Below, piece after piece: positions 1 to 64,000 of a DNA stretch of 64,000 bases. Location of the stretch: assembly GCA_019247515.1 (NCBI GenBank), contig JAFAOS010000333.1, positions 1 to 64,000 on the forward strand, in the 5' to 3' direction. The position numbers were made by a program, and so were the translations under genes. Origin of the DNA: Chloroflexota bacterium (lineage in GTDB: Bacteria; Chloroflexota; UBA6077; CF-72). The notes under the pieces were generated by a model. That model worked only from the letters and a program-made list of their open reading frames with translations, was not told where the DNA came from and did no database searches. Numbering within the stretch: position 1 is the stretch's first letter; the number at the start of each line of letters is the position of its first letter.

Positions 1-131
<131 letters not shown>

Positions 132-339
132 GGGAGCTCACCACCCCCCAGCCCTCAGGGTTGCCCCGAGGGTCTGACGGTCACGAGCCTTTCCCAGGTC
201 GATCCCACGGTCAGGTCCCACACCTGTCCCCTCGCCACGGTTTTCCCTTTCCTTCGGCGCGTAGCCTGCCCACAGCTCAAGTCTCTGCTCCACTCTCCTC
301 TTCGCTCAGGCCACCGCACTCTCGAGCTACTGCGTGTGT

Positions 340-722
340 TTATGCACGCCGCTACGCGGCGGAGGGGTTCCACCCCTCTACCCCGCTGGCGTGGCCGACG
401 AGAGTCGACCACAGCTGTCAGCCAGGGCGCGCTACGCTGGGGAGCTCCGCTCCCCAGTCCCCACGGCCTTCGGCGGCTGCGGGCATCCGGACCGTTGGTC
501 GCTCACCACACGAGTTACTGCCTCGGTCACCGACAAGGTGAAAAAGAGATTTTGAGACCGAAGGTCACGATGGCATCCATCGGCGAAGCCCCGTGGGGGT
601 TTCCGGGGGGATCGGAGCTCCCCCTCTTGTCGAACACGCTGCTGACAACTGTGGTCGACTCTCGTCGGCCACGCCAGCGGGGTAGAGGGCAGCGCCCCTC
701 CGCCGCGTAGCGGCGTGCATAA
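340..722. repeat. large inverted repeat, two arms of about 85 bp or more
   Basis: The left arm (about 340-425) and right arm (about 636-722) are near-identical reverse complements, sharing TTATGCACGCCGCTACGCGG at the outer ends and a CCGCTGGCGTGGCCGACGAG core. Weaker similarity continues inward to about 478 and 580. Each arm has its own small hairpins (CGCCGC-TAC-GCGGCG; GAGGGG facing CACCCCTC). A short relative lies at 2478-2497. It reads as two oppositely oriented copies of one palindromic element, or as one long stem-loop. Confidence 0.85.
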
Positions 723-758
723 AGCATGCTCAGAACACCGACTGCAGCGGCGCGACAA

Positions 759-950
759 TTACCTGATCAGGTCTTCGATCCTGGCATCTGTGCCTAGATA
801 GGGCTGCGTCGGCCGCGGCTTTTTTGGGGCGGCTTTGAACGCCGAACGGATCGACTGGCCCGCGTAGCGCGGCTGTGAACGCCGCAGTTTCGCGCGCTTG
901 GCGCGGCTCTGCAGCGACCGCCCGCGCTTCAGTTGTGAAATCCCTCGCAT
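759..950 (-). CDS. possible small basic protein (weak candidate)
   Basis: A 63-codon frame starts at ATG 950 on the minus strand. The product is rich in Arg and Lys in its first two-thirds and ends in a more ordinary stretch (PYLGTDARIEDLIR). Third codon positions are mostly G or C, as in real genes here. I see no ribosome binding site and recognise no family. It could be a gene remnant or a chance frame. Confidence 0.22.
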   Translation of the reverse strand: MRGISQLKRGRSLQSRAKRAKLRRSQPRYAGQSIRSAFKAAPKKPRPTQPYLGTDARIEDLIR

Positions 951-984
951 CAGCGCTCGAGATTGTAAAGACCCGAGCATGAAA

Positions 985-1085
985 ACAGGCCACCTGGCGG
1001 ACCAGGGTGGCCTGTACACAATCCTTCAGCGCAACGCGAAAGCCGACTGCCCCAGCCTTGAACTGCAACGTTCCGTTGCTGGGGC
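985..1085. other. two adjacent hairpins upstream of the M24 peptidase
   Basis: Hairpin 1: ACAGGCCACC (985-994) pairs with GGTGGCCTGT (1006-1015), a 10-bp stem. Hairpin 2: GCCCCAGC (1049-1056) pairs with GCTGGGGC (1078-1085), with an internal GCAACG/CGTTGC stem (1065-1070 with 1074-1079). No T-tract follows either one, so classical intrinsic terminators are unlikely. They could be processed RNA structures of the rRNA trailer or of an unrecognised small RNA. Confidence 0.5.
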
Positions 1086-1227
1086 CTCAGTCGTCCACCT
1101 GCCAGCGGCAATCCCGTGACATGACTCTCCGGAAACTCGAATGCATCGCTTGCGCTAGCACCTCCTTCCGGGCAATCAGCCCTGAGTGATTCATATCTTT
1201 TATAGCTTAAACTGGGCTTCCACTGCC

Positions 1228-2460
1228 ATGACCACCACCGAAGGCCCACGCACCGAACCACTCCTGTCCAGACGCGGCCAACGCATCGCCGACGAGCTGG
1301 ATCGCGTCTCCGCCGACGGCTGGCTCATCTACGACTTTCGGGGTTCAAACCCGGCCTTCTCGCGACTGCTCGGCAGCCCTGGCGAGCTCAAGTCCACGCG
1401 TCGCGCGTTCCTCTACATCCCCCGGGACGGCGACCCGCGCCTCCTGATCCACCACGTCGACGCGGGCAACCTCTCACGCCTCGGCTTCGACCTGCGTCCC
1501 TACGGCGGCCGCGACGAGATGCTCCAGGCACTGACCCTCCTGCTCAGCGGCGCGCGCCGCGTCCTGATGGAGTACTCGCCCGGCAACGCCATTCCGTACG
1601 TCAGCCGCGTCGACGGCGGCACCCTCGACCTGGTGCGTGGCTTGGGCATCGAGGTGGTCTCATCCGCCGACGCACTGGCGTCGGTCGTGGCCGCCTGGGA
1701 TTCGGCCGACATCGCCAGCCATCAACGCGCCGCCGATGCGCTCGACCTGTGCAAGGACGGCCTGTTCTCCGCCATGCAGAGCCGCCTGGGCATGGGCGTG
1801 GAGTGGAACGAGGTCGAGGCTCAGCAGCACCTGGTGCGACTCATGCAGGAGCACGGGCTCGAGTTCGACCACCCGCCCATCGTCGCGGTCAATCGGCACG
1901 CCGGCGATCCGCATTACGCGCCGGTCGCGGACAAGGCGCTGCCGATCAAGCCTGGCGACCTGGTGCTGTGCGACGTGTGGGCGCGCGAAAAGGAGCGGCC
2001 TGACGGCGGAGTGGGCGCTTACGCCGACATCACCTGGGTCGCCAGCGCGGCCGACCCCATTCCGGGCGACCACGCGCGCATCTGGGACACCGTCCGCTCG
2101 GCGCGCGACGCGGCCGTCACCTTCATCGAGGACCAGCTCGACGCGGGTGAGCCGGTTCAGGGCGGCGAGGTCGACCGCGTGGCACGCGCCGTTATCGACA
2201 AGGCCGGCTACGGCAAGGCATTCACCCACCGCACCGGGCACTCGATCGGCTGGCTCGGGGCGCACGGCGACGGGGTGAACATCGACGACTTCGAGACGCA
2301 CGACACCCGCCTGTTGCGGCCGGGCGCGGCGTTCTCGATCGAACCGGGTATCTACCTGTCCAACTTCGGAGTGCGTTCGGAGATCAACGTCGTCATCACC
2401 CCTGGCAACCAGCTGAAAGTGACCACCCGGCGACAGACGGACATCGTCCCCCTCGTCTAG
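1228..2460 (+). CDS. M24 family metallopeptidase (Xaa-Pro peptidase-like)
   Basis: 410 residues with an N-terminal creatinase/prolidase-type domain (about 1-170) and a pita-bread catalytic domain. The dinuclear metal ligands of the M24 family appear in order: Asp in LVLCDVWA, Asp in YADITW, His in the GHSIGW motif, Glu in FSIEPGIYL and Glu in RSEINVV. It is expected to be a cytosolic peptidase cleaving near proline or a related amide bond; the substrate cannot be read from sequence. ATG 1228 is preferred over GTG 1186 because the extra 14 residues do not look conserved. It stands alone, downstream of the 16S region. Confidence 0.9.
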   Translation: MTTTEGPRTEPLLSRRGQRIADELDRVSADGWLIYDFRGSNPAFSRLLGSPGELKSTRRAFLYIPRDGDPRLLIHHVDAGNLSRLGFDLRPYGGRDEMLQALTLLLSGARRVLMEYSPGNAIPYVSRVDGGTLDLVRGLGIEVVSSADALASVVAAWDSADIASHQRAADALDLCKDGLFSAMQSRLGMGVEWNEVEAQQHLVRLMQEHGLEFDHPPIVAVNRHAGDPHYAPVADKALPIKPGDLVLCDVWAREKERPDGGVGAYADITWVASAADPIPGDHARIWDTVRSARDAAVTFIEDQLDAGEPVQGGEVDRVARAVIDKAGYGKAFTHRTGHSIGWLGAHGDGVNIDDFETHDTRLLRPGAAFSIEPGIYLSNFGVRSEINVVITPGNQLKVTTRRQTDIVPLV

Positions 2461-2477
2461 CAAAGGTTCTGAGCGTA

Positions 2478-2526
2478 CTTATGCACGCCGCTGCGGCGTG
2501 CCTTCCCCTGGGACCCCTCTGGGGAA
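2478..2526. repeat. palindromic repeat fragment after the M24 gene
   Basis: Two parts. TTATGCACGCCGC followed by GCGGCGT makes a perfect ACGCCGC-T-GCGGCGT hairpin and matches the outer ends of the 340-722 inverted repeat. Next comes CCCCTGGGACCCCTCTGGGG, related to the CCCAGAGGGGACCC motif of the arrays at 12.6 and 25.2 kb. It sits in the 69-base gap between convergent genes and may act as a terminator or a REP-like element. Confidence 0.6.
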
Positions 2527-2529
2527 TTG

Positions 2530-2928
2530 TTACGTCGTCGCTTGATGCCGCTTCGCCGCCGCCTGCTCCACCTGCAGGAGCAGGTCGGCCAGGTCGAACG
2601 GCTTCTGGATGACTCCGTCGGCGCGCCTGGCGTCCGAGCCCATCATCAGCATCGCGTAGGCGCTGACCACGATCACGGGGATGTCGCGCGTGGGCTTGCT
2701 GCTCTTGAGCTCGTGCAGCACGTCCAGTCCTGACTTCTCGGGCATCGCCAGGTCAAGCAAAATGACGTCGGGCTCATTGCTTTCGGCCATCTCCAGGCCC
2801 GCTTTCCCGTCGGACGCCTGGACCACGGAGTACCCCTCGCCTGCCAACAGGTCGGCCATCAACGACCTGATCCAGGGGTCGTCCTCGACCACCAGGACCG
2901 TCTTGTCTGGCCGTGCCGTCGTACTCAT
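2530..2928 (-). CDS. single-domain response regulator (CheY-like receiver)
   Basis: 132 residues forming one receiver domain and nothing else. The acidic pair is in VVEDDPW (residues 15-16), the phosphoacceptor Asp is in ILLDLAMP (about 58), the Ser switch residue is in VVSAYA and the conserved Lys is in IQKPFD. With no output domain it must act by protein-protein contact or as a phosphorelay step. No histidine kinase adjoins it; the nearest is at 6444. ATG 2928 gives a normal receiver N-terminus. It converges on the M24 gene across a repeat fragment. Confidence 0.92.
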   Translation of the reverse strand: MSTTARPDKTVLVVEDDPWIRSLMADLLAGEGYSVVQASDGKAGLEMAESNEPDVILLDLAMPEKSGLDVLHELKSSKPTRDIPVIVVSAYAMLMMGSDARRADGVIQKPFDLADLLLQVEQAAAKRHQATT

Positions 2929-2997
2929 GTTTCTGGGCTCACCTCTCTTACGGCCACCAACTGAACTAACTCAAGTGTAGCGCCCTGGGCTGAAAAG

Positions 2998-3033
2998 CCA
3001 TCGGCCCGCCTGAGGGCGCAGGCGGGCCGATGG
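2998..3033. other. strong GC-rich hairpin
   Basis: CCATCGGCCCGCC (2998-3010) pairs perfectly with GGCGGGCCGATGG (3021-3033) around a 10-base loop. It lies 70 bases upstream of the receiver gene's start (so in its leader) and far upstream of the dehydratase. There is no T-tract on the plus strand; on the minus strand a TTTTCAGC follows the stem. It may be a terminator for leftward transcription coming from the dehydratase side, or a leader structure. Confidence 0.5.
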
Positions 3034-3289
3034 TAACTGGACGTCGGTGCGGTGACCACGGGCGGGGAAGGGGGACCGGCTAGGCTCTCGGTGGGGGAGA
3101 GCCATCCATGGTCGTCGCGGCGTACGTCCCAACGAACAAGTCCAGAGCCGCGGGCAGGGAACCGGTGGGTGGTGTACGAACTGCTGGGCTCGTTCGCTGA
3201 TCTCGCACATGATCCGGCCCCTGCACGTGGCAGGTTTCCGGATATTTGTTCGCGGTGCTATTGCCAGTATCCGCCCTAAGCTATTAAGG

Positions 3290-3320
3290 GCTCACTAACG
3301 TGAGCGCAGAGAAACGTTAG
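3290..3320 (+). promoter_or_regulatory. overlapping inverted repeats just before the dehydratase start
   Basis: GCTCAC-TAAC-GTGAGC (3290-3305) can fold into a short hairpin. The CTAACG inside it (3295-3300) can instead pair with CGTTAG (3315-3320). The two folds exclude each other, and the second ends six bases before ATG 3327. This could be an operator or a translation-control switch. That is inference from base pairing only. Confidence 0.35.
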
Positions 3321-3326
3321 CGTTGA

Positions 3327-4319
3327 ATGAGAAAAGCTTCACGCGAGGCGACGTCGTTTGCCATCGATCTGGACGATGTGCGCCGAGCGGCGGCCCGGCT
3401 GCGCGGTGTCGCCCACCGCACCCCGGTCGTCACGTCCCGCACCGTCGACCAGCTTGTCGGCGCGCGCGTGTTCTTCAAGTGCGAGAACCTGCAGCGCGGC
3501 GGCGCCTTCAAATTCCGCGGCGCCTATAACCGCCTCGCCGATCTGTCACCTGACGAGCGGGCGCGGGGGATCGTCGCGTTTTCATCTGGTAATCACGCCC
3601 AGGGCGTCGCGCTCGCGGCTCGTGAGCTCGGCATCCCTGCCACGGTGGTGATGCCCGACGATGCGCCGCCTCTCAAAGTTGAAGGCACGCGCGGCTATGG
3701 CGCCGAGATCGTGACCTACGCGCGGCTCACCGAGGACCGCGAGGCCATCGCTCGACGGCTCGCCGACGAGCGCGGCCTGACGCTGGTACCCCCGTACAAC
3801 CACGAGCTGATCATGGCCGGCCAGGGCACGGCGGCCCTCGAGCTGCTCGAAGAGGTGCAGACCCTGGACTGGCTGCTCATGCCCGTGGGCGGCGGCGGGC
3901 TGCTGTCTGGGAGCGTGATCGCGGCGACGGGCTTGCTGCCTGAGATCAAAGTGGTCGGCGTCGAGACGGTCACGTCGGACGACTGGGTCCAGAGCCTGAC
4001 CATCGGGCATCCCGTGCACATCCCGCCGCCCGAGACGATTGCCGACGGCATCCGCACCCAGGAGCCGGGCTCGCTGACGTTCCCAATTGTCCAGGCGCTC
4101 GGCCACGGCGTCATGACGGTTTCCGACGACGAGGTCAAGGACGCCATGCGTTTCATGCTGCTGCGCCTCAAACTGCTGGTCGAGCCGACCGGCGCGGTGC
4201 CCGTCGCGCTGCTGCTGTCGGGACGACTGGACGTGCGCAACCAGCGGGTGGGGGTCATCCTCTCAGGCGGCAACGCGGACCCGGGCGTGCTGGCCGAGGT
4301 CCTCATAGCCCGGGGGTAG
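3327..4319 (+). CDS. threonine/serine dehydratase, PLP fold type II
   Basis: 330 residues. The PLP-binding Lys lies in GGAFKFRGAYN (about residue 64), the substrate loop is SSGNHAQG, and the glycine-rich phosphate loop is VGGGGLL. LSGGNAD near the C-terminus is typical of threonine ammonia-lyases and serine racemases. It should convert threonine to 2-oxobutanoate or serine to pyruvate with release of ammonia. The length matches catabolic or serine-racemase-like forms; no C-terminal ACT domain is present, so isoleucine feedback control of the IlvA type is not expected. The start follows paired inverted repeats and has no clear Shine-Dalgarno. Confidence 0.9.
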   Translation: MRKASREATSFAIDLDDVRRAAARLRGVAHRTPVVTSRTVDQLVGARVFFKCENLQRGGAFKFRGAYNRLADLSPDERARGIVAFSSGNHAQGVALAARELGIPATVVMPDDAPPLKVEGTRGYGAEIVTYARLTEDREAIARRLADERGLTLVPPYNHELIMAGQGTAALELLEEVQTLDWLLMPVGGGGLLSGSVIAATGLLPEIKVVGVETVTSDDWVQSLTIGHPVHIPPPETIADGIRTQEPGSLTFPIVQALGHGVMTVSDDEVKDAMRFMLLRLKLLVEPTGAVPVALLLSGRLDVRNQRVGVILSGGNADPGVLAEVLIARG

Positions 4320-4352
4320 CTCGGCACGGGTAGTGACGACCCGCGGGGAGAA

Positions 4353-4380
4353 CCCCCTCCTGGGTCCCCTCTGGGAAAAA
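4353..4380. repeat. fragment of the CCTGGGTCCCCTCTGGG repeat motif
   Basis: CCCCCTCCTGGGTCCCCTCT followed by GGGAAAAAA sits between the dehydratase stop and the next start. The same words occur at 2501-2526, in the 12.6 and 25.2 kb arrays and at 45.6 kb. With its trailing A-run it could double as a weak terminator for leftward transcription. Confidence 0.45.
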
Positions 4381-4399
4381 ATTCGTTACCTTAGATCCT

Positions 4400-5191
4400 G
4401 TGCCCCGCCGCGAGTACGTCCCCGAACATGCGCTAAGGCCCGGTCGTGTCGGCCGCATTCGGGGCATCATCTTCCAGAGCGACGGGGCCAGCACCGTCGG
4501 GCGCATGTTCATTCGGCCCTTCGAGGCGATCGACCGCTGGGTGGTCGGCGTCCTGCCCAAACGCGGCGCGCCGTCGTTGGCGATGCACACCGGCATCCAC
4601 GTCGAGCTCGAAGACGGCCGCGATTTCATCGCCGAACAGCTGGTCGGCAGCTTCTACCTCGACTTTCGCAACGGCCTGAACTGGACGCCCTACGAGCAGT
4701 TCACCCAACGTGACCGCGGCGGCTGGGATGTCACCGTGCCGCTCAGTCACTTCCGGGCCTTCGAGGAGCCACTGGCAAGCACGACGCTCGACCAGCTCAA
4801 CCGCATCGAGGGCCACCCGTTTCTCGGCGAGGACTGCACCGCGTTCGTCGAACGTGCCTTCGGCGGCCGCCGACTGTACGCCGACAGTCCACTTCTGCGT
4901 TGGCTCGGCATCGGCGTACGCGTCGGCGACCCGGCCCTGCCGCTCCTGAAGCCCGACGCGGCGCTCGAGCAGCCGGCGCGCGACCGCCTGCAGTTTGACA
5001 CGATCAAGCGCCTGCCCGACGCCCTGGCCGACGCCGATTCGCCCAACGTCCGTCTCTGGCTGCACCGCGCGCTGCCGCTCACGATCCCGATCGCGAGCGC
5101 ATTCCTCGTTCAGCGCGGCTGGCGGACCTACTCGTCGGGCTCGCGCAAGTCGACGCCGATTTCCAGGACCGCGCGCAGGTTCTTGAGATAG
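4400..5191 (+). CDS. hypothetical protein, possible permuted NlpC/P60 (YiiX-like) fold
   Basis: 263 residues from GTG 4400. No close family is recognised. It carries a histidine motif first (HTGIHVEL, His63 and His67) and a cysteine motif later (GEDCTAFVERAF, Cys146). That order, His strand before an (N/D)C(S/T) helix, is what permuted papain-like enzymes of the YiiX/YaeF group show; those are lipid- or peptide-cleaving cysteine hydrolases. The assignment is inference from motif order. No signal peptide or membrane segment is obvious. The last 64 bases overlap the convergent SRPBCC gene, so its C-terminal tail is poorly constrained. Confidence 0.65.
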   Translation: MPRREYVPEHALRPGRVGRIRGIIFQSDGASTVGRMFIRPFEAIDRWVVGVLPKRGAPSLAMHTGIHVELEDGRDFIAEQLVGSFYLDFRNGLNWTPYEQFTQRDRGGWDVTVPLSHFRAFEEPLASTTLDQLNRIEGHPFLGEDCTAFVERAFGGRRLYADSPLLRWLGIGVRVGDPALPLLKPDAALEQPARDRLQFDTIKRLPDALADADSPNVRLWLHRALPLTIPIASAFLVQRGWRTYSSGSRKSTPISRTARRFLR

Positions 5192-5583
5192 CCGGCCCAC
5201 GCGCGTGTCGCGCCCAGGTAGAGTCCGTCCCAGTCGGGCCCAACGCCAAAGCCATAATGTTCGAGCTCCAGGGCCGTTTGTCCGTCGAGGGCCGCCTCGG
5301 CGGTGACGACGACCATCGTGTCAGGCATCGCCTCACCCTGCGGGCGCCAGGAAAAGCGCGCGGTGGTCGGCGGCGCCCACTGCACGAACTGGCCTTCGAA
5401 GCAGCCATCCGGCCAGCACAGGCGCAGCGTGCCACCCAGCCGGCCGTCGATCGTCGCCTCGCGGCACAACCAGCGCTGCGGCTGACCGAAGAAGGCCTCA
5501 AAGACCACGGACGGCGCGGCCCGCACCCGCGATTGAAAGATCAGCGGCGGCCGCGTTTTCTGCGAGTCCGACTCTCCGCTCAC
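5128..5583 (-). CDS. SRPBCC family protein (AHSA1-like)
   Basis: 151 residues from GTG 5583, which overlaps the moaE stop in GTGA (5580-5583), so translation is probably coupled. The start-helix-grip pattern is visible: a first strand (LIFQSRVRAAPSVVFEAFF), Trp/Gly-rich middle strands (GRLGGTLRLCWPDG, GQFVQW) and a long C-terminal helix after DGLYLGATRAWAGYL. This matches the AHSA1/polyketide-cyclase-like ligand-binding fold. Ligand unknown. Its place behind moaD-moaE may be incidental. The 3' end overlaps the gene ending at 5191. Confidence 0.8.
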   Translation of the reverse strand: MSGESDSQKTRPPLIFQSRVRAAPSVVFEAFFGQPQRWLCREATIDGRLGGTLRLCWPDGCFEGQFVQWAPPTTARFSWRPQGEAMPDTMVVVTAEAALDGQTALELEHYGFGVGPDWDGLYLGATRAWAGYLKNLRAVLEIGVDLREPDE

Positions 5584-6026
5584 GTGGCGTGCACGCGCTC
5601 GTCGTGGGCGTGGGATTCGTGCTCCCAGCCGATCCACTGCGATCCGTCGCTCCAGATCTCCTTCTTCCAGATCGGCACGATCTGCTTCAGGCGGTCGATG
5701 GCGTAGCTGGCGGCGTCGAACGCCTCGCGACGATGCGGCGCGGCGACGGCAATCATCACCGATGCCTGACCGATCTCCAGCACGCCGGTGCGGTGGACGA
5801 TCGCCACCCGACTGACCGGCCAGCGCTCTTTGATTTCGTCGCCGATCTGAGCCATCACCTTTTCGGCCATTTCGGGATACGCCTCGTACTCGAGGTGGAC
5901 CACCTCGCGCCCCCGCGAGTGGCGACGCGCCACGCCGCGAAACACGATCACCGCGCCGTCGGCGTCGGTGCGCACTTCATCTTCGAGCGCCGTGTCGTCA
6001 ATGGGTGCGTCGACGATCCTGAACAC
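5580..6026 (-). CDS. moaE: molybdopterin synthase catalytic subunit MoaE
   Basis: 148 residues. MoaE uses two thiocarboxylated MoaD molecules to turn precursor Z (cPMP) into molybdopterin. Family features: GAVIVFRGVARRHSRG near the N-terminus, HLEYEAYPEMAEK, the histidine motif IVHRTGVLEIGQASV, and the active-site lysines in LKQIVPIWKKE. The start is GTG 6026, 12 bases after the moaD stop. The pair moaD-moaE forms an operon with the SRPBCC gene. No other molybdenum-cofactor genes are in the window. Confidence 0.95.
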   Translation of the reverse strand: MFRIVDAPIDDTALEDEVRTDADGAVIVFRGVARRHSRGREVVHLEYEAYPEMAEKVMAQIGDEIKERWPVSRVAIVHRTGVLEIGQASVMIAVAAPHRREAFDAASYAIDRLKQIVPIWKKEIWSDGSQWIGWEHESHAHDERVHAT

Positions 6027-6038
6027 GCGTGAGGCGCC

Positions 6039-6308
6039 TCAGCGTCCGCCGCTCACTGGCGGAATCAGCGCCACCTCGTCACCATCGTGAAGGATCGTAC
6101 CCAGCTGGACGTAGGTGTGGTTGACGGCCACCAGGCCGCGGGACTGCTTCAGGCTGGGCACCTGGCCGGCGAGCTGATCGACGAGGTCTCCAACGGTTGC
6201 CCCTGGTGCGACACGCGTTTCCAACTGGTTCCTGCCAGCCGCTTCGCGATACGCGGCGAACAGCCGCACGCGCACGCTGATGCTCGACGGACTGGCAGCC
6301 TCCGACAC
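6039..6308 (-). CDS. moaD: molybdopterin synthase sulfur carrier MoaD, with C-terminal Arg after Gly-Gly
   Basis: 89 residues with the ubiquitin-like MoaD pattern: VRVRLFAAYREAAG, GATVGDLVDQL, VAVNHTYVQLGTILHDGDEVALIPPVSGG. MoaD normally ends in Gly-Gly, whose terminal carboxylate is adenylated and thiocarboxylated. Here one codon (CGC, Arg) follows before TGA, giving a GGR end. Either the Arg is removed by a protease, or the extra codon is a sequencing error or a departure in this lineage. It is the first gene of the moaD-moaE-SRPBCC operon, and its start lies 135 bases from the divergent kinase gene. Confidence 0.92.
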   Translation of the reverse strand: MSEAASPSSISVRVRLFAAYREAAGRNQLETRVAPGATVGDLVDQLAGQVPSLKQSRGLVAVNHTYVQLGTILHDGDEVALIPPVSGGR

Positions 6309-6443
6309 GACCCCTCAGTATAGGTTCGCGGTTATACTCCGCGCCACTTCGGCGGACGTCAGAGGGACCAGGCGCATGCCCCGGCAGTTACCAGCTTTTG
6401 GGTCAGTTGTGTACCGCTTTGGGGACGCCATTCGGGGATACCT

Positions 6444-8021
6444 GTGGCACGCTCGGGCCGCGTGGCGCGTTTGATGACCGTCGACGACCGCGTTGCGATC
6501 GGTCAGCTGTCGCCCGGCACTCAGCATCGGCGGCGGGATGCGCTGCTGCGCCTGGCCCGACGCGTCGGCAGCGAGTCTGACCCCAAGGCGGTGATGGGCG
6601 CCCTGCTTGCCGAAGCACGCCGACTCAACGGCGCGACCGCTGGTTTCGTGGGTCGCTGGGACGCGGAGCACCAGGTCATCGCCGAGCTGGTGGACTCCCT
6701 GGCCAGCGATGCCCACCTGCCGCGCACGATGGCCCCCGGAGAAGGCGCCGCGGGACGCGCGGCGCTGCAGCGAGCCCCGATCATCCTCAACGACTACCAG
6801 CGCCAGGAGAACGTCCCTGCCGACTTGCTGACCGCGGGTATTCACGCCGCCCTGGCGGCGCCCCTGCTGCACGACGGGCGCTTGCTGGGCGTTGTGGTGT
6901 GCGTCACCGACGATCCGGCCAAACACTTCACCGACGCCGACGCCGAGACGCTGGTGATGCTCGGCAGCGTCGCCGCCTCGACCCTGGTCGAGCTCGAACG
7001 TCGTCAGGCAGCGCAGCACCTGCGTCTGCTGACGGATCGCCTCGACCAGTTCATCGAGACCACCAGCGACGCGATCATCCTGACCGATAGCCAGATGCGA
7101 CTGATTGGCTGGAACCGCGGCGCCCAAGAGCTGTACGGCTGGCGGCGCGACGAAGTCCTGGGCCAACCGCCGCCGAACATCCCCGCGGATCGGCTCGAGG
7201 AAACCCACGAGCTGTGGCGCGGCGTGCTCGAGCACGGCCAATCCATCGCCAACTATGAAGAAGAGCGGCTCACACGCGCTGGCGGGCGCGTGACGACCCT
7301 CTCGAGCATGTCGCCGCTGCGCGACGAGGACGGCGGGGTCATCGGCGTGATGGGCATCGCCAAGGACCTCAGCGCGCTCAAGGCGGTTGAAGCGCGCGAC
7401 AGGATGCTCTCTCGCCTGGCGGAGCGCGAGGCCCTGGCGATGGACCTCCACGACAACACCATCCAGGCGTTGCATGGCGCGGTGATGCTCCTGTTGGCCG
7501 TCGAGCGTCAGACCGATGCCGATCTCGACTTCATGCGCACCGCCGCGCGACAGGTCCGCGAACAACTCAGCGACGCCATCCAGGAGCTCCGCAACCGGGT
7601 TCTGGGCCTGAATTCGAGTCCTGAGACCCAGCTTCAGCTGGTCGGCGGCCTCGAGCGACTTGCGGAGCAGGTCCGCTCGAATGTACGCGTCCGGGTCGAC
7701 GTCGACATCGATACGAGCCTCGAGTCCCGCCTGTCGCCGCCGCAGGTCGAACACCTTCTGGCACTGGGCAGCGAGGCGCTGTTCAACGCCCTGCGCCACG
7801 CCAGCGCAAGCACATTGAACCTGCGGCTCATCCGTCAGAACCGGCGGGTCGTCCTGAGCGTGGCGGACGACGGCGTGGGCTTCGACACCTCGAGGCGCAG
7901 GGCGGGCGGTCACGGGCTGGCGAACATGTCCGAGCGCGCCCGTCAGCTCGGCGCTCGCCTGACGGTGGTGAGCACGCCAGGCGCTGGGACCGAGGTGCGC
8001 GTCGAGGTCCCGTGTGAGTGA
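6444..8021 (+). CDS. sensor histidine kinase with GAF and PAS domains (NarX/LiaS class)
   Basis: 525 residues and cytosolic (no membrane segment). Order: GAF domain (about 25-180), PAS domain (about 195-315, with IILTDSQMRLIGWNRGAQELYGW), HisKA_3 dimerisation domain with phosphoacceptor His near 336 in MDLHDNTIQALHG, then a GHKL ATPase with N-box EALFNALRHA, G1 box VADDGVGFD and G2 GGHGLANM. It should autophosphorylate and pass phosphate to the NarL-type regulator that overlaps it by 8 bases. The soluble GAF-PAS input suggests a small-molecule, redox or light signal. GTG 6444 follows a GGGGA; ATG 6474 is an alternative start. Confidence 0.93.
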   Translation: MARSGRVARLMTVDDRVAIGQLSPGTQHRRRDALLRLARRVGSESDPKAVMGALLAEARRLNGATAGFVGRWDAEHQVIAELVDSLASDAHLPRTMAPGEGAAGRAALQRAPIILNDYQRQENVPADLLTAGIHAALAAPLLHDGRLLGVVVCVTDDPAKHFTDADAETLVMLGSVAASTLVELERRQAAQHLRLLTDRLDQFIETTSDAIILTDSQMRLIGWNRGAQELYGWRRDEVLGQPPPNIPADRLEETHELWRGVLEHGQSIANYEEERLTRAGGRVTTLSSMSPLRDEDGGVIGVMGIAKDLSALKAVEARDRMLSRLAEREALAMDLHDNTIQALHGAVMLLLAVERQTDADLDFMRTAARQVREQLSDAIQELRNRVLGLNSSPETQLQLVGGLERLAEQVRSNVRVRVDVDIDTSLESRLSPPQVEHLLALGSEALFNALRHASASTLNLRLIRQNRRVVLSVADDGVGFDTSRRRAGGHGLANMSERARQLGARLTVVSTPGAGTEVRVEVPCE

Positions 8022-8730
8022 CCCTGCCTCAGCCCCCTCGGGCGACCGTCCCATTCGCTTGCTGGTGATCGACGATCACCCGGTGTTTCGGTTTGGGTTG
8101 ACCTCGCTGATTCGCACCGTGCCGACGATGGAGGTGGTCGGCGAGGGTGTCTCGGCCGACGAGGTCGTCGACCTCACCGAAAAGCTGCAGCCCGATGTCA
8201 TCCTGATGGACGTGCGTCTGCGCGTCGGCAGCGGCATCGAAGCGTGCCGAGAAGTGCGCTCGCGTCGACCCGACACGCGGATTCTGATGCTCAGCTCGTA
8301 TTCCGACGAATCGGCCGTCGTCGACTCGCTGTTCGCTGGAGCGGCGGGTTACCTGCTCAAAGACACGGAGCCGACCAAGCTCATCGAAGCGATCGAGACG
8401 GTGGCACGCGGCGGATCGCTGCTCGACAGTCCGTCGACGCAGATCCTGCTGACCTGGATGCGACGCGAGGAAGGCAGCAGCCCGGGCGACCCGCTCGCGG
8501 GCCTGACGGTCCAGGAGCGCCGCATCCTGCCCCTCATCGCCACCGGCAAGATGAATCGCGAGATCGCCACCACGCTTTCTCTGAGCGAGCACACGGTCAA
8601 GACTTACATCAGCAACCTGCTGCAAAAGCTGCAGATGACCCGCCGTTCCGAACTGGCGGCTTTCGCCTCGCGCCTGGAGCAGCCTCGAGGTATCGAACAG
8701 GAGCGTGGCCAGGTCCGACGTGAGTGTTGA
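8014..8730 (+). CDS. NarL/FixJ-family response regulator
   Basis: 238 residues: receiver (about 14-130; DDHPVF acidic pair, phosphoacceptor in VILMDVRL, Lys in LLKDTEP) followed by a LuxR-type helix-turn-helix (about 165-225; LTVQERRILPLIATG, NREIATTLSLSEHTVKTYIS). GTG 8014 lies inside the kinase's last codons (GTGAGTGA), so the pair is translationally coupled and almost certainly cognate. DNA targets are unknown. Confidence 0.95.
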   Translation: MSDPASAPSGDRPIRLLVIDDHPVFRFGLTSLIRTVPTMEVVGEGVSADEVVDLTEKLQPDVILMDVRLRVGSGIEACREVRSRRPDTRILMLSSYSDESAVVDSLFAGAAGYLLKDTEPTKLIEAIETVARGGSLLDSPSTQILLTWMRREEGSSPGDPLAGLTVQERRILPLIATGKMNREIATTLSLSEHTVKTYISNLLQKLQMTRRSELAAFASRLEQPRGIEQERGQVRREC

Positions 8731-8893
8731 CATCAAACCCAGGGGGTTCCAGGGGTTTCCTCCAGCCCATCGACAAGAGACAGGTCTTCGCCCCCCGGTC
8801 CCTATACGGCTATCGCCATCCAGGGATTGGCGGAATGCCCCACCTGGCGGCAGACTGCGGTGGCGTCGTGCCAGCGACGTAACCCCCTTTCTC

Positions 8894-8921
8894 AGGGCGG
8901 CCCTCCCTGCGGGGCCGCCCT
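8894..8921 (+). terminator. hairpin between the two-component operon and the sigma-factor operon
   Basis: AGGGCGGCCC (8894-8903) pairs with GGGCCGCCCT (8912-8921) around an 8-base loop. CCCTTTCTC precedes it; the downstream side lacks a T-run. The position, 163 bases after the regulator stop and 54 before the sigma gene, fits a terminator or a leader structure. Confidence 0.5.
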
Positions 8922-8975
8922 CGATCCCGCCGAGCGAGCGGGTGTAAGAAAATCGTCTCACGGTGGTGTTTCTCC

Positions 8976-9560
8976 GTGCATGACGACAAGCACCCGAGTC
9001 GCGGCCGGTCCGTGTTGACCGTCGACGAGCCGACACGCGGCCATTCGGCGTCAGTCACGCGCTTCGACGCGCTGTTCGCCCGGTTCTACCCCGAGCTCTT
9101 TGGCCTGCTGTACCGCGTCCTCGGCGACCGCATGGAAACCGAAGACACGCTCCAGGAGACGTTCCTGAAGCTTGCCGATGCCGCGGAGCTGCAGGACCAG
9201 CCGGATGAGGAAGTCGGTGCGTGGCTGCGGCGCGTCGGGCTGAATCTGGCGTTCAACCGCCTGCGTTCGACTCGTCGCGCCCGCGAACGCCTGCAGCGCG
9301 TCGGACGGCTTGCGGACAGCGGTGAGTCGAGTGGCCCATTGCGGCTGCTCGAGCGGGACGAGCAGCGGGCGGCGGTCCGCCGCGCGCTTGCGGAGGTACC
9401 CGAACGGCAACGCGAGTGCCTGCTGCTGCGGCACTCGGGATATTCGTACGCGGAGATCGCCGCGACAGTTGGGATTGCAGTTGGATCGGTCGGCGTCCTG
9501 CTCGCTCGGGCCGAAAACGCGTTCCGCATGCACTATCGGAGGCTCGAGGGAGACCAGTGA
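8976..9560 (+). CDS. ECF-type RNA polymerase sigma factor
   Basis: 194 residues. Region 2 (about 35-95: FYPELFGLLYRVLGD, METEDTLQETFLKLAD, WLRRVGLNLAFNRLR) binds core and the -10 element. Region 4 (about 130-185: VPERQRECLLLRHSGYSYAEIAATVGIAVGSVGVLLARAENAFR) carries the helix-turn-helix for the -35. The 15-residue lead before region 2 is not conserved, so GTG 8976 is provisional. It overlaps the next gene in GTGA, the usual coupling of an ECF factor with its anti-sigma. A CGTC word in AAATCGTCTCAC about 20 bases upstream could belong to an autoregulated promoter (weak). Confidence 0.93.
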   Translation: MHDDKHPSRGRSVLTVDEPTRGHSASVTRFDALFARFYPELFGLLYRVLGDRMETEDTLQETFLKLADAAELQDQPDEEVGAWLRRVGLNLAFNRLRSTRRARERLQRVGRLADSGESSGPLRLLERDEQRAAVRRALAEVPERQRECLLLRHSGYSYAEIAATVGIAVGSVGVLLARAENAFRMHYRRLEGDQ

Positions 9561-10657
9561 CCAATCTATCTGAAACCCAGCCTGAGATCGGCGAGCTGAT
9601 CGCCAGCCTGGCGCCGGACCAACTTCCGAGCGCCGACGAGGTGACCGCCGCCCGCGAACGACTCGACTGGCGCCGCGCGCAGGCCCTCGCCGGCCGGGCT
9701 GCCGTGGATGCCGACATCAGCCGCGAGCGACGCACGTTGCTGGCCCGCTTCTCGACGCCCTGGCGCGTCGCCTCGGGCGGGGCTGCCGCCGCGCTCGTCG
9801 TAGTCGTGCTGGTGGCCTTCACACCCCAGGGCAACTCCGCCGCGGCCGCGTTCCTGGGCCAGTTCCGTAGCCAGCAGGTCTCGGCAATTGCGATCACGCC
9901 GCAATCGCAGGCCGAGATCGTGCGGTCCATCAATGCTCTCGGCAACCTTGGCACGGTGCAGGTGCCTGGAGGTTCGTCCAACGCGCAACCCGAGGCCCTG
10001 GCCCGCCAGGCGGAGGCGCAAAGCCGGACGGTCACCGCGGCGGAGGCGGCACAGACGGTCGGCTTCGGGCTGGCGGTGCCCGACCCCGCCACGCTGCCGC
10101 CCGGACTTGGCAAGACCCCGACCATCAAAGTCAGTCCTGGCACACAGCTGCGGTTTACGTTCGACAAGGCCAAAGCTCAGGCGTATTACCAATCCGTCGG
10201 ACGCCCCGAGGTGAGCCTGCCCGACAAGTTCAACGGCGCATCGCTCAGCGTCTCGATTCCGCCGGTCGCGCTCCTCAGCTACGGTGGGGGCGGGGCTTCG
10301 ACGCGGAACGAGCTGATCGTGGCCGAAGCCGGCGAGCTGGTCGTCGACGTCCAGGGCAACGTGAGCCTGCCCGAGATGCGCGACTTTCTTCTGGGCCTGC
10401 CCGGATTACCGCCCGCCGTGGTCAGTCAGCTGCAGCAAATTCAGAGCTGGAATGACACGCTGCCTATCCCGGTACCGGTCGATCAGGTCAACTGGCAGCC
10501 GACGACGATCAACGGCAACCAGGGCCTGCTGCTGAACGACAATTCGGGCGTCGGCAGCGCCGCGGTGTGGCACGCCAACGGACACCTGTACGGCGTGGCG
10601 GGCACGCTCAAATCCGCGGACGTGCTCAACGTGGCCAGGGGCGTCGTAGTCCGCTGA
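9557..10657 (+). CDS. membrane-anchored anti-sigma-like protein
   Basis: 366 residues from GTG 9557, which overlaps the sigma stop. An N-terminal charged segment (about 1-70, cytoplasmic) is followed by one membrane helix (about 72-88, GGAAAALVVVVLVAF) and a large outer domain (about 90-366). The gene order and the one-helix layout are those of anti-sigma factors. I do not see a clear zinc anti-sigma HxxxCxxC motif, so the function is inferred from context. The outer domain may be the sensor. The ABC ATPase that follows overlaps its stop codon. Confidence 0.75.
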   Translation: MTNLSETQPEIGELIASLAPDQLPSADEVTAARERLDWRRAQALAGRAAVDADISRERRTLLARFSTPWRVASGGAAAALVVVVLVAFTPQGNSAAAAFLGQFRSQQVSAIAITPQSQAEIVRSINALGNLGTVQVPGGSSNAQPEALARQAEAQSRTVTAAEAAQTVGFGLAVPDPATLPPGLGKTPTIKVSPGTQLRFTFDKAKAQAYYQSVGRPEVSLPDKFNGASLSVSIPPVALLSYGGGGASTRNELIVAEAGELVVDVQGNVSLPEMRDFLLGLPGLPPAVVSQLQQIQSWNDTLPIPVPVDQVNWQPTTINGNQGLLLNDNSGVGSAAVWHANGHLYGVAGTLKSADVLNVARGVVVR

Positions 10658-11571
10658 ACATCCCTGCCGTCGAAGCGGTGGGACTCCGCAAGGAGTACGG
10701 CCGCAAGGTTGCGCTTCACGGGTTGGACCTGACGGTCGAGCCCGGCGAGGTCTTCGGTTTTCTCGGACCCAACGGCGCGGGCAAAACGACGACCGTCAAG
10801 ATCCTGCTGGGGCTGGTCGCGCCAACGCGGGGCGAGGCTCGTCTGTTCGGCCGGCCAGTCGGCGATGCGGAGGCTCGCCGGCCAGTCGGCTATTTGCCCG
10901 AGAACTTTCGCTTTCACGACTGGCTGACCGGCGTCCAGCTGCTCGATTTCCACGCTCGACTCGCGGGACTGAGTCGTACCCAGCGCGAGCGGCGCATTCC
11001 CGAAGTCCTCAACCTCGTGGGACTGCACGGCCGCGGCGACGACCGCATTCGCGCGTACTCGAAAGGCATGACCCAGCGGATCGGCCTGGCCCAGGCCGTC
11101 ATCCACGAGCCAGACCTGGTGCTGCTGGACGAGCCGACCTCGGCGCTCGACCCGGTCGGACGTCGCGAAGTGCGCGACCTGATCCGCTCATTGCGCGCCG
11201 AGGGCATGACGGTGTTCCTGAACTCGCATCTGCTGAGCGAGGTCGAGATGGTGTGCGATCGCGTGGCGATCGTCGACCGCGGACGCGTGGTGCGTTCGGG
11301 CCGTCTGGAGGAGCTGCTCGGTGGGCTGCCCGAGCTGCGGATCAGCGTCGATCGTCTCGATCAGCCGCTGCTCGAGATTATGGCCCGGCACGGCCGGGTG
11401 CTGGACGCCCGAGATAGCAGCGTGGTGCTCGGGGTGGACGACGTCGAAGTCGCGGCGCGGCTGAGCGAGGCGCTGGTGCGCGCCGGCTACTGCCTGTACG
11501 CCATGGTGCCGTCGCACCAGTCACTGGAGGACGTTTTCGTCAGCCTGATCGAGACCACGAGCGATCGCTGA
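10654..11571 (+). CDS. ABC transporter ATP-binding protein (ABC-2/CcmA type)
   Basis: 305 residues if translation begins at CTG 10654. Walker A is GPNGAGKTTT, the Q-loop region is GYLPENFRF, the signature is YSKGMTQRIGLAQA, Walker B is LVLLDEPTSALD and the H-loop is NSHLLSE. The C-terminal 80 residues are of the DrrA/CcmA kind. Family proteins begin about 8 residues before the V/I-x-x-L-x-K-x-Y-G strand; here that point falls at CTG 10654, overlapping the anti-sigma stop as CTGA. The nearest ordinary starts are GTG 10567 (87 bases inside the upstream gene) and GTG 10678 (removes the first strand). The likely permease partner is at 13148, beyond an opposing gene. Confidence 0.9.
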   Translation: MNIPAVEAVGLRKEYGRKVALHGLDLTVEPGEVFGFLGPNGAGKTTTVKILLGLVAPTRGEARLFGRPVGDAEARRPVGYLPENFRFHDWLTGVQLLDFHARLAGLSRTQRERRIPEVLNLVGLHGRGDDRIRAYSKGMTQRIGLAQAVIHEPDLVLLDEPTSALDPVGRREVRDLIRSLRAEGMTVFLNSHLLSEVEMVCDRVAIVDRGRVVRSGRLEELLGGLPELRISVDRLDQPLLEIMARHGRVLDARDSSVVLGVDDVEVAARLSEALVRAGYCLYAMVPSHQSLEDVFVSLIETTSDR

Positions 11572-12516
11572 TCAAGCGGCGAACTGGCTGAGTTCCGCGT
11601 TCGCGGGTACCTCGGCCTGGCAGTCCATCCACACCACCTCGGGTGGGCAGCCGAAGCGCAGCGGGATGGTGTGCCCCAGACCGGCGGTGATGTGCAGCAG
11701 CCCGGCTTCCAGGCGCTGGAACCCCGAGGCGATGATGATCCGCGGATCGACGCGCAGCGTGTAGGGCGCGCCAACGACCGGCAGCTTGACCTGACCACCG
11801 TGCGTATGTCCGGCCAGGATGAGATCGGCTCCCAGGGTCTCGGCCTCGAACGCCAGATCAGGTTCGTGGATCAACGCCAGGCAGGCCTCGCCCGGTCGGC
11901 GGCCATGCATGGCGGCGGCCATGTCCGCATGGCCGGCCCACGCCGAGTCGCAGCCGGCGATCCATAGCGTCTGGCCGTGCGTCTGAATGCGCGCGCCCTC
12001 GTTGTGAAGGACGGTGATGCCTGCCGCGCGCAGGGCGTCGGCCATCGCGTGCGCCTCGTGCTCGCCGTCGCTTTTGAGGTCGGGCCCGAACAGGCTCAGG
12101 ATCGCGCCGATCACTCGGCGGAGGCCGCGCCGATGCTGTTCGCGGATGCGGTGGGGCGCGGGGGCATTGTGCTCGTGGTTGCCCAGAATGACGAAGGTGC
12201 CCAGGCGCGGCCTGACCTGCTTCAGGATGTCGACGAGCAGCGGGATGTCCTGGACCTTTTCGCACACGTCGCCGGTGACGCACAGCAGGTCGGGCGCAAG
12301 CTCCTGCAGCGCCTCCTTCTGAACGCGCAGGAGCCGCTGGTCGCCGCGCCGCACGTGCAGGTCGCTGATGTGCAGGATCGAGAGCGTGGCGGGCCAGCCG
12401 GCGGGCACCGGCAGCCGGTGGCGTTTGAAAACAGGTCGGTACGGCTCGCCGAGGACGGCGTAGCCCAGCAACATGAACGGCAGCAATGGAACGAGCGCAA
12501 GCGCGAGGAATGCCAT
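11572..12516 (-). CDS. metallophosphoesterase (YkuE-like, membrane-associated)
   Basis: 314 residues from ATG 12516. It starts with a hydrophobic stretch (about 1-22, MAFLALALVPLLPFMLLGYAV), so it is exported or membrane-anchored. Calcineurin-type metal motifs follow in order: HISDLHVRRGD (D-x-H), CVTGDVCEK (GD), LGNHEHN (GNHE), LIHEPD and AGHTHGGQ (GHxH). Relatives hydrolyse phosphodiesters such as UDP-linked sugars or lipids. The open frame continues another 172 codons upstream, but that stretch is translated repeat DNA and is not part of the gene. It sits tail to tail with the ABC ATPase, with no gap between the stops. Confidence 0.9.
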   Translation of the reverse strand: MAFLALALVPLLPFMLLGYAVLGEPYRPVFKRHRLPVPAGWPATLSILHISDLHVRRGDQRLLRVQKEALQELAPDLLCVTGDVCEKVQDIPLLVDILKQVRPRLGTFVILGNHEHNAPAPHRIREQHRRGLRRVIGAILSLFGPDLKSDGEHEAHAMADALRAAGITVLHNEGARIQTHGQTLWIAGCDSAWAGHADMAAAMHGRRPGEACLALIHEPDLAFEAETLGADLILAGHTHGGQVKLPVVGAPYTLRVDPRIIIASGFQRLEAGLLHITAGLGHTIPLRFGCPPEVVWMDCQAEVPANAELSQFAA

Positions 12517-12582
12517 AGGACGAACCAGAATTATGCTGAAAAGCTTCAGCGGCTCGGCTTGGAAACGGTTGAGAAGGTGTGT

Positions 12583-13015
12583 CGAGCCCCGTTCCAGGGG
12601 GAGAGACGGAGTTTCCCCAGAGGGGACCCAAGGGAGAGACCGGGGTTTCCCAGAGGGACCATAGGTGAGAGACGGAGTTTCCCCAGAGGAGACCCAAGGG
12701 AGAGACGGGGGTTTCTCAGAGGGACCCAGGGGAGAGACGGAGTTTCCCAGAGGACTCCATAAGTCGCGCGCCAGCGAGCGATGAAACTGTTCCCTTCCTT
12801 TGGGATCGTCACGAACGATGTCGACGGACATTTTCGTGGGAGGGGACCCTCGGGAGAGACGGGAGATTTCCCCAGAGCGGACCCATGGGGTGAGACGGGG
12901 TTCCCCAGAGGACTCCTCGCGTCGCACACGCGCCAGCGAGCGATGAAACTGTTCCCTTCCTTTGGGGTCGTCACGAACGATGTCGACGGACATTTTCGTG
13001 GGAGGGGACCCTTGG
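12583..13015. repeat. repeat array 1 (short GAGAGACGGAGTTTCCCCAG units plus two longer palindromic units)
   Basis: Two interleaved layers. From about 12600 to 12755, a unit of about 30-35 bases is repeated some five times (GAGAGACGGAGTTTCCCCAG then AGGGGACCCAAGG, with drift). Two near-identical units of about 84 bases lie at about 12768-12850 and 12929-13012. They share CGCCAGCGAGCGATGAAACT, then GTTCCCTTCCTTTGGG, CGATGTCGACGGACATTTTC and GTGGGAGGGGACCC. The long unit reappears in diverged form at 25.2 kb and, inverted, at 45.3 kb. No gene lies between 12517 and 13147; open frames here are translated repeats. Confidence 0.9.
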
Positions 13016-13147
13016 GGAGGCACGGGGCGCATATGTCAACCGAGTTGAGTGTTTTGGAGTGTCGACAAGAGTGATGTCACGCGTAATCGGCCGGGGGTGT
13101 CGCACATTCGCCCCGACCGGTGTTCTACTCCCATACAGGCCCGCCTC

Positions 13148-14032
13148 TTGAGACCGCGTTACATCTTCGAGATCGCCCGCTTCACCTTGCTCGAAGCGAT
13201 CAGCCGCCGGCTGATCCTCGCGGGCGTGCTCATCAGCCTGCTGTTCATCGGCCTGTACGCCCTCGGCTTTCACTTCGCCTACGACCGAGCCCTGGACACC
13301 GGCTCGTCCGCCGAGGCGCGACTCACGCTCGGCATCGCGTTCGCGCTGCTGACCCTGTTCGGCGTCTACGTCGTCAATTACCTGGCCAGCTTCCTGGCCC
13401 TGTTCCTGTCCGTCGCCGCGGTCTCAGGCGAAGTTGACTCGGGAACGCTGCACGCCCTGCTGGCCCGCCCGCTGCGCAGGTCCGAGTTCATCGTCGGCCG
13501 CTGGCTTGGTTACGCGTGCATGCTGAGCGTGTACATCGTGGTCATGACCGGCCTGGTGCTGTTGATCGCCCAGACGGTCGCCGGCTACACGGTGCCCGAC
13601 CCGCTGCCGGCGCTGCTGCTCATGCTCCTCGAAGGCGTGCTGTTGCTGACCCTCAGCCTGTTCGGCAGCACGCTGCTGCCGACACTCGCCAACGGCATCG
13701 TCGTCTTCACGCTGCTTGGACTCGCCTGGTTGGCGGGCATCATCGAATTTGTCGGCCGGCTGTTGGCTGCGGCGCCAGACTCCACGGCGGGCGACGCGCT
13801 GCTCAACATCGGCACCACCGTGAGCCTGGTGTTGCCCAGCGACGCGTTGTGGCGCGGCGCATCCTATTATCTGCAGTCGCCCTCGGTGCTGGCGGCCTTC
13901 GGCGCCGCGCGCGGCGGCATCCCCTTCTTCTCGACCTTGCCGCCGTCAACGCCGCTCATCTGGTGGTCGATTGGCTACGTGGTGGTCGTGCTCGGCGGCG
14001 CGATCCTGGCGTTTCGAGCGCGCGACCTGTGA
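13148..14032 (+). CDS. ABC-2 type transporter permease
   Basis: 294 residues from TTG 13148 (family N-termini begin just before IFEIARFTLLEAISRR; GTG 13097 is an upstream alternative). Six hydrophobic helices are visible, among them LILAGVLISLLFIGLYALG, FALLTLFGVYVVNYLASFL, a TGLVLLIAQTVAG segment and a final WWSIGYVVVVLGGAILAF. The cytoplasmic loop GEVDSGTLHALLARPLRRSEFIVGR is the typical contact region for the ATPase. It probably pairs with the ATPase at 10654; the intervening phosphoesterase and repeat array look like a later rearrangement. It ends 34 bases from the convergent dnaA. Confidence 0.88.
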   Translation: MRPRYIFEIARFTLLEAISRRLILAGVLISLLFIGLYALGFHFAYDRALDTGSSAEARLTLGIAFALLTLFGVYVVNYLASFLALFLSVAAVSGEVDSGTLHALLARPLRRSEFIVGRWLGYACMLSVYIVVMTGLVLLIAQTVAGYTVPDPLPALLLMLLEGVLLLTLSLFGSTLLPTLANGIVVFTLLGLAWLAGIIEFVGRLLAAAPDSTAGDALLNIGTTVSLVLPSDALWRGASYYLQSPSVLAAFGAARGGIPFFSTLPPSTPLIWWSIGYVVVVLGGAILAFRARDL

Positions 14033-14033
14033 G

Positions 14034-14063
14034 TTATGCACAGGTCGCGACCGAGTTATCCCC
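14034..14063. promoter_or_regulatory. two DnaA-box-like 9-mers downstream of dnaA
   Basis: TTATGCACA (14034-14042) and TTATCCCCA (14055-14063) each differ by one base from TTATCCACA. They fill the 34-base gap between the convergent stops of the permease and dnaA. Two sites in so short a gap, with no AT-rich stretch, do not make an origin; they could be a DnaA-titrating or autoregulatory site, or chance. Confidence 0.4.
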
Positions 14064-14066
14064 AGG

Positions 14067-15548
14067 CTAATCCCCAGCGGCGCCGCCGGCCTTGATCACG
14101 TCGCGGATGCCGCGAATGGCGGCGCGGCTCTCACCGTCCCTGGCGACGTCGGCGATGATTTGCTTGAGCGCGTGCAGCACGGTCGTGTGATCGCGGTTCA
14201 GCAAGCGACCGATGTCGGGCGTCGACAGATGCGCGTCCTCGTGCAACAGGAACATCGCGATCTGTCGCGGCCGGACGACTTGCTTGTGCCGCGACTTGCC
14301 CTTCAGCTCGTCCGCGTTGATGCCGTAGAAGCGGGCCACGGCCAGCAGGATCGCCGTCGGGGTCACGCTGCCGCTCGACGGGCCTGGCGCCACCAGGTCG
14401 CGCAGCGCGCGCGCCGCCAGTTCGACCGTCACCGGCTGCTGCATGTGGCGCGCGTGCGCCAGCAAGCGATTGAGGCTGCCCTCGAGCTCGCGAATGTTGC
14501 TCTGCACCTTCTGGGCGATGAAGTCGAGCACGTCCGGCGGCACCGCGGCAGGTGTCGAGGTGCTGACCTTGGAGCGCAGGATGGCGATGCGAGTTTCGTA
14601 GTCCGGCGGCTGAATGTCGGCGATCAGGCCCCATTCGAAGCGCGAGCGGAGGCGATCCTCCAGGATGGTCATAGCGCGTGGCGGACGATCGCTGGACAGC
14701 ACGATCTGACCACCCGCCTCGTGGATGGCATTGAACGTGTGGAAGAACTCCTCCTCGGTGCGCTCCTTACCGGCGATGAACTGCACGTCGTCGATCAGCA
14801 GCACCCGCGCGTTGCGGTACTTCAAGCGGAAATCGTCGGTGCGGTGCTGGCGAATCGACTCGATGAGCTCGTTGGTGAAGGTTTCCGACGAAACGTAGAT
14901 CACGTCGCTGCCGCGCGCGGTGACCGCGTGGCCGATGGCGTGCAACAGATGGGTCTTGCCCAGGCCCACCCCGCCATACAGGAACAGCGGGTTGTAGGCG
15001 TTGCCGGGGTAGTCGACGATCGCCAACGAAGCCGCGTGCGCGAGCCGATTCGACTGCCCGACGACGAACGAGTCGAACGTGTACCGCGCGTTCAGCCGCG
15101 ATTTCGGCTCCCTCTCCCTCTGGGAGAGGCTTGATCCAGGGGGTGAGGGCGACGGTGACGGCTGCTGGAGCTGCTCGAGTTGAGCCAGCAGCGGCGCCGC
15201 GCGCTGGCGCGGCAGATGGGTTTCGAGGCTGGCCGGCCGTTCCTGGCCGGGACAGTACTCGACGCGCACGGGCGCACCAATCAGCTCGGCGACGACGGAA
15301 TGGATGCGCGAGCTGAGCTTGCCCTCCAGCCAGGGCACGTGGAATGGATTGGCGACGGCGACGCGAATGACGCTGGCGCCAGGGTCATAGGCCACGCCGC
15401 GCGTCTCGCGCAGGTAGGTGTCGAAGTGAGCTTGCTCCGCGTGCAGCTGCAGGCGCGACAGCACGCGTTGCCAGAGCTGGGTCGCTTCAGGTGCCGGTGC
15501 CTCGGACGAACGGGCAGGGGCGACCATCGTTAGGGCAGGGCTGGACAT
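14067..15548 (-). CDS. dnaA: chromosomal replication initiator DnaA
   Basis: 493 residues from ATG 15548. Domain I (about 22-98, LWQRVLSRLQLHAEQAHFDTYL) is followed by a Pro/Ser-rich linker (about 99-152), AAA+ domain III (Walker A GGVGLGKTH near 192-200, Walker B LLIDDVQFIAG, arginine-finger region LRSRFEWGL) and the DNA-binding domain IV with the signature DHTTVLHALKQI. It initiates replication at oriC. Part of the linker (about residues 134-148) is encoded by a dispersed palindromic repeat. No dnaN or recF lies beside it: a Sua5-type gene is upstream and an ABC permease downstream. The next ATG (15527) is an alternative start. Confidence 0.97.
   Translation of the reverse strand: MSSPALTMVAPARSSEAPAPEATQLWQRVLSRLQLHAEQAHFDTYLRETRGVAYDPGASVIRVAVANPFHVPWLEGKLSSRIHSVVAELIGAPVRVEYCPGQERPASLETHLPRQRAAPLLAQLEQLQQPSPSPSPPGSSLSQREREPKSRLNARYTFDSFVVGQSNRLAHAASLAIVDYPGNAYNPLFLYGGVGLGKTHLLHAIGHAVTARGSDVIYVSSETFTNELIESIRQHRTDDFRLKYRNARVLLIDDVQFIAGKERTEEEFFHTFNAIHEAGGQIVLSSDRPPRAMTILEDRLRSRFEWGLIADIQPPDYETRIAILRSKVSTSTPAAVPPDVLDFIAQKVQSNIRELEGSLNRLLAHARHMQQPVTVELAARALRDLVAPGPSSGSVTPTAILLAVARFYGINADELKGKSRHKQVVRPRQIAMFLLHEDAHLSTPDIGRLLNRDHTTVLHALKQIIADVARDGESRAAIRGIRDVIKAGGAAGD
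15111..15149. repeat. CTCTCCC/GGGAGAGG palindromic repeat inside dnaA
   Basis: CCTCTCCCTCTGGGAGAGG (15111-15129), followed by a short spacer and GGGGGTGAGGG (to 15149), has the layout of the palindromes at 19669-19712 and 59641-59699. Here it lies in frame in the linker of dnaA. Similar CTCTCCC-type intergenic palindromes are widely scattered in many bacterial genomes. Confidence 0.8.
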
Positions 15549-15711
15549 TGGATGGGGACGGATTCTAGGGACCGCGGGTGCCGCTTGCCGGGTACCGGCG
15601 CTGCGCGATCCACTTGGAAATGAGCGCCTGCCGGAGCACTGTGACCCCCGGGCCGCGGGATGTGACGCGCTCCCAGAAGGAGGGGCCTCAGACGTGTGAT
15701 CATGAGCCGCG
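15549..15711. other. divergent dnaA/sua5 intergenic region
   Basis: 163 bases between divergent starts, so promoters for both genes should lie here. I see no clear -35/-10 pair, no DnaA-box cluster and no AT-rich unwinding element, which argues against oriC at this spot. GAAGGAGGGG at about 15675-15685 is purine-rich but too far from ATG 15712 to be its ribosome binding site. Confidence 0.45.
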
Positions 15712-16761
15712 ATGACCCGCCGACGGCCCGAGCGCAAGACGCGTGTGCTGGCCGCCGACGCGGCCGGCGTCGAAGCGGCCGCCGCACTGCTGCAGGCCGG
15801 CAGGTTGGTCGCCTTCCCGACCGAAACCGTCTACGGCCTGGGCGCCCACGCCCTGGATGCCGCCGCCGTCGAGCGAATTTTCGAGGCCAAGGGCCGTCCC
15901 GCCGACGACCCGGTCATCGTGCACCTGGCCGAGGCTGCCGAGCTCGACCGGGTGGCGAAACCGAGCCCGACGGCGTGGCAGCTTGCCGACGTGTTCTGGC
16001 CTGGTCCGCTGAGCCTGGTGTTGCCCAGACGACCCGAAGTGCCCCTCCAGGTGACGGCGGGCCTGGAGACCGTCGGCGTACGCGTCCCGTCCCACGCCGT
16101 GGCCAACGCCCTGTTACGCGCCAGCGGCCTGCCCGTGGCGGCCCCCAGCGCCAACCTCTTCGGCCGGCCAAGTCCGACCACCGCCCAGCACGTGCTCGAC
16201 GACCTGAACGGACGCATCGAGGCCGTGCTCGACGGAGGGCCGACGACGGTGGGCCTCGAATCCACGATCGTGGATCTGACCTCATTCTCGCCGCGCCTGC
16301 TCAGGCCCGGCGGCGTCTCCGCCGAGGCGATCGAGGCCGCCCTGGGCATCCACCTCCACACGGCCAGTCCGTTCCGCGACGGTCCGCAGGCCGCCCCTGG
16401 CATGCTGCCGGTCCACTACTCGCCGCGCACGCCGCTGACGCTCATTACGGGCCGCGCGGCTCGCTCGCGACTCGCCCACGAGGTGGCCCTGGAGCTCGAC
16501 CGGGGTCGACGTGTGGGCGTGATCGCGTTGGCCGAGGACCTGTCGATGTTGCCCGATGCGGTGGTGACCGCCGAAGTGGGAACCTGGGAAAACGCCGCCG
16601 GGTCCGCGTCGCGACTGTTCGAGGCCGTCCGCAGCCTCGATCGCGCCAGCGTGGACGTCATCCTCGCGCGCGACCTGGCGGATCCCGAGACAGGGCTCGG
16701 ACGGGCGCTGGCGGATCGCCTGCGCCGCGCCGCCCACCGCGTGCTTGACAGTCGAGACTAG
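15712..16761 (+). CDS. tsaC: L-threonylcarbamoyladenylate synthase, Sua5 two-domain type
   Basis: 349 residues. The YrdC/TsaC domain (about 10-200) shows the KxR...SxN pattern: GRLVAFPTETVYGLGAHAL, FEAKGRPADDPVIVHL, FWPGPLSLVL, VGVRVPSH, PVAAPSANLFGRPSPT and GLESTIVDL. The C-terminal Sua5 domain (about 225-349) begins after HYSPRTPLTLI. It makes threonylcarbamoyl-AMP from threonine, bicarbonate and ATP, the first step of the tRNA t6A modification at position 37. Twenty bases separate it from the Rrf2 regulator, so they are probably co-transcribed. Confidence 0.95.
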   Translation: MTRRRPERKTRVLAADAAGVEAAAALLQAGRLVAFPTETVYGLGAHALDAAAVERIFEAKGRPADDPVIVHLAEAAELDRVAKPSPTAWQLADVFWPGPLSLVLPRRPEVPLQVTAGLETVGVRVPSHAVANALLRASGLPVAAPSANLFGRPSPTTAQHVLDDLNGRIEAVLDGGPTTVGLESTIVDLTSFSPRLLRPGGVSAEAIEAALGIHLHTASPFRDGPQAAPGMLPVHYSPRTPLTLITGRAARSRLAHEVALELDRGRRVGVIALAEDLSMLPDAVVTAEVGTWENAAGSASRLFEAVRSLDRASVDVILARDLADPETGLGRALADRLRRAAHRVLDSRD

Positions 16762-16781
16762 AATCCCGCCAGAGATCCCAG

Positions 16782-17288
16782 ATGCGGCTTTCGCAACGCG
16801 CCGACTACGCGGCGCACGCCATGGTCGAAATCGCGCGTTCTTATGGCGAAAAACCCGTCCACGCCAGCGAGATCGCCCAGCGCCAGGGCATCCCCGAGCC
16901 GTACCTCGAGCAACTGCTCCTGGCGCTGCGTCGCGCGGCGCTCGTGCGCAGCTACCGCGGACCAGGCGGCGGCTATACGCTCACCCGTCCACCCGCCGCG
17001 ATCAGCCTGGCGGATATCGTCGCCGCGCTCGAAGGGCCGTTCGTGCCGCCCGAAGAGGGCCTGCACGACGCCGAGGGCAACGACCTCGATCCCTTGACGT
17101 GCCCGATTCGTGATGCCTGGCACCTCGCAACGGCAACGATGCGGCGCATTCTTGAAGGCATGACCCTCGAAGTGCTGGTGGAGCGCCAGCGCGAGATCGA
17201 GCGCAAGCGCGCCGCGCAGGCGGCGCGCTTGTCACCCGCAAGCGCCGCGACTCGGGCCTCGACGCTGCCGGCGCCCGTGTCGGGGTGA
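16782..17288 (+). CDS. Rrf2 family transcriptional regulator
   Basis: 168 residues. The N-terminal winged helix is typical (MRLSQRADYAAHAMVEIA, VHASEIAQRQGIPEPYLEQLLLALRRAALVRSYRGPGGGYTLTR). IscR/NsrR-type members bind an iron-sulfur cluster through three cysteines; only one is seen here (LTCPIRDAW, about Cys106), so a cluster-free or atypical sensor is likely. The last 30 residues are Ala/Ser-rich and probably disordered. It follows the Sua5 gene closely; the regulon is unknown. Confidence 0.9.
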   Translation: MRLSQRADYAAHAMVEIARSYGEKPVHASEIAQRQGIPEPYLEQLLLALRRAALVRSYRGPGGGYTLTRPPAAISLADIVAALEGPFVPPEEGLHDAEGNDLDPLTCPIRDAWHLATATMRRILEGMTLEVLVERQREIERKRAAQAARLSPASAATRASTLPAPVSG

Positions 17289-17339
17289 GTCGTAGTCCGG
17301 GTGCGTTAACATCCTCGAATTGCTTGTTTTCAAACCACT

Positions 17340-17391
17340 GGTTCAGAACGGCCAAGTTTCACGAAGATGTGTCGACAACTTCTTCTGAACC
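17340..17391 (+). promoter_or_regulatory. inverted repeat GGTTCAGAA / TTCTGAACC upstream of glgP
   Basis: GGTTCAGAA (17340-17348) and TTCTGAACC (17383-17391) are perfect 9-base inverted repeats 34 bases apart, in the 206-base gap between the Rrf2 gene and glgP. This gap is more AT-rich than its surroundings and probably holds the glgP promoter; the repeats could be a regulator's two half-sites. No regulator is identified. Confidence 0.4.
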
Positions 17392-17494
17392 GATCCGCAT
17401 AGTCTCCCGTAACCAGTCGGCCAAATTATCTTGCGGACACCAGACAGAGCCGACGGCTTCTGCGTGAGTGGTATGGGGAGACCCGGAAGCACAG

Positions 17495-19645
17495 ATGCTC
17501 AAACCCGCTGAACTTGTTGAGCCGCGTATGGTGACCGAGGGCGCCCTCCGGGTACGAAAAAAACGAGACGATCTCATCCCATTGCTTGAAGCGCTGGCGT
17601 ACAACCTGCGCTGGTCGTGGGATCCATCGACGCTCGACCTCTTCCAGCGCCTGGCGCCGGAGCCCTGGGCCCGCACGCACAACCCCATCGCCGCCATGCA
17701 GTCGGCCATCAACGAGCCCGACCGCCTGGCCGAGCACGCCGAAAGCATCCTCGAGCGCCACACCAATCTCGAGCACTATCTCACGCGTCAGCCGTACGTC
17801 CGAGACGTGCCGCGCATTGCTTACTTTTGCGCCGAGTTCGCCATCAGCGAAACCTTGCCGATCTACTCGGGCGGTCTCGGCGTCCTGGCCGGCGATCACC
17901 TCAAGGCCGCCAGCGACCTCGGCCTGCCGCTCGTGGCGGTCGGTCTGCTGTATCGCTACGGCTACTTCCGCCAGGTCATCGACGACACGGGCTACCAGCG
18001 CGAGGCCTACGATCGCCTCGACACCGACACCGTCGCAGTTCGTCCGGTGCTGGACGCGCACGGCGGGCCAACGCTGATCGAGGTCCCCTTCCCCGCCCGC
18101 AACGTCCGCGCTCGGGTGTGGGTCGCCCAGGTTGGCCGCATCCCGCTCTACCTGCTCGACACCGACCTGGCCGAGAACCGCGAAGACGATCGCTGGATCA
18201 CCGGCCACCTCTACGGCGGCGATCAGGACACCCGCATCCGCCAGGAGATCGTGCTCGGCATCGGCGGCCTGCGCGCCCTGCGCGCCGTCCTGCCCGCCAA
18301 CGCCCAGCCCGAGGTCATGCATATGAACGAGGGCCATTCCGCCTTCCTCAGCCTGGAGCTGGCGCGCGAGCAGCTGGTCGCCGGCACCGCCCCGAACTTC
18401 GACGCGGCGCTCCTGCAGTCCGCGCCGCATCTGGCCTTCACGACCCACACGCCGGTCGCGGCCGGCCACGACGCCTTTCCGTCAGACCTGGTCGAGGCTT
18501 ACTTCAATGGCTATCGCCAGCAGCTCGGACTGACGCACGAGGACTTCATGCTGTACGGACGCCGCGAGCCCGCGGCCACCTGGGAACGCTTTTCGATGAC
18601 CGTGCTCGCGCTGCGCAGCGCCGCGCGCCGCAACGGTGTCAGCCAGCTCCACGGCACGGTCAGCAAGGAGATGTGGGGTGGTGTCGGTCTGTCGCTGCAG
18701 GACGCGCCACCGGCGGCCGAGATGGATGCGATCACCAACGGGGTACACACCGCCACGTGGGTCGGGCCCGAGATGGGCGCGCTCTACGATCGGCAGCTCG
18801 GCGAGGACTGGCGCACCCACCCCGACCGTGCCGCCAGCTGGACGCAGCTGGCCGAGGTCGACACCGAGGCTGTGTGGGCGGCACGCACCGCGCAGCGCGC
18901 GCGACTCCTCGAGCGCGTCGACGCCATGTCGCGCTTCGAAGGCCTCGGCGGGCTGCACCCGGACGTCACCCCCGAAAAAGCGCTGGTGCTCGGCTTTGCG
19001 CGACGGTTCGCGACCTACAAGCGCGCCGGCCTGGTGCTGACCGATCCCGACCGACTGGTGCGGCTGATGGACGGCGGCAACCGACCGCTGGTCATCGTCT
19101 TCGCCGGCAAAGCCCACCCGCGCGACGATCCGGGCAAGCTGCTGGTCCAGCGCATCGTCCAGGCGTCCCGAGACGAGCGGTTCCGTGGCCGACTGGTATT
19201 CCTCGACAACTACGACGTCGAGATCGCCCGCTTTATGGTCCAGGGCAGCGACGTGTGGATGAACACCCCCCGTCGACCCCAGGAAGCCAGCGGCACCAGC
19301 GGGATGAAGGCCACCCTGAACGGCGCGTTGCATCTCAGTGAGCTCGACGGCTGGTGGGACGAGGCCTATGCGCCCGGCATGGGCTGGGCCCTGGGCGAAG
19401 GACTGGCCGAGGACCTGGTTGGCGACGCGCACGATGCGGCCGAAGCGCGCCAGTTGATGGACCTGTTGGAGTTCGACATCCTGCCGCAGTTTTTCGATCG
19501 CGACGCCGCGGGCATCCCTCGCGCGTGGCTCGAGACCGTCGCGCGGTCGATCCAGACGATGGCCCCGCGCTTCTCGGCGCAGCGCATGGTCAACGAATAC
19601 GTGGCCCGTTTCTACAAACCCGCCGGAGCGGCGATTGGCCACTAG
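17495..19645 (+). CDS. glgP: alpha-glucan phosphorylase (GlgP, short actinobacterial/archaeal type)
   Basis: 716 residues from ATG 17495 (GGAAG sits 5 bases upstream; GTG 17468 and ATG 17528 are alternatives). It releases glucose 1-phosphate from glycogen or maltodextrin. The N-terminal DUF3417-like segment (LRWSWDPSTLDLFQRLAPEPW) marks the shorter phosphorylase type. Further motifs are AYFCAEFAISETLPIYSGGLG, MNEGHSAFLSLE, FTTHTPVAAGHD, the glycosyltransferase stretch LGFARRFATYKRA and the PLP site SGTSGMKATLNGAL with the conserved Lys. It sits beside the trehalose operon, to which it is convergent. Confidence 0.95.
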   Translation: MLKPAELVEPRMVTEGALRVRKKRDDLIPLLEALAYNLRWSWDPSTLDLFQRLAPEPWARTHNPIAAMQSAINEPDRLAEHAESILERHTNLEHYLTRQPYVRDVPRIAYFCAEFAISETLPIYSGGLGVLAGDHLKAASDLGLPLVAVGLLYRYGYFRQVIDDTGYQREAYDRLDTDTVAVRPVLDAHGGPTLIEVPFPARNVRARVWVAQVGRIPLYLLDTDLAENREDDRWITGHLYGGDQDTRIRQEIVLGIGGLRALRAVLPANAQPEVMHMNEGHSAFLSLELAREQLVAGTAPNFDAALLQSAPHLAFTTHTPVAAGHDAFPSDLVEAYFNGYRQQLGLTHEDFMLYGRREPAATWERFSMTVLALRSAARRNGVSQLHGTVSKEMWGGVGLSLQDAPPAAEMDAITNGVHTATWVGPEMGALYDRQLGEDWRTHPDRAASWTQLAEVDTEAVWAARTAQRARLLERVDAMSRFEGLGGLHPDVTPEKALVLGFARRFATYKRAGLVLTDPDRLVRLMDGGNRPLVIVFAGKAHPRDDPGKLLVQRIVQASRDERFRGRLVFLDNYDVEIARFMVQGSDVWMNTPRRPQEASGTSGMKATLNGALHLSELDGWWDEAYAPGMGWALGEGLAEDLVGDAHDAAEARQLMDLLEFDILPQFFDRDAAGIPRAWLETVARSIQTMAPRFSAQRMVNEYVARFYKPAGAAIGH

Positions 19646-19668
19646 GCGTTTCGGCAGGCAGCATCGAC

Positions 19669-19712
19669 CACCTCTCCGTCTGGGAGAGGTCGCGCGAAGC
19701 GCGGGTGAGGGC
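19669..19712. repeat. CTCTCC/GGGAGAGG palindromic repeat between glgP and treY
   Basis: ACCTCTCC-GTCT-GGGAGAGGT is followed by CGCGC-GAA-GCGCG and GGGTGAGGG: two adjacent hairpins in the 73-base gap between convergent stops. Same family as 15111-15149 and 59641-59699. It could serve as a bidirectional terminator. Confidence 0.75.
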
Positions 19713-19718
19713 GCGCCA

Positions 19719-22583
19719 TCATTCCGCGAGTAAGGCCGCAACCGGAAAATCCGAGAACACATCGGCCAGCTTCAGCGTGACGCCCGAGTGCCGCTCGACC
19801 GCGGTCAGCCGCTGGCCAGTAAACAGGTTTTCATAGCCGCGGCCGGCTTCGCCCGGCACGGGTAGCAGCTCCTCGCGCCACACATCAGCGCCGATGGGTG
19901 GCGCGAGGGCGCCGCGCAACAACGTGGCAATCTGGACAGGCGCGGCGATGACCAGCGCCTGTCCGTCGGCGGCTCGCGCGAACGCCGCCACGTGCGGGTT
20001 GCCCCGCAGCGGCGTATAGCCGCCGCCCACGAACAACCCGGGCCGCTCGCGCCGCAAGCACAGCAGCCGCTGCGACACGTACAGCTTGATGCGGCCATCT
20101 TGACTGCTGTGCAGCAAGTCGCGAGCAAGGCCAGACCGATCATCCGTGCACTGCATGAGCGACGCCAGGAGCTTCTGGCGCATGGCGAAGTCGACCGGCC
20201 GCCGGTTGTCCGGGTCGACCAGGGAAAAGTCCCACAGCTCGTTGCCCTGGTACACGTCCGCTACCCCCGGCGAACCCAGCTTCAACACCGTCTGCGACAG
20301 CGAGTTGAAGACGCCAAACCAGGCGACCTTCTTTTGCAGCTGCGCGAGGTCGTCCAGGAACGCCCCGCTCTCGCGCGCATCCAGGATCACGCGCGTGAAG
20401 TGCAGCACCGCCTCCTCGTACTCGGTGTTGGGCATGATCCAGCTGGTATGGACCTTTGCCTCCTTGAGGGCTTTGAGCATGAACTCGCCGACGCGTCGCG
20501 CGAACTCGTCGTCGATCCCAGCCGCGCTGTTCGGCCAGGCGCCGAGCAGTGTCTGATACAGCAGGTACTCCTCGTTGCGGTCGGGGGCCACGCGGCCCTG
20601 GATGCTGAGCTTTTTGCGTCCGTTCAGGCGCGTCCAGCGCGTCAGGGCGGCACGCCAGTCGCGCGGCAGCTCGGACAGCACGTTGATCCGCGCGCGGACG
20701 TCCTCGCTGCGCTTGGTGTCGTGGGTCGAGCTGGCCAGCAGCGTGCCCGGCCAGTCGCGGGCGCGCTGGGCATTGTGGCGGTGAAACGCCGTCAGCGAGC
20801 GACCGAACGTGTCCGGGTCGCCGCCGACCTCGTTCAACGAGATGAGTCGGTTGAACTGGTAGAAGGCCGTATCTTCCGTGCCCTTGGCCATGACCGGGCC
20901 AGTCGTCTGCTGGAAGCGGGCGATGAACCGCAGCCGGTCCTGGCGTGAACCATTGTTGGCCTCGTCGCGCAAGAGCAGCGTGTCGCCGACGAAGTCAAAG
21001 ATGGACGGGTCTGTTCGTGGGTTACGTCGCTTGGCCTCGGCGACGGCCTGGTCGATAGCCTGCTCGTCGTGGGGCGACGCGCGGCCCGTGTCCGGATCGA
21101 TGTACGTGCGGTAGACGCCCAGCGCGCCGATGACCTCGCGGATGACGAACGTCAGGCTGTTGAGCGTGAAGTCCCGATGGCGGCGGTCGCTGCTGGCGAT
21201 GTCTCTCAGCAGGTAGCCGAGCTCGTTGACCTCGCTGGCCAGCGAGATCAGCATGACCATTTTTTTGGTCGAGTTGGCCAGGTCTCGGAAGTGGCTGGCG
21301 CCCTGCCGCAGAAACCGGAAGTAGATCGTGCTGAAGAACTGCTCGTTGTTGCGGGCGACGAAGAGGCCGTTGAGCACGTTGAGAAAGTCGTAGCCGGTGG
21401 TGCCCGAGACGGCCCAGTCGTCGCGCAGCGCCTCGTTGGCCTCGAGGATCTTCTCGACGACGACATAGAAGCGCTCCCGGTCGGCATCGTCGAGGGCGGC
21501 GAGGCAGGACTCCTGCAGCTTGCGGAAGTAGGCCGCCGGATCACGCAGGCCGTCGGGGTGGTCGATGCGCAGCCCCTGGATCTTGCCCTCGGCGATCAGC
21601 CGCATCAACAAGCGATGCGTGTCGCGAAAGACGGCTGGGTCCTCCATGCGCACCGCCGCCAGCTCGTTGATGTCGAAAAAGCGCCGATAGTTGATCTCCT
21701 CGGCCGCGACGCGCCAGAACGCCAGCCGATACGACTGCCGATCCAGCAGCGCGTCGAGCCGGTCGAAGCTCGACGGGTCGCCGCGCGTGCCATTGATCGT
21801 CTTCAGCTCGCGCGCCAGGGCAGTCTGAAACGCGGCACACGTGTCGTACACGCGGGCGATGCGCCGCTTGACGATCTCCTTTTCGCGATTCCGCTCTTCG
21901 GTCGCGGCGGCGTCGAGCATCCTGCGCGGCGGCAGGTGACGGATCGCGGTCAGGATGCTCGCGAGCTCCTGCACCTGCTCGTCCCGCGGCCCAAATTCGG
22001 CTTCGAGCTGCCCGAGGACGCCCTCGATCAGCATCGGGTAGGTGTCGGGCGCCACCGGAAACTGCCGCTCGTAATAGGCGATGTCAAACGCCCCGGCCGC
22101 GTAAGACACCGACAGCTCGCCGTTTTCGAGCACTTTGCCGTACTGGTCGCCGAGTGTGGGCACGACGAGCTTGAGCTGATCCTGAGGCTGGGCCAGCGTC
22201 GGGCGCCAGTTGATGTCGAAATACGGCGCGTAGATTGAGGCCGGGCCGTTCTCGAGCACGTCCAGCCAGCGATAGTTGCCCGGGTCGCCGATGCCCATGT
22301 GATTGGGCACCACGTCGACGAGCTGGCCCATTGCGTGCCGACCCAGCTCGTCCACCAGCCGCTCGAAATCCGCCTCCGAGCCGAGCTCCGGGTTGAGCGA
22401 GCTGGGATCCGCGACGTCGTAGCCGTGCAAGCTGCCCGAGCGCGCGCGCAAGTACGGCGAGGCATAGATGTGGCTGATCCCGAGATCGTGGAGGTAGGGG
22501 ATGAGGCGCCGAGCATCCTCGAACGTAAAGCCCGCGTGGAACTGCAGCCGGTACGTGGCGGCCGGCGGTGGTGGCGCCTTCAC
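19719..22583 (-). CDS. treY: malto-oligosyltrehalose synthase TreY
   Basis: 954 residues, GH13 family. It isomerises the reducing-end glucose of maltodextrins into a terminal alpha,alpha-1,1-linked trehalose unit. It opens with the family's TYRLQFHAGFTFEDARRLIPYL and then shows ISHIYASPYLRAR, DVVPNHMGIGDP (GH13 region I), QGLRIDHPDGLRDP (region II, nucleophile Asp), the VVEKIL region III with its Glu, and ASSTHDTKRSEDVRARI (region IV). GTG 22583 overlaps the treZ stop (GTGA), so the two are coupled. The length is at the upper end of the family. It is the last gene of the regulator-treZ-treY operon. Confidence 0.97.
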   Translation of the reverse strand: MKAPPPPAATYRLQFHAGFTFEDARRLIPYLHDLGISHIYASPYLRARSGSLHGYDVADPSSLNPELGSEADFERLVDELGRHAMGQLVDVVPNHMGIGDPGNYRWLDVLENGPASIYAPYFDINWRPTLAQPQDQLKLVVPTLGDQYGKVLENGELSVSYAAGAFDIAYYERQFPVAPDTYPMLIEGVLGQLEAEFGPRDEQVQELASILTAIRHLPPRRMLDAAATEERNREKEIVKRRIARVYDTCAAFQTALARELKTINGTRGDPSSFDRLDALLDRQSYRLAFWRVAAEEINYRRFFDINELAAVRMEDPAVFRDTHRLLMRLIAEGKIQGLRIDHPDGLRDPAAYFRKLQESCLAALDDADRERFYVVVEKILEANEALRDDWAVSGTTGYDFLNVLNGLFVARNNEQFFSTIYFRFLRQGASHFRDLANSTKKMVMLISLASEVNELGYLLRDIASSDRRHRDFTLNSLTFVIREVIGALGVYRTYIDPDTGRASPHDEQAIDQAVAEAKRRNPRTDPSIFDFVGDTLLLRDEANNGSRQDRLRFIARFQQTTGPVMAKGTEDTAFYQFNRLISLNEVGGDPDTFGRSLTAFHRHNAQRARDWPGTLLASSTHDTKRSEDVRARINVLSELPRDWRAALTRWTRLNGRKKLSIQGRVAPDRNEEYLLYQTLLGAWPNSAAGIDDEFARRVGEFMLKALKEAKVHTSWIMPNTEYEEAVLHFTRVILDARESGAFLDDLAQLQKKVAWFGVFNSLSQTVLKLGSPGVADVYQGNELWDFSLVDPDNRRPVDFAMRQKLLASLMQCTDDRSGLARDLLHSSQDGRIKLYVSQRLLCLRRERPGLFVGGGYTPLRGNPHVAAFARAADGQALVIAAPVQIATLLRGALAPPIGADVWREELLPVPGEAGRGYENLFTGQRLTAVERHSGVTLKLADVFSDFPVAALLAE

Positions 22584-24385
22584 GCCGCGCGAGCCAGGAT
22601 CGACGCGGCGCGCGCCGGAATATGCAGTGCCCTGGTGTCCGAAGCGGCTCCTTCGCGCGACAGGACAACCCGCCAGTCGCCGCCGAACTCGGATGTGGTG
22701 AACGGCGTATCCCCGAAATTGACCAGCAACAGCCGCCGCTCAGCCGCCGACCAGCGCACCACGCTCAGGACGTCGCGCGAGAGGGCGCGAGCCGCCATCC
22801 TCTCGCGTGACTGGTCCATCAGCACCGGGTCCTCGCGGCGTAGCTCGAGCAGCGCCGAGTACCAGGCCAACAGGTCCGAGCCCGGGTGGGTCTCGGCCTC
22901 GCCCAGTCGCAACGTCGACGCTTTAAAGGCGGCCTCCGATTGTGGATCGGGGATGCGTTCGCGGGTGGCCGCATCGGCAAACGCCGAAAACGCTTGGAAC
23001 TCGCGCCGCCGCCCCTCGGTCACCAGTCTCCCCAGTTCCAGATTGTGGTCGGTGAAATACTGAAATGGCGAGGAAGCGCCGAACTCCTGGCCCATGAACA
23101 GCATTGGCGTGAACGGCAAGAACAGCAGCAGCGCCGATGCCGCGGCGAAGCGTTCGATGCCTACCTGGTGATGCAGGCGTTCGCCAAACGCGCGATTGCC
23201 CACCTGGTCATGGTTCTGCAGGACGTACAGGAACTGCCAGGCAGGCTGCTCGCGAGCCGGCGTGCCACGACGCCGTTCACCGTGGCTGCGGAATGTCGCC
23301 TGGCCCTCGTACAGCCAGCCCTGGCTGATACAGCGGGCGACCTCCTCGAGCGTGCCCTCGAAATCGGCGTAATACCCCTCGTGGTCGCCGGCCAGATAGC
23401 GGCGCAGGCTGTGATGAAAGTCGTCGGCATACACGGCGTCGAAGCCGAAGCCGCCCGACTGCACGCTCGTCAGGTAGCGCACGTCGTTCTCGCCCGTCTC
23501 GGCGATCAACACTACGCCTCGATGCGGACCGGCTTCGGCGCGCGCCGCCCGCGTGATCTCGGCCAGAATGTGGCGCGGCGAAGCATCGTGGACGGCATGC
23601 GTGGCGTCCAGGCGCAGGCCGTCGGCGTGGTATTCGCGTACCCAGTAGCGGGCGTTGTCGATCATCATCTCGCGAACACGCGCGCTGTTGGGGCCGTCGT
23701 AGTTGACCGCCTCGCCCCAGGGCGTGTGGTAGCGCGTGGTGAAATAGTCAGGCGCGAAGTCGCGCAGGTAGTTGCCGTCAGGTCCGAAGTGGTTGTAGAC
23801 GACGTCCAGGATGACACCGAGTCCCAGCGCGTGGGCCGCGTCGACGAACCGCTTCAGGGCGATCGGTCCACCGTACGCACGCGAGACGGCGAACAGGTCG
23901 ACCCCGTCGTAGCCCCAGTTGCGATCGCCCGGGAACTCGGCCACCGGCAAAAGCTGGACGGCACTGACGCCCAGCGACTTCAGCCGCGGGAGCTCGCGTG
24001 CGAACGCGTCCAGCGTGCCTTCGGGCGTGAACGTCCCGACATGCGCCTGATAGATGACCAGTCCGTGAATCGGCAGACCACGCCAGCCAGCGTCGCGCCA
24101 CGCGTACGCGTCGGGGTCGACCACCTCGGACGGCCCATGGACTCCCTCAGGCTGGAAGCGTGAGTACGGATCGGGCCGCCTGAGCTCGCCGTTCAGCCAG
24201 TACGCGTAACGCGTACCTTGGCGCGCGCCGGGAACGATGGCTGACCAGACGCCATTCGCATCGCGCTCCAGGGGCGTGCGTTCCGGCGAGGCACCGATCT
24301 CGACCTCGACGGTGCGCGCGGCGGGCGCCCACACTCGAAAGCGCACGCCGCCATCGCTCGGATTGGCTCCCAGCTGGCAGCTCAG
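22580..24385 (-). CDS. treZ: malto-oligosyltrehalose trehalohydrolase TreZ
   Basis: 601 residues if started at CTG 24385. It cleaves the trehalosyl unit made by TreY, releasing trehalose. An N-terminal carbohydrate-binding domain (GVRFRVWAPAARTVEVEI) is followed by the GH13 barrel: VIYQAHVGTFTPEGT, LDVVYNHFGPDGNYL (region I), DGLRLDATHAVHD (region II), VVLIAETGENDVRYL (region III) and FLYVLQNHDQVGNRA (region IV). The conserved N-terminus begins right at the end of the regulator gene, where only CTG (in CTGA, 24382-24385) is available in frame. GTG 24346 would remove conserved residues. Confidence 0.95.
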   Translation of the reverse strand: MSCQLGANPSDGGVRFRVWAPAARTVEVEIGASPERTPLERDANGVWSAIVPGARQGTRYAYWLNGELRRPDPYSRFQPEGVHGPSEVVDPDAYAWRDAGWRGLPIHGLVIYQAHVGTFTPEGTLDAFARELPRLKSLGVSAVQLLPVAEFPGDRNWGYDGVDLFAVSRAYGGPIALKRFVDAAHALGLGVILDVVYNHFGPDGNYLRDFAPDYFTTRYHTPWGEAVNYDGPNSARVREMMIDNARYWVREYHADGLRLDATHAVHDASPRHILAEITRAARAEAGPHRGVVLIAETGENDVRYLTSVQSGGFGFDAVYADDFHHSLRRYLAGDHEGYYADFEGTLEEVARCISQGWLYEGQATFRSHGERRRGTPAREQPAWQFLYVLQNHDQVGNRAFGERLHHQVGIERFAAASALLLFLPFTPMLFMGQEFGASSPFQYFTDHNLELGRLVTEGRRREFQAFSAFADAATRERIPDPQSEAAFKASTLRLGEAETHPGSDLLAWYSALLELRREDPVLMDQSRERMAARALSRDVLSVVRWSAAERRLLLVNFGDTPFTTSEFGGDWRVVLSREGAASDTRALHIPARAASILARAA

Positions 24386-25137
24386 GCAGCCGCCCCGTTG
24401 GCGCCCTCTTCGACGGCCATCTTGTACCCGAAGCCGCGCACCGCCACGATCGCCGGCGCCGCGACAGGTCCATGGGCAAGCTTCACCCGCAGGCGGCGGA
24501 TGTGCACGTCGATGGTCCGCCCGCTGCTGGCGTCCTGGTAGCCCCACACCAGGGTGGCCAGGTCGTCGCGCGACAGGATCTCGTCGGGCCGGCTGGCGAG
24601 CGCCGACACCAGCCGGTACTCAGTCGGCGTGAGCTGGATCGGCTCGCCGCCCAGCGTCACTCGGCGGCGGGAGCGATCGATGATCAGCTCGCCAACTCGG
24701 ATGTGCTCGGGTGGCGACGGGTTGGCCGCCGGCGCACGCGACTGCGACGTGCGGCGCAGGACGGCTTCGACGCGGGCCTCGAGCTCGTAGATATCGAACG
24801 GCTTCGAGATGAAATCGTCGGCGCCGAGCTTCAGTCCGAGGATCGCGTCGCGTTTTTGCGGCGTCGCGCTGCAGATGACGATCGGCACGTCGGCGATGGC
24901 CTTCAAGCCCGAGCACAGCACGAGCCCATCCACGTCCGGCAGCATCAGGTCCAGGATGATCAGGTCAGGGCGCGTCTGCTCCAGCAAGGTCCTGGCGTCG
25001 GCGCCAGTCTCGGCGAGCCACACGCGGTAGCCGCTCGATTCGAGGGCGTCGGTCAAGGTCTGCGCGACCACGTGATCGTCTTCGACCAGCATAATGGTGG
25101 TTGCGCCCGGGCCTTTGGGCTGAATAGCCACGTTCAC
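24382..25137 (-). CDS. OmpR-family response regulator heading the trehalose operon
   Basis: 251 residues from GTG 25137 (GGGGA a few bases upstream; GTG 25131 is an alternative). Receiver (about 12-130: MLVEDDHVV acidic pair, phosphoacceptor in LIILDLMLPD, ISKPFD Lys) followed by a winged helix (about 145-240: IRVGELIIDRSRRRVTLGG, LTPTEYRLVSALASRPDEILSRDDLATLVWGY, DVHIRRLRVKLAHG, RGFGYKM). It overlaps treZ by four bases, so it probably controls or is co-regulated with trehalose synthesis. No kinase is adjacent; osmotic or desiccation stress is a guess from the pathway. Confidence 0.94.
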   Translation of the reverse strand: MNVAIQPKGPGATTIMLVEDDHVVAQTLTDALESSGYRVWLAETGADARTLLEQTRPDLIILDLMLPDVDGLVLCSGLKAIADVPIVICSATPQKRDAILGLKLGADDFISKPFDIYELEARVEAVLRRTSQSRAPAANPSPPEHIRVGELIIDRSRRRVTLGGEPIQLTPTEYRLVSALASRPDEILSRDDLATLVWGYQDASSGRTIDVHIRRLRVKLAHGPVAAPAIVAVRGFGYKMAVEEGANGAAA

Positions 25138-25239
25138 CTCGTCCCCAGCCTGAATTTTGGAGTGTACGCAACCGGCACGGCGGCAAACGACCGTCGGTAC
25201 TCGTAGACAGGCCATTCCCGCAGATTACGTGCCACCCTG

Positions 25240-25985
25240 GCGGGAATACCCCAGAGGGGTCCCATGGGCGCCACACCCGCTCGCGGCACTGAAACTGTTG
25301 CCCCGATCAAGGGTCCTCACCGGACGTGTTGGCGGCAATACCGCAGAGGCGACGATGCGTGCTCCACCTCCGCCCGCGGCGAGAAACCGTTCCCCCATGT
25401 GGGTCGTCACAGACGTGTTGGCAGAAGTACTCCAGAGGGGACCCACTGGTGCCACGCCCGCCCGCGGCGAGAAACCGTTCCCCCATGTGGGTCGTCACAG
25501 ACGTGTTGGCAGAAATACTCCAGAGGGGACCCACTGGTGCCACGCCCGCCCGCGGCAATGAACCGTTCCCCCTGATCAGGGTCGTCACTGGAAGTGTTGG
25601 CGGGAATACCGCAGAGGCGACCATGGGTGCTCCACCTCCGCCCGCGGCGAGAAACCTTTTCCCCGTGGGCGGCGTCGCAAGACGTGTCGACGGGAAGGAT
25701 TACGCAAAGGGAACCCAAGGGCGCCAACCGCCCGCGGCAATGAAACCGTTCCCCCATGTGGGTGGTCACAAGACGTGTTGGCAGGAACACCCAGAGCGGA
25801 CCCACGAGTCCACCCGCTGCGCGGCGAGAAACCGTTCCCCGTGAGGGTCGTCACACGACGTGTCGACGGAAAGGATTACGCCAAGCGGACCCATGGGCGC
25901 CACGCCCGCCCGCGGCACGAGGTCGTTCCTCCCGTGAGGGTCGTCAGCACACGTGCTGACGGACACATTTCGTGAGAGGCGCCCC
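25240..25985. repeat. repeat array 2: about eight tandem, diverged units of 85-95 bp
   Basis: Successive units begin near 25281, 25380, 25468, 25557, 25650, 25740, 25829 and 25919. Each contains a GAAACCGTTCCCC-like start, a short CCCCA/TGGGG-type hairpin, GGGTCGTCAC, an ACGTGTTGGC or ACGTGTCGACGG segment, then CCAGAGGGGACCCA and CGCCCGCCCGCGGC. Differences are spread along the whole unit and there is no unique spacer, so this is not CRISPR. It is the same family as arrays at 12.6 and 45.3 kb. The gap from 25138 to 26131 has no convincing gene; open frames seen here are translated repeats. Confidence 0.92.
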
Positions 25986-26131
25986 CGTGGCGATGGCAGG
26001 CCCACGACCCGCGCCGCGGCGATCTTGCTCTTCCCGTGCGCGCGGTCACGGTCACCCGTCCACGGGGCAGGGGGACGCGGCTGGACTGCACGAGTCCAAA
26101 CCCGTACAACCCGAAACGTGGGAGCGTTGCG

Positions 26132-27421
26132 GTGACCACCGAGGTGGACATTGGCCAGGTTGCCGCCGATGCGCGCCGCGTGCTGCTGGGCAATCGGCAG
26201 CAGGGCATCTCCGAGTGGGGCGGGCGCGCCTACAGCTTCGTCTGCCCCTCGCCGCGCTCCTATCCGTTCCAGTGGTTCTGGGATTCCTGCTTCCACGCCA
26301 TCGCGCTGCTGAGCATCGATGCGGAGCTCGCCAAGCAAGAGCTGCGCTGCTTGCTGCAAGCCGCCCAGCCCGACGGCTTCATCCCTCACATGCTGCTGTG
26401 GGAAAAGGAGGCCCACGCCGCGGCGCTGCTCGACTATTCGATCGTCCTCGCCGACCCGTTCTACACCTCGACCGTCCAGCCGCCCGTACTGGCGCGCGCC
26501 GTCTGGCGCGTCTACCAGGCGACGAAGGACCACGCCTTTCTTCTGGAGGTCCTGCCGCCGACGATGCGCTTCTTTCGCTGGCTCAAGGCCTACCGTGATC
26601 CGGATGACGATCATCTGATCGCCCTCATCCAGCCAGACGAATCGGGGCTGGACGCCAGCCCCAAGTACGACCGCCTCATGAGCCTGGATGACGTGCCGAC
26701 CGAAGGCATCGCCGACGCGCTGATCCACAACATGCAGCGGCTTTTCGGAGCGTACGCGCCACACCGCGAGGACCCCGCACGCCTGCTGGGCCTGGACGTC
26801 TTCAACTGGGAGGACGTCATGGTCAACAGCATCTACGCCGACGGCCTGCAGTGCCTCGGCGGCCTGTGCCGCGAGGCCGGCTACCCACCCGCCGAGGCGG
26901 CCGAGTTCGAACGCCGCGCGCGTCGCGTGCTGGCCTCCCTGGAAGAGAAGTGCTGGGACGAGCGCGCCGGCGTCTTCTGGGACCTCTATGGCTACGAGGA
27001 GTCGCGCGCCCACACGCTCACGTTCACTTCACTGTTCCCACTCGTCATCGATTCGCTCGACCGACACATGGTGTGGCGGCTGGTCGAAGAGCACCTGCTC
27101 AACGAGCATGAGTTCTGGTTGCCCTACCCGATACCCAGCGTCGCCGCCACCGAGCCGAGCTTCGATCCCGACTACCGCTCGCGCGCGATGTGGCGTGGGC
27201 CCACCTGGCTGAACCCGAACTACTACGTGTACTGGGGTCTGCGCGCCCACGGCTACCGGGACGTGGCCACCGAGCTTGCCAAGCGCACCGTTCAGATGAT
27301 CGGCAAAAGCGGGATGCGCGAGTTCTTCAACCCGTACACGGGTGAAGGTTACGGCGCGACCGACTTCGGCTGGACCGCGCTGGTCCTGGACCTGATCCAC
27401 GCCGAGGGCTGGGGGCGTTGA
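26132..27421 (+). CDS. GH63-like glycosidase (mannosylglycerate hydrolase/trehalase-type barrel)
   Basis: 429 residues from GTG 26132, with GGGAG seven bases upstream. It has the (alpha/alpha)6-barrel signatures of GH63: [46 protein letters not shown] (candidate acid Asp), [18 protein letters not shown] and [18 protein letters not shown] (candidate base Glu). Relatives hydrolyse mannosylglycerate, glucosylglycerate or other alpha-glycosides; the exact substrate is open. Its closeness to the trehalose operon suggests compatible-solute turnover. The next gene begins at its stop (TTGA). Confidence 0.85.
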
Positions 27422-28329
27422 CCTCGATGGCGCGCGCCGCGATACGGCTCCGACCCGAGGTGGCCGAGGCGCTTGCCAGCGGTCAACCCGTCGTCGCGCT
27501 CGAAAGCACCCTGATCGCCCACGGGCTGCCCCGCCCGGAGAACCTGTCGCTGGCCCACGAGCTCGAAGCCATCGTCCGCGCTGAGGGTGGCGTGCCGGCG
27601 ACGGTCGGCATGGTCCGCGGCGAGCCGGTGGTCGGCCTCGGCGACGCGGAAATCGAGCGCATCGCGCGCGGAACCGATGTACCCAAGCTCAGCGTCCGTG
27701 ACCTGGCTCCGGCGGCGGCGTGCGCCAGCGACGGCGCGACGACCGTCGCCAGCACCGCGCTGCTCGCCAGTCGCGTCGGGGTCCGCGTGTTCGCCACGGG
27801 TGGACTCGGCGGCGTCCACCGCGAGGCGCACGAGACGTACGACGAATCGGCCGACCTGGCCACCCTCGGCCACACGCCGATTGGCGTGGTGTGCGCCGGC
27901 GTGAAGTCGATCCTCGACGTCGGCGCCACGCTCGAGCGACTCGAGACGCTCAGCGTCACGGTGCTCGGCTACCGCACCCGACGCTTTCCCGGGTTTTATC
28001 TGTCGGACAGCGGCTTCGCCGTGGACTGGTGTGTCGACTCCCCCGGCGAAGCCGCCAGCGTGCTGAACGCGCAGCGGCGGCTGCACGACGCCGCCGTGGT
28101 GATCGGCAATCCGGTGCCGCCGGAGGCTCAGCTCGACCCCGAGCTGCACCGGCGCGTGCTCGAGGCCGGTCTCGCGGCGGTGCGCGCGCAAGGTATTGCT
28201 GGCAAGGCCATCACGCCCTTTCTCCTGGACTTCTTCCGTGCGGCGACCGGTGGCGCCAGCGTGCGAGTCAATCTGGGCCTGGTTCGGGCCAACGCCCGAC
28301 TGGCAGCGCAGATCGCCCGAGCGCTGTAG
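27418..28329 (+). CDS. psuG: pseudouridine-5'-phosphate glycosidase
   Basis: 303 residues from TTG 27418 (TTGA overlap with the glycosidase stop) or 300 from ATG 27427. It splits pseudouridine 5'-phosphate into uracil and ribose 5-phosphate. Family motifs: [85 protein letters not shown] and a C-terminal [11 protein letters not shown]. The kinase partner PsuK is not next to it. The glycosidase and short-chain dehydrogenase neighbours share no obvious pathway with it. Confidence 0.95.
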
Positions 28330-28355
28330 GCGGTCAGCGTACCCTTAGTGAACCT

Positions 28356-29153
28356 ATGGACCTCGAGTTAGCTGGCAAAACCGCGATTGTGACCGGCGGC
28401 AGCCGCGGTATCGGCAAGGCGATCGCCCGGGAGCTCGCCGGTGAGGGAGTCGACGTCGCGATCGTCGCGCGCGCCATGGACGATCTGAAGGCCAGCGCGG
28501 CCGAGCTGGCCGAAGCCACCGGCCGGCGGATCGTGCCCATCGTCGCCGACACGGGTGATGACGCAGCGGTCAAAGCGATGGTCGATCAGGCGGCCACCGA
28601 GCTGGGCCATCTCGACATCCTCGTCAACTGCGCGGCCGCGGTCGGCGGCCAGGGCGCCGTGCCGAAGTTGGCTGGCATCACCGACGACTTGTTCTGGTCC
28701 GACGTCAACGTCAAAGTCATGGGCTACTTGCGCTGCGCGCGCGAGGTCGCCCCGCACATGAGCCGCCAGCACTGGGGCCGCATCATCAACGTCAGCGGTC
28801 TGGCCGCGCGCAGCACCGGCTCGTTCGTCGGCAGCATCCGCAATGTGTCGGTGGTGGCCCTCACGAAAAACCTGGCCGACGAGCTCGGGCCGCAAGGCAT
28901 CAACGTCAGCGTCATCCACCCTGGCCTGACGCGCACCGAAAAAACGCCGGGCGTGGTCGCGGCGCTGGCCGAACGTCAGGGCATCTCTCAGGCCGACGCC
29001 GAAAAGCGCATGGTCAGCAATCTGGTGGGCCGCTGGATCGACGCCCGCGAAATCGCGTACATCGCCACGTTTCTGGCTTCGCCGAAGTCGGTGGCGATCA
29101 ACGGCGACGTCATCGCCGCGGGCGGCGGCGCGCGCGGGTCTATCTACTATTGA
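28356..29153 (+). CDS. SDR-fold protein lacking the usual Tyr-Lys catalytic pair
   Basis: 265 residues. The Rossmann N-terminus is intact (GKTAIVTGGSRGIGKAIA), as are VADTGDD, LDILVNCAAAVGG and the Ser of IINVSG. At the place of YxxxK the sequence reads SFVGSIRNVSVVALTKNL, with neither Tyr nor Lys, so ordinary SDR chemistry is doubtful. It may use other residues or only bind nucleotide. The C-terminus (GGGARGSIYY) is normal in length. It precedes the E1-alpha gene with a TTGA junction and may share an operon with psuG. Confidence 0.88.
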   Translation: MDLELAGKTAIVTGGSRGIGKAIARELAGEGVDVAIVARAMDDLKASAAELAEATGRRIVPIVADTGDDAAVKAMVDQAATELGHLDILVNCAAAVGGQGAVPKLAGITDDLFWSDVNVKVMGYLRCAREVAPHMSRQHWGRIINVSGLAARSTGSFVGSIRNVSVVALTKNLADELGPQGINVSVIHPGLTRTEKTPGVVAALAERQGISQADAEKRMVSNLVGRWIDAREIAYIATFLASPKSVAINGDVIAAGGGARGSIYY

Positions 29154-29176
29154 AGCCTGGCGCCAGGCCCAGACCG

Positions 29177-30199
29177 ATGGCTGAACCTGACCCGGAGCAA
29201 CTGCGCACCGCGTTTCGCTGGATGCTGATCGCGCGCGCCGTCGACGACGTGATGTGGACCCTGCGGCGTCAGGGCAAAGGCCATTTCGTCGTCTCAGCGG
29301 CAGGTCACGAGGCAATCGGCGCAGCCGCCGGCCTGTCCGTCGACCTGGCGCAGGACTTTCTGGCGCCCCACTATCGCGACCTGACCGCGTGCCTGGCCTG
29401 GGGCGCCCAACCGCGCGACGTCATGGCCCACTATTTTGGCCGCGCCGCCGACCCGTTCACCGGCGGTCGCCAGCCCTACGCCCACTGGGGCTCGACGCGG
29501 CTGCGCATCATCTCCCAGGAAGGCCCGCAGCCGAACGTCGTCTCCCACGCGGTCGGCGTGGCGTATGCCAACAAGTATCTGGGCTCGTCCGCGGTGGTGT
29601 GGATCGGCTTCGGCGACGGCGGCGCGCAGAAGGGCGAAGTGCACGAAGCCATGAACTTCGCGGCGATTCACCGCCTGGCGGTGGTGTTCTGCGTGGAGAA
29701 CAACCTGTACACCCAGTCCGTGCCGCTGCGCCTCGAATCGTCGGTACCGAGCCTGGCGGTACGCGCGGCGAGCTATGGCATGCCCGGCGTCTCGGTCGAC
29801 GGGATGGACTTGCTGGAGGTGTTGCCGGCCGCGTCGGAGGCGGTTCGCCGCGCCCGAGCGGGTGAAGGCCCGAGCCTGCTCGAGGCGCGCGCTTATCGCT
29901 ACATGCCCAACACGTCCAACGACGACGACACGCGTTATCGCTCGCGCGAGGAGGTCGCCGAGTGGCGCACGCGGGACCCGATCGCCCGCCTGCGCGGGTT
30001 GCTGATCGAACGGGCAGTCCTGTCCGAAGCCGACGCTGTCAGCCTCGAAGCCGAGGTCCAGGACGAAGTCGCCGAGGCCGCTGCCTGGGCCGAAACCCAA
30101 CCCGACGCCGAGCCCGGCGAGGTCCTGCGCCACACCTGGGCCGAAAGCCAGGTCGGCGCGCAAGCCTGGATGACCGGGGACACCTCTCCGCGCGGGTGA
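29177..30199 (+). CDS. thiamine-dependent 2-oxoacid dehydrogenase E1 alpha-type subunit
   Basis: 340 residues from ATG 29177 (TTG 29150, overlapping the SDR stop, is an alternative). The TPP motif is GFGDGGAQKGEVHEAMNFAAI, ending in VENN. Other family stretches are GHFVVSAAGHEAIGAA, LAPHYRDLTACLAWG, the QPNVVSHAVGVAYANK segment and EARAYRYMPNTSNDDD. E1-alpha normally works with E1-beta and E2; neither is in the window, so the partner is encoded elsewhere or the substrate differs (branched-chain or pyruvate-type complexes, or an acetoin-type enzyme). Confidence 0.9.
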   Translation: MAEPDPEQLRTAFRWMLIARAVDDVMWTLRRQGKGHFVVSAAGHEAIGAAAGLSVDLAQDFLAPHYRDLTACLAWGAQPRDVMAHYFGRAADPFTGGRQPYAHWGSTRLRIISQEGPQPNVVSHAVGVAYANKYLGSSAVVWIGFGDGGAQKGEVHEAMNFAAIHRLAVVFCVENNLYTQSVPLRLESSVPSLAVRAASYGMPGVSVDGMDLLEVLPAASEAVRRARAGEGPSLLEARAYRYMPNTSNDDDTRYRSREEVAEWRTRDPIARLRGLLIERAVLSEADAVSLEAEVQDEVAEAAAWAETQPDAEPGEVLRHTWAESQVGAQAWMTGDTSPRG

Positions 30200-30265
30200 G
30201 GGCTATGGCATCGGCAGTGTCGATGGGTAGGGGAGACCCCTACGACCCCCAGGTGAGTTTGCGTC

Positions 30266-30502
30266 TCAGGCGCCGTCGGCCGGCGCGTCTTCGGCCGAGC
30301 GGCGGACGGGGGTACCCCAGATCAGGTGCAGCGGCCGGCGAACGGGCGGGTCCTGCGTCACCGGCGGCAGCGACGTCATCGCGATGATCTGCTCCAGCCG
30401 TGTCCGTCGATCGCGAGGGTCGCGACGGAACCGGTCGCGACGGATGCGCGGCTCCCATCGGGGTTGATCGTCAAAGTTGTCGAACCAGTCGATCTTCGGC
30501 AC
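30266..30502 (-). CDS. small hypothetical protein, Arg/Asp-rich
   Basis: 78 residues from GTG 30502, 41 bases upstream of no other gene but in line with the hydrolase operon strand. The composition is charged: an acidic-aromatic start (MPKIDWFDNFDDQPRWEP) then an Arg/Asp-rich part. No membrane segment and no family recognised. Good codon use supports it, but it could be spurious. Confidence 0.45.
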   Translation of the reverse strand: MPKIDWFDNFDDQPRWEPRIRRDRFRRDPRDRRTRLEQIIAMTSLPPVTQDPPVRRPLHLIWGTPVRRSAEDAPADGA

Positions 30503-30543
30503 CCGTCTACCAGTCTATCGCGGCGCCCGCCGCCGCACGGCCG

Positions 30544-31368
30544 TTATGGGCTGAGAAATTTCAGCACGTCGTTCGCGAAGCGGTCCGGCTGCTCCACCGG
30601 CACGCCGTGCCCAGTGTTGTCGTACACCAGGAACTTCGCGTTCGGAATCCGGTTCGCCGTGGGAATGCCGGTCTCGTCGAGTCCGTTCACCGGGTCGTTC
30701 CGTCCCCACAGCACCAGCGTGGGTACACGGATGTGCGGCAGCCGTCGCAACGTGTTGTAGCGCTGTCGGGTAATCGGGTTGGTCATGTGCTTCATGACCT
30801 TGGCGAACGCCTCCGGATGCCCGGGCAGGTCGCGCTTGCGAATGAACGCCGCGGCCAGTTCGTCGACCGAGAACACTCCGCCTGAGGCGTCGGCCATCCG
30901 CTGGTAGTGCTCGCGAATCTGCTCCGGCTGCGGCACCTTGAACTCGACCATGTTCTGCAGCGGCCGCGTCGCCGCGCCGCCGCCCGCGACGTTGACCGCC
31001 CGCCGCACGCGCTCGGGGCTCTCGTAGCTGAGCAGCGTCAGGATCCAGCCGCCCATCGAGTGCCCGACGACGTTCGCCTGCTCGATGCCCAGCACGTCCA
31101 TAAACTCGCGGACGTGGTCGACCAGGTAGGCGAACGAGAACTCCTGGTCCAGCACGTCGCCGGTGCCCCAGTTCAGGCAGTCGATGGCCAGCACGCGCAG
31201 GTGCTGCGACAGCGGCGCCATCGCCAGCGACCAGCTTTCGCAGCCAGAGTTCCAGCCGGCGCCGTGAATCAGGATGGTCGGTGTGCCACTTCCAGCGTCC
31301 CAGTAGCGGGTCTTGCCATGGGTCATCTCGGCGAACTTTTCGGTCCAGACTTTCTCGGCGACCGTCAT
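30544..31368 (-). CDS. alpha/beta-fold hydrolase (C-C bond or ester hydrolase type)
   Basis: 274 residues from ATG 31368, preceded by GGAGG at a good distance. Catalytic triad: Ser in VVGHSMGGW, Asp in LWGRNDPVNG and His in DNTGHGVPVEQP. The oxyanion motif is ILIHGAGWN. The general plan resembles MhpC/BphD/HsaD meta-cleavage-product hydrolases, but that substrate is only a guess; esterase or haloperoxidase-like activity is equally possible. The upstream MBL-fold gene on the same strand stops 29 bases before this start. Confidence 0.9.
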   Translation of the reverse strand: MTVAEKVWTEKFAEMTHGKTRYWDAGSGTPTILIHGAGWNSGCESWSLAMAPLSQHLRVLAIDCLNWGTGDVLDQEFSFAYLVDHVREFMDVLGIEQANVVGHSMGGWILTLLSYESPERVRRAVNVAGGGAATRPLQNMVEFKVPQPEQIREHYQRMADASGGVFSVDELAAAFIRKRDLPGHPEAFAKVMKHMTNPITRQRYNTLRRLPHIRVPTLVLWGRNDPVNGLDETGIPTANRIPNAKFLVYDNTGHGVPVEQPDRFANDVLKFLSP

Positions 31369-31397
31369 GTGCCACCCTCCTCGTCGTGCCTTCTGTT

Positions 31398-32231
31398 CTA
31401 CAGGATCGCCACCCCCTGCCAGGTCCCGCTGTCGACGCGCCCCACGCCGGGAAACGGCAGGTGGTACGACAGCACCAGCGACCGCTCCCGCCGCGCGCGT
31501 TCGATCAGACCCCGACGCGTTTCGCGCGACAGCGGCGGAAGCGCGTCGAAGACCGGCGACCAGTCGGGGTGCTCGATCTGGAGCGGATGATGGACCAGGT
31601 CGCCCACGTACACGGCCGTCTCCTGGCCAGCGGTGAAGGCCACGCCCATGTGCCCGGGCGTGTGGCCCGGCAACGGCAGCAGACGCACGCCAGGCGCGAT
31701 CTCCTCCTCGCCGTCGGCCAGGTCGAGACGCTCCGCGCTGCGCAACGGCAAGAGCTTGTCGGCGAGCCCCATCTGCGCCGCCCGCTCGGGCTGACCGAAG
31801 TAGTCCCAATCGCCTCGACCCAGCCAGTAGCGCGCTGACGGAAACGCTGGGCTCGCCGCTTCGCCCGCGCCCCTCGCCGCCCCGCCGATGTGGTCGCCGT
31901 GCGCGTGGCTGATCACAACCGTGTCAATGTCGGCGGCCGAGACGCCAACCGCGGCCAGGCTGTCTCCAAGCAACCCGACTTCGGGCCGGTCGGCACGTGG
32001 GCCGAAACCCGTGTCGACCAGGATGCGCCGGTCGCCGACGCGCACGAGCAGGCACGTCAAGGCGAGCTCGACGTTTCCCTGCGCATTGCGGGTGACGTAC
32101 GGCTGCCACTCCTCGGGCCGCGCGTCTTTGAAGATGCTGGCCGGGTCCATCTGCAGAATGGCCCCGTCCGAAACGGGCTGAAGTACCAGCGGCCCAAGGC
32201 GTACAGGGCTCGCGCGATGCACGGTTGCCAT
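31398..32231 (-). CDS. MBL-fold metallo-hydrolase
   Basis: 277 residues from ATG 32231. Zinc motifs in order: VVISHAHGDHIGG (HxHxDH), LPLPGHTPGHMG (third His), VYVGDLVHHP (bridging Asp), and LSYHLPFPGVGR (last His). LLVRVGDRRILVDTGFG is the typical N-terminal hairpin. It resembles N-acyl-homoserine lactonase/metallo-beta-lactamase-like hydrolases; the substrate is unknown. Same strand and close spacing with the alpha/beta hydrolase point to a two-gene operon; divergent from the PAC2 gene 63 bases away. Confidence 0.92.
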   Translation of the reverse strand: MATVHRASPVRLGPLVLQPVSDGAILQMDPASIFKDARPEEWQPYVTRNAQGNVELALTCLLVRVGDRRILVDTGFGPRADRPEVGLLGDSLAAVGVSAADIDTVVISHAHGDHIGGAARGAGEAASPAFPSARYWLGRGDWDYFGQPERAAQMGLADKLLPLRSAERLDLADGEEEIAPGVRLLPLPGHTPGHMGVAFTAGQETAVYVGDLVHHPLQIEHPDWSPVFDALPPLSRETRRGLIERARRERSLVLSYHLPFPGVGRVDSGTWQGVAIL

Positions 32232-32294
32232 GGTCAACCGCGACGGTACCGCACCCCACACGGCTGCGCGCGAACACCCTGGTTGTCAACCGTT

Positions 32295-33239
32295 ATGGTT
32301 TACACTCGCCAGGTGGCCGAGACCGACTACTTGCGCGAAATCGAGAATCTCGAGGCGCAGAACTTGCGTCGGCCGCTGGCCATCGTCGGATTCGGCGGTT
32401 GGATCGACGCCGGCTTCGCGGCCACCGGGGCGGTGCGCTACCTGGTCGATCACATGACCGCCCAGCGCATCGCCGAACTGGACCCCGAACCCTTCTACGC
32501 CTTCACCGACACCCGTCCGCGCGTCAGCCACCCGGCGCCCGGCCACCGCGAACCCGTCTGGCCCAAGGTCGAGTGGTACGCCGTACGCATGCCCGAGACC
32601 GCCACGCGCGACCTGGTGCTCTTCACCGCGCCCGAGCCTAACCTGCGCTGGCGCGGCTTCACCTCGCTCGTGCTCGACGTCTTTCAAAAGTTGGGCACCG
32701 ACACGCTGGTCAACTTCGGTGCCGTCCTGGCCCCGGTGCATCACCGTTCCAGCCCGTCGCTGCGCGGCTGGGCCACCACGGATACGCTCCGCACACTGCT
32801 CAGACGCCGCCACATCGGCTCGGGCCGCTACGAGGGGCCCACCGGCATCGCCACCGTGCTGCTGACCGGCGCCCGCGACCGCGGCTTGCCTGCCGTTAGT
32901 CTGAGCACGTCGTCACCCAGCTACCTCACCGACATGCCCAACCCGCGCGCCTCGGCGGCGCTGCTGCGCATGGCGGGCGAGATCAGCTCGGTCGAGTTTC
33001 CGCTCAGCGATCTGGAGGCCGAAGGCCTGGTCGTGGCCGAGCGCATCGATCAGTTCCTGGACGAGCGACCCGAGCTCAAGGAAGCCGTCGACCGCCTGCC
33101 ACACAGCGCCGAGGAGGCGCCGCCCGAAGACCAGCCCAGCGAACCGCCCGCCGAGCTCCCGAGCTCGGCGGCGGTCCTGCAGGACCTGGAAGACTTTTTG
33201 CGCAACCTCCGCCGCGACGACGGCGGCACAGACAAGTAG
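32295..33239 (+). CDS. PAC2 family protein
   Basis: 314 residues. A PAC2 domain (about 20-245) begins RPLAIVGFGGWIDAGFAATGAVRYL and includes FTAPEPNLRW, LVNFGAVLAPVHHR and ATVLLTGARDRGLPAVSL. PAC2 proteins are related to proteasome assembly chaperones; their bacterial role is unsettled, and no proteasome gene is in the window. The C-terminal 60 residues are acidic and Pro/Glu-rich and likely disordered. ATG 32295 is chosen; GTG 32313 would shorten it by six residues. Confidence 0.88.
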   Translation: MVYTRQVAETDYLREIENLEAQNLRRPLAIVGFGGWIDAGFAATGAVRYLVDHMTAQRIAELDPEPFYAFTDTRPRVSHPAPGHREPVWPKVEWYAVRMPETATRDLVLFTAPEPNLRWRGFTSLVLDVFQKLGTDTLVNFGAVLAPVHHRSSPSLRGWATTDTLRTLLRRRHIGSGRYEGPTGIATVLLTGARDRGLPAVSLSTSSPSYLTDMPNPRASAALLRMAGEISSVEFPLSDLEAEGLVVAERIDQFLDERPELKEAVDRLPHSAEEAPPEDQPSEPPAELPSSAAVLQDLEDFLRNLRRDDGGTDK

Positions 33240-33266
33240 AAGGAGCCTTCGAAGGCGCCGATCTTC

Positions 33267-33635
33267 TTACTCGGGGACGGTCATGATCTCGAGGAGGTGG
33301 CCGTCGGGATCGGCGAAGTACAGGCCCCGACCGCCTCGGCGGTGATTGATCTCGCCGTCGCGCGAGGATCCCGGCCCGCTGCCGTAGACCACCTTCTCTG
33401 TCTTGAGCCGGCCGAAGATGTCGTCGAACTCCTGATCGCTCACCACGAACGCATAGTGGTGGCTGTCGAACCGCTCGCGGTTGTCCCAATCGAGCGCGAG
33501 CTCGTCGTTGACTCGCACCTGGGCAAAGTGGCCGACCGGCCCAGAGTACTTCAGCCCGAACATTCGGGCGAAGAACTGCGCCGATTGTTCCTTGTCATGC
33601 GAGGGCACAATGGTGTGATTCAGCGTGATCGGCAT
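33267..33635 (-). CDS. VOC family protein (glyoxalase/bleomycin-resistance fold)
   Basis: 122 residues from ATG 33635. Paired beta-alpha-beta-beta-beta modules: LNHTIVPSHDKEQSAQFFARMFGLKY, then HYAFVVSDQEFDDIFGRL and a C-terminal GRGLYFADPDGHLLEIMTVPE. His7, His60 and the Glu of LLEIMT sit where metal ligands usually are. Substrate unknown. It converges on the PAC2 gene. Confidence 0.9.
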   Translation of the reverse strand: MPITLNHTIVPSHDKEQSAQFFARMFGLKYSGPVGHFAQVRVNDELALDWDNRERFDSHHYAFVVSDQEFDDIFGRLKTEKVVYGSGPGSSRDGEINHRRGGRGLYFADPDGHLLEIMTVPE

Positions 33636-33687
33636 ACGCAGGTTGTAGCATCGCCACGCCCACCGACAAGGCGCAATCGTCCTGGTC

Positions 33688-33996
33688 TCAGGAAGTCCTG
33701 GACGTGTTGCGGGTGTGCGGCCGTTTGCCCAGGTCGCGCCAGCTCTTCTCTTCGACCTCGACGTCGTAATGCGCCGCCGCCTTTTTGATGTTGGCGAAGG
33801 CCAGCTGGCGGTCGGCGTCCGAAACATCTTCGACCTGATCGAAACGTGCGAGCGCGTTACGCACGTGTGAGGCATCCGTCAATGGCTCTTTACGCTGTTT
33901 CGGGAAGGCGTACACGCTTTCGGGCAACGCGTCGCGGTCAGCCGTGTCCAGCTCGCCGTGCCGCGTGTGTGGTTTCCAGGTGGTTTTGGGTGCCAT
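33688..33996 (-). CDS. small conserved hypothetical protein (DUF6582-like)
   Basis: 102 residues from ATG 33996. The sequence LPESVYAFPKQRKEPLTDASHVRNALARFDQV followed by VSDADRQLAFANIKKAAAHYDVEV is a pattern I associate with a small conserved protein of unknown function found in many soil bacteria and phages. No catalytic motif is seen. It is divergent from the exported protein at 34079. Confidence 0.75.
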   Translation of the reverse strand: MAPKTTWKPHTRHGELDTADRDALPESVYAFPKQRKEPLTDASHVRNALARFDQVEDVSDADRQLAFANIKKAAAHYDVEVEEKSWRDLGKRPHTRNTSRTS

Positions 33997-34078
33997 GCGG
34001 CCGGAAACGCGCACGGAACATGCCACGGTGCACGGTGCGATCCGTGACGGAGTACGATCCGGTCCGGCGCAAGCAGCG

Positions 34079-35203
34079 ATGTTTTCTGCCCGTGGCTGGT
34101 CGTTCTCAGACTCGCGGCGCCGTCGACATCGTGGCGCCTATCGCGTCGTGCGACGGGGCCGTCACCTCGCGCGCGTCGCGGCGCTGCTGGTACCGCTCGC
34201 ACTGGCACTGGGCGCGGTCGTGCTGCTCACGTCGGCGCCCAGCACCCTGACCGCCGGCTCCGCCGACGCCGACCGGGCGGCCACCTCCAGCCCGGCGGCG
34301 GAGACCATGTTGCCGCTAGCCGGCGCGCCGCCGGCCTCCCTCGCGACCCTCCAGCCCAGGCTGGCCCTGGTCCCCACCGCCGTGCCCACGCTCGTGCCCA
34401 CAGCTGTCCCCACCCCGACATTGCCGCCACTTCCGGCCCTGTTGCCGGATCACCTGATCGTGGCGTACTACGGCAACCCACTCGCGAAGGAAATGGGCAT
34501 CCTCGGCGAGGTGCCGCCCGATCAGATGCTCGGTCGACTCAAGCAGCAGGCCGCCGCGTACGCGGCCGCGGACACCAGCCGGCCCGTGCTGCCCGCCCTC
34601 GAGCTGGTCACGCCGACGGCGCAGGGCTGGCCCGGCGACGACGGCCTGTTTCGAGCGCGCATGCGCCCGGAGCTCATCGATCAGGTCGCCGGCTGGGCCG
34701 AAGCCAACAACGCTTTGCTCATCCTGGACGTCCAGATCGGCCGCAGCAGCGTGCCCGCCGAAGTCGAAGTCCTGATGCCCTACTTGCGCCGGCAGTACGT
34801 CCACCTCGCCCTGGACCCCGAGTTCGCCATGCCGTCGGGCCGCGTGCCTGGCCAGGTCGTCGGCACGCTCGACGCGGCGGCGATTGACGGCGCGGTGCGT
34901 ACGCTGTCCCAGCTCGTAACGGCCGAGCACCTGCCCCCGAAGATCCTCGTCGTCCACCGCTTCACCGAGGCGATGGTCACCAACGCCTGGGAGATCGCCC
35001 ACGATCCGAACGTCCAGGTGATCGTCACGATGGACGGTTTCGGACCGCCCCCACTGAAGCTGGCCCAGTATCGCGCGTACGTGCACGACGAGGGCGTCGG
35101 CTATTCAGGGATCAAGCTCTTCTACCACCACGACAACCCGCTGCTGAGCCCTCCCCAGATCGTCGGACTGGACCCGCACCCCGACCTGATCATTTACCAG
35201 TAG
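34079..35203 (+). CDS. exported protein of unknown function, membrane-anchored with Pro/Thr stalk
   Basis: 374 residues from ATG 34079 (ATG 33995 would add 28 residues but overlaps the divergent gene). A basic N-terminus with RRRRHRG is followed by one membrane helix (about 33-52, VAALLVPLALALGAVVLLTS), a Ser/Ala/Pro linker with repeated VPT-VPTLVPTAVPTPT, and a 250-residue globular domain from about 122. That domain starts DHLIVAYYGNPLAKEMGILGE and ends KLFYHHDNPLLSPPQIVGL. The alternating strand-helix pattern suggests a TIM-barrel-like fold outside the membrane. No function assigned. Confidence 0.8.
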   Translation: MFSARGWSFSDSRRRRHRGAYRVVRRGRHLARVAALLVPLALALGAVVLLTSAPSTLTAGSADADRAATSSPAAETMLPLAGAPPASLATLQPRLALVPTAVPTLVPTAVPTPTLPPLPALLPDHLIVAYYGNPLAKEMGILGEVPPDQMLGRLKQQAAAYAAADTSRPVLPALELVTPTAQGWPGDDGLFRARMRPELIDQVAGWAEANNALLILDVQIGRSSVPAEVEVLMPYLRRQYVHLALDPEFAMPSGRVPGQVVGTLDAAAIDGAVRTLSQLVTAEHLPPKILVVHRFTEAMVTNAWEIAHDPNVQVIVTMDGFGPPPLKLAQYRAYVHDEGVGYSGIKLFYHHDNPLLSPPQIVGLDPHPDLIIYQ

Positions 35204-35225
35204 ACCCAGGACCGCTCTCGGCAAG

Positions 35226-36314
35226 TCAGACGATTGAGAACTTGCTGAGGGTGTCCTGGTTGAATTCGAGTCCCAACCCTGGCGTCGACGGCACCGTCAA
35301 ATGTCCGTCAACAACCTGTGGGAACTCCTTCCACAAGCGGTATGTCCACGGCATGTACTCCACGGTCAGAGCGTTGGGAATCGCGGACATCAGGTGCAGG
35401 TGGATCTCGGGAATCAGGTGGCTGACGACCGGCCGATTGAACGCCTGGGCCATGCCTGCCACCTTCAGCCACTGGGTGATGCCGCCCACGCGCAGCAGGT
35501 CGATCATCACGACGTCAACCGAGCGGGCCTCCAGCATGTGGCGGAACGGCACGATGCCATACTGGTACTCGCCCGCGGCGATGGGCATTATCAGCGCATC
35601 GGCCACGGTTGCCAGCCCAGCGAAGTCGTCGTGGGGGACAGGATCCTCCAGCCAGAACAATCCGTATTCTTCGATCAAAGAGCCCACGCGGATCGCATGC
35701 GGCACGCTCCACAACTGGTTGATGTCGCACATCAGGTCCACGTCTGGACCGATGGACTCGCGCATCACCCGCACGCGTTCCACCGAGCCCGAGACCGTCG
35801 GCTCTGAACCACACTGCATCTTCATCTGCCGAAAGCCCATGCCCACCAGCCGTGGGCCGGCTTTTTCCAGGTAATCCACTGGATGCTGGCGCAGCAACGC
35901 TCCGCTGGCGTACGACGGCACGCGGTCGCGCAGTCCGCCCAGCAATGCCGAAACCGACTTGCCTTCAGCTTTGCCGCGGGCGTCCCAGCAAGCGATGTCG
36001 ACCGCCGAGACGGCCAGCGTGTAGATGCCGCCCGGTCCCGCGCCGCCCGCCGCTGCCTGAGCCCTGGCGGCGATGGCCTCCGTGCGCGTCGGATCTTCGC
36101 CGATGCTCATCTCGGCAAACGCGTCGACCGCCGCCTTGAGCGCGCCCGTCAAGGCTCCGCCGAAAAAAGTCATGCCCAGGCCCACAACTCCCGTGTCGGT
36201 CTGCAGTTCCAGCGTGACGAACTCGCGCGTGTCGTTGCGCGCCGGCAGCCCAACCACCAGCGGATTGTCGGCGGGCGCGTCGACGATGTGGCTGCGAAAA
36301 CCGGTGATCTTCAT
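35226..36314 (-). CDS. mandelate racemase/muconate lactonizing enzyme family protein (enolase superfamily)
   Basis: 362 residues. Superfamily residues: KxK-type FRQMKMQCG, metal ligands Asp in LMCDINQ, Glu in FWLEDPVPHDD and Glu in IAAGEYQ, and the C-terminal base region VVSHLIPEIHLHL with the His. It should abstract a proton alpha to a carboxylate, as racemase, epimerase or sugar-acid dehydratase; the substrate is open. Its ATG overlaps the stop of the TPP-enzyme beta gene (ATGA, 36311-36314), so it is the third gene of an operon with a split TPP decarboxylase. Confidence 0.92.
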   Translation of the reverse strand: MKITGFRSHIVDAPADNPLVVGLPARNDTREFVTLELQTDTGVVGLGMTFFGGALTGALKAAVDAFAEMSIGEDPTRTEAIAARAQAAAGGAGPGGIYTLAVSAVDIACWDARGKAEGKSVSALLGGLRDRVPSYASGALLRQHPVDYLEKAGPRLVGMGFRQMKMQCGSEPTVSGSVERVRVMRESIGPDVDLMCDINQLWSVPHAIRVGSLIEEYGLFWLEDPVPHDDFAGLATVADALIMPIAAGEYQYGIVPFRHMLEARSVDVVMIDLLRVGGITQWLKVAGMAQAFNRPVVSHLIPEIHLHLMSAIPNALTVEYMPWTYRLWKEFPQVVDGHLTVPSTPGLGLEFNQDTLSKFSIV

Positions 36315-36898
36315 CCGCCCTCACCCACCAACCGCTTGCGCAGCGCGTGCATCTGCTGATCGAGTTTGGTGCCCGCCGACGACCTCACCAGGTAGCCATC
36401 CTCGGGTTCCGTGCGCACCGACACAAACACTGGCCCGTGCCGCTGCAGGAGCTCGGGCAGCGCCGAGGCGAACCTGCGCGCGTCGTCGAACTCGGCCGTA
36501 TGCGCATACCCCGCCGCGCGGGCCATGCCCGTCAGGTCGAACCGACCTTCGGCCGGCAGCGGCTGACTGCCGGACGTCTCGTAAACCCCGTTTTCCAACA
36601 CGAAGTGAAACAGGTTCGGCGGCGCGGCGCCGGCGATGGTCACCAGCGAGCCAAGCTGCATCAGCAGGCTGCCGTCGCCGTCGACGATGATCACGCGGCG
36701 CTCGGGGCGCGCCAGAGCGAGGCCGAGGGCAATCGTGGACGCGCTGCCCATGCAGCCGACGATGTCCAGGTGATCCGGGATGTCGTTGGCCGGCTCGGTT
36801 ACCGCCGCCCGCCACGCGCCAATAGCCTGCTCGGTGGTGACAGTCAGCGCGTCGCCGCGCTCGGCAATCAGCGCTGCGATGGCTTCAACTCTGCGCAT
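36311..36898 (-). CDS. TPP-dependent decarboxylase, beta (pyrophosphate-binding) subunit, ComE-like
   Basis: 195 residues. The TPP pyrophosphate domain is clear: IVGCMGSASTIALGLALARP, then the GDG...N metal motif (VDGDGSLLMQLGSL to FVLENGVYETSG). It corresponds to the C-terminal half of phosphonopyruvate/sulfopyruvate decarboxylases. Together with the alpha gene at 36915 it should decarboxylate a 2-oxoacid. The substrate is not known; the enolase-superfamily partner suggests a sugar-acid or dicarboxylate pathway rather than coenzyme M synthesis. Confidence 0.87.
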   Translation of the reverse strand: MRRVEAIAALIAERGDALTVTTEQAIGAWRAAVTEPANDIPDHLDIVGCMGSASTIALGLALARPERRVIIVDGDGSLLMQLGSLVTIAGAAPPNLFHFVLENGVYETSGSQPLPAEGRFDLTGMARAAGYAHTAEFDDARRFASALPELLQRHGPVFVSVRTEPEDGYLVRSSAGTKLDQQMHALRKRLVGEGG

Positions 36899-36914
36899 GC
36901 CTGGTTCGGGAAAC

Positions 36915-37436
36915 CTAACTCGTCGGCGCGCCGACGAGCACGACCGCCGCGCCGCTGTGCTCCACGCTGTGGCGGTAAGCCCTCCCGATCGCCGCCAGGT
37001 CCTCCGGTCCTTCGAGCGGAAAGTACGCCACGCCCCACGTGTCGAGCGTCGGCTCGATCAGGCGAACGGCCCTCGAGGCGTTGTCGCGCGCCGAGCGCGT
37101 CACGTCGCGACCAAAGTAGCCGACGAGCATGCAGGTGGGGATGCGCGCATCCATGCACAGGGCCTTCACGTTATTCATCGCCGCCAGCAGTCCGACGTGC
37201 TGGATGGACAGCACCGGTCGTCGACCACCCATCCACAAGCCGGCATTGATGGCGATCGCTTCGTCCTCGGTACACGCGGTCAACAGCCGAATCCTGGACT
37301 GGCGCGCGAGCGCGGCCAGCAGGCTGCGCTGGTGCGTATCCGGGACGTTGACGACGTCGGTGACGTCGAGCTCGTCGAGCTCGTGCACAATGGCTTCCGC
37401 CGAGACGGGCAGCGCGACGGGTTCCGCCTGGACCAC
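36915..37436 (-). CDS. TPP-dependent decarboxylase, alpha (pyrimidine-binding) subunit, ComD-like
   Basis: 173 residues from GTG 37436. It is the pyrimidine domain of a split TPP enzyme: the cofactor-activating Glu is in TACTEDEAIAINAGL, followed by RPVLSIQHVGLLAAMNNVKAL and IPTCMLVGYFGRDVTRSARDN. It matches the N-terminal half of sulfopyruvate/phosphonopyruvate decarboxylases. First gene of the alpha-beta-enolase-superfamily operon; 16 bases to the beta gene. Confidence 0.87.
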   Translation of the reverse strand: MVQAEPVALPVSAEAIVHELDELDVTDVVNVPDTHQRSLLAALARQSRIRLLTACTEDEAIAINAGLWMGGRRPVLSIQHVGLLAAMNNVKALCMDARIPTCMLVGYFGRDVTRSARDNASRAVRLIEPTLDTWGVAYFPLEGPEDLAAIGRAYRHSVEHSGAAVVLVGAPTS

Positions 37437-37514
37437 CTGCCGATATTACCCACCTGGCAGCTTTTGGCACTCCTCCGACAGGTTCTGGCGCGCGCGCACG
37501 GCTACGGTCAGGCC

Positions 37515-37985
37515 ATGGATCGATCCACCCTGGCGGTCGTCGGCGTCACTCTGGCGCTCATCGCCGCGAGTCTCGCGGCCGCCGTGCTGGTCCGCGCCCG
37601 GGCCACTCCGCCTGATCTCTCGACCCCTGGCGGCGCCGTCCTCGCCTACGCGCAAGCCGAACGGCGCGGCGACCCGACGACTGCCTGGGACTTGCTCGCG
37701 CCCGACGAGCAGGCCCGCCTGGATCGCGACCGCTTCCTCGCGCGAACCGCCGAGGTCGGCGACAACACCTACCTGAGTACCGAGGACGAGCGCATCGACG
37801 CCGACGCGGCCGGCGCGAGCGTCGTCCTGGTGACCACCTATCCCCGCGCCACCCTGTTCGGCGCATCGACCAGCTTCAGCACGCGCGCCACGGTGCGGCT
37901 AGTCCGCGTCAACCAGGAATGGCGAATCAGCGTGCCGCCCGACGCCTACAGTCTGACCCTGTCCGAGAACGTACACCATCCATGA
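37515..37985 (+). CDS. membrane-anchored NTF2-like protein
   Basis: 156 residues. One N-terminal membrane helix (about 6-26, LAVVGVTLALIAASLAAAVLV) and an outer domain. AVLAYAQAERRGDPTTAWDLLAP looks like the start of a DUF4878/NTF2-like cone fold, and EWRISVPPDAY like its end. No active-site residues are recognised. Its TGA overlaps the next start (ATGA). Confidence 0.75.
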   Translation: MDRSTLAVVGVTLALIAASLAAAVLVRARATPPDLSTPGGAVLAYAQAERRGDPTTAWDLLAPDEQARLDRDRFLARTAEVGDNTYLSTEDERIDADAAGASVVLVTTYPRATLFGASTSFSTRATVRLVRVNQEWRISVPPDAYSLTLSENVHHP

Positions 37986-39616
37986 CCACGATTCGACGCA
38001 TCTACGCGTATCTCCTGGCCTTCGCGGGCCTCGGCATGCTCGCGGTTGCCGCCGCCAATCTCGGCAAGCTGTGCATCGACCTCCTGCTGCATGCGCCGAA
38101 TACCGGCACCGCCGAGCTCGTGCGCGAGACGGTCTCGATCAACGCCGCGGCGGCCCTGGTCGGGCTGCCCGTCTGGCTGCTGCACTGGCGCTGGACCGAG
38201 CGCTGGGCGCGCGACAACCGGCAGGAGCGGGCCAGCACCTTGCGGCGCCTGTACCTGTACGTCGTGCTGGCCGCCGCGCTGCTCGTGCTGACGTATTCGC
38301 TGCAAGACGCGCTGTCCGCGGCCATCCAGGCGTTCACGACCCCGTCGCGCGTCGACGACGCCCTCGGCGCGCTGCCGTTCGTCGCGATCGCCGCGCTGGT
38401 GTGGGTCGCCCACTGGCGCATCGCCGCCCGCGATCGAGCCCTGGTGGGCGAGGAAGGCGGCTCCGCGACGCTGCGGCGCTGGTACCTCTACGGAGCGGCG
38501 CTCATCGGATATGTGACGCTGCTGTCGGGCGCCAGCCTGCTGCTCGAATTCCTCTGGCGCGCGCTTACCGCTCCGGGCGACCAGCTCCGGGCCGCCGACG
38601 CGGTTGCCAGCGTCATCGTCGGGCTGGGCGTCTGGCTCGCGCACTGGAGCATCTTGCCGCGACACATCGGCGAGACGGCCCAGCGCGACGACGGCGTGTC
38701 CGTCCTGCGCAGCGTGTACCTGTTCCTCGCCCTGAGCGTGGGCGTGGTCGGCGCGCTGTTTGGCCTGAGCCAGCTCCTGTACTACGCCGTCGCCCGCCTG
38801 CTGGGCGTCTCGAGCCCCGGCGGCGTCAGCGGCAACCTGCTGCAAGCGGCCGCCGCGCCGGCCAGCGTCGCCATCGTGTACGGCGTCGCGTGGGCCTACC
38901 AGCGCCACGCGGTGCGACGCCAGGCTGCCGCCTTCGACGAAGCGCCGCGCCAGGCGGGCGTGCGTCGTCTGTATACCTACGTTGTCGCGCTGATCGGCCT
39001 GGCCACGCTCGCCGTGGGGGCGGCCGGTCTGCTGTGGACGGCCGGCGACCTGCTGGTCAACTCCGCGGCGGCCACGAGCGGTGATGGCTGGCGCGGCAAC
39101 GTCGCGCTGTTCGCCACGCTGGCAGCCGTGGGACTGCCCGTGTGGCTGCTGCACTGGCAGCCGGTTCCAGGCGCGGATGCCGAGGTCCGCTCACTGGCCC
39201 GTCGGCTGTACGTGTACCTGGCCCTGATCGGCGCCATGCTGAGCCTGGTCGGCAGCGCCGCGGCCGCCCTGTACCGCGTGATCAGCCTGATGCTCGGCGT
39301 CGGAGTCGGAGTCGGGGAAAGCGCGAGCGTCAGCGTGCTGACGGACCTGACCCGCGCCCTGGCGGTGGCTATCGTCGCCGGCGCGGTAGCTGGCTACCAC
39401 TGGCGCGTACTGCGCGCCGACGCGCGGCGCGCCACCACCGAGCCAGCGCCTGTCCCGGCCGAGTCGGTCGCCGAGGCGCAGCTCACCGTCCCGGCCGAGT
39501 CCGTCGCCGAGGCGCAGCTCACCGTCCAGATCCGCGCCGCGACGCCCGCGGACCTGGAGCATGCCATCGCCATCCTGCGTTCGCGCGGCGTCGAGGTCGC
39601 CGTCCTCCCGCTCTAA
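37982..39616 (+). CDS. polytopic membrane protein with six DUF5671-like repeats
   Basis: 544 residues. A two-helix unit occurs six times: each opens with an Arg-Arg-x-Tyr-x-Tyr pattern (RRIYAYLLAFAG, RRLYLYVVLAAA, RRWYLYGAALIG, RSVYLFLALSVG, RRLYTYVVALIG, RRLYVYLALIGA) and most close with a VWLLHWR- or VWLAHWS-like helix end. That gives about 12 membrane helices. After the last helix comes a soluble tail with a tandem 12-residue duplication (PAESVAEAQLTV) and a C-terminal RAATPADLEHAIAILRSRGVEVAVL. Function unknown. It overlaps the NTF2-like gene by four bases, so the two probably work together. Confidence 0.85.
   Translation: MTTIRRIYAYLLAFAGLGMLAVAAANLGKLCIDLLLHAPNTGTAELVRETVSINAAAALVGLPVWLLHWRWTERWARDNRQERASTLRRLYLYVVLAAALLVLTYSLQDALSAAIQAFTTPSRVDDALGALPFVAIAALVWVAHWRIAARDRALVGEEGGSATLRRWYLYGAALIGYVTLLSGASLLLEFLWRALTAPGDQLRAADAVASVIVGLGVWLAHWSILPRHIGETAQRDDGVSVLRSVYLFLALSVGVVGALFGLSQLLYYAVARLLGVSSPGGVSGNLLQAAAAPASVAIVYGVAWAYQRHAVRRQAAAFDEAPRQAGVRRLYTYVVALIGLATLAVGAAGLLWTAGDLLVNSAAATSGDGWRGNVALFATLAAVGLPVWLLHWQPVPGADAEVRSLARRLYVYLALIGAMLSLVGSAAAALYRVISLMLGVGVGVGESASVSVLTDLTRALAVAIVAGAVAGYHWRVLRADARRATTEPAPVPAESVAEAQLTVPAESVAEAQLTVQIRAATPADLEHAIAILRSRGVEVAVLPL
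39452..39523 (+). repeat. 36-bp tandem duplication inside the DUF5671 gene
   Basis: The 36-base unit starting GTCCCGGCCGAGTCGGTCGC occurs twice head to tail (39452 and 39488) with one base difference at GTCGGTC/GTCCGTC. It encodes the duplicated VPAESVAEAQLT. The near identity shows a recent duplication that kept the frame. Confidence 0.9.
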
Positions 39617-39731
39617 CAAGTTGCTGAAAATCTCTCGAAGGGCTCCACCGCAGGTGGAATCACTGAACCTGCGTTCCTCAGAGGGCGCTAGCTCACGTTT
39701 GTGGCCGGCAACTTTCGAGGTGTCGGCAATT

Positions 39732-39782
39732 CTTCTCTGGAGAGAAGCAGACTGTTCAGCACACTGCTAAAAGACGTGCTGA
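39732..39782 (+). other. two hairpins between the DUF5671 gene and the ABC exporter
   Basis: CTTCTCT-GG-AGAGAAG (39732-39747) and TCAGCAC (39756-39762) with GTGCTGA (39776-39782). They lie in a 194-base gap of lower G+C that probably carries the exporter promoter. They may be a regulator's sites or a leader structure of the exporter mRNA; I cannot tell which. Confidence 0.4.
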
Positions 39783-39810
39783 GCCGCAGCTCGCGCCTAT
39801 CATCCCGCCA

Positions 39811-41670
39811 ATGATCTCCGGTCGCCGACGACCTGCCGCACCCCGCATGGATTTCTCGACGCTCGCGCGGGCGATGGCCTATGCCCGCCGCCATCGGCGG
39901 GTCGCGGTCCTGGCCTACGGCTCGCTGATCATCGCCACGTTCGCGCAGCTGGTCGTTCCGCAACTGGTGAACGTCATCGTCGACACCGTCGTCGGTGGGA
40001 TTCAGGCCGACTCCAGCGCCCGCGCCGTCGCACCCGCGCTCCTCGCGGCGATGATCGCCATCGTCGTCTTCGCCGTGGTGCGCGCGGTCTTCGCGTACGG
40101 CCAGCAGTACAACGCCGAGCGCATCTCCCAGAACATCGCCTTCGACTTCCGCAACCAGCTGTTCGCCAAGATTCAGCGCCTGTCGTTTTCGTACCTGGAC
40201 CGCAATCAGACCGGCCAGCTGATGATTCGCGCCACCGACGACGTCGAGAAGGTGCGCCTGTTCATTGGCCAGGGCCTGGTCATCGCCCTGCAGTCCTGCC
40301 TGCTACTGGTGGCGACGCTGATCGTGATGTGGTTCAGCAATCGCAGCCTGACGCTGGTCGTCCTGCCGATTCTGCCCATCGCGTTCGCGGTGTTCTTCTG
40401 GTTCGGCGGCCTGGCGCAGCCGCTGTTCATGGGCGTTCAGGTCCGTCTCAGCGCGCTGAACACCGTTCTGCAGGAAAACGTCGCCGGATTGAAGGTGGTC
40501 CGCGCGTTTGGTCGCGAACCCCACGAGCAAGCACGCTTCAACCGCTCCGCCGACGCCGTCCTCGAACAACAACTGAAGGTGGGCCGCACGTTCTCGTTCC
40601 TCTTCCCGGTGGTATTTCTGATCTCCAACCTGGGTCAGGCGGCGGTGCTGTATTTCGGCGGCCGCCAGATCATCGGCGGCACGCTCACTATTGGCGAATG
40701 GCAGAAATTCAGTCTGTACCTGGCGTACTTGTTTATGCCCATGGGTCAGTTGGGGTTCATCATCAATCTGATGTCGCAGGCGTCCGCGTCCGCGCAGCGC
40801 ATTTTCGAGATCCTTGACACACGCAACGAAATTGCCAACAAACCCGGTGCCATCGAGCTGGACTCCATCCAGGGCGACATTGAGTTCGACAACGTGACGT
40901 TCCGCTACTTCAACGGCGGTGAGGCGGTGCTCAGCGCGGTCTCGTTCAAGGTCGAGCCCGGGCAGACCGTCGCGCTGCTCGGCGCCACCGGCAGTGGCAA
41001 ATCCACGATCATCAATTTGCTACCGCGCTTTTACGATGTCTCCGGTGGACGCGTGCTGGTGGACGGTCACGACGTGCGCGACGTCACGCTGGAGAGCCTG
41101 CGCGCGCAGGTCGGTATCGTCTTGCAGGAGACGACACTCTTTTCTGGCACCATCCGCGACAACATCGCCTACGGCCGGCCGGACGCCAGCCTGGACCAGG
41201 TGGTCGCCGCCGCGCGCGCCGCCGCCGCGCACGACTTCATCATGGATTTTCCGCGCGGCTACGATACGCCGGTCGGCGAGCGCGGCTCGACCTTGAGCGG
41301 AGGACAGAAGCAGCGCGTCGCCATTGCCCGCGCGTTGCTGACAGACCCGCGCATCCTGATCCTGGACGACTCCACTAGCAGCGTGGACGTGGCCACCGAG
41401 TCCAGGATCCAGGCCGCTCTGGAGCAGCTGATGGTCGGTCGCACGTCGTTCGTCATCGCCCAACGCATCAGCACGGTGCGCAACGCCGATCAGATCCTGG
41501 TGCTGGACAGCGGCGGCGTTGCCGCGTGCGGCACGCATGACGAATTGCTGGAGTCGTCGGAGATCTACGCCGAGATCTACAGCTCACAATTGATCGACGA
41601 TTCTGTGCCAGCCGTCGCCGCGTCCAACGGTCACGTTCACCTGGATCGGGAGGCCCCGGTCGCGCCATGA
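39811..41670 (+). CDS. heterodimeric ABC exporter, subunit 1 (degenerate ATPase site)
   Basis: 619 residues: six-helix exporter domain (about 30-320) followed by an ATPase domain. Walker A GATGSGKST, Q-loop LQETTLF, signature LSGGQKQRVAIARAL, Walker B ILILDDSTSSVD, H-switch region IAQRISTV with Gln where His is usual. Asp replaces the catalytic Glu after Walker B, so its own nucleotide site is expected to be weak. The partner starts at its stop (ATGA, 41667-41670). Together they resemble TM287/288-type multidrug or lipid exporters. Confidence 0.93.
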   Translation: MISGRRRPAAPRMDFSTLARAMAYARRHRRVAVLAYGSLIIATFAQLVVPQLVNVIVDTVVGGIQADSSARAVAPALLAAMIAIVVFAVVRAVFAYGQQYNAERISQNIAFDFRNQLFAKIQRLSFSYLDRNQTGQLMIRATDDVEKVRLFIGQGLVIALQSCLLLVATLIVMWFSNRSLTLVVLPILPIAFAVFFWFGGLAQPLFMGVQVRLSALNTVLQENVAGLKVVRAFGREPHEQARFNRSADAVLEQQLKVGRTFSFLFPVVFLISNLGQAAVLYFGGRQIIGGTLTIGEWQKFSLYLAYLFMPMGQLGFIINLMSQASASAQRIFEILDTRNEIANKPGAIELDSIQGDIEFDNVTFRYFNGGEAVLSAVSFKVEPGQTVALLGATGSGKSTIINLLPRFYDVSGGRVLVDGHDVRDVTLESLRAQVGIVLQETTLFSGTIRDNIAYGRPDASLDQVVAAARAAAAHDFIMDFPRGYDTPVGERGSTLSGGQKQRVAIARALLTDPRILILDDSTSSVDVATESRIQAALEQLMVGRTSFVIAQRISTVRNADQILVLDSGGVAACGTHDELLESSEIYAEIYSSQLIDDSVPAVAASNGHVHLDREAPVAP

Positions 41671-43574
41671 TGGTTGGCAACCGCGACTGGCTCTTCCAGC
41701 AGGAGACCAGCAAGCCAACGGCTGTCGCTTCGACGCTCGGGCGCTTCTGGAGCTACTTCCGCCAGTACTCCTTCGTGCTGGTCGTCGAAGCCGTGCTGGT
41801 GATCACCACCACCTACTTGCAGGTGCTGGTCCCCAATCTCATCGGCCAGGCCGTCGACTGTTTCCTCACGCCGGCCACGCAGGTCAACGCCGCCGAGACG
41901 TCCGAGGCCCACTGCTGGCTCACCACCATGCCGGCCACCGCCACCACGGCCGATTACCTGCAAGGCCTCGGCCTGCTGGTACTGCTGATCGCCGGCATTT
42001 ACGTCGTCAGCGCAATGCTGACCGGTTTCCAGTTCTACTGCATGACGTACATGGGCCAGAACGTGCTGCGGACATTGCGCGAGCAGGTGTTCGCGCATAT
42101 CCACCGCCTGTCTTTCGGCTACTACAGCAAGCACGAGGCGGGCGACGTGATGAGTCGCATCACCAGCGACGCGGACACGGTCCAGCAAGCCATCGGCTTC
42201 CCACTCGTCGGCGTCGTGCAGGGAGTCCTGCTGATCGTGTGGATCGCCTACACGATGCTGACCCAGAGCCTGGTCCTCGCGCTGGTTGCGCTGTCGGTCA
42301 CTCCAGTCATGTTTCTGACCACCTCGTGGCTTTCCGCGCGCGCCCGCAACGCCTTCCGCCAGGTGCGACGCAGTGTCGGCAGCGTGAACGCCAGCCTCCA
42401 GGAGAATCTGTCGGCGGTGCGCGAGGCGCAGGCATTCAACCGCGAGGACCAGAACATCGAGTCATTTTCGGAGTCCAACGCCGCGAGCCGCGACGCCAGT
42501 ATCCAGGCCGTGGCCTACACCAGCGCTCTCCAGCCGAGCCTGGAGGCGCTCGGCTACGTGGCGGTGGCCCTGGTCGCCGGCGTCGGCGGCCTGATCCTCT
42601 TGAGCGGACAGACCATCGCCGGCACGACGGTTTCTCTCGGACTGATCGTCGCTTTCATCGCCTATACACAGCGCTTCAACCAACCCATCTCGCAGATTTC
42701 GGCGATGTGGACCAACGTGCAGAGCGCCATCGCCGGTGGCGAGCGCATCTTCGGCTTCCTCGACCTGGTGCCCGATCTCCAGGACGCGCCGGACGCGCGC
42801 GAGATGCCACCCGTCGAAGGCCGAGTCGTGTTCGACCACGTCTGGGCCGAGTACGAACCCAACCGGCCGGTGCTACGCGACGTGAACCTGGTCGCCGAAC
42901 CTGGTCAGATGATCGCCATCGTCGGTCCAACCGGCGCGGGCAAGACCACCATGGCCAACCTGATTCCGCGCTTCTACGACGTCTCAGACGGCGCGGTCAC
43001 CATCGACGGCATCGACGTCCGGTCCGTCAGCGCGCGCAGCCTGCGTTCCCAGATCGGCATCGTGCTGCAAGAGTCGTTCTTGTTCAGCGACACGGTCATG
43101 AACAACATCCGCTACGGTCGGCCGACCGCCAGCGATGAGGAAGTCATCGCCGCCGCGGAACTGGCCCGCGCCGACGCGTTCATCCAGCGCTTGCCCGATG
43201 GCTATCAAACCGTGCTTGGCGAGCGCGGCAGCGGACTCAGCCTGGGCCAGCGGCAATTGCTGGCCATCGCGCGGGCCGCCCTGGCCCAGCCCCGCGTGCT
43301 GATCCTGGACGAAGCCACGTCGTCAGTGGACACGCGCACGGAGCGCCTGATCCAGCGCGCGTTGGAGGAGCTGCTCCACGATCGCACGTCGTTCGTGATC
43401 GCCCACCGTCTGAGCACCATCCGCCATGCCGACCAGGTGCTGGCGGTCAGGGACGGGGAGATCGTCGAACGCGGCACGCATGACGAGCTGCTGGCCGCGC
43501 GCGGCTTCTACTACGAGCTGTATATGCGCCAGTTCCGTCGCGACATCGACTTTACCGAAGCGCCCGCCGCGTAA
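41667..43574 (+). CDS. heterodimeric ABC exporter, subunit 2 (canonical ATPase site)
   Basis: 635 residues, same architecture. Walker A GPTGAGKTT, Walker B LILDEATSSVD with the catalytic Glu, and H-loop IAHRLSTI. Its signature motif is LSLGQRQLLAIARA instead of LSGGQ. The odd signature would face subunit 1's Walker B lacking Glu, making one degenerate and one competent site, as in known asymmetric exporters. An extended outer loop (about 65-100) precedes helix 2. Confidence 0.94.
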   Translation: MMVGNRDWLFQQETSKPTAVASTLGRFWSYFRQYSFVLVVEAVLVITTTYLQVLVPNLIGQAVDCFLTPATQVNAAETSEAHCWLTTMPATATTADYLQGLGLLVLLIAGIYVVSAMLTGFQFYCMTYMGQNVLRTLREQVFAHIHRLSFGYYSKHEAGDVMSRITSDADTVQQAIGFPLVGVVQGVLLIVWIAYTMLTQSLVLALVALSVTPVMFLTTSWLSARARNAFRQVRRSVGSVNASLQENLSAVREAQAFNREDQNIESFSESNAASRDASIQAVAYTSALQPSLEALGYVAVALVAGVGGLILLSGQTIAGTTVSLGLIVAFIAYTQRFNQPISQISAMWTNVQSAIAGGERIFGFLDLVPDLQDAPDAREMPPVEGRVVFDHVWAEYEPNRPVLRDVNLVAEPGQMIAIVGPTGAGKTTMANLIPRFYDVSDGAVTIDGIDVRSVSARSLRSQIGIVLQESFLFSDTVMNNIRYGRPTASDEEVIAAAELARADAFIQRLPDGYQTVLGERGSGLSLGQRQLLAIARAALAQPRVLILDEATSSVDTRTERLIQRALEELLHDRTSFVIAHRLSTIRHADQVLAVRDGEIVERGTHDELLAARGFYYELYMRQFRRDIDFTEAPAA

Positions 43575-43578
43575 AGCC

Positions 43579-44106
43579 GTGGACGTGCCGTCGATCACGT
43601 CGGAGCGACTGGAACTGGTGTCCATGTCGACGGAGTTCATGCGCGCCTGCGTCGAGGGCAATCTGGCGCATGCCGCGGACCTGATTGGCGCCACACTTCC
43701 GGCCTCCTGGCCGGGCGCCGCGGTGCGAACGATGCGCAGACGGCTGCGTCAGCTCGCCGCCGATCCCACCGAGCAGCCATGGCTGCTGAGGGCCATGCTC
43801 ACGCGCACATCGCCGACAACGCTGGTGGGCCGCGTCGGCTTCCACGCGCCTCCGGACGCGCGCGGGGCGGTCGAGGTCGGCTATGCGGTGGAACCCGAGT
43901 ACCGACGCCAGGGATTCGCCAGCGAAGCCGTCGAGGCGTTGCTGGACTGGGCGGCTCGCGAGCATGGCATCAGCTGGTTCGTGGCCAGCGTCGGTCCCAA
44001 CAATCTCCCGTCGCTGGCGCTGGTCAAGCGCGTCGGCTTCATCCGGACTGGCACGCGGTGGGACGACGAGGACGGCGAGGAGCTGGTCTTCGAGCTCCAT
44101 CGCTGA
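43579..44106 (+). CDS. GNAT family N-acetyltransferase
   Basis: 175 residues from GTG 43579, five bases after the exporter stop. The RimJ/RimL-type pattern is present: SERLELVSMS at the start, VEVGYAVEPEYRRQGFASEAVEALLDWA (motif A, acetyl-CoA loop RRQGFA) and WFVASVGPNNLPSLALVKRVGFIRTG (motif B). The acceptor is unknown. Probably co-transcribed with the exporter. Confidence 0.9.
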   Translation: MDVPSITSERLELVSMSTEFMRACVEGNLAHAADLIGATLPASWPGAAVRTMRRRLRQLAADPTEQPWLLRAMLTRTSPTTLVGRVGFHAPPDARGAVEVGYAVEPEYRRQGFASEAVEALLDWAAREHGISWFVASVGPNNLPSLALVKRVGFIRTGTRWDDEDGEELVFELHR

Positions 44107-44121
44107 GCTAGGCTAAGCGCC

Positions 44122-44691
44122 GTGCCAGATCGAGATCCGTCCGTCAGCCTCGCCGCGCTCTTCCGCCTGTTCCTCAAAATCGGCCTGTCCTTCGGCGCGG
44201 GCACCGGCATGTCCGCGGTGCTCCAGGAGGAGCTCGTCCACAAACGGCAGGCCATGCCCCGCCGCGAATTCGTCGCGCTGTTCGGTCTGGCGCGCCTGGT
44301 CCCCAGCGGCTCGATGACCGCGCTCGCCGTGGGCATCGGCTACCGCTATCAGCGTTGGCTCGGCACAGTCGCCGCGCTGACGGCCATGATCCTGCCGGGG
44401 TTCGTCCTGACCGTGCTGCTGACCGTCGTGTACACGCTGCTGGCCAACAGCACCGCGCTGCGCGTCATCAACCTGACGCTCATGCCCGCCGCGCTGGCGA
44501 TCGTCGTCGTCTCGGCCTTCAACCTGGGCCGCGAATTCTTCACGCCGTCGCTGGAGCTGGGCCTGGTCATCGCCGGCGGGGTGAGCGTTCTGCTCTTCGG
44601 CCTGAACCCGTCGCTGGTGCTGCTCGCCGGCGGAGCCATCGGCGCCATCGCCCTCGGCAATCGAGACGACACCCGTCAGGCCAGCCGGTGA
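44122..44691 (+). CDS. chromate transporter (CHR) family, N-half protein
   Basis: 189 residues from GTG 44122. A single CHR domain with about five or six membrane helices. It begins LFLKIGLSFGAGTGMSAVLQEELVHKR and includes ARLVPSGSMTALAVGIGYRYQRWLG and the Pro-Gly turn in MILPGFVLTVLL. Short CHR proteins act in pairs with opposite orientation. The canonical FGGP is replaced by FGAG, so chromate specificity is uncertain. The second gene overlaps the stop (GTGA). Confidence 0.85.
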   Translation: MPDRDPSVSLAALFRLFLKIGLSFGAGTGMSAVLQEELVHKRQAMPRREFVALFGLARLVPSGSMTALAVGIGYRYQRWLGTVAALTAMILPGFVLTVLLTVVYTLLANSTALRVINLTLMPAALAIVVVSAFNLGREFFTPSLELGLVIAGGVSVLLFGLNPSLVLLAGGAIGAIALGNRDDTRQASR

Positions 44692-45224
44692 CGCTCGGCC
44701 AGATGCTGGTCCAGCTGTTCGTGGCGAACCTGTTGACGTTCGGCAACGGCACGGTGATGGCCGCCATCCTGCAGCAATCGTTCGTCCAGCAAGCTCAGGT
44801 GCTGAGCAACGATCAACTGCTGTACGCCTTCGCGCTGGCGCGCGTGACGCCGGGTCAGGCGAACCTGTACGTGGCGTCGATCGCGTACATGATGTTCGGG
44901 CTCCCGGGCTCGGTGCTGAGCATACTGGTCATCGCGCTGCCCAGCTATCTGATGATTCCGCTGCTGCACAGCTACGAGTTCTTCCGCGGCAATCGACTGG
45001 TGTTGAACATGGCGCGCGGCCTTGCCGCCACCGCCGTCGGCCTCCTGCTGGCCACGACGTGGAACCTGGCCAGAGACTCGATGACGGCGCCGGTGACCTG
45101 GATCGTGCTGGCGCTCGGCCTGGCGCTGCTGGTATTCACCCGGCTGCCAACGGTGGTGAGCCTGCTGGCCGCAACCGGGGCGGGCATGATCCTGGTGCTG
45201 GCCACAGGCCTGGTCACCCCATAA
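44688..45224 (+). CDS. chromate transporter (CHR) family, C-half protein
   Basis: 178 residues from GTG 44688, overlapping the first CHR gene. A second single-domain CHR protein: LFVANLLTFGNGTVMAAILQQSFV, FALARVTPGQANLYVASIAYMMFG, then a hydrophobic half. The two together equal one full-length ChrA. The anion carried (chromate, sulfate or another) cannot be read from sequence. Confidence 0.85.
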   Translation: MTLGQMLVQLFVANLLTFGNGTVMAAILQQSFVQQAQVLSNDQLLYAFALARVTPGQANLYVASIAYMMFGLPGSVLSILVIALPSYLMIPLLHSYEFFRGNRLVLNMARGLAATAVGLLLATTWNLARDSMTAPVTWIVLALGLALLVFTRLPTVVSLLAATGAGMILVLATGLVTP

Positions 45225-45281
45225 GCCTGGCGGTCGCGTCAGGCCATCGGGGTTGCAGGGGTCACACACATATCTGCCCCC

Positions 45282-45630
45282 GGGTCCCCTCCCACGAACA
45301 TAGTGCCGTCGACACCTGTACTGACGACTCCACAGGGAGGGAACAGTTTTCATTGCCCGCCGGCGGGTGTGGGACCGATGGCGTCCTCGAGCCCACCCTG
45401 GGTGCCCCACTGGATACACAAACGTCTGGCCCCACCTTGGGTCCCCTCCCACGAGAATGTGCCGTCGACACCTGTACTGACGACCCCACAGGGAGGAACA
45501 GTTTTCATTGCCCGCCGGCGGGTGTGCCACCCATGGCGTCCTCGAGGGCCACTATCGTCAAGCCCACCCTGGGTGGGCCCAGTGGACACACAAATGTCTG
45601 GCGCCCACCCTGGGTCCCCTCTGGGGTACA
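45282..45630. repeat. repeat array 3 (inverted copies of the array 1/2 family)
   Basis: Two units of about 95 bases (45282-45374 and 45440-45540), read on the minus strand, match the long units of array 1: TGAAAACTGTTCCC, GTCGTCAGTACAGGTGTCGA and TCGTGGGAGGGGACC. On the plus strand they show GGTCCCCTCCCACGA, GCCGTCGACACCTGTACTGA and CAGTTTTCATTGCCCGCCGG. Between and after them are fragments (GCCCACCCTGGGTCCCCTC). Array 3 fills the 412-base gap between the CHR gene and the PPOX-type gene; no gene is seen in it. Confidence 0.9.
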
Positions 45631-45636
45631 CCACCG

Positions 45637-46059
45637 TCAGGCACTCGGCGGCCGCACCAGGCGGTCGATCTTGATGCGGATCAGCACCCGGTTTTCCGTC
45701 TCCATCCGCTGACGAAACGCGTCGGCCTGGGTATCCTGCCCGCGGCGGCCGTAGTACGCCGCCAGCAACGGCATCGCCTCCGGCAGGCGGGTAATCGAAG
45801 CCTGACCCTCGACGTGCAGCCACGGCCCTGGCCAGCGCTCGTCCATCAGACACAGCACCGCCCGGGGGTCGCGCGTCAGGTTGTACGTCTTGGCGTTCCT
45901 GGCCCGCGTCGCGGTCAGCACGTCGCCGTTGTCGTCGGCGATGACGGCCATCGGGGACGACTGCAATCCGCCGTCCTTGCGGCGAGTGATGAGCACGGCG
46001 CGGGTCGTCTTCGCCGCGAACTGCTTGAGCATGTCGAGGTCGCTGGTTGGAAGCGGCAT
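45637..46059 (-). CDS. PPOX-class flavin/F420-dependent oxidoreductase
   Basis: 140 residues with a split beta-barrel fold: FAAKTTRAVLITRRKDGGLQSSPMAVIAD, VLTATRARNAKTYNLTRDPRAVLCL and VEGQASITRLP. Members of this size bind FMN or F420 and reduce small molecules. ENRVLIRIKIDRLVR is the usual last strand. F420 use is suggested by the subfamily but unproven. Its start is divergent from the winged-helix gene; downstream it runs into repeat array 3. Confidence 0.87.
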   Translation of the reverse strand: MPLPTSDLDMLKQFAAKTTRAVLITRRKDGGLQSSPMAVIADDNGDVLTATRARNAKTYNLTRDPRAVLCLMDERWPGPWLHVEGQASITRLPEAMPLLAAYYGRRGQDTQADAFRQRMETENRVLIRIKIDRLVRPPSA

Positions 46060-46165
46060 ATCGGCTATTGAAGCCTACCCGCGGCATTCAACCAGGATGT
46101 AACCCGAGCAGCGACGTCAACACCCCAGACCATGCGTTACTTTGAGCCAAGGGGCATCGTCGAAC

Positions 46166-46546
46166 ATGCATTCTTTGGCGAGCGTTCAACACATCGATCC
46201 AACTCCGATGCTTGTCGCACGCGCGTACGACCGCGTCATGCGCATCGCCGACCTGGAGCTGGACCCGGATTGGCACGCGGTGAGCCGCGGCGGCCGCCAG
46301 ATCACGCTGACCCGTATCCAGTTTCAGCTGCTGGCGTTGCTCGCGAAGCATGTCAACCAGGTGGTCGGCTATGACGAGCTGGTGGCCGAAGCCTGGGGTC
46401 ATGCCGACGAGCAGTCCCCGTCGAGCCTGGTCAAATCGCACATCTCGCGCTTGCGCCGCAAGCTCGGCCTGGCGCGGCTCGGCCCGCTGGTAATCAAGGC
46501 CTCCCCCGGCCAGGGCTACATGCTGCGGCTGCGCGCGACGAGCTAG
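46166..46546 (+). CDS. stand-alone OmpR-type winged-helix DNA-binding protein
   Basis: 126 residues from ATG 46166 (TTG 46142 and ATG 46208 are alternatives). The only domain is an OmpR/PhoB output domain: ADLELDPDWHAVSRGGRQITLTRIQFQLLALLAKHVNQVVGYDELVAEAWG, then SSLVKSHISRLRRKLG and SPGQGYMLRL. There is no receiver before it, so activity is not set by phosphorylation of this chain. It stops 5 bases from the convergent signal-peptidase fusion and could regulate the nearby secretion block. Confidence 0.85.
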   Translation: MHSLASVQHIDPTPMLVARAYDRVMRIADLELDPDWHAVSRGGRQITLTRIQFQLLALLAKHVNQVVGYDELVAEAWGHADEQSPSSLVKSHISRLRRKLGLARLGPLVIKASPGQGYMLRLRATS

Positions 46547-46551
46547 CCAGC

Positions 46552-47859
46552 TCAGGGTTGGTCGGGCGCGCCGACACTTGCCGCCCGCGCCGTGTTGACG
46601 CTCGGGCTCCCGGATTGGAGCACGCTCATGTCTGCGAGCGGCCAGTAGCGCACCCACGCGCGCCCCACCAGGTTCTCGACTGGCACGAACCAGCCGAAGT
46701 GCGAATCCAGACTTTCGGGCCGATTGTCCCCCAGCACGAAGTAGCTGTCCGGCGGCACGGTCGCGTACTCGCCGGTTGTCGGAAAGCGGTAGTCAGCGGC
46801 GAACTGTATGTAGGACTCGGCCAGCGGCGCGTCGTTCACAAAGACGTGCCCGTCGTGTACCGCCACCCGGTCGCCCGGCAGACCGATGACGCGCTTGATG
46901 TAATCGACCCCCGGCTCGACTGGCGAATCGAAAATGGCGATGTCGCCGCGCTGGGGTCCGCCAAACATGTAGTCGATCGAACCCTGGTGTGTGGTCGGCA
47001 GCAGGTGTTCCAGCGGAGACCCGTCAACATGCAGGTACGCCAACCGGTTGACGACCAGCACCTGGCCACTGCTGAAGTTTGGCTGCATGCTGATGCCTTC
47101 GACGCGGAAGTTCTCGACTGCCGTCCGTCCGGCGAAAATCAAGACTCCGGCCACGATCGCCGCCTGGACGAGCTCGCCACCGACCTGCAAACCGCGTTCG
47201 GTATTCGCCCGAGCGAAGCGACCGAGCCGCGTTCCCATCGATGGGCCGGCCGGCGGCGCGCCTGTATCTCGAACCTCACCCGGTGGCGCGGTCTGCTCCG
47301 CGGGAATCTCCGCGAGGCCGAGGTCACACAAGCGCAGCAGTGTTGTTACGCAGCACCGGACTCCGTGGCGTCGGACCAGATCCTGGATGCTGCGCTGCCC
47401 GTCGACGTCCAGAAACAGGCGAATCGCCGCGCGCGTCAACGTGATCTCCAGCTCGTCGCGTAGCTCGGGTTGGACCACCAGGCGCGGCACCGCCGTTGGA
47501 GCCCGCAAGCGGCTCATCCAACCCTGCAGCGGGCTGGTGCTGAGTCGCTGGATGCCTCCGACAAAGTCCCAGTCGGCGTCAATTTCGGCCGTGAGTGTTG
47601 CGGAGCCATCGAAGAATTCGAAATTCCCGCGTTCGCTCACGCCGCTGACGATCAGCTCCAACGCGGACAGACCGTGCTCGTCGTCGATGCCCGCCGCGAC
47701 GATCCGGCCGTCCTGTAGTGACAACTGGCCCACCCAACGCTCGTTGGAGATCAACAGGTCGCCGGTCTTGCCGAGGTCAGCCAGAAATTGCGCCAGCGGC
47801 GCGAAATGAATGCTGGAGAACGAGCCGGTCAGGTCCGCCATACCTGGGGGACGCGTCAT
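46552..47859 (-). CDS. lepB: DUF4388-signal peptidase I fusion protein
   Basis: 435 residues from ATG 47859. N-terminal DUF4388-like domain (about 5-105: LTGSFSSIHFAPLAQFLADLGKTGDLLIS, GQLSLQDGRIVAAG, GNFEFFDG), a middle segment with LFLDVDGQRSIQDLVRRHGV (DUF4388/PATAN-associated type), a membrane helix (about 228-245, LVQAAIVAGVLIFAG), then the S26 peptidase: catalytic Ser in VEGISMQPN, Lys in DYIKRVIGLPGD, and box E in FVLGDNRPESLDS. It should cleave signal peptides outside the membrane, with a cytoplasmic domain of the kind found in signalling proteins. The neighbouring divergent operon encodes several exported proteins. Confidence 0.92.
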   Translation of the reverse strand: MTRPPGMADLTGSFSSIHFAPLAQFLADLGKTGDLLISNERWVGQLSLQDGRIVAAGIDDEHGLSALELIVSGVSERGNFEFFDGSATLTAEIDADWDFVGGIQRLSTSPLQGWMSRLRAPTAVPRLVVQPELRDELEITLTRAAIRLFLDVDGQRSIQDLVRRHGVRCCVTTLLRLCDLGLAEIPAEQTAPPGEVRDTGAPPAGPSMGTRLGRFARANTERGLQVGGELVQAAIVAGVLIFAGRTAVENFRVEGISMQPNFSSGQVLVVNRLAYLHVDGSPLEHLLPTTHQGSIDYMFGGPQRGDIAIFDSPVEPGVDYIKRVIGLPGDRVAVHDGHVFVNDAPLAESYIQFAADYRFPTTGEYATVPPDSYFVLGDNRPESLDSHFGWFVPVENLVGRAWVRYWPLADMSVLQSGSPSVNTARAASVGAPDQP

Positions 47860-48429
47860 GAGCGCCGACTCACTATAAACCGCGTGCACTGCGACTGAGT
47901 GACCCAGGGCGGATACTCAACGGGACTGCAACATTGTGCACTTCCCCCGACGGGTACGGAGTCGTATGGTGGGCAGGGACTATCCGACCCACAACCCGCA
48001 CCAACAAGCCACAGGCTCCTGACCCCCGAGCGCTGTGCGAAGAAGCCTGCACGCTATCTCGCACTTGCGAGAGAGCCCCTGCGTTGTCAACTCGAGGAGG
48101 TCGGTTCGGCACACTTGTGCTAATTCCGCATTTGCGTTCTGCCACGCACAATCGCACGGCCGGAGGGTGGCGGCCAGCCTGGCGCCACCCTCAGGTTGTG
48201 GCCGCGCCGGACAGCTCCATCCGCGGACCGCCCACTCGAGCAGGTTGAAGGAGTGAACGTAGAGCGCGCCCGCGAGAGGGGGCCCCTCTGGGCCTCACCG
48301 AAAGAAGCCCCCAATCGCCAACGTCCCAGGGTCCAGGGCCTGATGGGCTCAGTCAGTGGTGTCGCGCGGTAGCCCGACGCTTAGCCGCTGCTTTTTCCCC
48401 GGAATCCCGGAACAGGAGCATTTTGAGCA
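47860..48429. other. 570-base divergent intergenic region with four hairpins
   Basis: This separates the signal-peptidase fusion from the secreted-protein operon and must carry promoters for both; a TATAGT word lies just upstream of ATG 47859 on the minus strand. Hairpins: TCTCGCA-CT-TGCGAGA (48057-48072), GCACA-CT-TGTGC (48109-48120), GAGGGTGGCG with CGCCACCCTC (48163-48192) and AGAGGGG-G-CCCCTCT (48275-48289). The first two share a GCA-CT-TGC-like tip. No gene and no known riboswitch is recognised. Confidence 0.6.
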
Positions 48430-49929
48430 ATGACGCTACTTAGAGGCAAGATTGCCCAGCGGTCAGCGGCCGCGCTGTCGGCCGCCGCGCTCGTCGGGGC
48501 AATTGCCTTGCCGAACACAGTCATGGGTCAGTCGATCACGCTGAATCGCTGCCCCGCCGACGGCTTCGGCCGCTCTACCTCGGTGTGCACCACGCAGATC
48601 GGGGTACCGGTCAACGCGCCGGACGCATCGCAGAGCGGCACGGTCGACACCTCGGCCAGCACGTCTCAGAGCAACAAGGTCAGCCAGGACGCCAGCAACC
48701 GCAACAGCGCCGACGCGCTCGACGTCAATGCCCAGTCGCAGCACTCGACGCAGGTCGGCGGCGACCAGAGCAACCGTCAAAGCAACGATCAGGACGTCAA
48801 GTCATCGGCCGACACCGCGGCTTACGGCGCCCCGACGATCGCTGTTGGTCCATCGGCCAAGATTTCCCTCGGCCTGGTCCAGAGCTCCGACGCGAGCGCC
48901 AATGGTAACGCGACGGTCGACTCGTCCACCGGTCAGGCTGGCGGCGACGCCAACGCGATCGGCAACGTGAACGCCAGCGGTGGTAACGCCGGCGCCGGTT
49001 CGTCGGCGGATGGCGGCGACGGTAACGGCAACACGCACGCAGCGTCGCTGGCAGCTCAGCTGGGCAGCGGCAACGGCCTCGCTTCCAGCGACTCCACGGC
49101 CGGTGATGGCGGCAACGCCCGCACCAGCGGTGGCAACGCGAGTTCCGAAGGCGGCGACGGCGGTGACGGTGGCCGTGCCAGTAATGGCGCCAACGGCAAC
49201 GGTGCGACCGCTGCTGATCTCGCCGCGAGTCTGTCCGCCGCCATCTCGGGCAAGTCCAAGGACGGTGCGAGTTCGGCGAGCGATGCGACCAGCGGCGGTG
49301 CCAGCACCTCCGCCGACAGCGGTGCCGCCAAAGGCGGTGCTGGCGGGGCTGGTGGTGATTCGAGCGCAACCTCCGGTGGCAACACTTCCACCGGCGGCGA
49401 TGGTGGTGACTCGAGCGCTTCTACCCCAGGTGGAACGGGCCACGCGAGCAACTCCACTGGCACCCTCAACGCCAACGCCTCCGGCACCAACGGCAACGCG
49501 CTGTCCAGCGCAGATGGCGGCACCTCCAAAGGTGGCGACAATGCTGGCAACGTCGCAGCTGGCGGCAACGGGACCTCGGGCATGAACTCGAGCACCGCGG
49601 CAGTGGTGGGCGGCACGTCGCTGAACAGCTCGACGTTCAGCTTCTCGCAGACGGCGGGCGACACGACCGCCACTGGCGGGGCTGTGACGAACAACGGTTC
49701 CGCGACATCCAGTCCGTCGACGTCGGCGACCAACACTGGTTCGAACGCCAGCACGCAGTCGCAGACCCCGACGCAGACCGGCGGCACGGGTCCCCTGAAC
49801 CAGACCCAGAACGCGCAGTCCGGGCAGACGTCCAACCCGTCCAACGCGGCCGCTACCAAGGCGAGCGGCAAGCTGTCTCAGACCGCGACCAACAACGGAA
49901 GCGCGAAGGACAGCGCGACATCCAAGTAA
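48430..49929 (+). CDS. secreted Gly/Ser/Asn/Ala-rich low-complexity protein
   Basis: 499 residues. N-terminal signal peptide (about 1-34: MTLLRGKIAQRSAAALSAAALV and a following ALPNTVMG, then Q). A short Cys-containing part (RCPADGFGRSTSVC) follows, then about 430 residues of drifting motifs rich in G, S, A, N, T and D (for example GGDGGDGGRASNGANGN, STGQAGGDANAIGN). The C-terminus is Gln/Thr/Asn-rich. No catalytic motif or LPxTG. Composition resembles surface fibre, sheath or amyloid-like proteins, but no family is recognised. First gene of the block ending at 56051. Confidence 0.85.
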   Translation: MTLLRGKIAQRSAAALSAAALVGAIALPNTVMGQSITLNRCPADGFGRSTSVCTTQIGVPVNAPDASQSGTVDTSASTSQSNKVSQDASNRNSADALDVNAQSQHSTQVGGDQSNRQSNDQDVKSSADTAAYGAPTIAVGPSAKISLGLVQSSDASANGNATVDSSTGQAGGDANAIGNVNASGGNAGAGSSADGGDGNGNTHAASLAAQLGSGNGLASSDSTAGDGGNARTSGGNASSEGGDGGDGGRASNGANGNGATAADLAASLSAAISGKSKDGASSASDATSGGASTSADSGAAKGGAGGAGGDSSATSGGNTSTGGDGGDSSASTPGGTGHASNSTGTLNANASGTNGNALSSADGGTSKGGDNAGNVAAGGNGTSGMNSSTAAVVGGTSLNSSTFSFSQTAGDTTATGGAVTNNGSATSSPSTSATNTGSNASTQSQTPTQTGGTGPLNQTQNAQSGQTSNPSNAAATKASGKLSQTATNNGSAKDSATSK

Positions 49930-50063
49930 TTCTTCTCGTAGGGCTACCGAATACACCGGGAGTCCGAGGTCGGCCTCATCGAGGCAAGGGAGGCCGACCT
50001 CGCTTCCCACTCCGTCGGCAGCCTCCCACTTCCGACACTCCAGAAAGGAACCGCACTTCGAGC

Positions 50064-50621
50064 ATGGCACCGTTCAACAACGCTCGCCTGGCGTGGAGCG
50101 TCGCCTGTGCGTCGCTTGCCCTGTGGGCGACGAGTGTCCCCCTGACCTGGGGACAGATTTCGGCGGATGCCAGCCGCATGCTCGATGTCACCCCCACCAC
50201 CACGTTCGAAGACGCTCAGCAGACCGATACCACGGCCACGCCGTGCCCGCCGGCGCCCGCCGCACCCGCGGTGGCGGCGCTGCCACCCTCGATCGCCAGC
50301 CTGCTGCCGACGCCACTTCCGGCCGCGTCCGCGCCACCTTCCGCGAGTAGTGGCGCAAGTCAGGGGTCGTTCCACCTGTGCGGCCCGGACGCCTCGGCCG
50401 CGCAAGCCATCGAGCAACTGATCGGCGGCCGCAGCTTCAGCGCCAGTCTGAACACCACGGCCGACGGCTGCGCGGATCTGACGGTGCAGCCAACGTCGTC
50501 GGTTGCCAGCGGCAGCGCGACCTCGCAGCTCAGCGTATCGCTGGGCTCCGGTCAGAACCTTCAAATCCAGATCACGTCGCAGAACGGCGCGACGCACGTC
50601 AGCATCGGGTCGGGGACATAA
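50064..50621 (+). CDS. small secreted protein with Pro/Ala linker and Cys pair
   Basis: 185 residues with an AAAGGAA about 12 bases before ATG 50064. Signal peptide (about 1-31, ending SVPLTWGQ), a Pro/Ala/Thr-rich spacer (about 55-100), then a compact domain with two Cys about 30 residues apart (FHLCGPDAS, DGCADLTV) and a Ser/Gln-rich last strand (SQLSVSLGSGQNLQIQITSQNG). No family recognised. It is followed after 10 bases by the giant protein gene, so they are certainly co-transcribed. Confidence 0.82.
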   Translation: MAPFNNARLAWSVACASLALWATSVPLTWGQISADASRMLDVTPTTTFEDAQQTDTTATPCPPAPAAPAVAALPPSIASLLPTPLPAASAPPSASSGASQGSFHLCGPDASAAQAIEQLIGGRSFSASLNTTADGCADLTVQPTSSVASGSATSQLSVSLGSGQNLQIQITSQNGATHVSIGSGT

Positions 50622-50631
50622 AGGAGGACTG

Positions 50632-53600
50632 ATGCGAGCTCGACTTCATTCGTTGCGGCACGTGAAGACCGCGCGTCAGGCCGCGTACACCGCGCTGGCG
50701 ACGCTGGTTGCCATCCTGGTGGTCTTTGCACCGGTTGAAGCGTTGCCCAACGCGTTTTCGGCCTCGCCGAACCAGGCGAGCACATCCGCGCCGGCGAGTG
50801 GCAAGTCGAGCTCATCGTCCTCCTCCTCCTCCTCCTCCTCGTCGTCCTCATCGTCGACGTCGTCCTCGAAGTCGGCGAAGTCAGACTCGAGCGCGGCCTC
50901 GAAGTCCTCATCGTCGACGACCTCGAGTTCGAACACGGGCAACCAGTCACCGCCGTCCAGAACGAACGAGTCCAGACCGTCGGCAAGCGGGTCGACGACT
51001 TCGACCGGCGCGTCTTCGACGACCACGACGGCAAAGTCGTCACCACCTCCGGCCGCGACGCACGCGGCGGCGACGCAAGCGGCCACGACCACGAAAGCTT
51101 CGGCCACGAGTACCACGGCGACCACTGGCAAGACTCCGGTCGCGGCGGCGTCGCCGGTCAAAACCACCACGACCAGCGCCAAGGCGTCACCCGCGACGGC
51201 TTCGAAATCCGCGACGACGTCGACAACGTCGTCTTCTGCGACCACGACTACTGCCGTCGCGGCGACGACCTCGTCGAGCACAGACACCAAATTGGCTGCC
51301 AGCGGCGAATCCGCGCCGACGTCGCCGTCGGCCTCCGCCAGTACACCACAGGCAAGTCCTTCGGCCGCGTCGACGACCACCTCCAGCGCGCAGGCCAGTC
51401 CATCGTCGACCAGCACCTCCGGCGCGCAGGGCAGTCAATCCTCGTCGACCAGCACCGCCGGCGCGCAGGTCACCTCGAGTCCCTCCACAAACACCGACAG
51501 CGCCGTGGCCAGTCCCAGCAGCACGCCAGTGGTTCCCGCGACCTCCACCTCGGTCACCGCCAGCAGCACGACCACCAAGACGGCCGCCGCTACGTCGGTG
51601 ACGACCGACAGTACGGCCACAACCGTGGCGACCGGTTCCGCTGTCGCAACCGCCACCGCCGGCGACTCCGCGGCTACCGGTGACACGAACGCTGGTTCAG
51701 ATCCGGCGCCGACTCCACCAGTCACGCCTGTCGCGACGCCATCCACATCTCCCGCGTCGTCCGTTGGTGCCGCCGCGGGAGTCAACGCTCCAGACGTCCC
51801 GGCCGCGACGCCATCCGCATCGCCCGCGTCGTCCGTTGGTGCCGCCGCGCCAGCTGTCCAGGCGGCGCCTTCGGCAACCGCCCAGGCGGCCGCGGCCGCC
51901 GATCCACCCGCCTCGCCTGCGCCCGCCGCGACGGCCCAGGCGGCTGCACCCGCCGCGCCCGCTGTCAACGCCGGCAGCGGCGACGCCACCGGCCTCGCCG
52001 GCCAGGTCGACACCACCGACTCCAACGTCCAGATCGGCGCGGTCGCGGCGGCGGGCGGCGCCGGTGGCTTGACGGTCGCCAACTCGCACTCCACCACGAT
52101 CGGCGATGCGAGCGCCGCCAGCTCCAGCTCTGGCGTTGCCGTCGCCCTGGCGCCCACGCCGGATGCCGGCGCCACGCTCACCGGCGTCACAACCGCCCAA
52201 TCTGGGGCAGCATCCGCGGTCGGCGCGGCCGTCGCCAACGACGTCCGCAACACCGATGCGGCGGCGGTCCTCGTCCAGGGCGCGAACCAGGCCCCGGTCA
52301 ACGTCGTCTCCAATGCCAACGTGGCGATCCAGGACACCGGCGCCGCGGGCGTAACCTCTGGCGCCGCCTGGGCGGTCGCCGCCGGCGCCGCGGGCGCGCC
52401 CAGCAACGTCTCGACCCCGGTGACCACCGGCGCGGCGCCGACCAGCGCCGCCGAATCAGCCACCGGCATCCAGGCCAACAACTCGCTAAGCAACGCGACT
52501 TCGTCAACGGTCAATGTCGCGGGTGGACCTGGCAACACCGCCCCCATCAACGTCACGCCCGCGCAGTCCGTCTCGAACACCACCGGTGGCTACGCGACGA
52601 CGATCTCCGGGGCAGCGTGCGCGGGAGCCACGTGCGCTTCGCCGGCCGGCGCCACGGCAAGTGGCGCCACCCAGGCCTCCAGCGGCGCGTCGCAAGCGCA
52701 GGGCGTCGTCGCGCAGAACAACGTCCAGACCAACGCGAATGTCGCGGTCGACGTCGGCGGGCAAAACTTTGCGCCGATCACCGTCGTTGTCAACTCCATC
52801 ACCCGTATCTTCAACTGGGGCACGGCTTCGGCCACCTCCGGCGATGCCGTTGCCAATGGGTCTTCCGCCGGCGGCAGCACTGCCAGCGCGGTCGGTGCGG
52901 CAAGCGGCTCCTCCGAGGCTACTGGCGCCGAGGTGGCCAACTCGGTCGCGTTGCACTCGTCGGCGGCCGTCCACGTCGCCGGCGACAACTACAGTCCGAT
53001 CAACGTCCTCTTGAACCTGGCCGCGAGCATCGTCAACTGGGGCGTCGCTACGGCAACCTCCGGTGACGCGCAGTCGACCGGATCGGGCGGTGGCGCCGCC
53101 ACCAGCGGCGCGGCAAGCGCAACTGGTCTGCGGGCGGTCAACCTGGTCAGTCTCTGGGCGGACGCGTCGGTCGACATCGACGGCAACAATTACGCGCCGA
53201 TCTTCATTCAGGTCCTGTTCAACACCAACGTCGCGAATGTGGGCTACGCCGGCGCCAGCACCGGTAATGTCGCCACCTCGAGCGGCGCCACGAGCAATGG
53301 TTCGACGCCGCAATCCACCTCGGGGAGCTCGTCCGTCGGCTCCTCCTCATCCGGCGGGGCCGCGAGCCGGGCACAGGGCGGCGCCGCGGTCGCCATTAGC
53401 AACTCGGTCAATGTCGCCGCGGTCTCCAATCAGATGTCGAACGCCAATGGCGGCGGTTCCGTGGCTACCACGGCTGTGGCCGAGATGCTGACCAACTTGC
53501 CCCCGGGCCCGTGGAATCCATTCGTGCAGCAAAACCTGCCGGATACCGCCGCGCCGCCAGTGGTCGCCGGTATGAGCTCCAGCTCGGGTAATTCAGTCGC

Positions 53601-54636
53601 CGTCGGCCTTCAATCCAACATCGCGGCCATGAATGGCCAGATCGCGGCATGCCGTGATCCAGGCGTGAGCTGCACGGCCGTCAACTCCAACACCACGTCC
53701 ATCAGCATGAGCGACCTCGCGCATAATCCAGCGACCAACAGCAGCGGCGCCGCGCGCGGCTCCGGCAACCAGGACGGCGGCGGGTCTGACCCGGGCTTCG
53801 GACCGGGCGGCACCTCGTCCAGCAGCGGCTTCAGCGGCGTCAACGCGACGCCGACGCCAAAAACGACGTCTCAAACCAGCAACTCGGGTGGCGACGACGC
53901 GGCGTTCGATCAAGGCCCGGATGCATCCTCCGATGACGGTGGCGGTGGTGGCAACGGTGGCGCGGGCGGCGCCGCACGCCGCTTCTTTGGAGCCAATGCC
54001 ATCGTCCGCGGCCCGGGCGTGAATGGCCAGGTCGTGCTCGTCGATCTGTTCGACCAGTGGCCCGGTCGGCGCCTGCCGCCAATGCCCAACCCGCTCGACA
54101 GCCGCGTGTCCTCATCCACGATCAGCGCCACGCTGGCCGGTTTCCCCGGAGTTGACGAGCTGCCGCTGCCCATGCCGGGCGCGGCCGACGCCTCGGGGCC
54201 GGCGCCAGCGCGGGCGGCAGTCGCCTCCGGTTCGGGCCTGCGCCGACCACTCGGTCCAGCCTCACTGGACCTGCAGGCGGCTGATGGCGACGACCTGTAT
54301 CCGCCGCTCGCGCTGGTGGATGTCGATCTCTGGTCGCGCTGGCCGCAAGCCGAATTCATGCCGATGCCGATGCAGGCGCTGCCCGCGGCGGCTGCCGCGG
54401 TGGACGCTTCGCCGGCGGTGGTCGTTCCGGATGCGGCCACTCCGCTGCCCCCCGACAATGGCGCGCTGCCGATGCAGCTCGACCTTGCCGCGCTGCTTTC
54501 GATGTTGACCATTACGCTGCGCGTCGCCATGCGGCACGGTCAGAGCCTGCTGGCGGTCGTGCGCTCGTGGTTCAACCAGCGACGCCGCGCGCAGATCCTG
54601 CTCCGCCTGGCGTCTGGCATGTTGCGACTGTGGTGA
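50632..54636 (+). CDS. giant secreted repeat protein with Ser/Thr stalk and C-terminal hydrophobic tail
   Basis: 1334 residues. A perfect AAGGAGG lies four bases before ATG 50632. Parts: signal peptide (about 1-44, TALATLVAILVVFAPVEA); a Ser-run (from about residue 60, coded by TCC repeats) and a Ser/Thr/Ala region to about 480; five repeats of 70-80 residues (about 535-890) with a core such as VDVGGQNFAPITVVVNSI, VHVAGDNYSPINVLLNL, VDIDGNNYAPIFIQVLF; a Gly/Ser/Asp-rich stretch; two copies of a VDLFDQWP/VDLWSRWP motif followed by PMP; and a C-terminal hydrophobic-basic tail (LAALLSMLTITLRVAM, then WFNQRRRAQILLRL). The repeats look like beta-rich surface modules. No family with known function is recognised. 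Confidence 0.9.
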   Translation: MRARLHSLRHVKTARQAAYTALATLVAILVVFAPVEALPNAFSASPNQASTSAPASGKSSSSSSSSSSSSSSSSSTSSSKSAKSDSSAASKSSSSTTSSSNTGNQSPPSRTNESRPSASGSTTSTGASSTTTTAKSSPPPAATHAAATQAATTTKASATSTTATTGKTPVAAASPVKTTTTSAKASPATASKSATTSTTSSSATTTTAVAATTSSSTDTKLAASGESAPTSPSASASTPQASPSAASTTTSSAQASPSSTSTSGAQGSQSSSTSTAGAQVTSSPSTNTDSAVASPSSTPVVPATSTSVTASSTTTKTAAATSVTTDSTATTVATGSAVATATAGDSAATGDTNAGSDPAPTPPVTPVATPSTSPASSVGAAAGVNAPDVPAATPSASPASSVGAAAPAVQAAPSATAQAAAAADPPASPAPAATAQAAAPAAPAVNAGSGDATGLAGQVDTTDSNVQIGAVAAAGGAGGLTVANSHSTTIGDASAASSSSGVAVALAPTPDAGATLTGVTTAQSGAASAVGAAVANDVRNTDAAAVLVQGANQAPVNVVSNANVAIQDTGAAGVTSGAAWAVAAGAAGAPSNVSTPVTTGAAPTSAAESATGIQANNSLSNATSSTVNVAGGPGNTAPINVTPAQSVSNTTGGYATTISGAACAGATCASPAGATASGATQASSGASQAQGVVAQNNVQTNANVAVDVGGQNFAPITVVVNSITRIFNWGTASATSGDAVANGSSAGGSTASAVGAASGSSEATGAEVANSVALHSSAAVHVAGDNYSPINVLLNLAASIVNWGVATATSGDAQSTGSGGGAATSGAASATGLRAVNLVSLWADASVDIDGNNYAPIFIQVLFNTNVANVGYAGASTGNVATSSGATSNGSTPQSTSGSSSVGSSSSGGAASRAQGGAAVAISNSVNVAAVSNQMSNANGGGSVATTAVAEMLTNLPPGPWNPFVQQNLPDTAAPPVVAGMSSSSGNSVAVGLQSNIAAMNGQIAACRDPGVSCTAVNSNTTSISMSDLAHNPATNSSGAARGSGNQDGGGSDPGFGPGGTSSSSGFSGVNATPTPKTTSQTSNSGGDDAAFDQGPDASSDDGGGGGNGGAGGAARRFFGANAIVRGPGVNGQVVLVDLFDQWPGRRLPPMPNPLDSRVSSSTISATLAGFPGVDELPLPMPGAADASGPAPARAAVASGSGLRRPLGPASLDLQAADGDDLYPPLALVDVDLWSRWPQAEFMPMPMQALPAAAAAVDASPAVVVPDAATPLPPDNGALPMQLDLAALLSMLTITLRVAMRHGQSLLAVVRSWFNQRRRAQILLRLASGMLRLW
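50813..50841 (+). repeat. TCC trinucleotide microsatellite in the giant protein gene
   Basis: TCATCGTCC is followed by an uninterrupted run of TCC triplets to about 50840, then GTCGTCC variants. It encodes a Ser tract. The unit is three bases long, so slippage would change length but not frame. Confidence 0.85.
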
Positions 54637-54658
54637 ACTGTGGAGGTCCCGTTATCAA

Positions 54659-55621
54659 ATGCTGTTGAAACTTCGAGCCCATCACTTGACCTGGCCGCTC
54701 CGATTCACGAGCGCGCTGTTCGCGGCCCTGCTGGTGGTTGCGCCGCTTGCCGTGAGTCCCGCGGCCGCGCAGAGCCAGCCAGCACCGGCGCAGAGCCAAT
54801 CGGCGCCAACGCCCGCCGACCGCATCGACCTGGTCGGTCTGGTCACCCAGCAGCCCAAGCCCGACAGTCCACCCAACGACGTCCAGTTCCAGGCGACGGT
54901 GAACTACCACCTGGAATCAGCCGCCAGCGGGACCGTCTTGCTGTTCCTGTTCGAAAATACCGCCAGCCAGTCAACCCAGGACTCCTCCAATGCCATTCCG
55001 ATCCAGCGCGGCAACGGACAACTGGTGCTGGACATCGACTACACGCTGAGTCAGGATGTCAAGACCCTGACCCTCGTGGCGGCAGTGTTCAAGCCCCAGC
55101 AGAAGCTTGCGGCCTGGGTCTCGACCAATCCGATCGACATGGCGCCCTGGCCCGGCCGCGTCTTCTTCGAAAAAGCGATGACCGATCGATTGGCCAACGA
55201 TTACTCCGCCGCCGACCAGGAGCTCACCCTGGCCATCCAGGAGTCACCGGACACGGGCAACTACTATTACTGGCGCGGCGACACGCGCATCCGCCTGCAG
55301 GACTACTCCAACGCCCTTGCTGACTTCAACAAGTCGATCGAGCTGATGCCGAAGGATCGCCCGAGCCGCGTTGGCCGCGGCATTGCCGAGCTGTGGCTGG
55401 ATAATCCGCAAGCCGCCGTGGACGACCTGACCACCGCCATCCAGGCCGTCAGCACGCCTGACCGCGTCTCTGCCTGGGCGTTTCGCGCGCGCGGTCTGGC
55501 CTACGCCAGCCTGGGTCAGTCGCAGAGTGCCGTCTCCGATTACAACCAGTACCTGACCCTGACCCCCGATGCCCCCGACCGCGACCAGGTCACCGGTTGG
55601 ATCGCCAACCTGAGCGGCTGA
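54659..55621 (+). CDS. exported TPR-repeat protein
   Basis: 320 residues, 22 bases after the giant gene. Signal peptide (about 1-38, ending SPAAAQS), a Gln/Pro/Ala spacer, a beta-rich domain (about 50-160) and at least three tetratricopeptide repeats (about 170-310: FFEKAMTDRLANDYSAADQELTLAIQ, YYYWRGDTRIRLQDYSNALADFNKSIEL, and AFRARGLAYASLGQSQSAVSDYNQYL). Such repeats bind partner proteins; it may help assemble the secreted proteins encoded upstream. Confidence 0.88.
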   Translation: MLLKLRAHHLTWPLRFTSALFAALLVVAPLAVSPAAAQSQPAPAQSQSAPTPADRIDLVGLVTQQPKPDSPPNDVQFQATVNYHLESAASGTVLLFLFENTASQSTQDSSNAIPIQRGNGQLVLDIDYTLSQDVKTLTLVAAVFKPQQKLAAWVSTNPIDMAPWPGRVFFEKAMTDRLANDYSAADQELTLAIQESPDTGNYYYWRGDTRIRLQDYSNALADFNKSIELMPKDRPSRVGRGIAELWLDNPQAAVDDLTTAIQAVSTPDRVSAWAFRARGLAYASLGQSQSAVSDYNQYLTLTPDAPDRDQVTGWIANLSG

Positions 55622-55688
55622 GCCACACCGTTTCCGTTCTTGCGCGCTTCCAAGTGAGCTCCAAGGTCTGCGTCCGACACTGCTGAGG

Positions 55689-56051
55689 ATGACCCTGGAC
55701 TCGAATAACAACATCCTGGTAGCCAGCGACGACGCGGCACTGGTCAAGGCAATCAGCGGCTCTCTACACGCCAACGGCTTCCGCGTGTGCACCGCAAACC
55801 AGCACGCCAATCACCCACCCCGCCTGATCGTGCTCGACACGGAAGCCTCCTCCGAAACTCGCGCCCGCGTGCTGAACCCCTTCGGCTGCGACCCCGATGG
55901 CACCACCCCGCCCATCGTCGCCCTCTCCCCCCGCGCCGCCCTGAAAGAAACCGCCGCCCAGAAAGGCGTCTGGGTCTGCCTGGCCAAACCTATCGAGCTG
56001 GACTCGCTGCTGAGCGCCGTGGAGCGCATCAGCGACTACACCTCCGCCTGA
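55689..56051 (+). CDS. receiver-like protein, partly degenerate
   Basis: 120 residues. The CheY-like pattern is recognisable: ILVASDDAALVKAI (acidic pair replaced by SDD), LIVLDTEASS (possible phosphoacceptor Asp), VALSPRAA (Ser) and CLAKPIELD (Lys before Pro). The sequence between the strands is shorter and less regular than usual, so phosphorylation is uncertain. It lies 67 bases after the TPR gene on the same strand and could be the block's regulator. Confidence 0.75.
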   Translation: MTLDSNNNILVASDDAALVKAISGSLHANGFRVCTANQHANHPPRLIVLDTEASSETRARVLNPFGCDPDGTTPPIVALSPRAALKETAAQKGVWVCLAKPIELDSLLSAVERISDYTSA

Positions 56052-56142
56052 CCCATCCGGTCCGTCGCGGCCACCGCGCGCGAGGATCGCCGCGCAGACA
56101 CTGGCGACACGGCGAGACGTGTCCTAGAATGGTCTCCCGTAC

Positions 56143-56216
56143 GGGCGCGTAGCTCAGTTGGTTAGAGCACTTGCATCACACGCAAGGGGTCCGGGGTTCG
56201 AGTCCCTGCGCGCCCA
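56143..56216 (+). tRNA. tRNA-Val (anticodon CAC)
   Basis: Full cloverleaf. Acceptor GGGCGCG (56143-56149) pairs with CGCGCCC (56209-56215), discriminator A56216. D-stem GCTC/GAGC. Anticodon stem CTTGC/GCAAG with loop ATCACAC, so anticodon CAC at 56177-56179. T-arm CGGGG-TTCGAGT-CCCTG. CCA is not encoded (CCT follows), so it is added after transcription. Confidence 0.97.
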
Positions 56217-56224
56217 CCTTTGAC

Positions 56225-57232
56225 GTGAAAGCGCTCTTCAAGATGGCGCCGCGGCCGGGCGCACTCGAGATTCGGGACGTGCCTCGGCCGCTGCCGGGCG
56301 CGGATGAGATTGTCGTCGACGTGGCCGGCGCTTCGATCTGTGGCAGCGACCTGCATATTGCCCACTGGGACCCGATGGCGCAGTGGACCACCACACCCGT
56401 GATCATGGGGCACGAGTTTGGCGGCATTGTCCGCGACGTCGGCTCGGCGATCACGGCCTTCAAGCCGGGCGATGCGGTGGCCGCGGAGTCCGTCATCTGG
56501 TGCGGCCGCTGCCCGCGTTGCCGCGAAGGCAAGACCAATGTCTGCGACGAGCGACGACTGCTCGGCCTGCACGTGCCCGGCGGGCTGGCCGAGGCGGTGG
56601 CGGTGCCGGAGCGGCTCCTGCACCACTTGCCCGCCGGCATGCCGGTCGAGCACGCCGCGCTCGGCGAGCCGGCCACCGTGGCGCTGCACGCGGTGCTCCT
56701 CCAGCCGCCACATCCCGGCGACGTGGTGCTGGTAACCGGTCCCGGTCCCATCGGACTGCTGGCGGGCCGCATCGCGCTCGCCTTCGGCGCGCGCGTGCTG
56801 ATCTCAGGCACACCGGCCGATGCGTCGAAGCGATTGCCGGCGGCAAAGGAGCTGGGCCTCGAACCGCTCGACGCTGGCGTTCCGCTCCAGGAAGCGATCC
56901 AGTCACCAGTCGACCTGGTACTGGAATCCTCCGGCGCCGGCGCGGCGCTGGATGCTGCCCTGCACGTCGTCAAACGCGGCGGCGGCATCACGCTAATCGG
57001 CATGCCATCTCAAACCATCGGCCTGGATCTGGCCCAGGCCTTGAGGGCGGAAATTGCCTTGCGAGCAAGCTATTTCGGCACCTGGCACGACTTCGACCGC
57101 GCACTATGGCTCATTGCCGACGGCACCATTCCGGCCGAACGCATCCTCAGTCCATATTCGCTCGACAATGCGCTAACCGCATTCGAAGACGCCGGTGCAC
57201 AGCGCGTGCTGAAACCGCTCGTCCGTCCATAG
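56225..57232 (+). CDS. zinc-dependent medium-chain dehydrogenase
   Basis: 335 residues from GTG 56225 (matching the family's MKAL-type opening, read VKALFKMAPRPG). Catalytic zinc ligands Cys in SICGSDLH and His-Glu in MGHEFGG; four structural-zinc Cys in CGRCPRCREGKTNVC; Rossmann loop VLVTGPGPIGLLAG. It resembles sorbitol, threonine or alcohol dehydrogenases; substrate unknown. It begins only eight bases after the tRNA-Val 3' end. Confidence 0.92.
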   Translation: MKALFKMAPRPGALEIRDVPRPLPGADEIVVDVAGASICGSDLHIAHWDPMAQWTTTPVIMGHEFGGIVRDVGSAITAFKPGDAVAAESVIWCGRCPRCREGKTNVCDERRLLGLHVPGGLAEAVAVPERLLHHLPAGMPVEHAALGEPATVALHAVLLQPPHPGDVVLVTGPGPIGLLAGRIALAFGARVLISGTPADASKRLPAAKELGLEPLDAGVPLQEAIQSPVDLVLESSGAGAALDAALHVVKRGGGITLIGMPSQTIGLDLAQALRAEIALRASYFGTWHDFDRALWLIADGTIPAERILSPYSLDNALTAFEDAGAQRVLKPLVRP

Positions 57233-57321
57233 CGAGCAAGGCGGCGACACGATTAGCGGTCACAATCTGGCCGCATGCGTGTGTAGGCTGAGCCATATTG
57301 AACAGGAGGGCAAAACCGGTC

Positions 57322-57825
57322 ATGACCACGGTCCAGATCACCCGTGAGCGCCAGGACCTGCTCGAAACTCTCGACAAGCACCGCGAATTCCTGCGGTTTA
57401 CTGCGCGCGACCTGACCGATGCGCAGGCCAGCCAGCGGACCACGATCAGCTCGCTCACGATCGCGGGCCTGATCAAGCACGTCGCGGCCACCGAGCACGC
57501 GTGGATGCAGTTCGTGCTCGGCGGCGCGCAGGGCATGGCCGCGGGTGCCGGCGACTACGAGAACCAGTTCAATATCCTGCCGGGCGAATCGCTGGCCGGG
57601 GTGCTGGACCGCTATGCGGAGGTCGCGCGTGAAACCACCGACATCGTGCGCAATCTGGCGGACCTCGATGCGGACCATCCGCTGCCCGAGGCGCCCTGGT
57701 TCGAACCGGGCGCCCACTGGTCCGCGCGCCGCGTGCTGCTCCACCTGATCGCCGAAACGTCCCAGCACGCGGGCCACGCCGATATCATTCGCGAGTCGCT
57801 GGACGGCGCAAAGACGATGGGCTGA
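57322..57825 (+). CDS. DinB/DUF664 family protein
   Basis: 167 residues from ATG 57322; AGGAGG lies 12 bases upstream, a long spacing. Four-helix bundle with the DinB metal histidines: LIKHVAATEHAWMQF and HLIAETSQHAGHADIIRE. Members bind a divalent metal and many act as thiol-dependent transferases; this DUF664 branch has mycothiol-enzyme relatives. Role unknown. Confidence 0.9.
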   Translation: MTTVQITRERQDLLETLDKHREFLRFTARDLTDAQASQRTTISSLTIAGLIKHVAATEHAWMQFVLGGAQGMAAGAGDYENQFNILPGESLAGVLDRYAEVARETTDIVRNLADLDADHPLPEAPWFEPGAHWSARRVLLHLIAETSQHAGHADIIRESLDGAKTMG

Positions 57826-57844
57826 GGCTCCAGCGTTGCGGACT

Positions 57845-58852
57845 TTATGCGGGTTGCGTGACGCGAGCCAGCTCGTCCAGGTTCGTTGCGCCGAACGTGC
57901 GACGGCCTTCCTCGATGTCGTGGATCATCTCGATCATCCGCCGCAGCAAGGGCACGTCCAATCCCAGCTGCCGCGCCCGTTCGACGATCGGCACAAAGTG
58001 CGCGTCCACTTCGGTGCGCCGTTTGCGGACCGCCAGATCGCGCCAGACGCCGCTGTGCGTCTTCTCGTCGGTGTGGCGAATGGCGATCAGGCGGTCCAGT
58101 GACGCACTGACTTCGGCCTGGTCGGCGGACCCGATGGACTCCGGCTCGAATCCGTCGAAGCCGAGCGGAGTGATCCGGAGTCCGGCCGCGACCCGCAACA
58201 CTTCGCGCGCGAGCTCCACCATCACCGTCCGGTGCTGGTCGATAGCGTCGGCCATGGAGTCATTGGTCAGCGCGGTGGCGAACAGCATGGCGCCGTACGC
58301 CTGCTTGCCCCACAGATAACCCCAGATGTTGTCGGTGGCGCGGACCGCGCCCCAGTGGCTCAGCGCTTTCTGGAGCGACGCCAGCCGCGGCGTCAGCTCA
58401 CCATTCAGCTCACCGATGACGAACGTACCGCGACCGGCGAAATGAATCAGGCCCGGCTCCAGGTAATCCGCAGAAAAGTTGACGAAAGCCCCAACGGTCC
58501 GCTGCTCGCCAACTCGGCCCGCAATTACCAGCTCGTTGAGTCCGTTCTGGAGTGAGACGACACAGCCATCCGGCGCGAGTCGATTGGCGAATGAGGCAAC
58601 AGCATCCTCCGTCGCCGGCGCCTTGCACGCCAGCAGCACCGTCTCGAGTTGTTCCGGCAAGGCGTCGGGGGTCGTCGCCTCGACGGGCACCGTAAACGTC
58701 TCGGCGAAGCCGCGGATGGTCAGTCCGCGCGACTGCATGGCCCTGACGTGCTCGACGTCCTTGTCGACGAACAGTACCGACTCTCCGCCGCGAACCATGT
58801 GCGCGCCAACGCTGCCCCCAATCGCACCCGCGCCAAAGACCGTGTACCGCAT
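57845..58852 (-). CDS. panE: 2-dehydropantoate 2-reductase (PanE/ApbA) family
   Basis: 335 residues from ATG 58852. Rossmann motif YTVFGAGAIGGSVGAHMVRGG; VLLACKAPATEDAV; SLQNGLNELVIAGRVG; a family NDSMADAI region; and a C-terminal helical domain ending ATNLDELARV. PanE reduces ketopantoate to pantoate with NADPH in coenzyme A synthesis, but many relatives act on other 2-oxoacids, and no other pan genes adjoin it. It starts 15 bases from the divergent SDR. Confidence 0.85.
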   Translation of the reverse strand: MRYTVFGAGAIGGSVGAHMVRGGESVLFVDKDVEHVRAMQSRGLTIRGFAETFTVPVEATTPDALPEQLETVLLACKAPATEDAVASFANRLAPDGCVVSLQNGLNELVIAGRVGEQRTVGAFVNFSADYLEPGLIHFAGRGTFVIGELNGELTPRLASLQKALSHWGAVRATDNIWGYLWGKQAYGAMLFATALTNDSMADAIDQHRTVMVELAREVLRVAAGLRITPLGFDGFEPESIGSADQAEVSASLDRLIAIRHTDEKTHSGVWRDLAVRKRRTEVDAHFVPIVERARQLGLDVPLLRRMIEMIHDIEEGRRTFGATNLDELARVTQPA

Positions 58853-58867
58853 CGCGGCAACACTACC

Positions 58868-59638
58868 ATGGCCAACATGCCTCGCAGCGTTGTCGTCACG
58901 GGCGCGGCCGACGGGATCGGCCGCGGCATTGCCATGCATTTTGCCCACCTCGGCGATCGGGTCGCCTTGCTGGACTACGACGCCGACAGACTGGCGCGGA
59001 CGGTCTCGGAGCTGACGGCGGAGGGCGGGCAGGTGCTCGGCATTCCGACCGACGTGCGATCGGAGACCGCCGTCGACGCCGCCGTCGCCCAGGCCACGCA
59101 GACCCACGCCGGACTCGACGTCGCAGTCAACAACGCCGCGGTCTATCCCAACACGGCCGTCGTGGATATGAGCGTGGACGAGTGGGACAACGTGCTGGAC
59201 ACCAACCTGAAGGGCGCATTCCTGTTCCTGCGCGCGGCGGCCCGCGGCATGCTCGCGCAGGGTCGCGGCGGCAAGCTGTGCGCGATCACCAGCGGCGCCT
59301 ACCGCTCGGCGCGGCGGGGCGCGGCGCACTACTGCGCGTCAAAAGCGGGACTGGTGCTCCTGGCGCAGACGCTGGCCCTCGAATTGGCCGAGCACGGCAT
59401 CAACGTGAACGTCGTGTCGCCAGGCTTCATCGAGGTCGGCCTGCGGCCGGGGGTATCGGTGCCGTACCGCGAGCGGATCAAGCACGACATCCCACTGGGT
59501 CACTTCGGCGAGCCTGCCGACATCGCCACGGCGGTCGCGTTCCTGTGCTCGGACGAAGCGAAGTTTGTCACCGGCAGCGTGATGACGGTGGACGGCGGTT
59601 CGGGCGCGGGCCGCTTTCACCTGCCCTACAGCGACTAA
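58868..59638 (+). CDS. short-chain dehydrogenase/reductase
   Basis: 256 residues from ATG 58868 (ATG 58877 also possible). Complete classical SDR: VVVTGAADGIGRGIA, the NNAAVYPNT motif, Ser of AITSGAYRS, YCASKAGL with Tyr-Lys, and GGSGAGRFH near the end. It resembles 3-oxoacyl-ACP reductase or sugar/alcohol dehydrogenases; substrate unknown. Contrast with the SDR at 28356, which lacks the Tyr-Lys pair. Confidence 0.93.
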   Translation: MANMPRSVVVTGAADGIGRGIAMHFAHLGDRVALLDYDADRLARTVSELTAEGGQVLGIPTDVRSETAVDAAVAQATQTHAGLDVAVNNAAVYPNTAVVDMSVDEWDNVLDTNLKGAFLFLRAAARGMLAQGRGGKLCAITSGAYRSARRGAAHYCASKAGLVLLAQTLALELAEHGINVNVVSPGFIEVGLRPGVSVPYRERIKHDIPLGHFGEPADIATAVAFLCSDEAKFVTGSVMTVDGGSGAGRFHLPYSD

Positions 59639-59640
59639 CA

Positions 59641-59699
59641 CCTCTCCCAGAGGGAGAGGGGTGTCGCAGCGGAAGTGGGGGTGTCCCAGAGGGAGATGG
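59641..59699. repeat. two CTCTCCC/GGGAGAGG palindromes between convergent genes
   Basis: CCTCTCCCAGAGGGAGAGG (59641-59659) and GTCCCAGAGGGAGATGGGG (59682-59700) occupy the gap between the SDR and dipeptidase stops. Same family as 15111-15149 and 19669-19712; it may serve as a bidirectional terminator. Confidence 0.75.
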
Positions 59700-59704
59700 G
59701 GGCG

Positions 59705-60829
59705 TCAGCCGATCACGCGGCGCAAGAAGTCGACGGCGTTCTGGCCGGCAATCTTGCGAATCGCGCCGTCCTCGTAGCCCCGCGCGATCAGGCCGCGAAT
59801 GATGTTCGAGCCATCCGCTGGCGACTCCAGCCCGTCGAGGTAAGCCGCCGGCAAGCTGTCGGGCGCGTTGCGTCCCAGCAGCACGCGGTGGAAGCCCACG
59901 TGGTCGCCGATCTGGGTGTCCGTGCCGATGCCCACGTGGTCGACGCCGACCAGCTTGACGAAGTAGTCGTACTGGTCCAGCACGCAGTTGATGTCCTGGT
60001 GTGGATCGTCGCTGAGGGAGTTGGGTACGGCCGTGACGCAGCACAGCCCGCCTCTGGCCGCGCACGCCAGGAGATCCTCGTCAGACCGCGCGCGGCGCGA
60101 GGGCCAGACGGCCTTCGCCGCGTTGTGGCTGAAGACCACCGGCGTCTCCGACAGAGCGATCGCTTCGAGCGCCGTTCGCGAACCCGCGTGCGACAGGTCG
60201 ATCGCCATGCCGACGTCGTTCATGCGCCGCACCACGTCTTCGCCGAACTCGCTCAGGCCGCAATCGGTGCGCTCGTACTGGCCATCGCCGATGAAGCTCT
60301 TGCGCATGTAGGTGAGTCCCGCCAGGCGGACGCCGATCCCGTACAGCACGTCCACGCGATGCAGGTCGTGCCCGATCGACAGGTGCTCGAGCGTCGGTAA
60401 CCAGCCGGTCTTGCCAGCCTGCCGCGCGTCCAGGATGTCCTGCGCGCGCGTGATTTTGTGGACCGAGTCGCACTGCTTGTGGATGTCGGCCAGCATCATG
60501 CCAACTTCGTCGACCAGGTCATCGAAGTGGCTGAACGAAGCGTCCGGCTCTTTGCCCAGGCAGGACAGCAGGTTGGCGGTGGCCACGGTCGTCCAACCGC
60601 CGGCTCGGACGGCCTCGAAGCCCCAGCGGTACACGTTGCCGCGGAAGTAGGCCGGCATCTCATTGGCGTCCGCGGCAAGCACCATCGGGTGCTGGTGGAC
60701 GTCGATCAGGAGCAGGTCGTCCATGAGCCGCTGGAAGCGCAGCTCCTGGCTGCCGTCCAGCGGCACGCGCATGGACGACACGCGATTGACCTGGGCGGCG
60801 AGCGCAAATTGAGGCGTAGGGAGTGGCAT
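59705..60829 (-). CDS. membrane dipeptidase family (M19) peptidase
   Basis: 374 residues from ATG 60829. Renal-dipeptidase-type metal motifs: LLLIDVHQHPM (usually DGHND-like), LTYMRKSFIGDGQYERTDCGLSEFGEDVVRRMNDVGMAIDLSHAG (the conserved G-L-S-x-F-G and D-x-S-H pattern), TPVVFSHNAAKAV and VDHVGIGTDTQIGD. It should cleave dipeptides, possibly with D-residues. No signal peptide, so cytosolic. The first metal motif deviates (HQH), so substrate range may differ. Confidence 0.88.
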   Translation of the reverse strand: MPLPTPQFALAAQVNRVSSMRVPLDGSQELRFQRLMDDLLLIDVHQHPMVLAADANEMPAYFRGNVYRWGFEAVRAGGWTTVATANLLSCLGKEPDASFSHFDDLVDEVGMMLADIHKQCDSVHKITRAQDILDARQAGKTGWLPTLEHLSIGHDLHRVDVLYGIGVRLAGLTYMRKSFIGDGQYERTDCGLSEFGEDVVRRMNDVGMAIDLSHAGSRTALEAIALSETPVVFSHNAAKAVWPSRRARSDEDLLACAARGGLCCVTAVPNSLSDDPHQDINCVLDQYDYFVKLVGVDHVGIGTDTQIGDHVGFHRVLLGRNAPDSLPAAYLDGLESPADGSNIIRGLIARGYEDGAIRKIAGQNAVDFLRRVIG

Positions 60830-60905
60830 TGTCAACAAGGTACATGCCGATAGTTACAATCGGTGTTCTGCCTTGACCTCCGGCCCAGTCTTTCTCTCCC
60901 AACAG

Positions 60906-62528
60906 ATGGGTCGGCGTCAGCTGACGTTGACCCTCGGCGCGCTCATGCTGTGCGTCTTCCTGTCCGCGCTGGACAGCTCGATTGTCGCCAACGCGCTGCC
61001 GCGCGTCGTGGTCGACCTGCACGGCTTCGAGCTGTACGCGTGGGTCACCACCGGTTACCTGCTGTCGAGCACCGCGGTCGTGCCGATCGGCGGCAAGCTG
61101 GGCGACCGCTACGGCCGCAAGCCGATGCTTATTGGCGGCGCGTCCTTCTTTCTGGCCATGACCCTGCTATGCGGCCTCGCCCAGAGCATGCCGCAGCTGG
61201 TCGTGCTGCGTACGCTGCAGGGGCTGGGTGGCGGGGTGATGACCGCGACCGTGTTCGCGGTCATGGGCCAGCTGCTGGCGCCCGCCGAGCGCGCGCGCAT
61301 CAGCGGACTGATCACCGCCGTTTTCAGCCTGGCTGGCGTGATCGGACCCGTCGTCGGCGGCTTTCTGACCGACACTTTCAGCTGGCGCGCGGTGTTCTAC
61401 GTGAACCTGCCCTTCGTGTTGCTGGCGCTGCTGATCCTGTGGCGCTTCTTTCCGCGCGTTGGCTACAGCGGACGGCACCTGCCCATCGACTTCGGCGGCG
61501 CCATCACCAGCGTGGGCGGCATCGTGCTGCTGCTGCTCGCACTGAGCCTGGGCGGCCGCGAGTTCGCCTGGACGTCACCGGTGGTCATGGCGCTGCTCGG
61601 CTGCGGCGTGGCCGTACTGGCGCTGTTCCTGTGGCTGGAAACGCGCGCGACCGACCCCGTCCTGCCGCTGAGCCTGCTGCGCGACAACGTGGTGGCCATC
61701 TCGTCGACCAACTCGCTGGCGCAGTCCATGGGGCAGATCTCGCTGGCGTTGTTCGTGCCGCTGTACGCCCAGGGGGTGATGGGCACCAGCGCCACGGTCA
61801 GCGGCACGATCATGGTGCCGCTGCTGATCGGCATGGTGGTCAGCAACATCGCCGCGGGCCTGTGGATCGCCCACATCGGCCGCTACAAGGTGTTTGCCAT
61901 TATTGGCTTCGCGCTGGCGATCGCCGGCTTCGGCATGCTGTCGGTCTTCGGGCCCACCACCCCGTTCGTGGTGCTCGGCGGCTGTCTGGCGATGCTGGGT
62001 GTCGGGGTTGGCATGATTTTTCCGACGCTGACGCTGTCCTACCAGAGCGCGGTCGAGTTTTCGCAGCTTGGGGTAGCCACGTCGCTCAACCAGTTCTGCC
62101 GCTCGATCGGCAGCACGCTGGGCAGCGCGGTGTTCGGCAGCATCCTGGTCTTGCGTTTCACGACCGGACTCCACGGAGCGGTTCCGCAAGCTGTCGGCGA
62201 CTGGCTGGACAGTCCGGCGGGGTCAGGCCTGCGCGATCCGCAGAGCGTGTTGAATGCGGACGCGACGGCCGCCTTGCGCGAGCAGCTCGCGGCGGCATTC
62301 CCCAGCTTGCCGACCGTGGCGGACCAGGTGCTCAGGGCAATTCAGGACAGTCTGGCGTCGGCGCTGCACCTGGTGTTTTTCATCGGTGCGCTGGTGATGC
62401 TGTGCGGCTTCGTCGGCAGCATCATCTGGCGGGAGATACCGATGCGTTCTTCCGCATCGACAACGAGATACGACGCCGCGCACGATCCACCTCCAGCACC
62501 GTCACCTGGACTGGCTGCTGGACGCTGA
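60906..62528 (+). CDS. MFS multidrug efflux transporter, DHA2 (14-TM, EmrB/QacA) type
   Basis: 540 residues from ATG 60906 (TTG 60873 adds 11). Helix 1 FLSALDSSIVANALPRVVVDL; motif A GKLGDRYGRKPMLIGG; motif C in VFSLAGVIGPVVGGFLTD, identifying a drug:proton antiporter; and a long last loop before the final helix LVFFIGALVMLCGFVGSIIW. It pumps drugs or metabolites outward using the proton gradient. The last 107 bases overlap the convergent tex gene; the tail (HDPPPAPSPGLAAGR) is unlikely to be conserved. Confidence 0.93.
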   Translation: MGRRQLTLTLGALMLCVFLSALDSSIVANALPRVVVDLHGFELYAWVTTGYLLSSTAVVPIGGKLGDRYGRKPMLIGGASFFLAMTLLCGLAQSMPQLVVLRTLQGLGGGVMTATVFAVMGQLLAPAERARISGLITAVFSLAGVIGPVVGGFLTDTFSWRAVFYVNLPFVLLALLILWRFFPRVGYSGRHLPIDFGGAITSVGGIVLLLLALSLGGREFAWTSPVVMALLGCGVAVLALFLWLETRATDPVLPLSLLRDNVVAISSTNSLAQSMGQISLALFVPLYAQGVMGTSATVSGTIMVPLLIGMVVSNIAAGLWIAHIGRYKVFAIIGFALAIAGFGMLSVFGPTTPFVVLGGCLAMLGVGVGMIFPTLTLSYQSAVEFSQLGVATSLNQFCRSIGSTLGSAVFGSILVLRFTTGLHGAVPQAVGDWLDSPAGSGLRDPQSVLNADATAALREQLAAAFPSLPTVADQVLRAIQDSLASALHLVFFIGALVMLCGFVGSIIWREIPMRSSASTTRYDAAHDPPPAPSPGLAAGR

Positions 62529-64000
62529 CCACTTCATTCGGATCGCGCACGAAGCGGTCGGCCAGCTGGCTGATGTGGACCAGCCCATCCTGGTGGACGC
62601 CGATATCGACGAACGCGCCGAAGGCAGTCACGTTGGTGACCACGCCTGGCAGCGTCATTCCGGGCTGGACGTCCTCCAGCGAGTGAATGCCTTCGCGGAA
62701 CTGGACCACCTCGAACGTCGCGCGCGGATCGCGGCCAGGTTTGGCGAGCTCCGCGACAATATCGGTCAGAGTCGGAAGACCGACCGAGAATGAAATGTAG
62801 CGTGAGAGGTCCAGGCGGGCGCGCACGCTGTCGGAACCAATCACATCCGCGACGCCGACGCCGAGGTCCGCCGCCATCCGGTCCACAATCGCGTACGACT
62901 CCGGATGGACCGCGGACCGATCCAGCGGATTCGCCGCGCCGTGAATGCGTAGAAATCCAGCCGCCTGCTCGAACGCTTTTGGTCCCAGGCGTGGCACTTT
63001 TACCAGGTCTTGCCGGCGCTTGAACGGACCATTGTCCGCGCGATAGCGCACGATGTTGTCGGCCACCGTGGCGCTCAATCCAGACACGTAGGTCAGCAGC
63101 TGCTTCGAAGCGGTGTTCACTTCGACGCCGACGAAGTTCACGCAGGACACCACCACGTCGTCCAGCGACTGACGCAACGCGTCCTGATCCACGTCGTGCT
63201 GATACTGTCCCACACCGATGCTTTTTGGATCGATCTTGACCAGCTCCGCCAGCGGGTCCATCAAGCGGCGGCCGATGGACACCGCGCCGCGCACGGTAAT
63301 GTCGCGATCCGGGAACTCGGCTCGGGCCACGTCCGAGGCCGAATACACCGAGGCGCCGGCTTCGTTGACCATCACGATTCCGACGGAGCGCGGCAGGTCC
63401 AGTCCGCGCACGAACGCCTCGGTTTCGCGTCCGCCGGTGCCGTTGCCGATCGCGACGGCTTCGATCCGGTGTTCTCGCACCAGGCGCAGCAAGGTTTCGG
63501 CGGCTTCGCGTCGACGCTGTTGGCTCTGGTCTGGATAGATCACCGTGTCGAGGACCAGTTGTCCCTGCGCGTCCAGCACCACGGTCTTGCAGCCGGTGCG
63601 CAAACCGGGGTCGATCGCCAGCAAGCGTTTCTGACCGAGCGGAGGAGAAAGCAGCAACTGTCGAAGATTCTGAGCAAACACGCGAATCGCGGCCGAGTCG
63701 GCGCGCTGCTTCGCTTCGGCCCGCGTTTCGGTCTCCATCGAACGCGCCAGCAAGCGCTTGTAACCGTCGCGAACCGCCACGCGCACGTGCTCACTGGATC
63801 GGCTCGTGCCTCTGACGAACAGGCGCTCGAGGATGGCCAGAGCCTCTTCCTCCGGGGGTTGGATCCCACACGCCAGGATGTCCTCGGCCTCACCTCGCAG
63901 CATCGCCAGCACCCGGTGTGACGGAGCATTGGCGACAGGCTCCGACCAGTCGAAGTAGTCCGCGAACTTCGCTCCGCCGGACTCCTTGCCGGAGCGGACC
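62422..64000 (-). CDS. tex: Tex family RNA-binding transcription accessory protein (N-terminus outside the window)
   Basis: About 525 C-terminal residues; the frame runs off the right edge with KFADYFDWSEPVANAPSHRVLAMLRG, a Tex landmark. Then the YqgF-like RNase H domain (LLAIDPGLRTGCKTVVLD, IAIGNGTGGRETEAFV), helix-hairpin-helix motifs (VNFVGVEVNTASKQLLTYVSGLS and ADNGPFKRRQDLVKVPRLGPKAFEQAAGFLRI) and a C-terminal S1 RNA-binding domain (GVVTNVTAFGAFVDIGVHQDGLVHISQL). Tex binds nucleic acid and transcription complexes. Translation continues unbroken to base 63999. Confidence 0.96.
   Translation of the reverse strand, partial: VRSGKESGGAKFADYFDWSEPVANAPSHRVLAMLRGEAEDILACGIQPPEEEALAILERLFVRGTSRSSEHVRVAVRDGYKRLLARSMETETRAEAKQRADSAAIRVFAQNLRQLLLSPPLGQKRLLAIDPGLRTGCKTVVLDAQGQLVLDTVIYPDQSQQRRREAAETLLRLVREHRIEAVAIGNGTGGRETEAFVRGLDLPRSVGIVMVNEAGASVYSASDVARAEFPDRDITVRGAVSIGRRLMDPLAELVKIDPKSIGVGQYQHDVDQDALRQSLDDVVVSCVNFVGVEVNTASKQLLTYVSGLSATVADNIVRYRADNGPFKRRQDLVKVPRLGPKAFEQAAGFLRIHGAANPLDRSAVHPESYAIVDRMAADLGVGVADVIGSDSVRARLDLSRYISFSVGLPTLTDIVAELAKPGRDPRATFEVVQFREGIHSLEDVQPGMTLPGVVTNVTAFGAFVDIGVHQDGLVHISQLADRFVRDPNEVVSVQQPVQVTVLEVDRARRRISLSMRKNASVSPAR

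Follow-up and report, generated by a model that had tools for sequence, protein, structure and literature searches.

Cleavage of the signal peptide is usually regarded as a constitutive step of protein export. Among described exported surface proteins, the chaplins and rodlins of Streptomyces offer a point of comparison (PMC3079736, PMC5314377), and among signalling proteins, the PATAN response regulators of cyanobacteria have been linked to type IV pili, to which they pass signals (PMC7690835). Here, we describe a locus from a little-known soil bacterium of the Chloroflexota (8.3-Mb genome, 579 contigs) in which four genes for exported proteins, referred to as P2, P3, REP and TPR, stand beside a gene for a signal peptidase I (SPase I) fused to a DUF4388-type domain. 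The window, by which we mean the whole stretch of DNA analysed, is 64,000 nucleotides long. All of the open reading frames that a first-pass annotation had noted are present at their positions, and recomputation gave the same coordinates, the same spacings (134, 10, 22 and 67 bases along the series P2, P3, REP, TPR and receiver-like gene) and the same 570-base gap between the fusion gene and P2 (47860-48429, by the original start of the fusion). The features are collected in Table 1.

Table 1. Features of the locus, in window coordinates.
Feature	Position	Strand	Basis or remark
DUF4388 (PATAN-like), linker domain, one transmembrane segment and signal peptidase I (S26)	46552..47841	-	Pfam, congener alignment
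Divergent intergenic region, presumably holding both promoters	47842..48429	.	also divergent in G002
P2, secreted protein of 499 aa rich in Gly/Ser/Ala/Asn, with signal peptide	48430..49929	+	first in operon, 8/8 genomes
P3, small exported protein with Cys pair	50064..50621	+	homologue alignment; profile search
REP, 1334 aa; signal peptide, Ser/Ala/Thr/Pro-rich region, repeats, hydrophobic C-terminal stretch(es), basic tail	50632..54636	+	
Five REP repeat units, ~75 residues each	52192..53307	+	residues 521-589, 604-676, 681-753, 756-822, 823-892
TPR protein; signal peptide, ~110-residue beta-type domain (predicted), TPR repeats	54659..55621	+	Pfam TPR_9 6.5e-16
Receiver-like protein, 120 aa, probably outside the module	55689..56051	+	Response_reg 20 bits vs cut-off 30.2 (Pfam)

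We searched 400 Chloroflexota genomes, an even and non-exhaustive sample of the phylum made up of fragmented assemblies that are probably MAGs, with separate profiles for P3, the TPR protein and the repeat core of REP, which was queried in place of the whole protein. Each profile matched the same eight genomes and no others. The module of exported proteins proposed in the annotation is thus borne out by three independent probes. The order P2, P3, REP, TPR is kept in all eight genomes, which represent at least four families (f1, f7, f8, f56) and two classes; in one of them (G007) the P3 gene was recovered in a separate follow-up reading. A class search yielded TPR orthologues in five other genomes of the class, and two operon genomes outside the class (G230 and G328) have the same gene order, with the TPR gene directly following REP in G328. 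Pairwise identity between genomes is only 34-65% for the TPR protein and 42-58% for the REP repeats, indicating long co-inheritance. A search for the REP repeat core in plasmids found none. Since the sampled genomes are related and are not independent events, the agreement in eight of eight is strong yet does not translate into a simple probability. High-GC reading frames rich in Ser, Ala and Gly arise easily, and their products score too high in BLAST; the genes could accordingly be unrelated low-complexity exported genes that became neighbours by chance. This is extremely improbable, however, given the perfect co-occurrence of three profiles, an order kept in eight genomes, and the conserved parts of P3 and the TPR protein, which are not low-complexity. 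Collectively, these data define a real, undescribed and co-inherited exported operon in the Chloroflexota, and it is nearly certain that 48430-55621 is a conserved four-gene operon of exported proteins.

All four proteins have N-terminal signal-like segments and REP contains repeats, in agreement with the first description of the locus. For P2, P3 and REP, neither Pfam nor NCBIfam gave a match above cut-off. Because P2 is low-complexity, the homology of its counterparts rests more on gene position, an N-terminal motif and a C-terminal segment than on BLAST: a similar ITLxR follows the signal peptide in most copies, and the homologues share a similar C-terminal AGGxxxN segment. Two P2 genes stand in tandem in G230 (L073 6855-9752), which suggests duplication of the secreted subunit. 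In the alignment of P3 homologues, the N-terminal hydrophobic segment has an invariant Ser, Leu and Trp (S..LW), suggesting that it is a kept anchor and not a cleaved peptide, and the C-terminal domain has invariant Cys106 and Cys136 (LCG ... DGCA). A PDB sequence search with P3 returned one insignificant match (0.26), outside the conserved domain. The conserved domain of about 110 residues in the TPR protein is probably of beta type, judging from its sequence.

In REP, about 385 residues, at about 45-430, form a low-complexity region in which 79% are Ser, Ala, Thr or Pro. The five repeat units follow the pattern A.V.V.G.N.API.V......I.N.G.A.A.SGDA.A.G and were matched by the repeat profile with i-Evalues of 1.9e-9, 2e-4, 2.4e-26, 1.7e-25 and 9.1e-23 for units 1-5; in shuffled copies of REP the profile reported none. 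REP also carries VDLW..WP....PPMP segments, whose conserved form is LW..(W/L)P....PPMP. The C-terminal hydrophobic stretch with arginines found in REP homologues is clear in most of them and weaker in the window protein (G000). Single-sequence AlphaFold prediction modelled each repeat as two long strands, with low confidence (pLDDT 42.8 and 56.4). A Foldseek search with this low-confidence model found no fold match (best E 1.5), and a PDB sequence search with the repeats found no match.

We then considered the signal peptidase fusion. Its peptidase domain scores far above the cut-offs (Peptidase_S26, 1.5e-39, 136.1 bits against a Pfam cut-off of 22.9; TIGR02227, 130.7 bits against an NCBIfam cut-off of 47), and its DUF4388 match is marginal (1.3e-5, 25.7 bits against a Pfam cut-off of 25, with the start of the profile aligned). 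Both domains of the fusion read from the sequence at first pass are therefore above cut-off, DUF4388 only just; in the fusion of a congener, DUF4388 scores 21.2 bits, under the same Pfam cut-off. The congener fusion is alignable over its full length, with 39% identity in the first 190 residues (the DUF4388 part) and 58% in S26, and the two fusions are 42-47% identical. The congener's start MAELSGSL aligns with MADLTGSF in the window protein and accordingly, of the limits 46552-47859 first given for the fusion, the end at 46552 stands and the start is more likely 47841. The catalytic Ser motif GISMQP and the catalytic Lys motif YIKRVIGLPGD (DYIKRVIGLPGD) are conserved in the congener fusion and in the paralogue C473, and a single hydrophobic segment (residues 240-258) lies just before the peptidase domain. 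Matches spanning both domains were found in two genomes only in the class search and the 400-genome phylum search; the latter retained matches at 1e-48 or better and may have missed weaker fusions. Both fusion genomes retain other SPase I genes. A tree of SPases places the two fusions as a pair, moderately supported (91/88), among the SPases of the genus itself, and the fusion thus looks like a recent duplicate. Two other candidate fusion loci, L001 and L002, were rejected because the SPase that they carry is a housekeeping one, with fumarase and tgt genes adjoining. Judging from matching loci, the congener G001 seems to be MAG CF_72, as its SPase locus and L002 share their contig coordinates, and the congener G002 seems to be MAG CP_BM_RX_R9_6, as its C327 SPase and the L001 protein have identical beginnings. 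In the literature library searched, no paper contained both terms for such a pairing of signal peptidase I with a signalling-type domain.

The fusion gene divergently adjoins the operon in both operon-bearing congeners, the host and G002, and the third congener has neither. In G002 the contig with the fusion and P2 and the contig running from P2 to TPR share an exact 147-base overlap inside P2, which equals the k-mer size in the contig name (k147), indicating that the contigs adjoin and the fusion lies beside the operon. The annotation had proposed co-occurrence of the fusion and the secreted genes as its check, and within this genus they do co-occur. Six of the eight operon genomes lack the fusion, and all six have ordinary SPase I genes elsewhere, indicating that the module does not need the fusion; the annotation's view of the fusion as a defining part is not upheld. 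The fusion is a later, genus-level addition to the operon locus. Since the linked cases number only two and come from one genus, the adjacency of the fusion could be due to chance, and a duplicate SPase that landed next to the operon is a serious rival reading. The operon would then be a real surface module and the fusion an unrelated neighbour, a genus-level duplicate SPase for many exported proteins that shares only the divergent promoter region. The six genomes without a fusion and the place of the fusion within the genus's own SPase clade favour this explanation, whereas a divergent adjacency kept between fusions of such low identity and the joint absence of fusion and operon from the third congener argue against it; we regard it as possible but lean the other way.

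The gap between the two transcription units had been called hairpin-rich. Two inverted repeats are indeed present (48053-48076 and 48155-48200), but the description is weakly borne out (fold z = -2.1, with 2 of 100 shuffles equally good). Searches of the gap found no sigma-70 consensus promoter and no Rfam match. Shine-Dalgarno-like runs (AGGAG, AAAGGA, AAAGGAGG and GGAGG) precede the four operon genes. On the far side of the fusion, a small winged-helix (Trans_reg_C) protein is encoded at 46142-46546 on the plus strand, ending convergently 6 bases away from where the fusion gene ends; no gene of this type was recognised downstream of the congener's fusion. Farther away in the window, positions 37919-39616 encode a 565-aa protein with four DUF5671 matches.

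Downstream of TPR, the receiver-like gene had been counted as a member of the module. Its Response_reg score is below threshold (20 against 30.2 bits) and no such gene lies beside the operon in the other genomes; it is probably no part of the module. A tRNA gene follows it directly (56143-56216), possibly at the boundary of the locus.

Other operon loci have neighbours of their own. In G230, which belongs to a different class of the phylum and lacks the fusion, a 561-aa DUF4388 protein without a peptidase is encoded in the orientation of the operon and about 3 kb upstream of it (L073 2047-3732), adjoining a histidyl-tRNA-synthetase-like gene; this 5.1-Mb genome has three DUF4388 genes in total, and the placement may be chance. 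An exported protein with a zinc-protease-like motif (HGLGHCLGLGHN) and a weak DUF2927 match directly follows the TPR gene in the same genome (L073 15506-16717). In G328 the operon adjoins Tad pilus genes, which encode an Flp/Fap pilin, RcpC/CpaB and a CpaE-like ATPase (L074 10-3035). Downstream of the operon in G002 come a TadE-like gene and the genes for a glycosyltransferase that weakly matches GH26 and for a second, exported protein that is GH26-like (L051 3817-9131). Because type IV pili are targets of DUF4388/PATAN proteins elsewhere, we considered whether the module serves a Tad pilus as a pilus-associated adhesin or sheath. The Tad genes near these two operons and the pilus-linked PATAN regulators of cyanobacteria (PMC7690835) would fit such a role, but no Tad genes were identified next to the window's operon or at loci other than those of G328 and G002, and we judge it very unlikely.

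Taken together, it is close to certain that the four proteins work together outside the membrane, and our best guess is that the module builds a membrane-anchored, mucin-like surface polymer, layer or adhesin. We infer the surface location, the polymer or adhesin role and the roles of the partners as follows. REP would be exported and anchored in the cytoplasmic membrane through the hydrophobic segment at its C-terminus, with the beta-rich repeats extending outward to a long, mucin-like outer part rich in Ser, Thr and Pro. P2 would be secreted and pack with or around REP. P3, probably membrane-held and likely to form a disulphide, could be an assembly or anchoring factor, and the TPR protein an extracytoplasmic scaffold or chaperone. 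As to the fibre, sheath or spore coat suggested by the annotation, no specific structure has direct support. This includes a functional-amyloid or hydrophobic coat of the chaplin/rodlin or curli kind, with P2 as the secreted subunit and REP as the anchored nucleator. Such a coat would account for the pairing of a secreted with an anchored low-complexity protein, the beta-rich repeats of the low-confidence models and the conserved Cys pair of P3, yet P2 lacks the REP repeat and no chaplin, curlin or other coat family was matched: Pfam searches for a chaplin domain or curlin repeat returned nothing in P2, P3 and REP up to E = 1, or in six REP homologues up to 0.1. The amyloid reading is, in our estimate, unlikely. 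A copolymer of P2 and REP built on a shared repeat, on the plan of curli, was rejected because the REP repeat profile matches no P2 protein.

For the fusion, we suggest that in one genus a signal peptidase I arose by duplication, acquired a DUF4388/PATAN-type domain on its cytoplasmic side and came to lie divergent to the operon, where it would most likely provide extra, possibly signal-responsive, cleavage of the exported subunits. To the whole picture, in which the operon builds an extracytoplasmic surface structure and the fusion most likely supplies extra cleavage, we assign an even chance. We take DUF4388 and PATAN to be the same domain. Since PATAN proteins of cyanobacteria signal to type IV pili (PMC7690835), a regulated SPase is possible; the presence of DUF4388 is the sole basis of the regulation claimed for the pathway in the annotation. 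The stronger form of what we infer for the SPase, that the PATAN-type domain sets its activity or placement from inside the cell and that it is dedicated to the surface-polymer subunits of this operon, with surface assembly regulated as signal peptides are cleaved, is in our view doubtful.

These findings define a module of four genes for exported proteins, inherited together in uncultivated Chloroflexota, a group with poorly known cell surfaces; three of the module's proteins lie outside Pfam and NCBIfam. The joining of a signalling-type domain, on the cytoplasmic side, to a signal peptidase I is a rare domain fusion, tied to the operon in one genus only. If the fusion is regulatory, protein export would be controlled at signal-peptide cleavage.

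Compared with described systems, the operon resembles the chaplins and rodlins of Streptomyces in general plan, in which a soil bacterium exports both anchored and secreted surface proteins. Its proteins differ from chaplins in lacking a chaplin-domain match and in their sizes and repeats. Long chaplins are anchored by sortase, whereas REP carries a hydrophobic segment at its C-terminus. The operon TPR protein is like other exported TPR proteins in its signal peptide and in the TPR repeats of its C-terminal half; unlike them it has its own conserved N-terminal domain of about 110 residues, found only with the operon in our sample. The fusion shares an N-terminal DUF4388 match with DUF4388/PATAN-type signalling proteins; in contrast to PATAN response regulators it joins the domain, here weakly matched, to a membrane protease and not to a receiver. 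As in signal peptidase I (family S26, TIGR02227), it has a full S26 domain, the catalytic Ser and Lys motifs and one transmembrane segment, whereas it differs from the ordinary enzyme in being an extra copy, in addition to other SPase I genes, and in carrying about 225 extra N-terminal residues, which include DUF4388 and lie on the membrane segment's cytoplasmic side.

Follow-up and report, generated by a model that had tools for sequence, protein, structure and literature searches.

Introduction

The type I signal peptidases of bacteria (MEROPS S26; TIGR02227; LepB, SipS) combine a Ser/Lys dyad with the SM and GDN boxes and consist of an N-terminal membrane helix followed by the protease domain. 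They are usually viewed as constitutive housekeeping enzymes whose cytoplasmic part is a short tail at most, and in known members the part that lies N-terminal to the membrane helix is cytoplasmic. SipW of Bacillus subtilis belongs to the endoplasmic-reticulum type and has no catalytic lysine. Encoded together with its clients (tapA-sipW-tasA), it is needed for the export of TapA and TasA and additionally has a second role (PMC4238804, PMC6334530).

Response regulators such as PatA, PixG, PixE and LsiR carry an N-terminal DUF4388 domain. This Pfam family, which we take from InterPro to correspond to PATAN, has to our knowledge no established biochemical function. Cyanobacterial PATAN proteins are proposed to work through contact with a partner, as in the case of PixE with PilB1 (PMC7690835).

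Here, we describe a gene in which a DUF4388 domain and a signal peptidase I are joined. It is located in a 64,000-nucleotide stretch of DNA (the window) of a metagenome-assembled genome (MAG) of a soil Chloroflexota bacterium. In comparison to other type I signal peptidases, the fusion has about 220 additional residues, expected to be cytoplasmic (DUF4388 plus winged helix), and is linked to a conserved cluster of genes for secreted proteins. SipW is the nearest functional analogue, as both peptidases are encoded with exported surface proteins, which are presumed clients in the case of the fusion. In contrast to SipW, the fusion is of the Ser/Lys type and does not belong to the SipW type because Lys322 is present; SipW, in turn, has no DUF4388 domain, and the presumed clients of the fusion are unrelated to TapA and TasA. 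Unlike the PATAN response regulators, the fusion has no receiver domain (no Response_reg match in Pfam at E-values up to 1), and its output, a protease, would lie across the membrane from the DUF4388 domain. It is a known kind of enzyme in a rare, genus-level fused form.

Results

The fusion is encoded on the minus strand in a frame of 435 codons without a stop (46552-47859). Relatives begin with the motif M-x-E-L-S-G, which aligns with Met7 of this frame and makes the ATG at 47841 (429 aa, 46552-47841) the probable start in place of the ATG at 47859 (435 aa). On either side of the junction, codon statistics resemble those of protein-coding DNA, with a dip confined to the linker and the stretch just before it. 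In a second species of the genus (G002, C60:1595-2881), a homologue with 46% identity shares the architecture of the fusion from end to end within a single frame. The original prediction that a DUF4388 domain is joined to a signal peptidase I was therefore borne out by this homologue together with the domain search, in which both families scored above their cut-offs. The DUF4388-S26 protein is a real domain fusion at the level of the genus.

The C-terminal half matches Peptidase S26 (PF10502) at 46642-47169 (minus strand, residues 231-406) with 136-138.8 bits (cut-off 22.9) and the NCBIfam model TIGR02227 (sigpep_I_bact) with 131 bits (cut-off 47). Structures of signal peptidase I, including 1B12, are its matches in the PDB (best E-value 3.6e-18). 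As predicted, the catalytic motifs are intact: Ser257 (codon 47089-47091) lies in box B, GISMQP, and Lys322 (codon 46894-46896) in box D, YIKRVIGLPGD; both are conserved in the G002 fusion, and the GDN box is present as well. Directly before the protease domain, a single membrane helix (residues ~223-249; 47113-47193, minus strand) forms the sole hydrophobic stretch with a Kyte-Doolittle value above 1.4 and aligns with the N-terminal helix of canonical signal peptidases. By its motifs, this half is a complete type I signal peptidase of the Ser/Lys type and would be expected to be proteolytically active. With other signal peptidases of the genus, among them the housekeeping copies, the domain shares ~50-56% identity.

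The N-terminal half begins with the DUF4388 domain (PF14332; 47599-47829, minus strand). Its score in the whole protein, 25.8 bits, is just above the Pfam cut-off of 25 and rises to 27.6-27.7 bits when the N-terminal half is scanned alone; the match spans residues 11-87, so that the domain ends near residue 90 and not at the predicted residue 105. The G002 copy reaches 21.2 bits, below the gathering cut-off, while the Pfam scan matched DUF4388 in all 13 aligned relatives. The segment of 100 residues that had been noted before the membrane helix is present, but it resolves into two parts. Residues ~125-186 (47302-47487, minus strand), aligned in 11 DUF4388 proteins and accompanying DUF4388 in most relatives within the genus, probably form a MarR-like winged helix. 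In hhalign, this segment matched a MarR protein of the same genome with 68%, a value that is not decisive, PqqD with 30% and OmpR with 1%. A PqqD-like motif had suggested a RiPP recognition element; this candidate was rejected, since the control comparison of MarR itself with PqqD already gave 46%, and the Pfam PqqD family had no match in the winged-helix proteins scanned. The second part is a linker rich in Pro, Ala and Gly (residues ~187-222; 47194-47301, minus strand), at which the coding statistics drop and whose length differs between the two fusion-bearing species. A PDB search with the N-half profile gave no credible match, and an AlphaFold model of this half alone (mean pLDDT 38) was not used for interpretation.

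By analogy with known signal peptidases, the N-terminal half would be expected on the cytoplasmic side. This location fits other proteins of the genus, in which the module precedes a membrane helix or an MFS transporter. Within the phylum, several membrane-anchored proteins with DUF4388 (G000:C361 and C512; G001:C644; G051:C12) likewise join the domain, mostly with the winged helix, to membrane proteins. Their partners are MFS transporters or 3-keto-disaccharide hydrolase-like domains and not proteases; in G000:C361, and similarly in C512, DUF4388 is followed by a membrane helix and then by the hydrolase-like domain. The module has the look of a cytoplasmic unit that can be transferred among membrane proteins, with signal peptidase as one partner. 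Among the MFS transporters with DUF4388 and winged helix, the module is N-terminal in the third member of the genus (G001; L053 2793-4592) and C-terminal, in reversed order, in G051 (L057 3477-5426).

Among the matches listed for 400 Chloroflexota genomes (up to four best candidates scored per genome, with matches spanning both halves ranking first), two genomes had a match across both halves, and the same four exported-protein genes lie beside both fusions, which answers how often the fusion occurs and next to what. Plasmids contained no match covering both halves. DUF4388 N-halves of the fusion type were found only in the three genomes of the genus among 29 sampled genomes of the class. In G001 (a MAG, 89% complete), neither the fusion nor the first or fourth gene of the neighbouring set (g1, g4) was detected.

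A tree built from the peptidase domains pairs the two fusions as sisters (support 93/88) and groups them with a third peptidase of the second species, G002:C6 (89/96). This group adjoins two housekeeping copies, G000:C473 and G001:C447 (81/85); the tree tool puts none of the three branches in its starred class. G000:C473 lies outside the fusion group, and the fusion genome therefore has a separate general signal peptidase. The branches of the fusions are longer (0.92 and 0.54) than those of the housekeeping copies (0.30 and 0.08), as expected for a specialised paralogue. By its position in the tree, the fusion is a genus-specific, fast-evolving paralogue distinct from the housekeeping enzyme. 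The nearest paralogue, G002:C6 (L048 5474-6586), has its own N-terminal extension of a different kind, with a weak OsmC-like match below the cut-off (E-value 0.08). In G001, part of a signal peptidase domain stands by itself (C646; L096 2550-2747) and is possibly a broken paralogue.

Divergent to the fusion, four genes follow on the plus strand. The first, g1 (48430-49929), encodes an exported protein of 499 aa rich in Ala, Gly, Ser, Thr and Asn, with a signal sequence recognised by eye; its G002 homologue is 47% identical and likewise divergent to the fusion. It is followed by g2 (50064-50621; 185 aa, exported, with a conserved C-terminal domain of ~85 residues), g3 (50662-54636; 1324 aa, rich in Ala, Ser and Thr, with internal repeats and a hydrophobic, basic C-terminal tail) and g4 (54659-55621; 320 aa, an exported protein with a TPR match). 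No Pfam family scored above cut-off for g1, g2 or g3. Homologues of g2 (by tblastn), g3 and g4 are present in five genomes, G002, G004, G028, G024 and G019; the identity of g4 is 67% in G002 and 38-44% in the other four. In G002, the linkage is split across two contigs: the contig with the fusion (C60) breaks inside g1, whose 3' part is found at the end of C458, which carries g2, g3 and g4 in identical order. On the far sides of the G002 fusion (~12 kb) and of its g4 (10 kb), none of the other genes has a counterpart at the same place in the window. A stand-alone OmpR-type DNA-binding domain (46142-46546) is convergent with the fusion and ends 6 bases from its stop; it is not found beside the G002 fusion.

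Altogether, the set or recognisable parts of it occur in six genomes of the class, those named and the fusion genome itself (window 48430-55621; L120 3748-10178; L121 ~9915-16243; L122 6805-13683; L093 ~3560-10630). No signal peptidase was seen beside the cluster in G004, G028, G024 and G019 (stretches of 13-19 kb), and a LuxR-type regulator adjoins g1 in G028 and G024. Since these four genomes have the cluster without a fused peptidase, the fusion is not required for export of its products; judging from this distribution, the four-gene set predates the fusion. A candidate fusion-specific cleavage motif (between G and Q) in g1 and g2 was dropped, as a similar A-Q site is found in G004, which has no fusion.

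The fusion and g1 share an upstream region of ~590 bp (47842-48429). No riboswitch or other known RNA was found in this region at Rfam cut-offs. A search for sigma-70 promoters and terminators found none. A comparison of the upstream regions of the two fusion species gave no clear conserved DNA element.

Discussion

The best explanation of these results, to which we give an even chance, is that the fusion is a specialised signal peptidase for the products of g1-g4, positioned or gated by its cytoplasmic module. The DUF4388 and winged-helix module would sit in the cytoplasm and one helix would serve as membrane anchor; the Ser/Lys protease domain would face outward and remove signal peptides. 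Gene order suggests that the main clients of the enzyme are probably the four exported proteins encoded in the divergent set next to it. The module may act by recruitment or by gating, most likely through protein-protein contact that recruits, positions or gates the enzyme, and the processing of the low-complexity secretome would thereby be coupled to an internal cue. If DUF4388 is indeed PATAN, the partner contact described for PATAN proteins favours recruitment over DNA binding. The dedicated role is in agreement with the arrangement of both fusions, which are divergent from g1 followed by g2-g4 while the flanking genes that were read differ, and with the joint lack of a detected fusion, g1 and g4 in G001. 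Among the matches listed, only two genomes have the fusion, and the linkage is therefore based on two instances, of which the one in G002 is divided between two contigs. Against the dedicated role, no cleavage-site signature distinguishes g1-g4, as the A-Q site in G004 is similar.

A serious, though unlikely, competitor is a second general signal peptidase that gained its DUF4388 domain by chance and lies beside the secreted genes by descent, with no special relation to its substrates. It would account for the occurrence in only two closely related genomes among the matches listed and for the export of the cluster in other genomes without the fusion; moreover, DUF4388 modules are frequent in the genus (~4-5 per genome) and attached to several membrane proteins. 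What speaks against chance is that the fusion and g1-g4 were kept together at an identity of only 46%, although the surrounding genes that were read differ.

We regard it as distinctly unlikely that the protein is bifunctional, with a DNA-binding winged helix that makes it a membrane-anchored, CadC-like regulator of the divergent cluster, the peptidase serving as its output or sensor domain. The profile similarity to MarR, the divergent orientation with a common upstream region and the LuxR-type regulator next to the cluster in G028 and G024 are all consistent with such a regulator, and SipW of Bacillus has been described as bifunctional (PMC4238804). However, a 68% profile match is not decisive, the two upstream regions have no clear conserved DNA element in common, and the same winged helix is present in MFS transporters and stand-alone proteins and therefore may be a protein-contact element. 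Still less probable, in our view, is a single protein that uses its cytoplasmic half to sense an internal cue, to control the transcription of a dedicated group of surface proteins and to license their processing as well. If true, synthesis and maturation of this secretome would be tied together across the membrane by one protein.

Other DUF4388 proteins of the genus resemble receptors, with module, membrane helix and extracytoplasmic domain in this order, and the peptidase domain of the fusion could by this likeness have lost signal peptide cleavage and serve a DUF4388 receptor in extracytoplasmic sensing or regulated proteolysis; the intact catalytic boxes and the ~50-56% identity to the signal peptidases of the genus make this very improbable. 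That two genes were joined by an assembly error or a frameshift is a practically negligible explanation and was rejected. In its favour, the genome is a MAG in 579 contigs, with a contamination of 6%; against it, an independent MAG (G002) contains a full-length homologue, the frame is continuous and codon use is coherent.

If the reading as a dedicated, module-controlled signal peptidase is true, cells could regulate or target the removal of signal peptides from within. The fusion would also offer DUF4388, a domain little known biochemically, a measurable enzymatic output, and g1-g4 represent an undescribed set of surface-protein genes conserved across a class of Chloroflexota. In the open-access subset of the literature, we found no link between DUF4388 and signal peptidases and no type I signal peptidase fused to an N-terminal cytoplasmic domain, which is no proof of novelty.

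Two further features of the window lie apart from this locus. A dispersed repeat of ~100-155 bp, outside the called genes at 45290-45650 and 12769-13003, gave no matches in the two other members of the genus or in G004 and has 46 matches in this genome. The first 128 nucleotides of the window (1-128) are the 3' end of a 16S rRNA gene.
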